From Escarpia spicata (lineage: Eukaryota; Annelida; Polychaeta; Sabellida; Siboglinidae): DNA of 64,000 bases. The DNA is taken from contig OZ023205.1 in assembly GCA_963995525.1 (NCBI GenBank), positions 43,409,618 through 43,473,617 of the forward strand, in the 5' to 3' direction. A program made the translations under genes and the position numbers. Positions 1 through 64,000 of this stretch are shown one piece after another. The stretch's first letter is position 1. Each line of letters opens with the position of its first letter. The notes under the pieces were generated by a model. It was not told where the DNA came from. It saw only the letters and a program-made list of their open reading frames with translations, and ran no database searches.

Positions 1-56
1 TAATGCAGTGATTGGGACACTTCTAATGCAGTGATTGGGACACTTCTAATGCAATG
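1..56. repeat. 23-bp tandem repeat at window edge
   Basis: Two identical 23-bp units and the first ten bases of a third are visible. The array probably continues left of the window. Confidence 0.9.
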
Positions 57-1016
57 CTCAATGCTCACTGATATGATCATTCGTGTTTGGTGTAAGGTCT
101 GTGCAAAGTGTCTCTACAACATCATTGTGAATGGCGCGAAATGGGTAAAACAAAAACCAACATAGAGTTTGACATACCCAGGCCACTGAGATGAATGATA
201 AATTGCTTGCCTGTTTTTTTCATATATATACTAATACTCATATATGCAGACGCAATTGTTGGTTCAAATAATGTAATGGCTTAATATTCCTTTTAAATTG
301 CAGTCACAAGTTACCCGCAATCAGCCAGGCATGGTAATTATTACCAGGAAGTTTGAGGAATCAGTCGTTTCTATTTAATGTGGGAGCCATACAATTGACA
401 GAAAATGCACCAAAAGTCAGCCAAATATTAAAACTGCGAACATGCACATTCGGCCAGGCAGTATACCTTAACTCTGTACTCACCTGGGTAGACAGCCTTC
501 TTATTTCAATTATTACGTCATTGTATACCCATGGCTGAGTTTTAGTTGGCGTTATTTAATTAGTTATAACAAAAATGTAACAAAACAAACATTGATTTAA
601 ATATCAAATAAAAAGATTAGGCTTTAGGGTTGTCCTATTTTTCTAGATATGGTCGGGTTACCTGAAACATGATGGTGGTCAATCGGATTGAAACCAGTGG
701 CCTGACGGGCCAGTGAAATATGAAAACCGGTGACCCGAACTGGCCCGACAGCCTCAAAAAAGACGCCGGGCCAGCAGGCCAGTGTTAATGTAGAGGCCTG
801 CACGCAATATATCAGTGTAAACTGTGTAATTCTTGATAAATTTGCATGAAATCAATCCATTTTACATTAATGGTTTGAGGAACCACGTGCCTATGGGTAT
901 CAATTCAGTTCTGTTTGTAAATCTGTAGTTTTCCTTGAAATCAGAATACATACTGTATAACTGCTATGTACCATATATAACATTTCTCAAAAAGTACCCA
1001 CTTGTTAGCAATGACC
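57..1016. other. Gene-free stretch with a GC-rich patch
   Basis: No convincing coding region is seen; the only open frame (353-538, 61 codons) has no recognisable content. Positions about 650-800 are richer in G and C than their surroundings, repeat the words GGCC, GGGCC and CCGG, and end in GGCCTGCACGC. That end resembles tips of hAT-type elements, but no matching second end or target duplication was found. Confidence 0.4.
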
Positions 1017-1019
1017 CTA

Positions 1020-1990
1020 AGTAAGCAGATAAAACACCAAAAAGGGCATGGGTGGATGGAGGCCCTATTTAACATGAAACAACAACCAAGGCTTGGATTA
1101 ATGGAGGAACCAGGGCATGGGTGGATGGAGGCCCTTTTTAACATGAAACAATAACCAAGGCTTGGATTATTGGAGGAACCAGGGCATTGGTGGATGGAGG
1201 CCATGGGTGAATGTATGCCTAAGCACTAAACATGAAACAACATCCATGGTACGGGTGAATGAAAGCCCTACTTAACATGAAAGAAACAGCCAGGGCATGG
1301 GTGAATAGAAGCCCTATTTAACATGAAACAACACCAAGGGCATGGGTGAATGGATGCCTTACTAAACATGAAATAATATCCAGGGCATGGGTGAATGGAT
1401 GCCTTACTAAACATGAAACAATATCCAGGGCATGGGTGAATGGATGCCTTACTAAACATGAAACAATATCCAGGGCATGGGTGAATGGATGCCTTACTAA
1501 ACATGAAACAATATCCAGGGCATGGGTGAATGGATACCTTACTAAACATGAAACAATATCCAGGGCATGGGTGAATGGATGCCTTACTAAACATGAAACA
1601 ATATCCAGGGCATGGGTGAATGGATGCCTTACTAAACATGAAACAATATCCAGGGCATGGGTGAATGGATGCCTTACTAAACATGAAACAATATCCAGGG
1701 CATGGGTGAATGGATGCCTTACTAAACATGAAACAACAGCCAGGGCATGGGTGATTGGATGCCTTACTAAACATGAAACAACAGCCAGGGCATGGGTGAT
1801 TGGATGCCTTACTAAACATGAAACAACACCAAGGACATGGGTGAATGGATGCCTTACTAAACATGAAACAATATCCAGGGCATGGGTGAATGGATGCCTT
1901 ACTAAACATGAAACAACAGCCAGGGCATGGGTGATTGGAGGCCCTATTTAACATGAAACAGCAGCCGGGGCATGGGTGTGTTGAAGTGCT
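1020..1990. repeat. 45-bp minisatellite, about 20 units
   Basis: A 45-bp unit repeats with few differences from about 1346 to 1951, with more diverged and truncated units on the left (about 1020-1345). Because 45 is divisible by three and the unit lacks stops, both strands stay open over 200 codons; the plus strand reads as a 15-residue repeat, WVNGCLTKHETISRA. Third-position changes are not favoured over others and no start, splice or signal context is seen, so I treat it as non-coding satellite DNA. Confidence 0.93.
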
Positions 1991-2119
1991 ATTAAGCATG
2001 CAATGTACTTCAGGCTAGATTCATGTTTGTACGAATTAAGCAACCGATACATGTACCGGCCTGCTAGCAATTAATAATTAAAATTACTGGAAAGAAGAAA
2101 ACACACAATGGGCAACCTG

Positions 2120-2237
2120 TTCACAGAAAAACAACGTCAGTGCAATATGTAGGTCAGTGCAACAACTAGGTCAGTACAAGTAGTTCAGCACAACAAGTAG
2201 GTAAGTTCAACAAGGTCAGCTCAACAAGTAGGTCAGT
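2120..2237. repeat. Degenerate short tandem repeat
   Basis: About seven imperfect copies of a 15-20 bp unit built on CAACAAGTAGGTCAGT. Units differ in length and sequence, so the array looks old. Confidence 0.7.
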
Positions 2238-2335
2238 CATTTTTCCTTCGACCCTCACCCATGCAATAGACCAACCCTGGACTCCGCCTGTTGCGTTATG
2301 ATAGCTATCTGGCGGCAATGGCTAGAACAGATTAC

Positions 2336-2364
2336 AGAGTGCTCTACAAATTGTAGAGCACTCT
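2336..2364. other. Perfect 14-bp inverted repeat, 1-nt spacer
   Basis: AGAGTGCTCTACAA is followed after one base by its exact reverse complement. The flanks do not extend the pairing. It could be a hairpin or a remnant of a small foldback element. Confidence 0.85.
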
Positions 2365-4266
2365 ACTGTGCAAATATTGAATACAATCCACAAGTTTAAA
2401 AATGACACAGCTCTGGTGTTTTAAGACCACAGCGAAAAGATGCTTTAAAAAAGTTTTTAAGTAGTGCTCCACAGAGAAATCTTTGCATTTCTTACAAGAA
2501 GAATTATGATTTGGGGAAGACAATTTGTGGTGAGCACAGGTGTAAAGACTGCCACTTCCCAGCGTCCTTTCTTAATATTACTTATTAATTAATAGCCACA
2601 GCTAATTAGGGTCAATAACTGCTACGTATACACATACAGATGATAGGCACATACAGACGATAGACACGAACAGACAAAGGCATTGATTTTTACCAATAAG
2701 CTGCGAAGAAGGCAAGTTAGTAGGTATACTCTGTGCAAAATGTGGTTTGGTTTAATAAATTTCTTGCATATTTTGTTACGGCACACACATGCATACATAC
2801 ACGCACACACGCATACATGCACGCACACACACATACATGCACGCACACACTGACAGTGTGTGTAGTTTTTACTATCTGTCTATCTACAATTAGACTATTT
2901 CAAAAGCAAAACATTCAAATTGCCAACACTGTTTGAGGCTTATTAAATGCAATTCGGCGGAATGTAAACCTTCAATGTATTTATTCTAGTATCAAGAGCA
3001 TTTATTAATAAATATTATTAAACTAGGAACAGGTAAAACCAGTTTAATGTTTTCCTTCTTTCAAACTCAATGGGCATTTTCTCCCAGCAACTGATGTTAG
3101 CTACATAGATCTAGGAATATTTGGTCAAATCCCTCTAAACTAGTTATCCAAGTGACTTACACAAAATGGTTTGATTGAAGGGGTGGCCTGATTAGAGAGG
3201 CTGGTCAAATATACAAATACAGATATGCAAAACTCTGTACATACATAAGCATATCATCTGTGCACAATGGTATAAAGTGTTATTACCATTACAAAACATT
3301 ATTTTATAATATTAGTAAAATAGTTTTGTGCATTCGATATATATGGATTAATTTGCTGTGAAGGTCCCTAATAACTGATACTTTAAGTGACCACCGGTTT
3401 GTGCTGTTGGCTGTTTTAAACTGTTCAGTGTTATGACTGGCAGCATTACGAAACACAGGACTGGCTGATTTACAGAATTTGCTGAATATTAGTTTCAATT
3501 TCTAAAAAATCAAACCCATTTTGACAGAGTGGATGTTCTCAAGGGGTGGCCACTCCCAAGATGTAGCTGCTTTGAAGGGTTCTACTGCATGCATTCAATG
3601 GGTCTTAGTGTTGATACAGCTTTCACCGATGGTCGTCTTAATTGCAACAGATTTTATTGTGGGTGTTTTGACTGAATGGTGTTCTGAATTGGAATCCTTA
3701 ACTTTATGGAAGTACAAAGTAATAACAACACCGACATTTTATGATTATGACTGTCTGGTATTAATAATAATGCATTCAGACTTTCATAAACTGGCCCGGC
3801 GGCTAAATATACAGAGTTTGGCATCATGAAGCATGAATGCTATTGTGGGTAGACTCTCCAATGTCTAAACTTAGACAACAATTACCATTCGACTAGTGAT
3901 ACTGATAGCTGTGACAGGCAATTTTGTCCAGATTTCCTTGAAGCAGAGGTGGTTTCGAGATGAGGCCAGCAATAGAACAGGGACCAATTGAAATACACAT
4001 CTGAACGGCATTACTGGAGAAAAATCTGTACGGAAACAGCCACTAATCGTGTATTGATGAATGGACACCTCCTGCGTACAACTACAAATAGAACGCAATT
4101 AAAAAAACTGACAAATCGGACGGTGTGTCTATTTGAAGATTGCACTGGATTGGCAATTTTAGCACATCTGGAATGAGTATGATGTAATCGCAATTGGAAT
4201 TTATTTATAGCTTGTAATCGTTATAGTGGATGGATAAAGACCCAGCTGCTTTAGATAATGTGGAAA
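2365..4266. other. Gene-free stretch
   Basis: Only short unsupported open frames occur, the longest 102 codons at 3521-3829 with no recognisable motif. The one structured part is a CA/CGCA-type simple repeat at about 2780-2852 (units such as cacacgcatacatg). Confidence 0.6.
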
Positions 4267-4280
4267 ATATCCCGCTACAG

Positions 4281-4312
<32 letters not shown>

Positions 4313-4326
4313 CTGTAGCGGGATAT
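4267..4326. repeat. 60-bp perfect palindrome with (TA)n core
   Basis: A 16-bp arm (ATATCCCGCTACAGCT, 4267-4282) is mirrored exactly at 4311-4326, and the 28-bp (TA)n core between them is self-complementary. A further (TA)n run follows to about 4339. It should extrude easily as a cruciform. The non-TA arms suggest a foldback element expanded at its centre rather than a plain dinucleotide repeat. Confidence 0.9.
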
Positions 4327-4754
4327 ATATATATATATGTGTGTTATGCACAGCTATATGCATTACAGCTATACATATGTTATTGCTATCTGTTCCTGTT
4401 ATTATTACAGCAGACTATATTGAGACGCAGTGCACGCCAAACATAGATGGATCTTACAGAATCACAACAACAGCGACAATATAAACATCACTAAATATAA
4501 ACTAGTTCAGTATTTTTAGATCTATCCATGGTTCGCTAATCGATATTAATGTTATATTTGTGTGCATGATTGCATGCGCTGACAAACAACTCCATTGAGC
4601 AAGTAACTACATTAAAACAGAGCGTCATGTAACCATGCGCTATTTTAAGAGCAATGTTGTTTTGAAGGACACGCAAATTATATTGTGCAATATTACTGCA
4701 ATAAAAGCTAACATAAGTAAGATTCCAACAAAATAGCATCAATGGAATTAATCA

Positions 4755-4784
4755 ATTATATACATATATATATATATATATATA
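4755..4784. repeat. (TA)n microsatellite
   Basis: An alternating TA run just upstream of the LINE fragment that begins near 4797; it may mark the insertion site. Confidence 0.85.
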
Positions 4785-4796
4785 TTCTCTGTATAA

Positions 4797-6097
4797 CTGA
4801 TTGATATACTTGGACCAATCTTATTTTAAATTTATATCAATGACATAACTAACTCTACGTCTCTGAATTTATTATCTTTTGCAGATGACACGACTGTATA
4901 CCAATCAGGTCCTCATATTAATACTTTAATTGACAGCATAAACCAAGAATTAATACAGTTGTATGATTGGCTTTGTGCCAATAAATTGTCATTAAATATA
5001 AAAAAGACAGACTTTTGCATATTTAGTCCACCGAATAGCAAATACCAGGTAAATAATTGTATTAAAATAAACAGTGAAATTATTAATCATGTTGGAAAGG
5101 ATGACAAAGAAGAATCAGTGAAGTTCTTAGGAATACATATTGATAAACATTTAACATGGAAAAAACATATCAACATAATCAGTTCTAAAATATCTAGAGC
5201 AGTATTTGCAATTAACTGAATGAAACATTTTTTGCCACACAATGCTTTAAAAACTCTCTATTATACCATTATTACCTTAATTCAAAGTCACTTAACTTAC
5301 GGTGTACAAGCATGGGGCAATGGAAATACCATAAGATAGAAATTTTACAAAAACACGCTGTACGAATAATAACAAAACAAGATACAGAAGTCATACCGAT
5401 CCTATCTTTAAATCTGAAAATATACTTAAAATCACTGATATTCACAGGTTGCATGTCTCACTATTTATGTATGATTATCACCATAATATACACTGCCTAA
5501 ATCATTCAAACATTATATACCAAAAAAGAATCTAGCCACTAACACAAGAATTACTAAACAACGTAACCTCTGATATAGAGAGAAGCCCTAAACATATTTT
5601 TCATCTAAATTACCTAAACACCATTTTATAAAACTATGGGATAATCACGATTATAAGATACAAAATGTCAAATCCAGACAACAATTTAAATTGTTATTAT
5701 CCAATCAATATCTAGACAACTATCTTAGCCACGTGCATTGCCTAAATCCCAGATGTGCGGAGTGCAATTAAATATTTGTTTACTTTTTATATTAATGTTT
5801 GGATCCGTTCAAATTTCTTATCATTGTTTTCTAACAGTAATTCCTACAATAATTTGTTTCCTTCTCCAATGCATCCCCAGTCCGTTGTCACCCAGAAGAT
5901 ATCATACACTCGTGATAATCATTGTATAAGTATGTGTAAATATAATTCGAAATATATGTTTATGAGGTCACAGGAAGACGGCATATAACATGCCACGTGA
6001 CCACCATGCAACACAACTTTATTTTTAAACGGTTGTTTTGTGTACGTCTACTGTTACGATGTTGTTGTTGCAAAATAAATTGATTTTATTTTATTTT
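4797..6097 (+). mobile_element. 5'-truncated LINE, Daphne/Crack-like (Jockey group)
   Basis: The sequence opens inside the reverse transcriptase: around 4880 the catalytic motif reads FADDTTVYQSG. It is followed by the open stretch 4959-5219, with the family signatures NKLSLNIKKT and FLGIHIDKHLTWKKHI. After a stop the homology continues as YGVQAWGN and QKHAVRII near 5300-5370, and a further C-terminal part can be followed to about 5735 across several frame changes. An AT-rich 3' tail ends in a TTTTA-type repeat at about 6075-6097. The element is dead: truncated at the 5' end, with stops and frameshifts. Clade assignment is from motif style only. Confidence 0.85.
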
Positions 6098-7559
6098 ATG
6101 CTGAACAATTGTATAGTCTGTGCAACAATATAAGGTATTTTCTAATATATTTTATGATATATTTTATACATGATGTGGACTGGATATCAGTGTTTGCTTT
6201 AAGATAGAGTTGGAAAATTTTTGTTAAAAAACTGTGTTAACAAACATGCTTAGAACTTTAATATTTAAATCACACATTTAGAAGGACATATTTTATAATA
6301 ATTATAATAAAGATGGTAACTTTAAATGCTCACAGGACGATAATTATGTTTTATACTAACCAGTATTCCTTTTGAAGAGAGATTACAACATTTTACTGTG
6401 CAAAAGTCCAGATCATTATCAACTATTCCTTATGAAGTACCACAACACTTCTGCTCTCCAAGTCTTTCACCACAGGCATGCGTTTCTAAATGTAATTCCC
6501 CAGCCAAGAAATGCCTGTGCTTAGTACCTTCCACATCATGCAGTTAATGTAGATGTTAGTTGTTGTGCTGTGTGCCAAAATGTAGAGATTGTAATTTGAG
6601 CGAGAGGTTGAAAGTGTGTGAAAAGCAGCCAAGTTAATTATCGACAGGAAACAGTGGGAACTTGGAAGCCAACATAAAGCTTACTAGCCAACGCAAATAA
6701 ACCATTTTACAACATCCAGAATACATAGAAATTCTAGTTCTTTAGCATGTTTCATTAGACAAAGATTTACATCAGAAATTCACACAAAACAAAAATTTTT
6801 CCTTTCGAATATTTAAGCCGTCTGCAGACTCGCTTCACAATGGGCGTGTCACATTCTCTAGCTCGTATCACATGACACTGGTCATGTGGATTTCATAAGG
6901 CAAGAACATACTGTAGAACTGGGATTGGTGGTTTTTTTTTATAATTGTAATCAGAATTGGTGAAAATGTAACAGTTACTTAGTTACTTTTTTCTATTATT
7001 TCTCAATTACAAAAAAACTTTAAATTAGTTCTTTAAAATGTATTCAAACTTTGAATGGACGATTTTGTTAAATAAAGAAACTGTAAATATATACATTTTC
7101 GGTACATGCATTGTTTGTGTTCATTTCGATCTGAAAATCTCTATTTTTGATATGGAATTGAAGAGCCTAGTTTAAAATGTACTTTAGTCACATAATACTC
7201 AATTTGAAAAAATGAGAGTAGAACATTTTAAAAACGCTCTCAAATTAGGTTTGAGAAGATATGAAGATTATGTATTTTTTATTACTGAGGACATATCATC
7301 AGCATACGACATGCCTGATATTGACTTTCTAATGTTGATATTGTAATTATAATAAATTTATTATGCAACTGACTTTAGCACATTTCACCTTGAAACCTAA
7401 ATATACCAAAGGTCCATTTCTAAAATGTTGTTAATATGCAATAACCATGGTCACACTGTGTTGTGAAATAAATGTCATGATGGTGCATGAATGAGACTAA
7501 TTAACAGTATAGTATCCAGTCTACTATCTAGTTTGTTACTCAAACGCCATTTCTGAATC
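6098..7559. other. Gene-free AT-rich stretch
   Basis: No open frame of note and no recognisable repeat was found on either strand. Confidence 0.6.
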
Positions 7560-8532
7560 TATTGACAACAAGAAACAAGTTGATTCTGTTTATTTGGACT
7601 TCAGTAAAGCCTTTGATTCAGTGTGCCACCCATTGTTAAAGTCATCAATGGTCAAATACTGTGCAAGCGCCATGAGTGCCTCTACGGCGGATACTGGCGC
7701 TATATATAATTTCATTATTATTATTTTAAGCCAGTCTCTGCCCAAGTTCACCGCTGTCAAAGATCTCGGTGTCACGTTGACCGACAGTTTGACTTTTAAA
7801 GATCATATTAATCTTAGTGTCTTTAAAGCTTCAAAGATGAGTAGCCTTATTAAGCACGTTCGCACAACATTTACTGATGTACAGGCTTTGCGACCCTTGT
7901 ATATATATCTCTAGTCAGAAGTCAGTTGGAGTACATCGCAGTGTTATCTGGAATCCCTGGCAACGTATGTTTATTGACAAAATCGAATGAGTTAAAAAAA
8001 TTCATTACATATCAATGTTACAAATCCAAAATACAGTACTCCTCTGACAGTTATCCTGAACTTTGCCATCATTTTAGACCACCTTCCCTTCAACATCGTA
8101 GGCAAGTTGCAGATCTTATGTTTTTACACAGGTGTGTGCACTCCCAACTAGACTTGTCATATCTGGCATGGACTTTCCAATTTCACTGTCCTTCACGATC
8201 TCTACGAAGCTACATCCCTTTTAGAGTTTTCAATAACAGAATCAACATTAGAAAACACTCTGTTTTGAATAGATGTATGACTACTTTCAACACATTGTAT
8301 TTAAGTGATCCAACTTATGGTATATTTTCAGAGCTGAAACCTTTAGGTCTTCAATTGAAAAACATTTCTATGTATAACGGATGCTTGCCTGGTATATTTG
8401 ATGTTGATATCATGTGGTTTTTATGTCCTTATTGTTTTTATATTGTTATTATTTATATGTATAATTTCAGTTATCAGTCCTGTTACTGGGTCCACTGGAC
8501 CTGTTGGAATCCGAATAAATACAATACAATTG
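7560..8532 (+). mobile_element. Internally deleted LINE (CR1/L2-like reverse transcriptase)
   Basis: At 7585-7630 the sequence reads VYLDFSKAFDSVCHP, a reverse transcriptase core motif. The polymerase centre with its ADD box is missing. At 7740-7914 it resumes with VKDLGVTLTDSLTFKDHI. One frame change later (about 7917) it gives VRSQLEY, then SLQHRRQVADLMFLHRC and the C-terminal part to about 8345. The 3' end is near 8532, in an ATACA-type repeat (AATAAATACAATACAA). It is a non-functional copy with a deletion of several hundred bases and one frameshift. Confidence 0.85.
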
Positions 8533-10509
8533 CGCTTAACATATTTATACAAGTGTCCCACACCAGGTTTGTGCATCGTGCAATTCCATAGCAGTACAGA
8601 ATGGTGTCATTTTACTCAAGCTTAGAACGTATAAACTGAATGATGACATGCTAACTAGTTTGACTAATAACTGTAGAAGCCAGTTCAACATAAACACATT
8701 CACCGATGCAGTCAGTCGAACAAATGTGACAATACTAAACGGGCACTGAATCATGCCAAATTGCCCACCTCAATATTGTTTGCATCATCCATTTTGAAAA
8801 AGGTAGTACCCAGTATCATATGACCTTACCTATCTTGGCGATTGGCCAGATTAGGACTTAGGAACCAGGGATCAATCTGGAAAAAGACATGCATGTGCCC
8901 TGGACACATCAGAGATAGAACTAGGTACATGCTTTTTCGAAATTCTATGCGCCCCAAATCAGTTGATTAAAATGTTTATTAACTAATTCGTATGATAGTA
9001 TGATCGCTTAAATAAACCTAGTAAATGTGAACATTACATTTTTTTTATATTAGGCACGTACTCATGTTATTATTTAACATGTTTTAATTCTATTCAGGAC
9101 TGCCTGCGCGACATATTTCTGGGTACATAAAATATATCATCAATACCAAAATGCTCAGTAAATGTTCAGTTTTCTTTTAAAATCTGTACCGTTACAAAGC
9201 TAGATACCATCAGGATATGTGTGCCCCATTTTTCGTGGACTGATCAAGGTCCTACTCTGCTGCTCCACATATGGGGAGATTCTGAGAAATACGATGCAGC
9301 AGTTTGTGACACTGAGGGACAACGATTCACATACGAGAGAGCACCAACTAAAAATATTCAAAGAAGGATGTTGAATAAACATTAAAAAGACTAATTTATA
9401 TGCCGATGCACAGATGTATGGAATAGCCTCACAGAATAGCCTTGTCTGTGGCTTAGACTCCATTAGTGCATTCATTTGGGAGGAAATTAAATTATAAGTT
9501 GTACGAAAATCAACTAATTAAATTAGCCCAATTAATTTATACTACACAGTAAGTCTATTACATGTAAGACTAAAACATAGCATTGTCTTTTTTTTTTAAT
9601 GTATGACCCTGGGTGACGGTAGCATTTGTAATGAATGTACTATTTGTGAGCCTTGGTGATGGAGGCATGATTTATAAACATGCTTTAAAAAATGTTTATA
9701 TTTCATTTATAGTGTACTCCAATTATAATATTTAGCAAACATACATGCATTTAAAAACGTGCATATAGTGTAGATGTACGGGTGGATATTATTTGTATAG
9801 ATGTAAATGGACTGCACTTTGTTTCGGCAAGACATGAAAGTTTACAATGGGCAATAGTATGTTGTCGGTGGCAACAAACGCTGTTCACAGTGCTCGACTA
9901 AAGCTTATAAACAATGTCAACAAAAGGCTAGGGGTAGGCAAGGAACAAGGGTATTGATTAGACTGTTCTCCGTTTCCAGTCATCAATGTAAGATATGATT
10001 TAAATCATTCCCATTCAGTTCTGTTTGTTGTCTGTGCGGCCGTTGTCTGTGTTTGGGCGCAGACTGGGGCAAACCGCACCGCTGCTTGGGCCTCAAAATG
10101 TGCTAAGACGCAATATTTTTATAGCCTAAATATGCCTGGGGTGATGTGGAATGATTTAATTATCGCATCGATGTGTCAAATTTAGGCAAAACTATAGTTA
10201 ATAACTATATAACTATAGTCAACATATTGTATTGGTGTTATTATGAACACATTTTAAAGAGCCAGTATGAGCTGCAGAAACAAATGTGGTTTTGTACGTT
10301 GTTATTTATCAGACCTGAATCGTTGACAGTCACACCAAAATGGCAGCCAAAAATGGGAATGTTGTTACCAATCATGTTCAACCAACTTAGGCAGTATAGT
10401 TATACGTGCTTTGGAGCTAAATATGACAAGGAGAGCCAAAACAATATGTTGACACAAAGAAAGCAAACAACGTGCAACGGAGGCTGAATTATTGGCTTTT
10501 AAATTAAAC
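8533..10509. other. Gene-free stretch
   Basis: Short open frames only (up to 104 codons at 10173-10487, without recognisable features). No clear repeats were seen. Confidence 0.55.
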
Positions 10510-10522
10510 GTAACGTTTGTGA

Positions 10523-10577
<55 letters not shown>

Positions 10578-11990
10578 ACATGTCACAAGCGTTACCGTAT
10601 AGTTTTTGGAAATGCAAGAGCTGCTTTGACTGGGAAACACATGCTGCTTTAATAGTTCAGCCCAGTACCTCAAAGTTATGAAGATTCCATTTAAAAATGA
10701 TTCAAGACTAATGACTCATGATTAAACAACAACATCGTGTCACATTCGTCACAAGCGTTACAAATTTTATATATATATACATCTTACAATACCTGACTTT
10801 AAAAAAGCATGGTGTGACTGTGCATTTACTTTGGTCCTAGCACCAAAACTGATGATGTAGTTCAACAAATATGCATAGAACATAATGCACAATCAAACAC
10901 CGTTGCCGGTGTCACATTTTCACATGGAAGTCACAAGCGTTACCACTGAAGAGAATGCAGCAAAATGGAGCTTCATCATAGACCATCAGTGGTCAATAAA
11001 TGTTGAATATGTATTACTGTGCTTTTATCAAGGTATCTTTGTTGTTTAATCCTCGAGCAAACCCAGTGTTTACATTTTTTAATTTTACCGTGTGCATCAC
11101 AAGTCACGAGCATCTCTCATTTTTTTGATTTCACGTTCTGTGGGTAAAAAACCAGCAATACGTGATATTGGTTGTTTTCCTTGTTCAATCTCTCTAAAAG
11201 CCTATATTTAGTCGAGTATTGGTTTTGCACAATTCAGTTGTTTCGAAAATTAAGAAATTAAAAGAAAGTTAAAAAATAAACCGCATGTCATGCGTCACAC
11301 GTGTATCGGAAAGTCAGTTATTAGTAAGTTTCATACAAATGCAGAAAAATAGTAATTAAAGTTTTAATTAATAATTTAACACCAGCTTATTGTTGTTAGG
11401 AAAGTGTTATGAAATTATATACAAATTTTCATTTCTTTATAACAAAATGATAAACATCGTTGATGAGAATAAAAAGAACAATCCATTGAAACTTTTTTTT
11501 TATTTATATTACATCTCAGATGCTGAAATTTGTCAAATTATGATCCTATGACATGTAACTACCATATTTCATGACACAGGACTAGGGTAGACTGGAATCT
11601 TAGTCGATTTATGTATTATCTTTATACGTGTCGCATGTCACAAGCGTTACTTTTCATATTTTTATAGCAGCACTAGGCTAGTGAGAATTTCTTCCTGAAA
11701 TGAAAGGTGGTTAGTGTGTTACCGTTTCAATGTGACATCTCATATTTAAGGCTGTAACTAAGTCAGTGATTTTTGTGAATTTGAGAAGTTTCAGTGGTGA
11801 AGTAACGCCCATGACGGTGTCACAAATTTGTTTTTAAGCACACTAATGTATATCTTGCTCAAACACCTCAATTTTCTGCGTTATAATTTCCCTTGTGTTA
11901 TTACACTATCTGACAACTAAAACAAATTCTCCTCACTCATTTTAATAATACATAAAGTAACATTTTGAGTTACAATGTCACAAGTGTTAC
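10510..11990. repeat. Recurring 14-bp box at ~174-bp spacing
   Basis: GTCACAAGCGTTAC occurs perfectly at 10582-10595, 10748-10761, 10930-10943 and 11637-11650. It occurs with one mismatch at 11977-11990 and, inverted with one mismatch, at 10510-10523. Poorer versions lie at 11103, 11294 and 11818, and a weak inverted one at 11802. Several copies follow a second GTCACA word, often after ACCG. Steps between box starts are 166, 182, 173, 191, 343, 181 and 159 bp, close to one or two times 174. DNA between boxes shows no obvious similarity by eye. On the minus strand the box reads VTLVT. No function is assigned. Confidence 0.75.
10525..10576. repeat. (GT)26 microsatellite
   Basis: A pure GT run. 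It lies between an inverted and a direct copy of the 14-bp box. Confidence 0.97.
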
Positions 11991-13932
11991 TGGATGCACC
12001 CCTTTCTCTTCACATGCAGATATGTTGAGAACCATCAACAGTACTGCTTTCCAGTCATCTCTTGACCAAACTGGGGTATTTAAGGATTCACAAACAGCTA
12101 CTATTAAACAAATTCTTGACATTCTGGTTTTGACTTGCATTTCCCTCCAATTGTCACTAGCAGTGAAGAAGAACCCAACTGGACTTTGAGACATCTGCCA
12201 TGACCAATGAGTATATCAGTGGACGCAGGAAGAATAGTACTACAAGTTGGTATGCCTAACTGAGTTTGAGCCGAAATGTAACTAAGGTACATTTTCCACT
12301 GGGGTCTTCAACTGTAAATTTGGTATTGCTGTATTTGGAATTGCTGTACAGTAATGACCCAAACAAATAATAAAATTAATTATGTTTTTGTTCCTATGTA
12401 ATCGGACACTGATACAGGAGGTAACTGTACTGAAGTTACAAAGGCCTGTTAATAACTGGTTAATAAAACAAAGATGACATGACATCAAGAGCCGTTCACA
12501 TACGAAAGTATTCAGACAGCGTATCTGAGTATTATTTTTGTGCATGGTATGTTATGATAATTGCTGCATGTCACAATGACGTTATGTACACGCCCACCCA
12601 CCACACTGCAACCTAACGTCTCCCCACTAGCCACTCAAACATCCATAGACCTGCAGTGAACATGATGAAAACAACACACTGCGCACAGGCAGCGGTTTTT
12701 TCCATCACATGCAAAAAGAATACCGTTATCTGTCTTTGTCCTCGGCATAAACACCTTGAGGAATGGCATAATTATTTTAAAAATATATAAATCACCCCAC
12801 GGACAATGTGTAATGTACAATGTGCATGCCACGCCCATACCACGTACTCGCACATTAACAATGCACGCAAGCTTACCTTTTGACCTGACTGACTGTGGCT
12901 ATAAAATTAACAATACGCAGAACACAAAAATTCATCAGTGTTGACAGTTCACGGATGTTGCATTTAACCAAACTGCATTCCAATAAAACTTTCTGTTTTG
13001 CAATAACAGATTCCGGGACAGTTAACATATAAATTGTTATGGTTCACTAAAGACTAACCAAGCCTATCAAGGTGCAAATAAAGATGTCGCATGTTAAACC
13101 CAGTAAAAAATATCACTGCTAGAACTAAAATGTCGCTGTAAGATGACTGAGATTCACAATATCTCCAGGATTTAAGAAACATTATTTCCGCACCCTAATT
13201 GATGTTAATAAATACAAGACAGACACAAACACATTAATCATTCGCAGCCAAAAAGGATGATGCAGGCGGCGATAAACTTGAAGTATATTCTTTAATTACT
13301 ATAATGCGACATGAGGGCAACGCAGCACCGATTTAAATAACCAGCGCCATGTGGACAATACCAACGGTTTATCGCCCCCAACAATGTCGCATTGCACAAC
13401 GACGCTAGACAAGAGAAAAGCCAAGACGCCTTTGAGAAGAACCAACGAACTGAGACGACAGTCATATCACTGATGCTCGACCCTCTATCTCTGCACAAAT
13501 AGCAGCCAGTCAGTTCAGCCAAACAAGGTCAAGATCACACACACTGCACATCAATGTCATTACTATCAACCACTTCTAACTAGGTTTTTTTTATTTCATT
13601 CTGAGAGATACAGTAATAACAAAATATCACTACATTAATATTATTGTCCATTTCTGCTAATTACTAGGGTCACGTGATAGTTGTTGCTGCTATTGTCCGT
13701 ATTAGATTTTATATTTAAGTTTATCACAAACTGTAATACTGATATTCGGTATTATCGAGACATGCTGCTATATATTATAAAGAAATTGAAGGCATCGCAT
13801 ATCAAGTGGCTTTATAACGTTGCAAATAAAATGCAATGCCATGTGGATTGTGGATGTTTACTGGCCCAATGTATGCAAACTATGGGAGGCAGACGACAGC
13901 AAAGGACTGGAGTGGTGAACTTGTCCTATTAG
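11991..13932. other. Gene-free stretch
   Basis: No recognisable coding region, RNA gene or transposon was found on either strand. Confidence 0.5.
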
Positions 13933-14298
13933 CATAGACGCGGGAACAGGGGGGTAGGAGCTGCGAGAATGTTTGTTTTTGTGGCGAGCGTCAATGGCGG
14001 GTGGAAATGTAAATTTTATAAGACGATTAATGTGTATTTTTGTCGACTGTGAAAGGTGTGTGCAATTGGAGGGTAGACATATTGTTTTCTGCCGCCCCAG
14101 TAATAGGCAGTGCAGTGACGAAAAATTGTCAACACCATCGCCCCCCCCCCCCCCCCCCCGTCTTCCGATGTCACAGTCGAGCCATCCGAGACAGCCACAA
14201 GGTGAGGGAAGAATAGAAGGTATGCAGCGGTGAAAGTGTTTCAGTGGTGCTGAAGCTCCGTTGCCCCCCCCAATATGAATTTCGTTCCCGTGACACTG
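13933..14298. mobile_element. hAT-like MITE, copy 1 (366 bp)
   Basis: The left tip CATAGACGCGGGAAC and the inverted right tip CAGTGTCACGGGAAC form imperfect terminal inverted repeats. The flanking 8-mers CCTATTAG and CCTACTAC match at six of eight positions, as expected of an old hAT target duplication. The interior is homologous to 23426-23801 along its whole length and holds a run of about 19 C at 14141-14159. It has no coding capacity. Confidence 0.85.
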
Positions 14299-16540
14299 CC
14301 TACTACCAGGTGATACAAGTAAGACATCAATGACTATGATGTCACAACAAGAGAAACAACACAGACACCATGTAGCATGTCCAAGCATCCTTGCACACTA
14401 ACCCCCCTTACTACTGCTCTGTACTGACATCCACCAACGTCCGTCAGGCTCATACATGTTTTTCTCAGTGCATATGTCACTTGACTGCTGTGCACTGTAT
14501 CTACATGAGCACTACACTTCCACCGCAGTGCACAGAGGTGCGGTCGAAATCACACTAATATTGCGCACCAATCACAGATAAAAACGATTTTTTCTGTACG
14601 GTTTCAAAAAAGATCCATTTTGTCAAGCCCATCCAGAAAGGGTGATTGTCTGATAGGCGTGTATCTGTCTTATGAATGCGTGAATGCGACTGATCCAGAC
14701 TGTGACCAGACATACTGATTAATCATAACCTTTACAAAACAACTGCCATACATGTGTCACAGACGAATAGTGATATACATACAATGTATATTCAGCTGAC
14801 TAACAACCAATTAACAAATTAATTTTGAATTAATATCAATAACATTTGCTACAAACATTTGCTTTTTTAAATATCTACTTGTAGTAGCAACAAGAGTACA
14901 GGAATGCCCTGAGGGTCTGGATTCTGGAAATCAAGATGTTTGATAAAGTGTACCTAATACAGTCCACAACTACTCTAAACGAAGCAGATGTAGTCATCAG
15001 TAAATGTGACATTAACCATTTCAGTGACAGCCAAAATTGCACTGACGTACAAGAAGAACAGGCCTTTTTTGATTTGACGGGCATAGTTAGGATTTGATTG
15101 TCGTACCTCCAAATGTAACTACATTATTCTATTCCGAAGTAATGCCATGCGATGCTGACATTGAAGAAAGTGTCTACAACCTGTTTTCCCAGCGTGTTAA
15201 CTTAATTGGCCAAAATCCAATGTTCAGATTGTTGCATGTAGACAGAATGAGTAGCGCGTTAAACATGCGCACATTACTGGCTTTGCCTGTGTTGTAAGTT
15301 GACAGTTTATTTTCTTTACTTTTCTTTCTTTTGCATTGTGTCTAAAATGTCAGCCTTTGGGTTGCCTTTTCACTTTATTTCAGTGGCACTAACGTACGTG
15401 GTCATCGTTCAAGAAAATAAATGTGTCACGTAGCATCCGCAAGGATGCTCGCTGTCATTTCAACAAAAATCTGCGCATTCGGCACCAATACATGCTTTCA
15501 ATATCAGAGCAGTGTCATTACAAACAGGGGAAATGACATTGTTGATCGTGTCAGACAATTTAAATTTTGTTACTACCTTTTGGGAAGCAGCGCCAAACTT
15601 CAATTTCTTGATACAAAACCACACTGCAGCATCTGTTTCAGCCATGATTTAAATCAACTAATGTCAAGTTGGACTTTCGTAGATTCGTTGGATCGTAGAC
15701 TGAAGATGCGTGACAACCAATAAAACAGTGTTTAACATACAATGTTCGGTATGATGCGTATATGCTCGATGAATTGATACAAAATCATTGGTTCGGCATT
15801 TCGATCAGAAATAAAAGTTCAAATTTGCAATTTTATTTCCATTTTGTCAAAAACAACATTGACGGGTCTGTAATCCGAATAATCAAATTGGTGTTGCCTT
15901 AATTCCAAAAACGTAACAGTCAGATGATACAACATAACTGACATCGTTATACACCTATACTGTCATCCGACACGATTTGTAGGGTAAACATACACAATTT
16001 CATTTTTTGGTTACAACTTCCAGTTTATTTTCTCCATCTAACGCATGGAAATCTAAGTATTTTTTAATACTAGCAGCCGAAGACCGCCCATTTACAAAAA
16101 CTAATTTTATTGGCTAATCTGCAATGGTGTCATATACACCTGACAACGCCAGGAGACGTTGCAAAAAATGCAATCAGTGCAATCGGCTGCATGGCACTTC
16201 TTGGTAAACTGGTGATCAGCAGGATCAGCTCTTTGCAACTGAAACGGTTAAAAAAATACAATGCTCTGTCTCGTCTCAACACTTTGTGTAGAAAGAAATC
16301 CTTTGACGTGATGCCACAAAATAAATATCCATAATCATTGTTGAAAAAAGCATTTTCGATTTAACCTTCACAGTACATTAAACATTATTTAAAAAAAATA
16401 TTGTATGAGCACTCACTCCAGTCAATGAATGCCCAAAATCTTGCACAGACATTTATTGTTGAATGCAACTATTCATTTTTTTTTTCTTTGTTTGTTTTAC
16501 TTGTCATGATTATTAATACAAGAGCATAGCAACACAACGT
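14299..16540. other. Mostly gene-free stretch
   Basis: Apart from a possible exon at 14884-15096 nothing is recognised. A second open frame at 15094-15297 and one at 15421-15723 have codon content no better than background. Confidence 0.45.
14884..15096 (+). CDS. Possible terminal exon of an unknown gene
   Basis: In one frame the plus strand is open for about 70 codons and ends at a TGA at 15094-15096. The reading includes RNALRVWILEIKMFDKVYL and later DVVISKCDINHF, with a balanced composition unlike the AT-rich surroundings. There is no upstream ATG in frame and an acceptor is not obvious, so it would have to be an internal-to-last exon. I recognise no family. Chance openness is a realistic alternative. 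Confidence 0.2.
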
Positions 16541-16855
16541 AGGGTGCAGTGGCACAGTGGTTAAACCATTGGACTCTCAACTTAGATGAGGTAGGTATAG
16601 GAATATTCTTACTGCTGAACATTTCAAAACTTGGCCAATTTCATTCACTCAACATTGCATCAGTTCAACCAGCTGTATTTTGCGTACACCTATATCGGCA
16701 GTTTTGTCTTCATGCAGTAACTGCATCAAGGCTGAATGCTTCACAACTCATTTGGTGTTGGCATGAACAGCACTGCCAGGGTGAAATATAAATGTGTTGA
16801 ATAGTCCTGATGACTGGGTATAAAAACTGGATGTAACATTGTAAGAAGATACCTT
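16541..16855 (+). mobile_element. tRNA-derived SINE, copy 1 (old)
   Basis: A perfect pol III A box (TGGCACAGTGG, 16550-16560) follows a tRNA-like start; the B box has decayed. The central part (CAGTTCA then a GTA-rich stretch, then GCTGAATGCTTC) and the end (CCTGATGACTGGGTATAAAA) match the copies at 26021 and 61079, so this is one family. Confidence 0.8.
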
Positions 16856-19430
16856 TCTAATATTACCAACAAATATTAACGCTGAACATTTATTTCTACT
16901 GGGTTAGCCCATCATGAATCCAGTTCTTTCATTTCAAATATATGTAACATGTGAACAGCTTAAAAATAATGTCTGCAGTCAATTTAATCAAATGCGTGCC
17001 CTTGCTTAAATTATGCAAACAATTTCTTCTTGTTGTCATAAATAGTAATTTGCCAGAGCAAAAATTTTGCCAAACCAATATTTAGCCTTCAACCCACTGA
17101 ATTTGTCTGTGATGTGGTATACCGGGGTACATAAAAATGTTTGAGAGAGAGAGCAAGGAGAGTCAACAACATTCACACAGACATAGGACATACATAAAAT
17201 CATATCACATATAATGCTAGAAGTTCACGTACATGTTCAAAGATTCAATTTTTTTTTAATAACTTGCATGGGTAGATTCATAAACAAAATTGTAATTGCT
17301 TAATAGTTTATTCTGATGATTTTACCAAAACCGCATACAAAAACTGCACAAATGGCTAGCAGGTCATATTTGATATTATCACGTGTACTTTATGAAAAAA
17401 TAACTCAAAATGAGACGAGCAAAAAATCTAATTAAGGAGGCACAGAAACCTTTGAACAATGCAACGCGCTGAAAAAAACCTTATTGTACAAACCTCAAAG
17501 TGCAATCAACACGTTACAGTGGGTAATAGTGGCTCGAATACTCAGTTGCATTGGGAAAAGGTGAGGCGAGACAGTAGGCACAGCTCAAAATCACTGAAAA
17601 TTCCACCCAACACTCCTTTTGAAATAAACAATCCCCGCCCCTCCCCCACTACACTCTCACCAGACATGTTGGACAATATAAAAATAAATTACTTTGAACA
17701 CTTACAGACTTGACAAATGCATTGCAAGTGACCAATATGCAGCAGACATTAAAAATGGGTCATCCATCTGAATAATTTCCCAGGCACTGTAACTGTCTAA
17801 CACACTCGAAGTTAAATATACTAAATATAGAGAATCAAGTGCATTTTAAAAAACTTGCCCCTGGGCAGTGCTATTGCAACATAACAAACTCTGAAACTCA
17901 CAATGGAGCAGTGTTACTGTACTGGCTGTTTTTTAAATAAATATTTTAAAATAATTATATAGAAATCACTCTTTAAAAAAATTTACTTAATTAATAGTTG
18001 GTCAAAAACACTGAAGATGCTGTTCTTGAGCTAGTGAGAGCAACTTTGTAACATAATGTTCGTTGAACCTTCCAAGAATGCTAACAAAGTCTAAACGTTA
18101 TTCCACTCACTTTTCCATTGCAGAAGTGCTCCAAAAAGTTCACATAAATCATAATTCACAAAGATCTTTCTCTACTGCTCTAGGGATTTTTGATGTGGAT
18201 AACGACAGGTCAGTCCACAGTGGAGCGCCCCCTAGACTTGTCCCCCCTAATCCATGCGCACTCCTGGGTTTGCACTGAATGCACTGTCTAATGTTTATCA
18301 CCTACACTGTCTAGGACTTCAGTCAATAATAGAAGGCTGGCTATCTTTTTAGACCTACTCAGCACTATGTGGTTACAACCAGCATGTACATACGTACCTG
18401 GCAGAAACCTTACCATCTACCATAACCAATTATATAGTATTATGACATGGTTCTGTCTACAATCTAGCAATCATGTCCAGCCATTTTGTATTAAACAGGT
18501 TGACATGGTCATTAACCATGATGAATGGCAGTGAATTGACAAGGTCATCAGTGGATGGTAATCAGGTCAGAAGATAATGATGACATGCACATTTGGCAGC
18601 CAGGCAAAAAATGCGGTTAAGTGCTAACTGCTAAGTACTATTACGACGATCCAAATTATTTGTTAAAATTTCCTATTTACCAAGTAACCAAGAAACTTAG
18701 AAACAATTATTAACAAACAGTCCAAAGAAAGAAGATATGAAAAGTCTGAATGACATTTGGAGTTTTACACAAATCTCTCTGCATTTCAATCATCATGACA
18801 TAAGCATAATTCTGTTACTTATTATTTATAAATGGGTGACACAGCCACAGGTTAGCATACAATGAAACGTCATGGGGAAGATATATACTGGTGCTTTCAT
18901 ACAAACTGTAAACAAATCTGTAGTTTAGAAACTACCGTGTGAAGATGACAGTTGTGAATGGTTAATTAGATTGAACACAATTATAGTTATTTCTGGATCC
19001 TTAGGCTTTAGTTTAGACAAAGTCATCACAGACATTCTTGCAGTCTGGGATTCAACATGTTTTTTAAAAATAAACTTACCATAACCCTATTCCTAGTTTA
19101 GGACAAATAGCCATATATATTTACCTAGCATGCTAGATGTGGTGTCAATCAATCATGGCTGAGGTCTTGAAGGCTTGATGGTTGTAAACAAACTATTAAT
19201 TATAAACCTACGCCACGGCAGTGTCAGACATGCTAGTCTGAGACTGTACAGTTACTGGAATAGTAGTTTTTCACGCATCATCAAACGAATAGAATATTTT
19301 AGGTGGTAATGATGCTAACAACTGTACGAAATGTGCAGCATGACACGTATATGATATGCCTTTACTTTATCGTACGAATGAATCACCAAACCCATTCAAT
19401 CGTACGGTAAAGCCAGACAGACAGACCTAC
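16856..19430. other. Gene-free stretch
   Basis: No recognisable coding sequence; the longest open frames are 84 and 71 codons and carry no motif. Confidence 0.5.
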
Positions 19431-19495
19431 ATATACTCTGTTGTATCGTTGCTCATGACGTCCGCCATAATCTCGACAGCACAGCAGTCTGACAT
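19431..19495 (-). CDS. Possible first coding exon of an unknown gene
   Basis: On the minus strand an ATG with an A at -3 (CAAAATG) opens MSDCCAVEIMADVMSN and runs 21 codons to a donor-like GTAGGT (19430-19425). Upstream on that strand, about 19,500-20,060, the DNA becomes richer in G, C and CpG, as at some promoters. No following exon could be recognised to the left, so the call rests only on start context, donor and composition. Confidence 0.25.
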
Positions 19496-19499
19496 TTTG

Positions 19500-20060
19500 G
19501 CATTCCTGCGATTGTGTGGTTAAAGTAAACTAGATATCGTGTTAACACTGGCCACAGACGCCGAGATTCGGACGACATATAAAATGACCGCTCAGGTCAG
19601 ATGTCTTGTTGATGAACGACAGCGACATTGCCTACCTGCTGGCCTTAGCTCCTTGGGTGGAAGCTGCCGCGAATTGTCCTCGTCCGTCATTGCTGAACGA
19701 TTCTCCGACTCATAGGTTGCTCGACGGTCGAACAAGCGATAAAATCATCGGTATTAATCCCCGTAAATGCGAATTTCGGGTGCAGTTTCAGTGGCGATTT
19801 TGCGCTGCCAAACTCATTATTGGATCGAACACAGTTCGTCTTTTCCTTGCGGCTGGATTCGAGCTGCCGCGTCCTGGCTGGCCTGCTAAATTTACACCGG
19901 GCAAACAGAAATGGAAGTGCAGGCTATTTTTAAACGCACTCCCGACGTTACGTCGTAAATGGGGTCAAGTCACAAATAGAAGGCAGCTAGCGCATGCGTT
20001 TCATGGCGGGGAGACGTTCGGGCACAAACAAAATGGGAGGGCAGTTTTTGTCTTAAATGT
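19500..20060. promoter_or_regulatory. GC- and CpG-richer island
   Basis: This stretch stands out by CpG content from the AT-rich DNA around it. A 177-codon plus-strand open frame (19606-20139) runs through it, which is likelier in GC-rich DNA and shows no domain I know. It could be a promoter region for a minus-strand gene starting near 19,495. Confidence 0.3.
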
Positions 20061-20286
20061 GTTAACTGTTAACATACACAAATCCAATATGTTAAACTAT
20101 TTATATTATAATCATACCAAGCTTACTGGCGATTATTAACCGTTATAGTTTTAAATATTTAATATTTAATTTATGTTTCTTATGTTATATTATTTTTGTG
20201 ATTTCGAGTTTAAGTAGGTAAGTAAGTTTAAACTTGTCTCATAACAAACATAAACTTGATGTAAAGCAAATAATGTGACGTTCTGC

Positions 20287-20383
20287 TGCAGTTGTTGCTG
20301 TTGCTGCTGCTGCTGTTGCTGCTGCTGTTGCTGCCGCTTCTGCTGCTGCTGCTTCTGCTGCTTCTGCTGCTTCTGCTGCTTCT
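20287..20383. repeat. CTG/CTT trinucleotide microsatellite
   Basis: Interrupted (CTG)n with CTT units. On the minus strand it reads as a glutamine tract with KQQ interruptions, but no gene context supports translation. Confidence 0.93.
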
Positions 20384-20414
20384 CTGGGCATAGATGAGCT
20401 ACAAGGCGTAGCAA

Positions 20415-21789
20415 CGTGTTTTGTCATAGTCCTGCCATAGCTCATCGGTATAACAAACTGCAACATCAATATTGTACTATATATGTCTGAACTGGAAATT
20501 CAATATTCTTAAAGGAAGCCTGCGGATATAATAACTATCTTGAAATATGACACGCAAACAGCCCCTATTTATCATACAGACAAACCCCTATGGCGATGGA
20601 CGAATGGCAACAGCGACAAACAATTCACCTTTCCATCACATGACCTGTTGCCTAGCAAATAGTCATTCAAACCATCCAAAATGGATGCCGAACATGTGGA
20701 GAGTTCGGCGTATATCTTGTTCAAATTCAGGCCCCAAAAGTGTTTTCTTTGTACCAAAAACACAATGCAAAGTTGTTTAACGTGACAACTATTTTTGTAT
20801 GATTGCTTTAATGTGGATCCGTCACTTGATGGTTCCGCTATGTCGCGGTTTGCCTACGTGACAACTAAAATTATGCGCGATAAAGTCACCATTGAGCCAA
20901 CAAAGGATTCGAACAGGTCAGGGCGAATTAAGGAGTACCGAGGCCTTGGAGAAAGTTTGGAATGTGATGCCCCCACCGAAAGCCAGGAAGGTGTACATTT
21001 GAATATTTTTAAACGACATTGTTTCAAAATCTATTTTTTTAGAACAAATATAACCTTACCGTATTGTTTCCGTTATAGCAACGTTAACAAATATTTATCA
21101 TACGACATTGAGATCGCACTGTGACTCTAGTCTCTGCCTTAGACCGATGGTGGGTAACTGCAGCGGAAAATGCCCACTGTAGCAGCTGAAACGGATCAAG
21201 AATGAGTTACGCTCAACAATGGGGCAAGGAATGATGAATTTCCTTTTATTGGGGTCAACAGAGTGCGATGTTCTCAGGAAAGTTGACTTTCCTCAATAGT
21301 TGATGATTGTTCGCTGAGAATATTACGAAAGGTGTACTTTGAATGCCTTGTTTGCTGACGATCTAGGCCGAGTGGTCTATGTTTATAGTGAAATGCCCGG
21401 ACATGTCATTAAATTGTATACATTACACTCAAATTACCGTGATATTTTCAGTGCACATTTTTCTTCTACCTGGAGTATTGTGCCCGGGAATGATTGTTCC
21501 CTTGAGTGCGCTCCCGAGAAGTCTGGTCTCTGGAATAAATTGTGTTCTCCCTTAAATGCCCCCTCCCGGGAGCTTTGGGCCCTGGAATTTTATTCTCACA
21601 TGAGTGGCGGCCCCTGGATCTCTGTGTCCAGGAATAAATTCTATTCTCACCAGAATGGGGCTCCATGGAGCTTTGGGCCATGTATTTGTTTTCCGGGGGG
21701 CACGTGGAATTTGCTGATGCATATACTGATGCAACATTGGCAGGACGTTGCTCACTGCGCAGCTGACATAACAATGCCTATTATGAACA
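20415..21789. other. Gene-free stretch
   Basis: Several open frames of 70-155 codons occur (20547-20780, 20795-21124, 21339-21806), none with a recognisable motif. About 21460-21720 repeats GGGAATNA.TT / CCCTGG words in a loose tandem pattern of about 55-65 bp, which explains the 155-codon frame there. Confidence 0.45.
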
Positions 21790-23425
21790 TTATCAACAAG
21801 ACTTAGTGTTTGCTGGAAGGAATGTCTGATGAAATTAAAGTTGCTGTCATCACACCCATATTGAAAAGGCAAGTCTTGATAATGAAATTCTGAAAAGCTA
21901 TCGGCTTATTTCGAACATGTGTTTTTTATCAAAGTTAGTCGAGAGGATTGTGGCAAACCGGTTGATTGCACACATGCGTGAAAACAACCTGTATATGCCG
22001 TTGCAATCAGCCTACCGACAGGACTGTAGTACTGCAACTGTGTTTTGCACGTGCATTGATTCGGTGCATGGACGAACGCAAAGGTAACACCATCGGCGTC
22101 GATGACCACTGTTTGTCATGGCTCGCTGCCTACATATAACACAGATAATACACGGTGTTGATTGCCGATGAGCAGTTTAAACCTCACAAACTGACCTGCG
22201 GTGTCCCGCAGGGGGTCAGTTCTTGGACCATTACTGTTCACTATATTATTATATATTATACTCTCGCGTCGCTACTCGACCACCATGGCTTACCATCTAT
22301 ATGCCGATGACATCCAACTTTTCCAAGATTTAGCCTGAGCAATAATATTTCACCCGACATTGCCATCACGAAAATATAACTATGTGTTGCCAGTATCCGT
22401 CAACGGATGAAAACCAAAATGCTGAAACTCAATGATGCCAAAATGGAGATCATCATCATCCAACCGAAATCAGCAACACAAAGCATTCTTCTTGATGGTG
22501 TAACTATCGGCAACGTTCGCGTGTTACCCGACACACAGAAACTTGGGGGTGACCTTTGATTCCAATATGTCTCTTGAGCGACACCTAACAAACATTTGCA
22601 GAAATGCGTATTACCACCTTATAGCATTGCAAGCATTCGTCGGTACTTAAACAAACAACACACAAAACAACTTGTGTATGCGCTAGTCATTTCGCGAATT
22701 GACTGCTGCAATAGTTTTCTTAATGGATTGCCAGCGACAGTAATTGAGAAACTACAACGTGTCCAAAATGCATGTGCTTGTATCATAACGATGCGGTCGA
22801 AACGAGACCATGTCACGCCCATGCTATTGGAGCTGCACTGGCTTCCTGTGAAGAGTTACATTACTTTCGAGACCATACTTCTCACTTTCAAATGCCTTCG
22901 TGGGCTCGCACCTCCATATCTATCAGCACTTCTCTCTCCGTATTGCCCGACACGCTGTCTACGCTCCTCCGATCAGCTACTCCTTAAACAATAGCCGCAC
23001 TAAACTCGGCGAACGAGCATTCTCTTGTGCAGCTTCAAGAGCGTGGAATCAACTACCACTCACAGTGCGCCAATCAATTTAAAGTGGCACTGAAGACGCA
23101 TCTTTTTACAAATTATTTCAACAGTCGATGGTCGATGATCGATAATCGTAGTATAGTTATTAATACCTTTATTTTAATTAATTTAACATTATAATTAATC
23201 TATTTCATTGTTTTAATAGCTTGCATACCTGTGTTTATTTATTTATTTTAAGACAGTATAGTTGATTTTACTTAGTAGTAATTATTGCATATGTTATAGC
23301 ACATTAGTATTTTTAAATATATATTGCATTATATGTTATTAATTAATTTGCAATAACCATTGTAAAGCGCCCCGGAACAATTATTTGGATGGGCGCTATA
23401 TAAGAAATAAATTATTATTATTATT
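21790..23425 (+). mobile_element. Decayed LINE, L2-like
   Basis: Reverse transcriptase pieces are readable across several frames: VITPILKR and SYRLISNMCFLSKLVERIVA (21840-21960), a VPQG-type turn with SVLGPLL near 22200, and LYADDIQLFQD near 22300. The long open part 22596-22994 has DCCNSFLNGLPATVIEKLQR and LLELHWLPVKSYITFE. A C-terminal RAFSCAASRAWNQLPL lies near 23020. The 3' end at 23350-23425 reads GGGCGCTATATAAGAAATAA followed by (ATT)n, the usual end of L2-type elements. Stops and frameshifts make it inactive. Confidence 0.9.
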
Positions 23426-23801
23426 CATAGGCGCGGGAACAGGAGGCAGCTACCCCCTGGAATTTCGAAGGGGGACAGACGTATGGTTCTGCCCCCCCCC
23501 CCCAATAAATGTGAGCGTGAATGTTTGTTTTTGTGACGAGCATCAATGGCGAGTGGAAATCGATGTTTTATGAGAGGATTAAGGTGTCTTTTTTGACCGT
23601 GAAAGATGGGTGCAATTTGACAGCAGACATATGGTTTTCTACCCACCCACCCCCAGTAATAACTACTGCGAAAAATTGTCAGCAGTAGCACGCCTCCCCC
23701 CCTTCGGATGTCACAGAGATGAAGATACGGCGGCGTTTCAGTGGTGCTGAATTTCCGGCACCCCCCCCCCCCCAAATATTAATTTCGTTCCTGCGCCACT
23801 G
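23426..23801. mobile_element. hAT-like MITE, copy 2 (376 bp)
   Basis: The tips CATAGGCGCGGGAAC and, inverted, CAGTGGCGCAGGAAC form the same terminal inverted repeat as at 13933-14298, and the interiors align throughout. It begins exactly where the (ATT)n tail of the L2-like LINE ends. No matching 8-mer flanks are seen, perhaps because the microsatellite changed afterwards. Runs of C (10-13) occur at three places. Confidence 0.87.
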
Positions 23802-26020
23802 CATTTCTTGTGTCATTTTTCCCACTTGACAACCAGGTTGTAAGAGGCGGACGAAGTCGAAGTGGGTCCGCGGCAGGACATGTTTCTTCATTTTATTCGT
23901 CCTCATTTTCTTCATATTATTATTAATATAATTATTATCATTATATCGCCTAACTGTTGTTGCAGTAAACGGCCACGACGACTTCGAAATATCATGCAGA
24001 ACTTGTGGCCAAACATACTTTGTGCCGGTAGCAGTAGGAGGTCTATACCTATAGGCCTACTCTATGCATGGAGGAAAGGGGAGTTCAAATTATCGATAGT
24101 TATCAGGGTGTTGACAGGTTGACACTGGTATGTCGTAGGACTTGAAAATGCTAAGTTCCGATAGTGTTTCTAATGTAGGACAGACCTATGGTTTTCACCA
24201 GTCCTGCTCCAGCTCGTGCACATGACTTAGGTCATGTGACACACCCATAACTTCAGTCTATAGGTGAAGACCGCGCGGAGGCGATCTAAATATACAGATC
24301 ACAAAAAGTTTCTTGAGAGGTACAACAACAAAAGAACACGTTTCACCTGCTTGTCAAACAGGATCTGGCGCAGAATATGGTTAATTGCCTTGTGTTTAAA
24401 TACCAATCGAATGCGACATGTTCGTAAAGTTGACGCTTTGTCCTTCATTGAAGACTTCTCTCTACGAAAATCCCGAAAGGTTGTGCGGCCTGTATAAGAT
24501 GCGGACTAGCTCGGCCCTTAAGGCAGTTCTGTTGAATTCCATGATGTTTTATTAAGTCGTTTGTTATCAGTTTACTCGATTTTCCGTTTTACTTCTTGTG
24601 TGTTTGAGTGGGGCCCTATGGAGCTCGGGGCCCTGAGACAGGTGACTTAAACCCTTGTGAATATGAATGTAAATCCAAAAGCAACTTACAATATGACATT
24701 ACGATGGTTTTATTGTTCCTATATTTTCTCCTCTCCCCACGTCCTCGGCTCTTCTCTCTCTCTCGTTACATATTCTGCATACTTGCATTTTCTAGAGTCT
24801 ACACCCAGCATTACCCTCGTTTACTTACTCAGTATTGTTATTGCCTTGGGAGTTAGGAAGCACACAGACTTCCACAAGTTTGCAGTCCGCCCGATGATGG
24901 TAAGTGAGGCTGCATGCATTCTTGTCCTTTTCCTTGATCCTGTGTGTTCCCCAGGTCAACCCCTTCGCCTTCTGCCATCAGCAGTCCAGCGCAGGTCCGT
25001 CTTGGACAGTGCGCTAGGAGGTATTCGGCACACGTGTTCTAGTCATCTCCACCTATACGATTATTGATTTGTTGCCAGCGATGTTGCGTTTGTTTTGCGG
25101 CTCATATTTCTGTCCGTGATCACACTTTAAATATAGTTTAGTTTTGGTCTTCCTTTTCGCCTTTCGTCACCTTCTTCTGTATTCTTCTACGCACATTCCC
25201 AGGACATGTCTTCATAATTATATGAACACCGTCACGTTGTACGATTTCCCTGGATATGTCCTGAGCATTCACTCTGGATACTTCATGTCAATTCTCAAGA
25301 CACGTCCAGCCCATTCTCAGGACACGTCATGTTTATTGTTGATTGTCCCCTTTCGACTCGTTCATTTTCCCAATTTCTTCTGGTTAGACTACAGATTTCA
25401 CGAACTCAGTTATCTCTGCCTGAATGTAGCTCCTCCTTCTCGCAGATGTCAAATGTTCTCTGCCTTCTTATTCCACGTGATTATTAACAACGCATTAATC
25501 GACTGCCCGCACCTCGCATGCATCTACCTCATCACCACCTGCACCTTCACGATAAACAGTTGCACCCTTCGATTAAATTCAACAGTCCGGTCCACTTAAT
25601 TTTAAACAGAAGTCCCCAACATAGGCGGCACACCCATCTACGTTGGCGACACGTCCGTCTCCGTGCGCGACATACCCGCTTACGGGACCCATCAGCTTTA
25701 CGGAATCATGAAGACAAATACCAGGAGACTCGAATATAACGATTTTGCACATAGAATCCTTAAACGTGTGTTTTTGTTGACAAGAAATTGTCTTATCTGA
25801 TATCTCGCTGAATCGACTGTAGGCGCTCTGGTATCGTGGTAATAATGGTACGATAACAAGCATGCAGTGATTGTCATAAACCATATTTTAGCCTAAATAT
25901 TTTTGTAAGTTTAGTCACTCGTTAGATTTTCACTATAAAGCGAATTGTGCATTGTATCTCCTAGTGTTAGAGCAGATATGTTGGTCCTTCTATAAAAACC
26001 ATGTTTACAACTTATCTTTG
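23802..26020. other. Mostly gene-free stretch
   Basis: Open frames up to 151 codons (25144-25599) are pyrimidine-rich and lack motifs. The only part with a weak resemblance is 24264-24497. Confidence 0.45.
24264..24400 (+). pseudogene. Weak match to the N-terminal domain of the locus B transposase-like gene
   Basis: An open reading with RRRSKYTDHKKFLERYNNKR and, further on, IALCLNTN has the same pattern of basic residues, Y/T-D and N-T-containing helix as exon 1 of the gene at 52,991 (GRPRIYVTDSAKKRV). Beyond about 24,400 the similarity stops. It could be a fragment of the same family, or chance. Confidence 0.2.
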
Positions 26021-26315
26021 TGGGGCGTGGTAGCGTAGTATGTGGCTAGACTCTCTCAATTGAGAGTCTAGGTTCGATTCCTCTTGAGTCTCTTCGACCC
26101 TTGGCAAATTCGTTCGCGCCCCGTTACTCCAGTTCACTCAGCTGTAAGGATATTTGGACTGGTGGATATTTTTGTACGGATAGTCTTTGTGGGATAATAG
26201 CAGCGAGGTTGAATGCTTCTCAGAGAAGTCGAGATGGTGTTCGATTGAACAGGTCTTCTAACAAGTGAAACGTAACGCGTTTTGGATACCGTGCCATATA
26301 TTAGCTTACTTTTTG
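26021..26315 (+). mobile_element. tRNA-derived SINE, copy 2
   Basis: A perfect B box GGTTCGATTCC (26071-26081) follows a degenerate A box near 26031. The centre reads CAGTTCACTCAGCTGTAAGG, and the tail half (GGTTGAATGCTTCTCAG, GTTCGATTGAACAGGTCT) matches the copy at 61079-61405. The final CTATATAAG part has mutated. Confidence 0.85.
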
Positions 26316-26763
26316 ACAATGGTGTGAACATTTAGTGAGCTAGACATTCCAAGAAAGGAGGGAGACAATCTGGCTGTTCATTTATTGCGAGGGAGGAACG
26401 TGGGCGGACACTGGGTAGTTAGCGGTCAGCGACAAAATAGAAACGCAGTTGCCGTATTGGGTCGTTATAGCCTCTTTTTCTGGGTAGCGCGTTAGGACGC
26501 CAGCGTAGCGAGGCAATGTTTCAGCACGGTCTAACGGGTCATCGACGACCACAAGTGATCGCAATTTTATGTTTATTAAACCATTTTGTACAGGCAACCA
26601 GAAGGTCAGGCGATTGCTCTACCATGCAAATCAGGAGCAATGTCATTTTTATTGACACAGGGATTTGGCGTTTGAGCCATTTTTCCGGTTACTGTCAGTT
26701 TTATAAAGCGGCAACTTTCTCGAAACAAATTACTTTAGATAACACACGCACGTCACGTACACA

Positions 26764-26807
<44 letters not shown>

Positions 26808-28149
26808 CATACACACACACATGCCAGGTCGTCTGATTTTGGAAACGTCCAATACAATTATCTTTGTCGACGAAAAGTAAGGAGTACAGTCATATTTTTT
26901 TTCCATCGATGCACATCAAATTTAACACATTCTTTTTTACTCCTTCATTTGCAAGCAAGCTTGATGCTGATAACGAAAAGTAGATAATCTGATTCTTTAT
27001 TAAATTCATCCATGCCCTGCTCATACGGGATATTAGAAAGGCAGGTCACGCTTTTGTTGTAGGCCTACCTAATGAAAATTTTGATACTTTTCTGGGTCAG
27101 AAGTAATTAACTGAAAACAAATTATTGCCCTGGTGTAGCTGTCGTGTAGACCTCCGCAACGGCTGCAGACCGTGCGACACGCGTGTATGCGGTTGATTTT
27201 GTATATATAACAAAGTAGACCTATTGTAATTATGATCGACACGTAATACATGAATATGGTCGACTATGACACCAGTTTAAAATTCTACACTCTGAATTGA
27301 ACCAAGTCCATATATATATTACATACTCTATATTCGTCTTCTCGTAGTCTAAGGTGAACACAACAGCAGAAAATAGTGCCTCCGCAATACAAATAAACCG
27401 TGGGTCTATGAATAAACCGACGCCTACAGCTGTTACTAAATATACAGTACACGTTATGTTTTTAGTTCACAATAATATCATTCTCGAACCCAGCTACGTT
27501 TCTATTTATAGCCAATCAATCGTAACTGCGGATTTATTCGCTGCTGAACTCAATAAGCCACCAAAACACCGCTCCCGCAATGCTGTTATTACTATTGATA
27601 TTTCTCTGCATCGTTTACGGATTCAGAGTCTGATAAAACGGGAATAATGTTATCTCACGATACGTAATAAATACGTGTCGCCGCGTTGTCGGTCGTGATA
27701 GTGATCGTTACTGTCCCTGAATACCACAACTACGTAAGAGTAGGCTATTTGTGAACAGCACTGCCACATGTATACATACATTGCAGTGAAAGTTCATAAC
27801 TGACGTCATCGCGTCGTCCTTGGCAACATGTCTTTTTCCGTCCTCGTCTTTGTCGCGTTCTTATGGCATATTGTAGTCATTCTCGCAGAGTGAGTGGGCT
27901 TGAATGCTAACCAAGTATATCTTAAAATACCAAGAGGAAGACCGTTTTACTTTATTTTATTGTACGCAACATTTGCAGCAAACTTTTTATCCCAGAGTAC
28001 CTCATGACAGGATGTTATTGCAGGTGTATAAGGTGTAAACAAAACGGTATCCCAAAGCGAATAGCGCTAAAAATCACCTCAATGTGTAGAAAAGAGCTAA
28101 CCTTGTCAAAAGCGAGGCTTCAATTCGTGAGACGTGCTGATCCGCTGAA
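26316..28149. other. Gene-free stretch with one microsatellite
   Basis: The only structured sequence is a (CGCA)n run at about 26,762-26,812, followed by (CA)n to 26,820. Open frames of up to 106 codons overlap it or lack features. Confidence 0.5.
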
Positions 28150-28225
28150 ATTCCGGCAAGGAATCTCAAACAGCACCCATCCCCCGCCTTCCGATGTCAA
28201 GATCCGAGACAGCGCGACACGGGAA
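28150..28225. mobile_element. Fragment of the hAT-like MITE family
   Basis: CCCGCCTTCCGATGTCA followed by ATCCGAGACAGCG matches the interior of the copy at 13933-14298 (near 14158-14200). No terminal repeats remain. Confidence 0.5.
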
Positions 28226-28419
28226 GCGTGCTAAAACGCTAATGAATCGCCCGGAATTTAGAAAAGTTGGCAGGTATACAACACCCACCAGACACCAATC
28301 CTACAGAAAGAGATCTGGGTATAGCATCGTCCCTACAAACGAAAGTGTAGGCCTACTGTTATATTAAAGCGGCAATAGCCATTCTGGGAACAACAAAACT
28401 CCACGAACAGACTCATTAT

Positions 28420-29165
28420 GTGAAGAAGTTTCTGAGGTTGACCATGAAACGGCAGTCGAAATATATGCTCTCTTTATCGAGATATGGGAACAAAGAAGAA
28501 CTGCTTGATGAATGCACACACGGGATGGTAATCAAGTTACCGAAGAAATGGAATCTAGCAGATGATAGCAGTTTGAGAAGAATTACCTCAGTTCCCACAC
28601 TAAACAAGCCTGTTTCAGAAAAGGGAGAGGAACAATTGCACACATGTTCACTTCATGGAACATTATACAGCAATGTTTGTAGATTTTGGGAGAGCTTTTG
28701 GAAAACTATCTGCATGGTATTATGGAAATTCCGGAAAAGCTGTTTAAACGCATCCTCATAGTCTACATGAATTTACCCTGGAGTGTTGGACATTCTACAA
28801 CAGACAACAACACCCATGGTGATATCACGCATTCAAAAAGGATATGCCATGTGAGCTTTTCTGCTGACCGTATCCTTTGACTGGCCACAAAATATAATCA
28901 CCCAATTGCGGATAGGCATCACATAGGGGACAATTTTCAAAGGAAAATAAGCAACGTCGAGCAGCATGATAAACACCACTTTAACACAGTTCTCTTGCCC
29001 GGGCAGCATCACGAGGTGCAGAAGGGGAGACTAACACACGATCGGGAAAAGGCAGGTTTTCATTAGCAGAGTTAGAAACCTTATGGAGAACTTGGAGATC
29101 GTTGGTGTACTCCCGAAAGACCAAACTCAAAACCTATAACAGTACAGCGGCTAAGGGATATGATT
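28420..29165 (+). mobile_element. Decayed LINE reverse transcriptase, RTE-like
   Basis: The plus strand reads GMVIKLPKKWNLADDSS near 28525-28575. In shifted frames it reads KQACFRKGRGTIAHMFTSWN near 28605-28660, FVDFGRAFGKL near 28676 and MEIPEKLFKRI near 28725. These follow the order of finger and palm motifs in LINE reverse transcriptases with the pattern GVIIKLPKKGDL...EQAGFRKGRGC...DFEKAFDS. After a large deletion a C-terminal piece, ELETLWRTWRSLVYSRKTKL, follows near 29060-29120. There are many stops and frameshifts. The clade is inferred from motif style. Confidence 0.7.
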
Positions 29166-29220
29166 GTGCACTTTTTGATAAGCGTGGCACACATGTAGTT
29201 TATGATATATAGATTCATTT

Positions 29221-29560
29221 CAAGCTAGGTACCCATGGCTATTGACATGATACCTAGCCGCCACATTGTTTTAAAAAAGCTAGGTACCCATCGCTATTGA
29301 CATGGTACCTGGCCGCCATATTGTTTTTAAAAAAGCCGCCACGGGAAACCATTATCCAGATATCTCAGCTTCTAAGCAATATATAAAAACATGTTCTTTG
29401 TGTGTATAAACCAACATTTTCAGGGTTAATGAATCCATTTATGCCATATGTTATATCCTCAGATGACGGCCAAATTGAAATTCAAGATGGCTGCCCTGCA
29501 TATGCGTTTTACGAACATGATTTTTGTGACACTTGAGGTTGAGAAATCCATATGTGGTTC
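29221..29560 (+). repeat. Dispersed repeat family R, copy 1
   Basis: The element opens with two 55-bp units (starting 29224 and 29279), each carrying an inverted pair GCTAGGTACC/GGTACCTAGC around a short loop. A ~300-bp part then matches the reverse complement of 33030-33430 (for example TATCTCAGCTTCTAAGCAA and CAAGATGGCTGCC). No coding capacity. Confidence 0.85.
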
Positions 29561-31449
29561 ATACATGAATACCTATATATTCACGAGTATGTCAATTCTT
29601 GTTGGCAGTTGTTGCTGACCGATATTCTGAACCATGAGATAAATGGCAGTGCATACACTGATGGAGATAAATATATAATTTATTAAAAATGAAAAACACA
29701 AATGGTTACATTTCGAGTTCACGTCAGCGATATGGAAAACATACTCAACATCGTGTTGACAACACGTCTTGAGGTTTACTGGCAACTTACGAATGGACAT
29801 TTTGTTGTGCAGAAACCACAACATATTTTCTCAGCAACAACACTAAGCCGATGTCACGATCAAGTCAATCACCGCGATTGTGCTATAAGTTTAATAGAAA
29901 ATCCATTATCCTTGGAGAGGTGGATGGTGACATGGCCAGATTTACCACAGGTATCTAGTCGGAAGATAGTGTTGAAACTACTAATTAAAAACTCAACAAC
30001 GTATAAACGTACTACACTCCGGCATACAAAACAACTTTGCTAAATAAATATCATCTTTAGTGTCAACATTTAGACATTTGTATAATCCAATCGCTGACAT
30101 TCGCGCATATATGAGGACTCCGAGTACAAACTTAGTCATGAACAAAACTATGTAACGCATACGGTATACACTGTTAAAAACACATGGGAATATAGTAGAG
30201 CATATGTGCGGACGAAACAATTATGACAATGATCACAGTCATACTGACTGGCGTACCAAACACAATACTTCCCATCATTGCAGATTTAACTGTAACATTT
30301 GTTTTGTTTTCCGATAGCTAACATGGTGTAGTTTATAGGACTAACATATTGTGAACACCACTTCAATCACTTTTGTGTGGCGTCCGCCGGAAAATCATAC
30401 TTGTTTTAACACTTTTTGGCGATGTTTATTACGATACCCGCCATGTTTGGTAAGAAAATACGCTGCATTGTTTTGCCAGTACTTAAAATGAAAGTTTATA
30501 ATGCTATCTGAATGCAACCAATAATATTACCTTAAAAACAACCAAACAACCGAACGGGCTTATTATCGCTTTCATGACTAATACTCAACACCAAATGATA
30601 GCATGTTTTCTGCATTACACGTTTTCAAACTTTGCACAAATTATACCAAACGTCATTCACCGTATCTTTTTAATGGATATAAAAAAGCACCACTGCTTAC
30701 CATATGTCTTGCTCAGTATACACGCAAGACAGACGTACATTGTCAATATCATTGGTCAATTTTAGAACGTTCCATTAGGATGTCGCAATAAACATGAATA
30801 TCTCATCGTTTCCATCTTTTCCAAGTTCCAATACCAACATCTTTATATAAAACACGTTTTCCATTCGGCATTATATCGTCAACCTCGTCATTTCACGGAA
30901 TTTTCTTGTAGGTTTGTTTAATATCAGCACTGGGCTTCGAAGTGTGTCGAAAAGAACAGGAGGAACTAAGTCTAAGTCTAAGTAAGTGAGCAAAAATTAC
31001 AATACAGATACGCGTTTTTGAGGTACTCCTCATTTTAAGAGGCTATATCTCTAAAACTATTGTACCGTTTAAGTAGATTGAGGTGGCAACGTACAGGTAA
31101 TTGGACGACATTTCTCTTGCACTTAAAAAGTTGGATGTGTGGTCATTTTTTTGGCGTCTAGAACTCGTAAAAGTTCAAAGACACACTTTATTTGCCTTTT
31201 TACCAAAATAAACCTTTTGTCCATATATTGCATGTAGTAGGTATGTTGCTGACATCCTCACGCAACCAACAAGAGAACGCAAAATAAATAGCGGAATCAC
31301 AGGTTGTTTCATTATTGGGTCATTCGTTTTCGGTGGATAGGTAATCGTCAGCACACAAGATCAGATAGTAAGTGACCGCAGTCCAGAAAGCCACCAACGA
31401 CCTGCAGTACCTTTAGCCATGAACAAAAGAGGAGGCGGACATCGGCAGT
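29561..31449. other. Gene-free stretch
   Basis: No recognisable gene or repeat; open frames up to 113 codons (29702-30043) are without motif. Confidence 0.5.
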
Positions 31450-31882
31450 AGGGGTAAGACCACATTTAGAATTTAGGCGGCCATTATAACGTTTCCTTAA
31501 TTTCCTGCAAAATTTGTCTTACGATTTTCTTCAAAATTTCACAGCATATTTAACCTCCATTGACAGAAGTGCTCTGGAAAAATCGTGAAATTCTCTTATC
31601 TCAGAAAAATCCACCCAAACCTGACACCCCTCAATTTCGCCCCAATCTGGTGACGGATTTTGAAATATTGGTGCGTGCTGCAAAATAGCCACTGTATGAA
31701 TACGCGAGCGACTAGCGTATATTTATTGCTACCTCGTGAAAGATCTAATGCAGTAGTACATTCAGTATTCACTGGACTGACATGTACCATGTCAAAGTGC
31801 TCGAAAAAAATTCACACAAGACAACAAAACGGTATTTTCAAGGGCACTCTTTCGGACGAATCCTTAATGTGGTCTTACCCCA
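31450..31882 (-). mobile_element. Short inverted-repeat element M, copy 1 (433 bp)
   Basis: It is homologous along its whole length, in reverse orientation, to 34036-34480. The ends match the 19-bp terminal inverted repeat of that copy (GGGGTAAGACCACATT at the left, ATGTGGTCTTACCCC at the right). The element is flanked on both sides by GT, a possible 2-bp duplication. A 60-70 codon open frame on the minus strand (VNTECTTALDLSRGSNK) is shared with copy 2 up to a 2-bp indel. Confidence 0.87.
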
Positions 31883-31941
31883 GTGTATTACTCTACGTAG
31901 CACATTGTGTTCACCAAGGATTTCCCAAAAGTTCCCCAAAT

Positions 31942-32707
31942 CCGGTGTACCGGTCTGGAAGGAGGTTCCGGTCTGAGAGTAAGTTCCGGTTCCGTTTTGC
32001 GTATTGCGCATGAGCTTGTACATGTCAAAGGTTAGCGTCTACTTTCGGCCCGCAGCTGTGCGGTCTGGAAGTAAGTTCCGGTCTAAGAGTAAGTTCCGGT
32101 TCCCTTTTGAATACACACTGTACATGTCAAAGGTTAGCGCCTATTTTTTGCCAACTTAAACACGGTGTTTTTGCCGAAACTATGCGTGACCCAATTATAT
32201 CGTAGTTTACGTTAATGAAACGGTTACTTTTATAATTGTAAGTATACATAACAAAACCTCATAATTAGCATAACTTAATTATTTGCAAAAAACTGTGTTT
32301 TATTCTGATGTCATTGTCTAAGAGCGTTGTGTATCTTACGACTTCGTCACACAGAGCTGTAGTTTTCAGCGTTGTTTATATGCACAGCGGGTTTGGTGGT
32401 AAACACAAATCTCCGCATTTTAAATGACACATATCTCTGTCAGTTTGGCATGTATGAAGCTGAAATTGTGTGTGTAATCTAGCAGGCCCATTGGGGGTGG
32501 TTCATATATTTAGATTTGTTTTTAATTCGTCGTTAACCCAGTCGCCGCGTGCGGCGAGGTAGGGTCAAAGTTGATCGGTCACCTGAGGTCACGTTGCTCA
32601 CCGCGGGTCGCATTTGGTGTAGTGCGCTTGGGCGAGCGTGTGCATTACGCAAAACTGAATCGGAACTTACTCTCAGATCGGAACCTCCTTCCAGACCGGT
32701 ACACCGG
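31942..32707. mobile_element. Foldback element with ~67-bp inverted termini (766 bp)
   Basis: Positions 31942-32010 and 32641-32707 are inverted copies with only a few differences; both begin CCGGTGTACCGGTCTGGAAG. The left terminus is followed by a second, shorter direct copy at about 32058-32150 (offset about 99 bp), including TACATGTCAAAGGTTAGCG. The interior has no coding capacity. A target duplication is not obvious. Confidence 0.85.
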
Positions 32708-32984
32708 CAGTGTATGCAGTAAGGCAATTCCTTGCTGTTGAAACAGATGAACATTTTGGCGGTGAAACCCATTTTTGTCCCATTTCAACCCATGCCATGG
32801 CCAACAACGTGTGACATTGGAAACATTAATGCTTTGTTATGTCCTGCGTTGGTGTGACATAGTCTCCAGTTTCCTTGGTCGAGGGAAAAAGCATGATTAG
32901 CATGGGTTCCATTTCCCGCTGTTACAGATGTCTGGGAATAATGCAAGTGGCACAATTGGATTTCTTGACCTTGAAACATATGAA

Positions 32985-33430
32985 GTTATGAACCATCTAT
33001 GGATTTGTCATATGGAGTCTTCAATATCAAGAGGCACTAAAATTATGTTCGTAAAACGTCTATGCATGGCAGCCATCTTGCATTTATAATTTCTGTCATC
33101 TGAGGATATAGCATATGACCATGACAGAAATGGATTCCATGACCTTGAAAATGTTGGTTTAGACACAAAGAACGTGTTTATATGTTGCTTAGAAGCTGAG
33201 ATATTTGGGTAAAGAATTTCTATGGGGCCATCTTGAATTTCTACATGGCCGTCATCCTTGGATACTGCACATGACAGAAAAGGATTCATTGACTCTTGAG
33301 ATTTTGGTTTAGACATCATAATCACATTTCTATGTTGTTTAGAAGCTGACGTACTTGCCTAACGGATTTCCGTGACGGCCATTTAAAAAATCAAGATGGC
33401 AGCTAGGTACCATGTCGATATCAATGATTT
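32985..33430 (-). repeat. Dispersed repeat family R, copy 2
   Basis: This is an inverted and longer version of the element at 29221-29560. It holds two tandem units of about 165 bp, each with TTAGAAGCTGA and a TGGCCGTCAT/GGCCATC word, and ends in GCTAGGTACCATGTC, the same hairpin-forming tip as copy 1. Confidence 0.85.
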
Positions 33431-34035
33431 ATATATATTTAGATTTATTTAGCTAGATTTATATGACTCTACATATAATAAACTTCGTATGTGCCAATGT
33501 TCATGCTTTTGTCAAAAAGTGTATAATTCACCAAACTCCAGCATATGCTAAACAAAGCATATTTTTCACCTGAAAAGGAGAAGTTGGGCATGACATGACC
33601 ACGTTTCCAGGCCTACGATGAACAGTTACCTCCCAGCGAAAATAGCTTTAATCTGGACACCAGAAGGGAACATAACAAAAAGCCAAAAACAATATGGCGA
33701 AGCATCGAGGACCCAAGAACAAGAACAAGAAATTGCTGGGTTGACACGGGTAGGGGCATAGCAGGAAGGAGAACCCAAGACACTGTAACCAAGCAGGAAG
33801 TCTAACTAGAACACGACCCCTGAACGGATTTCAGAGCAGTGTCGCTTCACGGTCATTCGTCACGCACGCGCTCGCGCACATGTATACCTACTATTAGTGC
33901 ACTCAGAGGGAGTTTTCGCAAAAAGAGCCGCCACCTGCAGTAAATTCATAGCAACAGGTGTCTCAGTCATATCATTGATTAACCATGCTCCCTAAGGTGG
34001 CGCCACCATTCGTCGTTCTCGACGAGTTCACGAGA

Positions 34036-34480
34036 TGGGGTAAGACCACATTAAGGATTCGTCCGAAAGAGTGCCCTTGAAAATACCGTTTTGGTGTCAT
34101 GTGTGAATTTTGTTCGAGCACTTTGGCATGGCACATGTCAATCCAGTGAATACTGAATGTACTACTACATTAGATCTTTCACGAGGTAGCAATAAACATA
34201 CGCTAGTCGCTCGCGTATTCGCAGTGGCTATTTTGCAGAACGCACCAATATTTCAAAATCCGTCACCAGATTGGGGCGAAATTGAGGGGTGTCAGGTTTG
34301 GGTGGATTTCTCTGAAAACTGAGGTATGATATGAATTTTACGAGTTTTCCACAGCACTTGTGTCAAAGGAGGTTAAATATGCTGTGAAATTTTCAAGAAA
34401 ATTTTTCGTCAAATTTAGCAGGAAATGAAGGAAACGTTATAATGGCCGCCTATGTAAACTTTTAATGTGGTCTTACCCCA
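34036..34480 (+). mobile_element. Short inverted-repeat element M, copy 2 (445 bp)
   Basis: A perfect 19-bp terminal inverted repeat (TGGGGTAAGACCACATTAA) bounds the element; flanking GA on both sides may be a 2-bp target duplication. A 70-codon open frame (34110-34322) carries VNTECTTTLDLSRGSNKHT and ends at WVDFSEN. It is conserved with copy 1 except for one indel. No transposase is present. Confidence 0.88.
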
Positions 34481-35520
34481 GATTATACGAGGGCGGTCTA
34501 CTGCGTAACCTAACCTGAACTACAACTAACCCTAACCCAACCATAACTAACTCCAACCTTAAGCTACATTACACACTAACCATTTATCCCAACGATTCAG
34601 CCCTCAATCCTGGCCTAATCACACAAGGCAAGTATCTGATTCTCAGTAGCGACACCGTTTATTTTTGAATGACCGCGTAAGCGCAGTCTATTAACATTAC
34701 CTTTAGTCGTGAATTCCGAATTTCCTAGTGTAAATCCCAAGCAATATGCTAAACCTTAACAGTATCATAATTTGTTCGATAATTGTCGTATTAGAATGGA
34801 TATATTTCATAGGCGTCGAACACGGTAGGGGTGACTGAGCCCCCAGTATTTTGGTGGGGGTGGGGGGCTTGAAATCACCTTAACCACCTAATATTACCAT
34901 AATGGCCACTTAATGGCAACTTGTGCAAATCCCGAATAGGAGTTGAAAGCATGTATTAACCGGCAAAAAACGCCGACATGTTTGTGAACTGGGAGGAGGG
35001 GGTGTGTTGAGTTAAACGTGTCAAAGGCGGCTGATGTTTTGGCGAACCTCAAAGGATAGGTACCTTGGAGATGTAAAAGGGTTGAAGTCGAGTTGTGGTT
35101 TTGAGAGCAAGGATGCAGTTGAGAGGTTTTCGAAATGATGAGAGCCACCAATATTGAACAGCTTCTGACACTTGGTGTAGGCACTATTTGAAACGTTAGC
35201 CTAAATATAGTGAAATCCACTATGGAAACGTCACGAACATATTTTATGATAACAACGATCACTTTCGAACTCGGGCACTTTTTAACAGGTTGAAAACAAA
35301 CACCGCTATACTGTGTTTGATGGCGTTTTAAACTCACAACACCGGCAACAACCATCCTGTACGTGTGTAACTGCGCGAATTGGCTTCGTAAATATACGGG
35401 TTGTTGGACTTGTGAACATGTGGTAGACGCTGCAAGTTGGATTAACACGTTGTAGATGTATATATATTGGTACAAAAAGAACAGTTGTCGATTAGTGTGG
35501 TCCTAGTAAGAATAACTTCC
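34481..35520. other. Gene-free stretch 3' of alpha-tubulin
   Basis: It includes a short AACCTAACC/CTAACCCTAACCC patch (34,505-34,560), too degenerate to call telomeric. At 34,807-34,870 there is a fragment with GGCGTCGAACACGG and a CCCCC/GGGGG core, resembling in reverse 43,035-43,110. A 193-codon minus-strand frame (34894-35475) has no recognisable features. Confidence 0.5.
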
Positions 35521-35539
35521 GATGTATGATAGAATTAAG

Positions 35540-35545
35540 TTTATT
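35540..35545 (-). terminator. Poly(A) signal of alpha-tubulin
   Basis: AATAAA on the minus strand about 165 bases past the tubulin stop codon. It is the first such hexamer in the 3' flank, so cleavage is expected a little further downstream. Confidence 0.7.
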
Positions 35546-35709
35546 GTAATAAATGAAATAGGGGTTTGAACGATCTCCCACGACGTCATCAAACTAACAA
35601 CAAATATATTTTTGTCCGTTGAAAGTTCGTGGTCTTGAGAATAACTGGTGGCGATTAACACGCGACTATTGTTTGATTTAACTTATGTTGGAGAATGTCA
35701 ACGGACGGT

Positions 35710-39553
<3,844 letters not shown>

Positions 39554-39556
<3 letters not shown>

Positions 39557-39660
39557 GTTGACTGTTTAGTGTTGAGGCGGTCGACAAAATCGAGAAGGTC
39601 GTTTCAGCAAACGGGGTTCTCTCAACGCGTGTACAATGAGACGTCGTGAGAACAGTATTA
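39554..39660 (-). promoter_or_regulatory. Predicted alpha-tubulin 5' UTR
   Basis: The stretch between the expected transcription start (about 39,657, 25-30 bases past the TATA box) and the ATG. The start context is CAGTCAACATG with A at -3, directly followed by the donor. Inferred from the promoter and splice arrangement. Confidence 0.6.
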
Positions 39661-39681
39661 ATTTATTCCGGCGAAACGTCC

Positions 39682-39689
39682 CTTTTATA
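39682..39689 (-). promoter_or_regulatory. TATA box of alpha-tubulin
   Basis: TATAAAAG on the minus strand, about 127 bases upstream of the ATG. CACGTG (E-box) lies about 30 bases further upstream at 39718-39723, in GC-richer DNA. Position and sequence suit a strong core promoter. Confidence 0.75.
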
Positions 39690-40099
39690 GGCAGCGAGCG
39701 TCGTCACGGGAACGGGTCACGTGATTCGGCGACGGATAAGGCCTGTTGTGCAACACTTGTTCGTGCACGCCTGAGTTGGCGGCACTTAAGGATCGTTGAC
39801 GCCGGAATGGCGGGCAAGTTGCTACACGTCCAACCCATACATTAGCTCGCTGTAATTGCCTTCGCACGACTACAAAGGCCACGCAACGACAAGTCTAAGC
39901 ACAGCCTCGGAATTTCTGAAAGTCTCTTTAAGCCATGAATTATTCGCCGTAGGTCTGAAGCACCTTTCCACTGCTAAAAGCCTACTAGAATATAAATTTG
40001 GGCAACAATTGTTTTACTACAGTGGGTGTTTGACTGAGGGCAATTAACAGGTCACAAGCAATTGATGGTTCTGCGAAATGTATTATAATAATATAATTT

Positions 40100-40176
40100 C
40101 TGCGTGCGTGTATGTGCGTGCGTGCGTGTCTGTGCGTGTGTATGTGGGTGGTACGTGCGTATGTGCGTGCGTATGC
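40100..40176. repeat. TGCG/TGTG simple repeat
   Basis: Imperfect (GTGC)n/(GTGT)n run that passes directly into the minisatellite on its right. Confidence 0.85.
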
Positions 40177-42235
40177 CTCGAGTCATGGTGTGTGTCTCAA
40201 GTCATTGTGTGTGTCTCAAGTCATAGGGTGTGTGTATCAAGTTATAATTAAGGTGTATGTATCAAGTCACGGTGTGTGTCTCAAGTCATCTCCGGATGGC
40301 CAAGTCATATCATAGGGTATATGTATGAAGTCATGGTGGGTGTCTCAAGTCACGGAGTGTGTCTCAAGTCACATAGTGTATGTATGAATGGGGTGTGTCT
40401 CAAATCATAGTGTATGTATGAAGTCATGGTGTGTGTCTCAAGTCATGGAGTGTGTCTCAAGTCATGGGGTGTGTCTCAAATCATATAGTGAATGTATGAA
40501 GTCATGGTGTGTGTCTCAAGTCATGGTGTGTGTCTCAAATCATATAGTGTATGTATGAAGTCATGGTGTGTGTCTCAAGTCATGGTGTGTGTCTCAAATC
40601 ATATAGTGTATGCATGAAGTCATGGTGTGTGTCTCAAGTCATTGTGCCTGTGTCAAGTCATAGGGTATGCGTATGAAGTCATGGTGTGTGTCTCAAGTCA
40701 TGGTGTGTGTCTCAAGTCATATAGTGTATGTATGAATGGGGTGTGTCTCAAATCATAGTGTATGTATGAAGTCATGGTGTGTGTCTCAAGTCATGGGGTG
40801 TGTCTCAAGTCACGAGGTGTGTCTCAAATCATATAGTGTATGTCTCAAGTCATGAGGTGTGTCTCAAGTCATATAGTGTATGTCTCAAGTTATGAAGTGT
40901 GCCTCAAATCATATAGTGTATGTCTCAAATCATATAGTGTATGTCTCAAGTCATGGGGGGTGTCTCAAGTCATGAGGTGTGTCTCAAGTCATGAGGTATG
41001 TCTCAAGTCATGAGGTGTGTCTCAAATCATATAGTGTATGTCTCAAGTTATGAGGTATGTCTCAAGTCATGGGGGGTGTCTCAAATCATATAGTGTATGT
41101 CTCAAGTCAAGAGGTGTGTCTCAAGTCATTAGGTGTGTCTCAAGTTATGAGGTGTGTCTCAAATCATATAGTGTATGTCTCAAGTCATGAGGTGTCTCTC
41201 AAGTCATTAGGTGTGTCTCAAGTTATGAGGTGTGTCTCAAATCATATAGTGTATGTCTCAAGTCAAGAGGTGTGTCTCAAGTCATTAGGTGTGTCTCAAG
41301 TCATGAGGTGTGTTTCAAATCATATAGTGTATGTCTCAAGTCATGAGGTGTGTCTCAAATCATATAGTGTATGTATCAAGTCATGAGGTGTGTCTCAAGT
41401 CATTGGGTGTGTCTCAAGTCATGAGGTGTGTCTCAAATCATATAGTGTATGTCTCAAGTCATGAGGTGTGTCTCAAGTCATGAGGTGTGTCTCAAGTCAT
41501 GAGGTGTGTCTCAAATCATATAGTGTATCTCAAGTCATGGGGTGTGTCTCAAATCATATAGTGTATGTCTCAAGTCATGGGATGTGTCTCAGGTCATGAG
41601 GTGTGTTTCAAGTCATGAGGTGTGTCTCAAGTCATGGGGTGTGTCTCAAGTCATGAGGTGTGTCTCAAGTCATGAGGTGTGTCTCAAGTCATGAGGTGTG
41701 TCTCAAGTCATGAGGTGTGTCTCAAGTCATGGTGTGTGTCTCAAACCATATAGTGTATGTATCAAGTCATGAGGTGTGTCTCAGATCATATAGTGTATGT
41801 CTCAAGTCATGAGGTGTGTCTCAAGTCATGGTGTGTGTCTCAAACCATATAGTGTATGTCTCAAGTCATGAGGTGTGTCTCAGATCATATAGTGTATGTC
41901 TCAAGTCATGAGGTGTGTCTCAAGTCATGGTGTGTGTCTCAAACCATATAGTGTATGTATCAAGTCATGAGGTGTGTCTCAGATCATATAGTGTATGTCT
42001 CAAGTCATGAGGTGTGTCTCAAGTCATGGTGTGTGTCTCAAACCATATAGTGTATGTATCAAGTCATGGTGTGTGTTTCAAGTCATGGTGTGTGTCTCAA
42101 GTCATGGGGTGTGTCTCAAGTCATGGTGTGTGTCTCAAGTCATGGGGTGTGTCTCAAGTCATGGTGTGTGTCTCAAGTCATAGTGCTTGTGTCAAGTCAT
42201 ATGGTATGTGTATAAAGTCATGGTGTGTGTCTAAA
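40177..42235. repeat. 19-21 bp minisatellite, about 105 units
   Basis: The basic unit is TCAAGTCATGAGGTGTGTC (19 bp), mixed with a longer variant built on TCAAATCATATAGTGTATG. From about 40,820 to 42,040 the two variants recur in regular orders, a higher-order pattern. GG, GT and GA versions of the middle dinucleotide form local blocks. Short open frames within it are a by-product of the repeat. Confidence 0.96.
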
Positions 42236-42255
42236 ATGTTTGCCAACTTAGTAAG

Positions 42256-42481
42256 GGATCATCTCAGAATGTCGGTGTCAAAATTACTTTTGTTTGGAGC
42301 AGGGATTAGAGACAGTTTCATATGGCTCAGACATCGATATTTTACACTTCGGACCGATACTGGTAATGTATTGACATCATCATATCAATATTTGCAAACT
42401 TTCTGAGTGGGCGGGGTGGGGGCTGAGGCAAGATGAAAATCATTTAGTGTGATATCGGACGTTGACGTTCTGAGATGATCC
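42256..42481. mobile_element. Foldback MITE family F, copy 1 (226 bp)
   Basis: GGATCATCTCAGAATGTC at the left and its inverted form, GGATCATCTCAGAACGTC, at the right bound a non-coding core with a G-run (GGGCGGGGTGGGGG). The right half matches 59,270-59,355. Confidence 0.75.
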
Positions 42482-44176
42482 ATGATGTAAATATAATATG
42501 TGAACACGGTTGCTAGGACGAAGCATGACGGATGTCACGCCCACTGTTCGGATACTGAGATTCCGGAACCGCCAATTGTCCAAAACAAATATTACACATA
42601 AAGGCGTTACCACAATGTAGACCTATAGTGCATTGTCCGAGACGAGTCGGAAACGGCGCATAGGGACACACACAAAAGCCGTTTGCTTCATATCAACGTT
42701 CAACAGAGGTTGTACATACATCAAGGCCTATTATACAAGACCACCAGACAGACATTACTGTGGCACTGTACAATTACATTAACCACGCAGTGCAAAACTA
42801 CAATACACCTATTCAATTGTAGTAGTAATAGATCCGATTAACACATAATTGTGTCCACGTTTAACTGATTCAGCCTAAAATTAATGATGATTCCATTGGA
42901 AATGCAATGAGTCACCCCATACCAATGATCTTATTTAGTGTTGAAGATTTTTCGCGGTTCGAGGAGGTAGTGTTGGAGATTTTGGCAGTCCGCAACTGCA
43001 CCACCGATGACGCGCACTAATACATCAATACAATTCACAAAATATTGGGGGCTAAGCTCCCCACTAAAATGTGCTCAGCCCCCTACGTTTCCCCTGTTCT
43101 GACGCCATGGTACACCGTGAAGGTATATATCTTATAAAAGGAACCAGCGGCTCTAACAAACATAGGTAAAATGGACGAACGAAATGATCTAAAGCCCGGC
43201 ATATACGTCACGACTCGACTGGGTTTTAGTGTCTAGGACGCGTTTGCGATTATTTGTCGTGGCGTGTATGCCCCCCTTGCAACGTGACACTTATATCGAG
43301 GGCAGTCTTAGCCAGTCTTTATTGCGTTGTAAAATATCAAACATGCTTGATATTAAAGACACATAGTCGCAAACAAATAATGGCGTCGTGACGTGTATGC
43401 CGGAAACAAACAAATCGTCGCAAACAATTAGTCGCCCGCGAGACGGGTCGTGACGTGTATGATACCTCCCCGGTCTGCGACTCGTCGGCGACGTAATTTT
43501 TTGCCTTCTAAAATGTTTTGAGGCACTTAGCCAATCAGGAGCTATATGTGAAGACATAATAATTATAATATATGTGATAAATGTTTACGTAGGCTCTATT
43601 TAATTAGGCCTGTTAGCTTAAACACTAAGTTAAATTAAATTTTAAGTTTCTTTGAAACTTCGTATGTACTTAATATTCATAAGTGACGATTCATGTGGAA
43701 CCATAAGATAACTGCTTGTTCCTCTATGATGACTAGTGTTTGTAATACGTCGGAATATTGCACAATAACTAATTCTGACGCTCGTTTCGACCCAAAAGCT
43801 ATACTTGTAAACATGATCTCAATGCATGGAAAGAGTCGGCCTGATGCGAGTTTGAGTCATAAGTGACGTCACATCTCGGCATGCCGAAAAGCGCACCAAC
43901 GTTTTGGTGTTAAGCATCTAAAAGAGTTAATACAAACTAACAATTTCCAACTACAATCAAATTTTTAACGTCAGCGGTTTACCAGGAAAACATTTTTGAA
44001 CACACAACTACCGAATTTCTATGGACTACGCCATTGTTAGAAGAAAGTGACGTCACACTGTCGTAACTCGCTTCGTAAATTTTCTGCGTACTATTTGTTC
44101 CCAACTCCGTTAAGTGGCGCTATGGTACGTTTACCAATTGAACTATGTGCGCATGCGCTGTGACTGTGTAAATAAG
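42482..44176. other. Gene-free stretch with MITE remnants
   Basis: It contains a fragment at 43,035-43,110 resembling 34,807-34,870 in reverse and the MITE at 43198-43466. Otherwise nothing is recognised. Confidence 0.5.
43198..43466. mobile_element. Short inverted-repeat element (269 bp)
   Basis: The left end GGCATATACGTCACGACTCG and the right end, read inverted, GGTATCATACACGTCACGAC, form an imperfect terminal inverted repeat. Within it GTCGCAAACAA and CGTGACGTGTATG words recur in direct and inverted order. No target duplication is certain and there is no coding capacity. Confidence 0.6.
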
Positions 44177-46500
44177 ATGGCTTTACAATTCTTCGGAACG
44201 AAAACCAAATCGATTTCGAAGCAACTGGTTACCGGTTTGAACCACAAAAACAAGGGCCTGTGTTGGAAGATAGGGCAGAGGCGCGTGCCGGTGGGCACGA
44301 ACAGGAAGGCCCAAGGCGCATACCATGCCGAGATGAAATTGACTGGTGTCGGTGAGGAAAATGCCGCAGCGATCTCCGTGGCTTGTTCAGGAACAAGAAC
44401 TGAATATGTCTGCTGCCAGGAGGCGGTTGCTACTCGACAGCAACGCTGTTGGTGAAGGTAATTATTAATCTGTTTAGTTTAGTTTATAACCGTTGAGCCT
44501 AAGTTCCGGGCTGTATAAGAACAGCGAGAGACGATCGCTCGGGTCGGGACACGTCACTTGTCTTACATTTGGGATTGGTTGACGAAGTTAGTTAGATCTC
44601 AGACTCAATCAATGCCACTGGACTCAGTTTTTGAACTTTATGTTTAACATGTCCATTTTAGAATACCACCCATGACTATACCCTCACTTTTTAAAAGAAA
44701 TGTAGTTGAATGGTTCCGTGATGCATGTGAGCCAAAATTGTACAGGGCAGAGCTATGATTGAAAATAAGCAGGAATTAACTCCCTTTTGTTCTATCTCCG
44801 TCGACACTCTTCACATTCGCAGTAATGGCTATGCATGTATGTGCATGTATGAACAATATGTGGTAGTACTACTTTTTAAACACATGGTAGCAGGTAGATA
44901 TATTATTTTAACTTTATGCGTACTGCAATTTTTCTGCCCAAAGTTTACATTGGCTCTTATGAATAAAATGTACCTTGACAATTTTTCAGCCAGAGCCCCC
45001 ATTAGTTTTGGTGACCAAAAAAATGACCACCGTTTTGTGTAAATATTGACACATTTCAAAACGGCCTTCCTTAATCTGCATGATATGTCTATGGACCCAG
45101 GTATAATACTGGGATGAATACTTTGTTAAATCTGTTCAGAATAATAATCCATGTTTGCTTAACATTTGTGTAAAACTATTATTAAAATGCCTAATTCTTT
45201 GTTACAGGTGGACTGCTGTGCATTACAAACAGCAGAGGATTTATAATTCTTTGTTTGGAGCAGGTGATGCTGCAGAATGGGAATTAAACCATCCAACAAA
45301 CAAGTACGTATATATGTGCATGCATTGTTACAAGACCAGTGAAATGTGTTGTTAAATATTTATTGAAATGTATTAATAATGAACACAATACAACATCATA
45401 GCACTACCAATACAAATATATATATAGATAATTTTATCAGCAATCTCATGCCTGATGCCCAAATTATTAACAATCTTCCATGGAAATTACTTAGTGGACT
45501 TACCATACGTCATCTACCATCCACGTGCTAAGCAAATTCACATCATTGAACTAACTACCATTTGAACCTAACATCAAGAAAGATCATATATTTAAAACTA
45601 ACAAGTATGTCGCACTAATCCATGATGTAAACAATAACGGAATAAAATCAGAATTAACATGCATTGAAATAGGTTGCAGAGGCTATGTATCTGAACCCAA
45701 CAAATCTAAGACTGACAACCTCCTTAAAATCTCTTGGAATATAACCACCAACAAAACAACTAATTCAATTGTATGCTTGTCTAAACTAGCCCTGCTAACA
45801 CCATTCACCCTTTCTAAATGTAAAGACGAACCACACTGGTTTGACCCAAGACTAATTTAAATATGATGACCATCACCCTAATATGACAATAATTACAAAA
45901 TAACATTTCCCTCAATAGCAAGTAATTCTATACATAAATGTGTTCATTTTCAATACGACTTACTTTAACCATTAGTCATTATTTACCTGCTACAATATAC
46001 ATAGCTATTTACTACAATATACATAGCTATTTACTGTATTCACACATGTACTTGGGTTATCGTTTCACACTTTATTGTATTCTACTGTATGAATAAATTG
46101 ATACTCTCTCATTACAGAACAAATTATAATGGTTAAGTTATCATAACATATAGATGCAATGTTCATTGCACCGTCATAATTTGTTATGTAGTACAAAATG
46201 ACCAATATTTGCCTTATTCCAGATGTTTAATGGTAAACAATTTATATAAAGGAATGGTGTCGTTATAGAACCGATTTTTATATGTCATTTATTTACAATG
46301 TCACATGTTTATTTGAGCCTAATTTATTTCAGGTCTCTCAGGTGGGCTGCATACAGACAGTTTACCTGGTGGATCCATGGCAAGCTGGGACGAAGATACA
46401 GAGAGTTCTACCAGCATGCGCCAGCCATGGAATAAGATAAAGGTTCCCTGCCCCCGACGGGGGACAACACAAGGGATACCACCCTGGACTTGAAAACTAA
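44177..46500 (+). pseudogene. P2X7-ballast-domain-like gene, locus A, decayed
   Basis: Three exons: 44177-44457, 45208-45303 and 46333-46500, with good splice sites. Together they carry the conserved order of the cysteine-rich domain at the C-terminus of vertebrate P2X7 and in stand-alone invertebrate proteins. In order: DWCR, GKC (44341-44364), then EYVCCQEA (44402-44425), then LLCITNSRGFIILCLEQVML (exon 2), then LRWAAYRQFTWWIHGKLGRR, then VLPACASHGIR and RFPAPDGG (exon 3). The pieces sit in different frames. A TGA replaces the second Cys of WCxC, and a TAA interrupts IR-RFP. Hence at least three frameshifts and two stops: a pseudogene, unless long-read indels are involved. It faces transposase remnants on the minus strand, stop codons 46 bp apart. 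Confidence 0.72.
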
Positions 46501-46546
46501 ACTAGACAATGTACATGTGACCTGTGTAGGTGGGTGGTGGCAGTAT

Positions 46547-46700
46547 TTACTGTTTCTTTACAAATTGACTGACTCTTGCTGCCAGCAGATCCTCCTTCTC
46601 TGGTTTTGGGACATCTGCCCCAGTGACTGTGATCGGATGCAGTGTGATATTTCTTTATAAACACATCTGTCACTCGATCCGTGAGCATTTGTAGGTGGGT
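46547..46700 (-). pseudogene. C-terminal exon of the locus A transposase-like gene
   Basis: On the minus strand MLTDRVTDVFIKKYH (from 46688) shifts by one base into PITVTGADVPKPEKEDLLAA and RVSQF, then a TAA at 46549-46547. The pattern (a helix, then a P-rich part, then ELV/LLA...SRF) is the usual end of the transposase-like family at locus B, whose own end reads PPPTAELVRRHRSR. One frameshift is present. Confidence 0.6.
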
Positions 46701-47393
46701 ACGTTTATACAGTCACTGTATTTTGATATCATGTTTTGATTTTATATTTCTTTAATACAATTTGTGATAATGGCACAAGTGCTCTTATTTATTTCATTAC
46801 AGACAATTGCATTCTGGAATGTAATTATTACACGGAGATGTAATTTATTACACTCAAGTAACTGTACTCATAAATGTACACAGCAACTGATTACAAGGAT
46901 TATGTAGGGTGATACAGAATGAGCACTATCCATCTGTGTTTTCGCCCCCTCACATCTGAGTGACTAAACTACTGAAAAATTGGTCATCAGGAACTTTGAC
47001 TATGTAACATTTTTGGTCCCATACATAAGTCGGTGGTCCACATATTAACACATAACACGTAAACAGCATTTACATTATCAGTTTTGGAAGTCTGAATAAA
47101 CACATTTACTGATGAGGTAGTAGTCATGCTGGCTGGTACTTTTGAGTAGCCATCCTGAAAAAAACGAGTTGGATGCCTATGAAATGCAGTAATTTCGAAA
47201 ACTTATTATAATGTTAGTTATGCATAGGAGCTGATTTAGTGTATTTGGGATTCAAGTTGGTGACAGGAATTCACCTTACACTACTTGGGTCGTGGTCCCT
47301 ACTCATCATCTACTGATTGCAAATTGAAAGGTTACTTGTTGCTTTGGACATGCCTCAGGTATAAAATGAATACATATCAAGTTTGGTACTTAC

Positions 47394-47528
47394 TTCAACA
47401 ACTGTGCGTCACCGTTGCATGTTGCACAACACCACCACAGATGGTTTGATACATTCTGTATCCAATGAAGGAGGTCCTCGCATCCCTTGCCTGGGCCCTT
47501 CGCAGTAAACTTGCGGTTGATGCCTTTC
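47394..47528 (-). pseudogene. Internal exon of the locus A transposase-like gene
   Basis: Bounded by a CCAG acceptor and a perfect GTAAGT donor, the minus strand reads KGINRKFTAKGPGKGCEDLL, then HWIQNVSNHLWWCC and TCNGDAQLLK. It aligns with exons 8-9 of the locus B gene (AKNLGKRLSE...WCKDIVTHFWHCAEVAEGS) and with the wider family pattern D-WH-K-L...W...I.NH.W.C. The exon is open, so it decayed later than its neighbours or is under some constraint. Confidence 0.75.
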
Positions 47529-48675
47529 CTGGCATGAAAAACATTTTAGTATTTTTTTCTTAAAAAAACACTTTCATCTGGGTTGTATCCCCTTAACTAA
47601 AATTGAGTAACATTATGTAATTTTACTAAATACAAATTTTTAACGTTTTACAATAGAGTATGTAGTGATATTCTTCGTCACATAAACAGTAGTCACACAT
47701 AATTGTATACGAAGTCCAATTATATAATTAACATCATGACATAAATGATAGGCCAAACATTTCGATATATGACAATGTCTAATGCAATATTATTGGATGC
47801 AGAACGTATTTTTTTTCATTTAACAAAATACAGTAAGTTTTGCAATGTTATTATAAACGACAATCATTCCAGCCCATGTTAATCCGTTACTGTAATTAGG
47901 GAGGTCGGTGAAAATGAAATAATTCATCAGATTGGCAAATGTGATACACCATTGGAAAGGTCTATTTAAGAGATAGACAGCCATATCAGTTTTAAATCTC
48001 TGTGATTGGCAAAGTTATAGGCAATTATGTAAAGGCCATTGAATACATTTGTGTAACAGTTTTTTTGATCTGAAGGAAATGTGAAAAAATTATATTGTAC
48101 AATATAAAAAACTTAGCTAAAACATGATATTTGATGTATTTCCTTTAAATTTCATTTACGAAAGGAATTATACATAAAATTAAGTTAATTAACTAAGCTA
48201 CTAACCTTTTGGAAAAGCTTACAAAAGTATCTCCAGGTCCCCCACTTTCAAATCGTCATCCATAATATATATATACGTCTACACAATATATCTGGCTCGT
48301 TGTCATACACCACACTGAACCAGCTTGGGAAGCCTGCTACCCACAAGTTGGAGGATATGCTTTAATGGTTTCCATTATGTGGATAACAAAAAATCTGACA
48401 TGTTTTAGAAGGTGTAGGTGTACCAGCAAAATCATGTGGACGTTAGTGAGTACGTGCATGCATGTCATGTATGCAAAGTTAGTAAAGTGTGTGTGAGAGT
48501 ATAAACATAGCGAAATATTTCATGCATTGATGTAAACATTCTGATTTGGCCTTGCACCATATACTTATGTAAACATAATTTATATGTAGATTTGTGTGTG
48601 TGTGTCCGCATGTGTGCGTAAAATTTGTAAAGTGAGAAGGATAGCCAACTACTGCAAGCAACAATAAGCATTCCA

Positions 48676-49150
48676 CTACACGGCATGCATGTACAACATT
48701 ATATATATGTATATATATATACATACATAATATATATATATAATATGTATTGCTATACAACTTTGAATTATCTGATGTAATGTTGTATCTGCAAAGATCC
48801 GTTTGCAGAGAACAGCAATGGCTGGAAGTAGGATATGAAGAATCACTTCCGCATTTGCATCTACACCAGAAAGCATTGTCAGCATTTCAAACACATTGTC
48901 CTTCTTGATCCGAGTAGAGTCTCCAAAGATAGGCGTACTCGTCCCACTCATGAACTCATTGATGTTTCTGCATGACTCCTGGCAGAATGACACGAGTTGC
49001 TGGTAGTGAATATTCATGTCCAAGATGTGATCACTCTTGTCTTCGATCATGCATCAGAGGGGCAGGTGATCAGCTTGCTGATGAGTCCAAGTGTTTTACA
49101 TCCAGCGAGAAACTGTGGTGTTTCTAAGACGTTAGAACAGATTTCAACAA
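48676..49150 (-). pseudogene. Unidentified coding remnant
   Basis: Two adjoining readings on the minus strand look coding: CIRQVVEICSNVLETPQFLA then GLISKLITCPSDA, and after one frame change IEDKSDHILDMNIHYQQLVS and onward to AIAVLCKRIFADTTLH. The composition suggests amphipathic helices, as in ARM/HEAT-type proteins. I cannot name a family. It lies between transposase exons of locus A but does not match locus B, so it may be an unrelated captured or host fragment. Confidence 0.35.
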
Positions 49151-50070
49151 CCTGTCTGATGCACCTTTTTTATAGAAAGCACCGCATTTCATTGCTTAAG
49201 AAGAATGTCTTTGCAGCATTCGAAAATAAAATGTTGAAAAAGCATGCATATCAATCACTGCTGAAGCAAAATGTTGCACTGTACCAACACCAGGAAATGT
49301 TAAATCATGTTATATATTCATCTACAAATTAAATACTTCTAGGAAGATACAGTAAAAAATAAAAAAAACACCACCAAGCCAATGTTTATACATGCAGTTA
49401 GTTACAGCAAGATCAATGCAGTGTAATTATAAGTACATTAGATGTCTAATTTATGGAGGGGGTTGTCATTTATTTGTTGTCATTTGTTATTTACTGTGCA
49501 TGATTATAACATGAAAACAAACTTAAAATATTCATATAACGTCCACCATTTAATACCTGATAGCATGTGTGTGCACATGTAAACACGAATAACAAATGCA
49601 TGGCTAAAACACAACTTCAGAATACAAGACTGCAACAATGTGTACGCCGGGTATGTGAGCGATAATAGAAGAAATTCGTTGCCGGACATGGGGTACCGCT
49701 ACGTTCGAGCTTGGGGCAAAAATGGGCAAAGGTGTATCTCCGCCAAATTTGTATTAATATTACGTTTATACATTACTAAATGGCACAGGTGTAGTTTGCC
49801 AGAGTTTCCACAAGCTGTTCATACCTTAAATCCTCTCTAAATATGACCAATGTTCAACATATCATATTTTTCTTAATTTTATTTCAATTCATACAAGAAA
49901 CACGTCAAAAGAAAGAGCATCATTTTGCGATTTCAACCATACCGACTAACATAGCATAGCGGGTAATAATGCAAGTACGTGATTTTATGAAAAACACCTC
50001 CCTTCCGCGAGATTAAATATGGCTGCATCCGCGACGAAATTTCGGTGGGTGTCGTTGTTTAATTTTCACC

Positions 50071-50935
50071 AAACTGTTCAGTCAAGTATCATCCTGTGAA
50101 GATGCTGAGAAACTTCAGAAGGACCTAAACAACTTGCACGGGTGGAGTGCAGAATGGACAATGTTGTTTAATGCAGAAAAATGCAAGTATGTACATTACG
50201 GTCATAACAACAGGCAGTACGACTACTTCATGGGTGATAACCCCATAGAAACATCACATGTAGAAAAAGATTTGGGAGTGATAATAACAGACACACTTAA
50301 TGTAACGGAGCAATGTGTTAAGGCATCAAATAAGGCTAATGCGATGCTAGGCATGATCAACAGAGCTATCAAATATAAGACCAAAGAAGTAGTTGTAAAA
50401 CTATACAAATCCTTAGTAAGACCTCACCTAGACTACTGCAAACACAAAAAGATATAGACTTATTAGAAAAGGTGCAACGTAGGGCAACCAGGATGATTTC
50501 AGATTTAAGTCACTTAGATTACCAAAGACGTTTAAGAGTGCTAAATATCACAACTCTGGAGACTAGACGACTGCGTGCTGATTTACTGGAAGTTTATAAA
50601 ATATTCAACGGGTTAGAGAGTATTCTTCCTGCAGATTTCTTTGTTATGGAAAATAAACAGACCAAAACAAGAGGGCACCCCTTCAAAATAACCAAAGTGC
50701 ACTCAAGATTATATATATGCATGTACTCCTTTACTCAAAGGATAGTTAACGACTGGAATAGACTTCCGGAAGCAGCAGTGATGTCCAAAAACATCAACCA
50801 GTTCAAGAATCACATTGACAAATATTTACGCAATAGGGCGGAGGATTACACGAGTCAACGTTTGACTCCCTTCCTCGCTAACTCCTTGACTACTAAGTAG
50901 AAGAGGAGGATTCAAGGTAAATTCAAGGTAAATCA
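50071..50935 (+). mobile_element. 5'-truncated CR1-like LINE
   Basis: The reading starts at KLFSQVSSCEDAEKLQKDL and continues with WSAEWTMLFNAEKCKYVHYG, VEKDLGVIITDTL and SLVRPHLDYCK (to 50457). After a small deletion that removes the usual QVW...P stretch it resumes as KVQRRATRMISDL and runs to the stop at about 50,900. The 3' end has a duplicated ATTCAAGGTAA, in keeping with the short direct repeats that end CR1 elements. It lies inside locus A on the strand opposite to its transposase. Confidence 0.93.
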
Positions 50936-51313
50936 CGAGTATCTGTATGAAGCATTACGAATTCACAAAAGCAGGTATTTCTATCACAAAGAAGACATAT
51001 TTATGTTTCTTTTGATATAAAATATATGATCAGTCTTTATAAATCAAGGGACTTACACTTTTTTAAACATAGGCGATTTAACATTGCATCCCAATGCAAA
51101 CGCGTTTGCGTGATTTCTTCCGACCTCCCTACTGTAATATCGCTCACGCGACTTGATTGCCGTTAACTTTTGCTATTCGGCTATCTTCTAAAGTCGTAAA
51201 CTCTTTATGGTGCAATATAGTACATTATGGTACTGTTCTAGCTTGCCTCCAGCATATCTTGCATCTCAAATGTAAACAGATTATAATTGGATACCAAGTA
51301 ACTAGGTACTAAC

Positions 51314-51645
51314 CTTCTTGCGATCGATTTCTCGGCGGCGGCGCGTTTGATCGAAAATATGCGTCGCTTCGACGGCTGAGGTCCGTGACTAAATATCGTA
51401 GGCACTGCACCTGGCTTCAAACATCGACGTCGGCGACGTTTTGTCGGATCTTGTGTCATTAACTGATGATATAGATTTCCTTCGAAGCACGTTTCTTAAA
51501 AATGATCTGAACATAGTCACAGTGCGTTGTATTTCGAAGGCTTCCAACCAGCCCGTCCACAGTTGTGAATCCACTATTTCACTTCTGGCTCATTATCCTT
51601 CGCTGTACTATTGTTACAACCGTATGTAGAGCAGTATGGCACATT
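51314..51645 (-). pseudogene. THAP-domain exon, broken
   Basis: A THAP zinc finger binds DNA through C2CH residues and ends in AVPTIF. On the minus strand: VPYCSTYGCNNSTAKDNEPE, then WIHNCGRAGWKPSKYNAL, LCSDHF, ETCFEGNLYHQLM, and LKPGAVPTIF, followed by basic residues and a GTTAGT donor. All zinc ligands are recognisable, but TAG, TGA and TAA interrupt the frame. A stretch after NEPEV (normally SFHRFP) is missing, and the start ATG is out of frame by one base. THAP domains occur at the N-terminus of several transposase families, and this exon lies upstream of the locus A transposase exons on the same strand, so it is probably their first exon. Confidence 0.75.
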
Positions 51646-51856
51646 GCAAGTCACGTTTTCACTGGTAAGTTCAACTAATATAACGAACCGCATCCCATGA
51701 ACATGTGCCAACCACGCGAACTACGCAAGACAGCGTGTCGTACACGGCAAAAATAATGCTGCTCGTTGATTGGTTGCTTTCGACCAAATGAACGCATCAT
51801 CACTAAGATGGCAGTCTACATGTTATCGCAGATTTCGTTAGAATCTTTCACTTTAA

Positions 51857-52538
51857 GGTAGGTAGTATGGATTCCACCAAAAATCTTTAGTTTTCAACAC
51901 AGATCAACCATATTTGGTATGCAGATACATACCAACATAGTTAAGTTTTTTTCATGTTTCGCATAAATTATGCAAATTAGGTATCCAATATGGCCGCCAT
52001 AATAGGGAAAATTTTGTATTTTTTGCCGCGCTCTAACCAAAAATGTATTCAAGTTACAAGCTTGTAATTTAGCAGAGGGATTACTGTTATGCATATCTAC
52101 TGCATGAATATCACAGAAATCAGATATGTTGTGTTGTTTATGTGAAAACAATTTTTTTCTAAAAAACTTATTTTGTGTAACTTTTTCACATAATTAACGC
52201 CTATAATTCAAAAACCATTAATAATATATTATGATTTCTTTTAATTCATGCATTAGATATACCCATTAGGCACTGCAAAATTTTTTGCAGTTATACCCAG
52301 TATTTATTCTACTAGAGTGCAGCAACTTTAAGTACTCACAGCAAAAATGGTATTCCGAGAATACGATGATAAAGTAATTTTTATAACAAAATTCTGCCAA
52401 AAGCCATCCGAAGAAACCTCAATATTGCCACTTTTTCAGCTAATATACTAACTGCATATTGAGGTAAGGATATGAAAGTACATAAATAGCAAAGAAAGTC
52501 CTTTTCAAAAATCACTTTTTGAATCCATACTACCTACT
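51857..52538. mobile_element. MITE flanked by TTAA (682 bp)
   Basis: GGTAGGTAGTATGGATTC at the left is mirrored at the right as GAATCCATACTACCTACT, and both ends abut TTAA (51853-51856 and 52539-52542). TTAA target sites are used by piggyBac and Kolobok elements; the tips do not look like piggyBac. No coding capacity. It separates locus A from locus B. Confidence 0.85.
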
Positions 52539-52990
52539 TTAAAGACTACATTCCGAGTAAACCACTTAACTGATAATTTTGATTGTAGATGCAAATAGTT
52601 AGTTTGTGCCGACTCTTAGGTGCTTAAAGGTGCTCAATCATTTCAATTTATTGCTCCTGACGTGTCAGACTAATTTCAACGTAATCGTATCAGGTATTCA
52701 TTATTGATACACTGGTTCATTTGTACGTATGCTTTACTTCGTTTTAGTGAAATTAACAGACAAACAATAACAATGATTTTCGGTCAGTCCTAACCGAATA
52801 TCAAGACACATATCTGAACTTGGATGTGGTCTGAGATAGAATTCTCGTGTAATAGTCACGTGAACGGGAATATGCGGCGACATCGGCTTTTGACCCCACC
52901 GTGCGGTGCCTGGATTCATTCAGCATTGCGTATTTACGAGTCGCCATCCATTTTTCGTATACAAGTCGTAGCTCGATAGTTTTATCTGCA

Positions 52991-55900
52991 ATGAAGGGAC
53001 GCCCACGGATATATGTCACCGACTCGGCTAAAAAGAGGGTGAGAGCGGAAAGACAAAGAGCGTATCCGCGTACAAAGGTGTATATTGGAAAGGTCATGGA
53101 TTTGTGGAACCAAACGAAAGAAACGGCTGGCGTGAAAAGTGATTCAGCATTCGCCAAGGTTCTTCTGGACAGGTTAGTAATGTTGAATTTATCAGCATCA
53201 GTAACACGTATTTAGGCGTATGAGGGTATATGGAGATTATGTTGCTTGAGTCAAATTGGTTTTCTACTTTTAACCAACGAAAGGTAGTCGTCGAGTTGAT
53301 ATAGCCAATTAATATAGTATTATCGCCCACATCGGTGCAGGCCTCGGCCCATGGTATGGGCATGCCTATGAGTATGAGGCTATGTATGTATGGCTATGCC
53401 TATACTATAGGCGGCCTACCTGCTATCACCTAGCAAGGACGTACGTGACAGGGACATGCTAGCAGGCATGGGACAATTAACTTTGGAATAAAATTAATGA
53501 AATTACAATAAATCATGATATATATTTCAATGATCAAGTTATATGTTTACAATTAATATTTTGATCAAATTAAGAACATGTTCTTAAATTTGATGTAATA
53601 TCATTGATAATCATTTTATTTGGTCACATTATTTAATGCATAGACTAAATATAATCATAATAAAAAACTTGGTGGTGTAATTGTAATTAATTTGAACATT
53701 TTAGCTTTAATTTGCAGTAGCACCCACCGGACATTCACATTTTACTAAGCTCAATTGCTGACTGACACTGGTTGGACCTTTCAGACTGAAAACATAATTG
53801 CCTGGAGCTAACCATAAGTACTTGCTTTATTGGATGTCAGTTGAGTCACTGGCTGCTTGTAGTGTGCACTTTGATCAGCAAAGCAAGTTACATTTACTGA
53901 CAGCAGATCAGTGACAATCACCTCAGGAATCACATAATACCCAGTAAAACACAGCTAGTCTAAAGCCCTGCGTGGGGCGGGTTTTGGCCCCCGGGCTTGA
54001 TTTTTGTTGTTGTTGCGGTGCGGGTTAAGTTTCAATTTGTGCAGGGCGGGTCAGGTCACTGCGGGCTAGTAATTTCTACATGCGGGTTACTGCAGGCTGA
54101 TTTTTTAAACTCATTAATGGTCACCAGTTACTCAAAGGTGGGACATTCTTTGAGCTAGTTAATTGGGGATTACCTGATTGCCCTTTTGTTTGTGTTTAAA
54201 CAGTGTTATGTTAACATGTGCTGGCCTGCCTTCTGCTTCAGTCAGGTGTGATTAGTGGCTTCTTCCAGGTGGAAGTATCAGTTCAGGCCATCAATCTGTT
54301 TGTGTAATTAAGCCACCAGGATGTCCATAAAGAGCAGTTACCCCATCAATTAGACAGGAAGTGCCTTTGATGTGTGGAGACTGGAGACCATGCCACTTGA
54401 CACTGCTGACAGTGCTAACTGCTAAGAACAAGAACTGTCAGTCTGCCTCTGTAGAAGTAAGATGGCTCAAGTCAAACTGCCTTCTACACTAGTATAATCC
54501 GGTGCCAGTAGCCTGGTCCAGAGGGGATTTTGAAAATATAAATTGCAACTTCTAATATCTGCAAATTGCAACACTGCCTTTGTGCACCAGACTCAACCTT
54601 TGAACAACTCATGTTTATGCAGTACAATGGCAAATAGATTATAAGATCATAGGATGCCACTGAAATTAATGCCAGCAGTGTAAATTTCATTGTTCTTCAT
54701 AAAAAAATGATCAACTGCCATTGCATATTCACTTGTGCTGAGTTATATCAATTAATTAATAATTTTAAAATACGTTAAAATTGTACTTGTACCTTTACTT
54801 TGTCCCAGGTCTGCTTATCACCTTCAGGTATTTACATTATAATGACAAGGGTTCTATTTGTCTTAAAGATGGAATTCCAAGTACGACATGGTTGTCACCC
54901 ATCACCGTGCATTTGTTAATATTGTAAACAACAACGATTAATAAAGATGATATATTTTTAATGATTCCATGTCATCTGTTGTGGGCTGCGGGGCGGGTGC
55001 GGGCTGACTTTTGACTAATTACTGCGGGGCGTGTTGCGGGCCAAGTTACTGCGGGGTGGGGCGGGCTGCGGGCCAGGATGTGGCAAAATATGCGGGGCGG
55101 GCTGAGTTGTAATATGCGGGGCGGGCTGCGGGTCGAACGACATAGTTGCGGGGCAGGTGCGGGCTCAGATTTCCAGCCTGCGCAAGGCTTTAACAGCTAC
55201 CAATTGACCTTTACCCATGTCTACACAATAGTAGTATGATACTATGAGTTTGACTACCATGTTTTGTATGATATAAATATATCTTTACTTGCCTTCAGCA
55301 ATATAGAATAAAAAATAACACTTCTCTACTGGTTTTCCATGTGTGATGTACAACATTGAATGCTGATTGTAATAAAATATAAATTTAATAATCTTGTATT
55401 ACGTAAATTTAAAGAGTAGTAATAATTTAGGATTTTTTTAGAGAATGCTAAACATTTATACATATATTGTGACCGTAATAGTGTACATATTACCAGGGGT
55501 AAGCGCCCAAAACTGCATGTAGTATGTATAGAAGTATGTATAGAAAGAACAGTTTATAAGTTACATCTCTGAAAAGTGTGGAATATGTATACACATTGAG
55601 AGAGATCTTTTAGGCCTCTATGCTAACCTTAGTTTGATAGTGAGCAAGAAAACAAGTACACCGGGTGCATGAACATAGGAGGAAAATTAATTTTATTCTT
55701 TCTGAAAGGTATTTAAATAGCCTGGATATTATTTTGATGTTATACTATTTATGTGTAGTAGTACTATTAAAAATGTCAAAATTAACCAATTTAGGCCATT
55801 CCACTTTATGCCTTCACTTGACAGTTTCATCACAAATATGCAAACGACGTCAACACCAATCCAGCCACCACAGACAACAACCGCTGCATTGGCTCTATGG

Positions 55901-58900
55901 AGTATCAGTGGTCACAGTAAAACCAGCTCACTGTCAGGTATTCAGTCTCTTCGTGAGGCTGGGTGTAGCTCTGAACCATTACAACCAATGTAAGTTTACG
56001 TAATGGTATTAATGTACTGTTATGTTCTGGTTTGACCAGTCTAATTTCTGTACAATTATTCCATCTTTGTAAAACTGTCAACTACATAACACATTTCATT
56101 TGCAGTTAATTTTGTCAACTTAATTTTCTTTTTATTTCATTTGGAATTTTTGTATTGCAAACATAAACATGTATATACAATGCAAGTAAATACACGTGGC
56201 ACAATATAGCCAAGCCTCAGTGATTGTCCTTTCACAATAATTATGCTTATGCTGGGGCACATATCTACTAAAGCCTGCAACTGCTTTAATGTTACTTCAC
56301 ATGACATTTTATCTCACTAATCACCTGCTGGGTCGCACAGCACAAGATGCTTATGTTCAGTTACTGATTTGTATTTTTGAATGTATATTTTATTGTGTGT
56401 TCAGAAATCAAAATTAAAAACTTAATTTGACCTGTTTAAACAATACAATGTGTGGAATGATTTTAATAATACGTAAGGTTGGGGAGACTGTTAGTAAGAC
56501 ATATGATATAATGTCGTTAGCATGGGAGCTGCCTCACAAGTGTTGCTATGTTGCTAACAATAGTTAATCAGTACACTTTGTTGCAGTATCCCATATGAAG
56601 ACGACCCAATGGGATTGGAAGCTGTGGATCCTGGTGATACATCGTATCAGTTTGGAGATGACACACTACGAGAGATACATCAGTAAATATTTATATTATG
56701 TAAAATTTTATATATGTATATATATATATATTATATATATATATATATATATGTGTTTCATGTACAGTAACAAATGGTTACATTTGTGGTAGTTCACCAC
56801 CGACAACCTTTTCTTCTGGTTAGCATTTTTTAAATGTCAATCCACCAGACCAGCACATTTTCTCCTGAAATTGCAAGTGCTGTTATGATAACATATTAGT
56901 TTTGTTTTCATAGTACTTTAATTAATATTCTTCATTAAAATGTGTTACAAAAGGTGTTTCTTTCTGTCATTACATATGGTACAGTACATTTTTTATTAAA
57001 CCACTAATGGACAACATTTATAGCAAGTTTGTAGATATTCCGTTAACCAGCTTTTTAGTTGATATGTTTGTCTGCTACACGTATGTACGCACTAATTAAT
57101 TGTACATTATTGCAGAGGAAATATTATATGATGTCATGTTTGATGTATTGATTTCATAGCAATACTCACTGCTTTGCTTTTTAAATGTAGATGTCGCATC
57201 GACATTGCCGGTTTAGAGAGCGTCACCACATGTGATTTAGTGCACGATTTGGAAGAGACGGTCAGTGATACCTCCAGTCCAGGAGAAGAAGAAACAACGA
57301 TGGTGACAACAGCAGAAGACATCACAGGGAAACCCTGCTTCATTGTTTATGAAGAATGTCTACTGGAACTTGCAGCAATGAAGGTATACACTTTTCTTTG
57401 ATAATCATGAAACATACTGGTGGCATAAGTATAACTAACAATAATAACTTCATGCCAATCCGTAGACAAAAAACATGTGCATCACTGAGGGGGTAGTTTA
57501 AAAATGATGGAGACTTGTTTCTATATTTTTTATGAATATATATATTATCGGGTTTGGGGTCAATTGTAATTCGTAATTGTGTAATTAATTACAATTATGG
57601 TGTAATTGAAATATTTTATTAAAGTTTCGTAATTGTAACTGATTTTGTGTGTGTGCCGTAATTGCAATTCAATGACATCCCCATAATTTCTCCAATTGTG
57701 GGTAAAACTCCCAGAACTGTTTTTTTATTTCATTATGCCAACTAGTCTTTATTTGCCTTATTGACTTGGCACATTGGAAGCACTGATAGAGAGATAAAAC
57801 ATGGCTTCTCTTCCATTGGGGAGGGCATATAGAGCTGACCCATTGAAGCACTAGCTCTAACAGTAGCAGGCTTCAGCAGTTGACAAGTGTCAAGTAGGAG
57901 GCCAAGAACAAATGATAGGCTTGTGGTCCAGTGCTACATGGGCTAGCTGCAGTAATTGTAATTTAGTTAAATAAGGCTGTGCACTAACACTATCCTTTCA
58001 CTGTGGAATTACTTTCTAGTAAGCTTGAAGGCAGCAAGGTGCTGAGAAGCCAATTGTGTGGTAATGATATAATGCCACCAATCTATTGTAATTGACAATG
58101 ATAATTGACTATATTTTGAGATGGTAATTGTATTTGAAATGCAAAATAATTGTAATTGTAACAGTACTAACTGTAATTGATCAATGTAATTGAACCCAAC
58201 CCTGTATATTATATATATATAATAGAGAAATCAGTTTGAATTTTGGTGTCATTACATGTTATCATACTTTTTCACAACTGGAGAAGTCATGGGAACATCC
58301 AGGAGGGCCTGTAGGACATGTTCCTCCATAAACCTTTGGAATGTGCCCCCCATTTTGTTGATCTTTATGAGGGTGGACTTTGACACTCTTAGAGAACCTT
58401 AGATTGTTTTTTTTTCTGTGAACCATGGGGGTGCAGTTGGGGGTTTCTTGAAGAGCCCCCATGTTGTGTTTTGCCAAGCCTGCATGGGGATGCAATTGGA
58501 GGTTTGTGATGAGCCTCAGTCCCTCCTCAAATATTCACAGAAATCTTATGCCTGTGTATTACTCTCTATAAATTACCTCTCACACTTATAAATTTGTTTA
58601 TTGGTCTAGGTAGAAAAACTTTGCAAAGTCAAAGGATGCAGACAGTCATATGACTTGAATCTGAAGCACGTTGGAAGTACTGCTGTACTTGTGTGGGTGA
58701 GTACAGTTCAGATTTGGGGCAGAAGTACTCGGTACTCGAGTATATTTTTGAAGTACTCATACTCATAAAAATTATGGGTCATGGATTCGTACTTATACTC
58801 ATTGTACTCCGATTTTATGAGTACATTATGAGTACGTCTGAGTAGTTTCTAAATATGCACTGGGGAAAATAAATTTATTTGGTTATAAAATGAAATTTTC

Positions 58901-61900
58901 TTGGAATATTTAAATGTTGAACTATTTTTTAAATACGTTGTTATTTCTGAAAGAATACCACCTTACCATCCCTACACATAGTACATCCTCATTCTCTGAT
59001 AACCATGACTATGCTAGTACCCAAACATGGCAACGGGCAGCATCTTTTCCCATTCAGAAACACCCTGTTAAACAAACAATAATTGTAGGTTAATCACTCA
59101 GTTCATGCCATAATCCTGTTTGTTAATTAATTTAATTGTTTATATTAATCTGCTCTGTTCATTTGTGTAGTTGTGAAATTTGGTATGACAGTTACTTGTA
59201 CCAATCTGTTTGCAGTGCAGTTCCCTTATGGATCATCACAAAATGTTTATGTCTGATATCATACAAAATAATTTTCGTTTGGGGGAGGGATGGGGGTTGA
59301 TGCCAGATGAAATTAATTTTGTCTGATATTGGATATCAATGTTGTTAAATGATCCCTTACTGCTGCCATATAAACATCTTTATTAGTAAAAACTTGCATA
59401 TACAGGGTGTATATATTTCCTCATTCAGTTATATATCATTAAAAGTACACATGATGCAAATTATATTCATATTCACATTGGCTGTACAAAACGTCAACAT
59501 TAATCAACAAGTGCCTCACATAATTAACCTAACTTATGCATAATCATCTCATACAGAATTATGCTTTCAGACCTGCCCAAAGGGACACAAGGGTCGTAAG
59601 TGGGCCTCACAACCTCGGCTTCGCAAGCGGGGAGTATATGCTGGTGATTTTCTCCTGGCAACAAACATTTTGTTGTCAGGAAACAATTACACAAAAGTGG
59701 CGCTACTCTTCCGCTTCATGTGCCTGGGGATAGTGAGCCCGGCACAGTTCGACAGGATACAGTCACTCTACATCGTTCCTGCAGTGATGGAGTACTGGGA
59801 GAAGCTCAGGACCACAACCATTCAGCAACTGCAGGGCAAAGCACTCATCCTCGCAGGTAAATGGTCACATTAATATGTACCTATGTTGATAACCTGTACC
59901 TGGACTTATTTTTCATACATATTTATATTATGGCATATTCATCTAAGGCACATTTGTATTATCTAATTTATAAACATAGTATATGTTAAACAATTTATAT
60001 CACATAAATTCTAATCACTAATTTCACATAATGTAATTACGTTAAGTAGTAATTGTCGATATTACTATTACAGAATATACAGTTATTTTTAACAATAGAA
60101 AACTAGTACCCCTTGACTGTTCGTAAGATGGTAAACAACCCGTATGATATGTTTCAGTTACAGTGTATAGTTAACAACTGTGTGATACATTTTTTTTAGG
60201 AGATGGACGAAATGACAGCCCAGGTCACAGCGCACAATACTGCTCATATACACTGATGGACTGCGAGTCAGGCAGTATTGTGTCAACAGTAGTGGTCGAC
60301 AAGAGGGAAGTCAACCTTAAATACCCCAACATGGAGAAGGTGGCACTTGAGAGGAGCCTCACCCTGCTGTCAGGCACTCTGCAGATTGCAGAGCTTGTCA
60401 CCGATGCACACACACAGATTGCTGCCTTCCTTCGTGAGTTATCTTAGTTGTACAGAAAGTGGACTCTCACAAAAAAACAGTAAACATTTATCAATTGTAA
60501 CGTTAGGCTTACAAATTTATGTACGTTTTCAATTATGTTCTTCTGGTGAATATGCTTTATCCAACTATTTGACAAGATATTCAACTTTGTAATTGATGAG
60601 CATGCTCATGACTAGTGTACACAACATGATAATGTGTATAAATGAAAATAAAAATTGTATGTGCATTTTAAGTCCTACACATTCATCCAAGCTTCGAAAA
60701 AACATTATGCATGATGTGTACACGTTTTGTGTGTTGCTTGTGTGTAAAGACAAATGATCGATACATTTCAGCTGGTATGGCTGCAAAGCATACATACTAA
60801 ATAAGTTATTATATTTTAGGAGATGAGTACCCACAGATCCTTCATCAGTGGGACATTTGGCATGCAGCAAAGAACCTGGGGAAAAGACTGTCAGAGGTAC
60901 ATGTTTCATTGTGAACGAATGTTGTTGGTGTATTAAAGAAGGAGCAGATCAAGGACAATGTTTCCATGTCTGTTATGTTTGTAGTTACATCAGCATATGT
61001 AACAAAATAAGATATGAATAATGTCAGCTTACAAATTATTGAAATGTGATGAAACATTCCAAAAGAATTATGAATCTTAAGTGGAGCGTATTAGCACAGT
61101 GGGAAGAGCTTCGGACTCTCGACTCAGAGAACGTGGGTTCGAATCCTGTGCGATGGTGTCAAACCTTGGGCAATTTTGTTTACTCTACATTGCTTCAGTT
61201 CACTGTATCAGTGAGTACCTGACTGTAGACAGTAGTTGATATTTGTTTACGAATAGTCTTCATGCATTAATTGCAGCATGGGTGAATGCTTCCAAGAGAT
61301 ATGGTGTTCAATTGAACAGGTCTACCAGGGAGTAAAATTGTAAAGCACTTTGAGCAGCCCTGGTGACTGGATACTGCACTATATAAGAACTTACCTTTAC
61401 TTTACGATTATGACTACTATGAAGCATCGATAACCCAAACACTTTGGTCCCTAATGTACGTGCCATGGCTGATGAGGTTCTACTCTATTGATGGGCCATG
61501 CCATACCATAGTCTGAGCTGGCAGAAATTAATCATAAACATAATAACAGTACATTTTGATATGATGGGTGTATCAAATGCTATCAATATATATATATGCA
61601 CCCATATATGTTTATATACCATACCATAAATATAAAACATTATGTGACCCTACCATCTGCTATTTGCCAGGTGTCTAGTAACCGTGCAAACAAGGCTTTG
61701 GGACCTTGGTGCAAGGACATCGTGACGCATTTCTGGCACTGTGCAGAAGTTGCAGAAGGTTCTGAGGAGCGATTCAAGGTAATTGTTTTTTAAAAACCTG
61801 TTTTCTTTACGTTGTCACAATGACCCATGTTAACTCTGCAGGAGAAATTATGTGAGTGTTTCCATTGACATAAATATAAATGATTGATGTAGCAACATTA

Positions 61901-62633
61901 CTTATTAATTTTGAAAAAAATACCAATATTTAAAAACTTAGAAAACATTAAAATGTGGCTTTGTGTGAAGAAATCTAAAAGAGTACCACGAACATTCTTA
62001 GAAGAGTCAAAAGGAAATAGTAAGGCACAGTTAGAACAAGAGCAAGATTTATAGGATGCATATTGAGAAAGGTTTGTGTAACAATGGAGAGAACGTTCTA
62101 GAGTACAAATAATAGATAGATAGATAGTCTGTAAACATGGTTTAGAAACAGAACTGCTACTAAATACAAATGAAAGAAATTGGAGGACCATGATTGTCAA
62201 TGTCTGCATAACATGTAGCAGCAAGAAAAAGAGCAGCTAGAAGAAGACCATGTATGAATTACTTTTGAAGAATATGGTGTCACATTTATCTAAAAAATAA
62301 TTCATGCCACAGTCATGGAAATAGTTATTTTGTCTGATTTAAAGGTACAGGAGGATGTACAGCAAAAAATCGGGAAACTGGTATGCTGTTCCCATGAAGA
62401 CACGGAAATCCTACAGTTACATAATCGACATGCAAATGGATGCAGTTCGTCGCAGAATGGTTGATACAGAATCAGTGTCAAGACGTCGCGAATTGATGGC
62501 AGAAGATCCCCGCCGAATCAGTCGGACCATGGCACCCACTGCTCCACCACCAACTGCCGAGCTAGTGAGGCGTCACCGCTCCCGGATGTCCAGAAACCTC
62601 CGGTCTACAATGACGTCTGGTCAATCAAGCTAA
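52991..62633 (+). CDS. RNase-H-fold transposase-like protein, ten exons (locus B)
   Basis: Exons: 52991-53172, 55795-55989, 56587-56682, 57191-57383, 58610-58696, 59571-59856, 60200-60433, 60820-60896, 61671-61778 and 62351(or 62345)-62633. All have AG/GT borders, and phases agree through exon 9. Exon 1 is basic, ending FAKVLLDR. Exons 2-4 are a linker. Exons 5-6 carry a zinc-like CKVKGC...CPKGHKGRKW. Exon 7 holds AGDGRNDSPGH (first Asp) and LVTDAHTQI (second Asp). Exon 8 holds WDIWHAAKNL, and exon 10 has RRMYSKKSGNWYAV. This order is that of a transposase-derived family I know from predicted fish and invertebrate proteins. The block between FK (exon 9) and RRMYSKK, about 130 residues with the last acidic residue, is absent. 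Exon 9 ends in phase 0 while exon 10 needs phase 2. So it is a damaged or domesticated copy. Confidence 0.85.
53960..55193. mobile_element. hAT-like element in intron 1 of the locus B gene (1.2 kb)
   Basis: The tips CTAAAGCCCTGCG and, inverted, TTAAAGCCTTGCG form terminal inverted repeats. The flanking 8-mers CAGCTAGT and CAGCTACC match at six positions. Both ends are rich in GCGGGGCGGGCTGCGGG-type repeats (54,975-55,165 on the right); the middle is ordinary AT-rich DNA without a transposase. Confidence 0.75.
57549..58204. mobile_element. hAT-like MITE with perfect 8-bp duplication (656 bp)
   Basis: It is flanked on both sides by TATATTAT. The tips CGGGTTTGGGGTCAATTGTA and, inverted, CAGGGTTGGGTTCAATTACA are inverted repeats. 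Subterminal DNA on both ends is packed with GTAATTG/CAATTAC words, possible transposase binding sites. It lies in intron 4 of the locus B gene. Confidence 0.88.
58715..58860. repeat. GAGTA/TACTC-rich patch
   Basis: Short words GAGTACTC, GGTACTCGAG and ACTCATACTCAT recur in both orientations. It resembles the subterminal part of a hAT-like element, but only one side is recognisable. Confidence 0.4.
59230..59355. mobile_element. Foldback MITE family F, copy 2 (126 bp)
   Basis: GGATCATCACAAAATG at the left and, inverted, GGATCATTTAACAACATTG at the right enclose a G-run core. The right half aligns with the copy at 42256-42481 (GATGAAA then TGATAT). It is in intron 5 of the locus B gene. Confidence 0.65.
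61079..61405 (+). mobile_element. tRNA-derived SINE, copy 3 (best preserved)
   Basis: The A box TAGCACAGTGG (61092-61102) and B box GGTTCGAATCC (61136-61146) both match the pol III consensus. A conserved centre with CAGTTCACTGTATCAGTGAG follows. The tail AAAGCACTTTGAGCAGCCCT...CACTATATAAG resembles the 3' end of the L2-like LINE at 23350-23410 (AAAGCGCCCC...GCGCTATATAAG). It lies in intron 8 of the locus B gene. Confidence 0.93.
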
Positions 62634-63928
62634 CCGACTGACATGGAAGCCAGTGTAAACCCCATTTGCATTGGGGAATCGATCCCTAATGCGGCTGACC
62701 ACACAACTGGGGATGACGCGACGGATGTTTGTCCCGAGTCGGCCATGTCGCCACAGGACAAACTGCCTGTAAGCAGCATGTCGCAGGGCTGCCGAGTCGT
62801 GTCCGGGGTCCTGCGCAAAAATGTCTGCCCAGTAGGCCATGTTGATTTGTAGAACTAATGGCTCCAGACACACTAGTTCAATCTCCTGTAAAGATAAAAT
62901 TGTTATAGCTAAACAACGTTGGGCATCATTGCAATGTTGGGAGTAAATATGGAGTATTCATTGTGGTAATCCGTATAATTTTTTTGATGAATGACCTGAT
63001 ATACCTCATACATATTGGCATATATCTTGCGAGCAGTGAGTATTCCACAGGGGATGGTTTCAGTGGGATGTAGGGGGTGATACAGCAAGGATAACTTAGT
63101 GTAACAAAAAAGGTGATGATGTATTTTAATTGTATGAGGTCGTTGTCATTAAATTTATTGTTATTTTTTATTATGAATATTAATTAAAATTGCCATCCTG
63201 GCCAGAGTCAATATTATACATTGATGTGATAGCTGCTAACTGGCAAGGATTATGAAATGGTTTTCCTGACAATACATCTCAGTTTCTGTCATGTGTAACT
63301 ATTACAGCTACTCTTGTTTGACATTTCAAGATGCTGCCTGAACGTCAAGGTTACATCGTCATGGGAAATGTTGTAATGCCAACATTTTAGATTGGTCCGG
63401 GTGGGGGGTAGGCGCCTGGGCTTGTAGCACTTCAAGTGCATCGAACACGATGCCTGGATGCTCATTGACAATTGAGTGCAACAAACAGCGCATCGACGTT
63501 GCATCTAACTGCTCTATTGTTTCCATTTGTAAATGAATGCAAACAAGTTATATTTTTGTAGGTGTTATATGGATGAATCACTCTGGGTTTAATGTACAAA
63601 TGCATGATGTTGAATAATGATAACAGCTTTTTTCCATGACTACATGTGGATTTGGTGTGAAAATGTAATGTTTACATGAAGGTTTTTTCGTAAAGTAAGT
63701 AAACATAGTTTCTATATGTATGTCTATGCAGCCGAAGATATATTTAAAGGTGCAATTAAAACTGTTAATAACCTATGTGTGGTTAATTGTTGTATATGAT
63801 ATTACCTGAGTTGAACGAATGCGGGCCTCCCGAAGCCTACGTACTCTCTCGATATCAGCCTGACTTAGCCGACATCCTCTGCCACCCCTCCCTCCTCTCG
63901 TCCTTACACGCTGGTTGCGGGGTGGCAT
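62625..63928 (-). CDS. P2X7-ballast-domain-like gene, locus B
   Basis: Minus strand. The first exon, 63928-63806, starts MPPRNQRVRTRGGRGGRGC and ends at a GTAATA donor. A likely second exon begins about 63508 (QLDATSMRCLLHSIVNEHPG) and is open to a TGA about 55 codons later; its donor is uncertain. The last exon, 62885-62625, follows a clean TTTACAG acceptor and reads EIELVCLEPLVLQ, then LRHAAYRQFVLWRHGRLGTN, IRRVIPSCVV and RDRFPNANGVYTGF to a TGA. This is the C-terminal half of the ballast domain; vertebrate P2X7 uses this fold, with a zinc cluster, in its cytoplasmic tail. There is no P2X channel part. The WCxCGxC and CC block was not found between the exons, so the gene may be incomplete. 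It overlaps the transposase-like gene tail to tail. Confidence 0.78.
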
Positions 63929-64000
63929 TTATCAACATCAAAACAGATGTATGAACTTAATCACATGTCACATGAACATCCTTTTAGTATTGCACATTCC

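Follow-up and report, generated by a model that had tools for sequence, protein, structure and literature searches.

Two probable Kolobok-type transposon insertions carrying a transposase and a ballast-domain KolX gene tail to tail in the annelid Escarpia spicata

The window, a stretch of 64,000 nucleotides from Escarpia spicata (contig OZ023205.1, positions 43,409,618 to 43,473,617), very probably includes two independent, decayed insertions of Kolobok-type DNA transposons of the Kol0 lineage, each encoding a transposase and a KolX protein from genes placed tail to tail. The tail-to-tail order of a ballast-domain gene and a transposase gene at two loci, designated as A and B, was recognized in a sequence-only reading and is borne out by Pfam, PDB, tblastn, and profile matches. 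That reading was unaware of any earlier account of such an element, but the pairing was published in 2022 (Kojima and Bao, PMC9587614). According to that report, Kol0 Kolobok transposons encode a transposase and KolX, KolX has the fold of the P2X7 ballast, and the Kol0 lineage is present in vertebrates, annelids, cnidarians, and sponges. The window adds two further examples to this published pairing.

The following features were recognized at locus A.

43910-43988, forward strand: left terminal inverted repeat of element A; the first bases are TTAA (43910-43913)
44335-44436, forward strand: Cys-rich exon of KolX A, possible remnant; WCxxxxCR-like pattern with two in-frame stops
46337-46500, forward strand: C-terminal ballast exon of KolX A; Pfam P2RX7_C, E 6.7e-7 when the stop is read as X, and a tblastn match
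46547-46648, reverse strand: C-terminal piece of transposase A, weak; P0004 is the best of the 120 listed transposases (E 0.038); stop at 46547
47405-47509, reverse strand: core piece of transposase A, after the DxxH motif; tblastn best E 2.5e-10
51391-51657, reverse strand: N-terminal THAP domain and AVPTIF box of transposase A; Pfam THAP, E 1.1e-12 when the stops are read as X
52551-52627, reverse strand: right terminal inverted repeat of element A, ending in TTAA (52624-52627)

The sequence-only reading had proposed a check of the flanks for terminal inverted repeats and target duplications. The sequence at 43910-43988 and the reverse complement of 52551-52627 are identical at 60 of 79 positions (76%) with 2 gaps; the E-value is 4e-10 against the window, and the score is 55.4 bits, while 93 control pairs score at most 28.3 bits. 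These 79-bp imperfect inverted repeats bracket both transposase A and KolX A, and the element between them is 8.7 kb. Terminal inverted repeats flanking the transposase gene and a TTAA target site duplication, two characters of the Kolobok superfamily, are thus both present in element A. The termini were also compared with the 5'-RR ... YY-3' ends of the superfamily. If TTAA is the target duplication, the termini of this one decayed copy are GC...GC, a mismatch to the purine-purine start of Kolobok. With the alternative termini AG...CT, the flanking bases would be TTA at one end and TAA at the opposite end, which is not a clean duplication. Because only a single decayed copy is available, the exact first base of element A is uncertain.

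Both genes of element A are broken. The ballast exon of KolX A has a frameshift near 46402 and one in-frame stop; it is matched by 65 of the 68 ballast relatives (tblastn HSPs at E ≤ 10, best E 7e-7) and by the profile search of the window (8.6e-4). The possible Cys-rich remnant shows no match in Pfam and a weak profile match at 44305-44370 (iE 0.62). The core piece of transposase A is matched by 42 of the 120 listed transposase relatives (tblastn HSPs at E ≤ 10), with a profile iE of 6.6e-11 in the window. Three in-frame stops interrupt the THAP frame, and the THAP domain with an AVPTIF box, a stated feature of Kolobok (PMC6004289), is recognizable in A. The claimed stop of the ballast gene at 46500 was found, while that of the facing transposase at 46547 depends on the piece with the E-value 0.038. 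In the reversed-window control of the profile search, there was no ballast match below 1 and one transposase match at 0.77.

Three other candidates at this locus were not retained. The frame from 44180 has no Pfam match as a gene, a ballast-like match at 48791-48868 on the reverse strand within element A (E 0.016 and 0.012) was taken as chance, and a transposase profile match at 51580-51867 on the forward strand (iE 0.067) was dropped after consideration.

At locus B, the features are as follows; the queries are the 120 listed among 138 transposase relatives, and HSPs were counted at E ≤ 10.

52991-53170, forward strand: first recognized exon of transposase B; 52994-53170 matches P0035 residues 9-66, E 5.5e-7
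57191-57383, forward strand: exon of transposase B with GT/AG borders; P0007, E 0.004
58610-58696, forward strand: exon of transposase B with GT/AG borders; P0007, E 0.007
59571-59856, forward strand: exon of transposase B; 116 of 120 listed queries, best E 3e-27
60200-60433, forward strand: exon of transposase B with the first and second Asp (GDGR, TDAH); 120 of 120 listed queries, best E 3e-37
60820-60896, forward strand: exon of transposase B with the DxxH motif (DIWH); 50 of 120 listed queries, best E 5e-12
61671-61778, forward strand: exon of transposase B; 46 of 120 listed queries, best E 6e-16
62345-62633, forward strand: last exon of transposase B, stop at 62633; 20 of 120 listed queries, best E 2e-15
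62625-62885, reverse strand: C-terminal ballast exon of KolX B, stop at 62625; Pfam P2RX7_C, E 1.9e-17
63392-63526, reverse strand: middle exon of KolX B; 85% identical to P0180, E 2.7e-20
63806-63928, reverse strand: putative N-terminal RG-rich exon of KolX B with ATG, proposed from the reading frame and a GT donor, with no homology match

The extents could be corrected at both loci: transposase B begins by 52991, and element A reaches 52627. The two stops of locus B are exactly where they had been placed, at 62633 on the forward strand and 62625 on the reverse strand, and the two genes therefore converge and share 9 bp at their 3' ends. The transposase core with GDGR, TDAH, and DIWH is common to animal proteins. 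Of the DDE triad with C/DxxH, transposase B has both Asp residues and DIWH; between 61778 and 62345, no exons were found that would encode the zinc finger and the probable third residue of the catalytic triad. The exon with the third acidic residue is present in a related contig, L001 (RSTAELENF), where one E is the putative catalytic residue. Pfam reported for transposase B only sub-threshold matches to MULE and Mutator. It detected no THAP domain in the recognized exons of transposase B, and none was seen in the seven relatives scanned, including P0024, which is labelled as THAP-type by its source.

The ballast exon of KolX B matches P2X7 chains in PDB (E 2.9e-9), and similarity of KolX to the P2X7 ballast, which characterizes the Kol0 lineage, is therefore seen at both loci, by Pfam at A and by Pfam and PDB at B. 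The middle exon is cut before the Cys motif: P0180 continues into WCICGRCRH and the window does not. The ballast Cys motif was not found in KolX B; the zinc-binding Cys motif is present in 17 of the 68 database ballast relatives, many of which are fragments. For the ends of element B, a comparison of about 50901-53000 with 63901-64000 gave no exact match in inverted orientation of at least 9 bases. Its right end is probably beyond the window, and a possible left end is at 52628, where TTAA is followed by AGGTGC.

The copy at B was thought to be far more intact than that at A. It is indeed better preserved, but both genes are broken at both loci. This better preservation, together with the existence of domesticated KolX-like proteins such as P2X7 and Nanor (PMC9587614), is what could be expected if the genes were a linked host pair, anciently derived from a transposon, duplicated in inverted orientation and retained for a host function. 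The breakage of all four genes argues against this reading, as do the TTAA-starting inverted repeats bounding A. In the DNA comparison of A with B, only the end repeat of element A stood out; the next best match is 23 bp with E 0.006 (dust on). A duplicated host pair, for which no support was found, is thus very unlikely. In 42000-64000, repeats of at least 40 nt are only tandem or AT-rich, and with the end repeat alone standing out between A and B, the two loci are not one recent segmental duplication, an origin that had been considered as a possible refutation. They appear to have inserted independently and to belong to different families.

Genome contigs were searched with the transposase alignment, and one related locus, L001, was found; the search of genome contigs with the ballast alignment and the scan of viral contigs revealed no related loci. 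The L001 contig, probably mussel DNA, likewise includes a KolX and transposase pair tail to tail, and its first bases may already lie within the transposase gene. In the search for element ends, its positions 1-1500 and 12601-14909 had no exact inverted word of more than 10 bases in common. Among the 68 database ballast proteins, antisense read-through points to the tail-to-tail pair clearly in three (P0124, P0127, and P0129) and weakly in one (P0123). The TTAA-starting inverted repeats at A, the THAP domain, and the pair in other sequences together support the proposal that the two genes are the ORFs of one large DNA transposon.

The TTAA at both ends of A would also suit an element of the piggyBac type, which likewise targets TTAA, that had acquired a KolX-like gene, and the purine-pair rule of Kolobok ends is not clearly followed in A. 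No piggyBac Pfam model is among the E ≤ 1 matches of the transposase pieces. The DxxH of B and the THAP domain of A are both given as features of Kolobok (PMC9587614, PMC6004289), and the piggyBac-associated KolX-like proteins are reported to lack most of the Cys residues (PMC9587614); a piggyBac origin has accordingly a very low probability. That unrelated fragments face each other by chance or artefact is scarcely credible: locus A is short and decayed with a weak C-terminal transposase piece (E 0.038), but the best E-values run from 7e-7 for ballast A to 3e-37 for transposase B, the reversed window gives no comparable matches, and the tail-to-tail order recurs in L001 and database ballast proteins.

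We infer the Kolobok assignment of A and B from these features and the published pairing. Under the accepted mechanism of the superfamily, the transposase would bind the terminal repeats, excise the element, and insert it into TTAA by cut-and-paste. KolX, a small protein with the P2X7 ballast as its C-terminal domain, would be an accessory.

In the alignment to P2X7 chains in PDB, KolX B retains residues equivalent to R546-H547 and R578 of rat P2X7, and neither R574 nor K583. Among the 68 ballast relatives, the RH is conserved in 58 of 66 in which the block was found, R578 in 56 of 62, and R574 in 0 of 62. With part of the guanosine site conserved, KolX could, speculatively, serve the Kol0 transposase as a guanine-nucleotide cofactor protein, although this is improbable, and the absence of R574, and of K583 in KolX B, speaks against it. 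GTP places the ends of the P element in the active site (PMC7776569). If the speculation is true, KolX would provide in trans the function that belongs to the GTP-binding insertion domain within the P element transposase, and the guanosine-binding ballast of P2X7 would be a captured part of a transpososome.

The elements of the window share with Kol0 (PMC9587614) a DDE transposase and a ballast-domain KolX in one element, the TTAA, and the THAP domain in A. They differ in that both copies are broken, that no THAP domain is in the recognized exons of B, and that the purine-pair ends are not clear in A. KolobokP, as described in the same report, likewise has, downstream of its Kolobok transposase gene, a second gene on the opposite strand; its accessory protein is a His-Me finger nuclease instead of KolX, and it has long terminal direct repeats, none of which were seen in the elements of the window. 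Across invertebrates, two markers are reported to show linkage with ZCD genes (Rump et al. 2020, PMC7016195), and one of these markers may be the transposase. The C-terminal ballast of P2X7 and Nanor, which are ZCD proteins, is homologous to the KolX domain in the window by Pfam and PDB; P2X7 has a channel, whereas KolX here is without one. The origin of P2X7 is described as a fusion with KolX (PMC9587614), and the raw sequence of the window, where element A is a copy seen with both of its ends, and that of the probable mussel contig bear out the published interpretation of the P2X7 ballast as the accessory protein of a DNA transposon.

Locus B spans 52991-63928, with the transposase exons on the + strand ending at 62633. 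The gene for KolX, the small protein of Kol0 Kolobok transposons whose C-terminal domain is the P2X7 ballast, runs on the - strand in three recognised exons from 63928 to 62625, and the two genes overlap tail to tail by 9 bp. The ballast exon of KolX B matches Pfam P2RX7_C with the E-value 1.9e-17 and P2X7 structures with 2.9e-9. The middle exon ends at PHPDQ, where the database relative P0180 runs on into a Cys motif. Two exons present in L001, a genome contig carrying the same pair, are absent between 61778 and 62345 (best tblastn match in the window, E 0.8), and transposase B thus lacks the probable third catalytic residue. No THAP domain was found in its recognised exons.

The pair at locus A lies in mirror orientation relative to B, is shorter and more decayed, and its genes contain a frameshift and in-frame stops. 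Its recognised pieces are as follows.

46337-46500, + strand: ballast of KolX A
47405-47509, - strand: piece of transposase A
to 46547, - strand: C-terminus of transposase A, weak
51657-51391, - strand: N-terminal THAP domain of transposase A (Pfam E 1.1e-12)

The search profiles were built from proteins retrieved with locus B as query, and the profile test is therefore independent for A, not for B; in the reversed window, the ballast profile gave no match under 1 and the transposase profile a single match at 0.77. The sequence-only reading of a transposase and a ballast gene facing each other at both loci, with B the more intact, is upheld, though B too has lost exons. The KolX pieces of A and B are 58% identical over 43 residues (A read across the frameshift) and a THAP domain was found in A only; A and B are therefore read, by sequence comparison, as separate insertions of different families.

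DNA comparison of 43000-50000 with 52500-64000 revealed one outstanding match, between 43910-43988 and the reverse complement of 52551-52627 (60/79 identical, E 1.7e-9). The next best was 23 bp long (E 0.006, dust on), and with dust off the remaining alignments displayed were AT-rich runs. The inverted pair scores 55.4 bits. As controls, 100 pairs of 1-kb segments were drawn at random within the first 39 kb of the window, and the 93 spaced widely enough for use gave at most 28.3; because the inverted pair was preselected, its E-value is the fairer guide. Each arm starts with TTAA, and the two bracket both A genes; they are therefore read as the inverted ends of an element A at 43914-52623. This supports the earlier proposal of a DNA transposon, for which inverted repeats were to be sought in the flanks.

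At 52618-52633, the right-end TTAA of element A is flanked by two copies of AGGTGC; element B may begin at the second of these, and the two elements may thus abut at one TTAA. Within A, an insertion of roughly 680 bp (51857-52538; region 51851-52544) has 24-bp inverted ends (96% complementary) that include TTAA on both sides, begins with GG and finishes with CT; it looks like a nested non-autonomous TTAA-targeting element. Two ORFs at 50017-50900, also within A, resemble a non-LTR reverse transcriptase in its C-terminal part; the first matches Pfam RVT_1 at E 0.033, which falls short of the cut-off, and the second has no match. Tandem arrays are located at 40177-42232 (about 2 kb, 19-bp unit, about 105 copies) and 1198-1978 (45-bp unit, 17.3 copies).

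The joined transposase B exons retrieved 138 relatives. The 120 listed include oysters, fish, corals, echinoderms, acorn worms and annelids, and the best E-values among them belong to oysters (41-42% identity over about 90%). The listed relatives of highest identity are fragments: one from Lamellibrachia satsuma with 74% over 33% of the query, P0117 with 70% over 25%, and one from Ridgeia piscesae with 58% over 35%; both named species are siboglinid annelids. The fish protein P0107 likewise has 58%, over 24%.

That the genes travel together, as had been suggested, is supported by other sequences. In three of 68 ballast relatives (P0124, P0127 and P0129), ORFs continue beyond the end of the ballast into sequence that matches the last transposase exon in antisense, as in P0123 over a short stretch; these four may not be mutually independent. 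L001 (1-14909, 14.9 kb), the single match out of six pattern matches when genome contigs were scanned with the transposase alignment, carries transposase exons on the + strand (856-9789) and KolX exons on the - strand (12691-11591), tail to tail with ~1.8 kb between matched stretches, including exons for the zinc finger, the probable third catalytic residue and the ballast cysteines. It is catalogued as belonging to a Bathymodiolus brooksi symbiont; fragments resembling exons of animal transposon genes, scattered across 12 kb, indicate that it is probably animal DNA, a host contamination of the mussel gill symbiont genome. Scans of viral contigs, and of genome contigs with the ballast alignment, gave no related loci.

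Kolobok elements are characterized by a DDE transposase, THAP with AVPTIF, H2CH, TTAA targets and AG ends (PMC6004289), and transposition here would follow the mechanism of that superfamily. The P2X7 guanosine site is kept in part in KolX/ballast proteins, and the P element, related to Kolobok, requires GTP (PMC7776569). Together these suggest a nucleotide-sensing or end-positioning role for KolX, which is considered a long shot. The ballast (ZCD) domain was traced across animals, with two linked markers, by Rump et al. 2020 (PMC7016195), whose article contains none of the words transposon, transposable and transposase. Among the papers searched, one uses the word KolX. The sequence-only reading knew of no description of such an element, which is incorrect: Kojima and Bao 2022 (PMC9587614) described both a transposase and KolX as products of Kol0 Kolobok elements. 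In their account KolX is similar to P2X7 residues 476-595, a fusion with KolX gave rise to P2X7, and Nanor likely derives from KolX by domestication.
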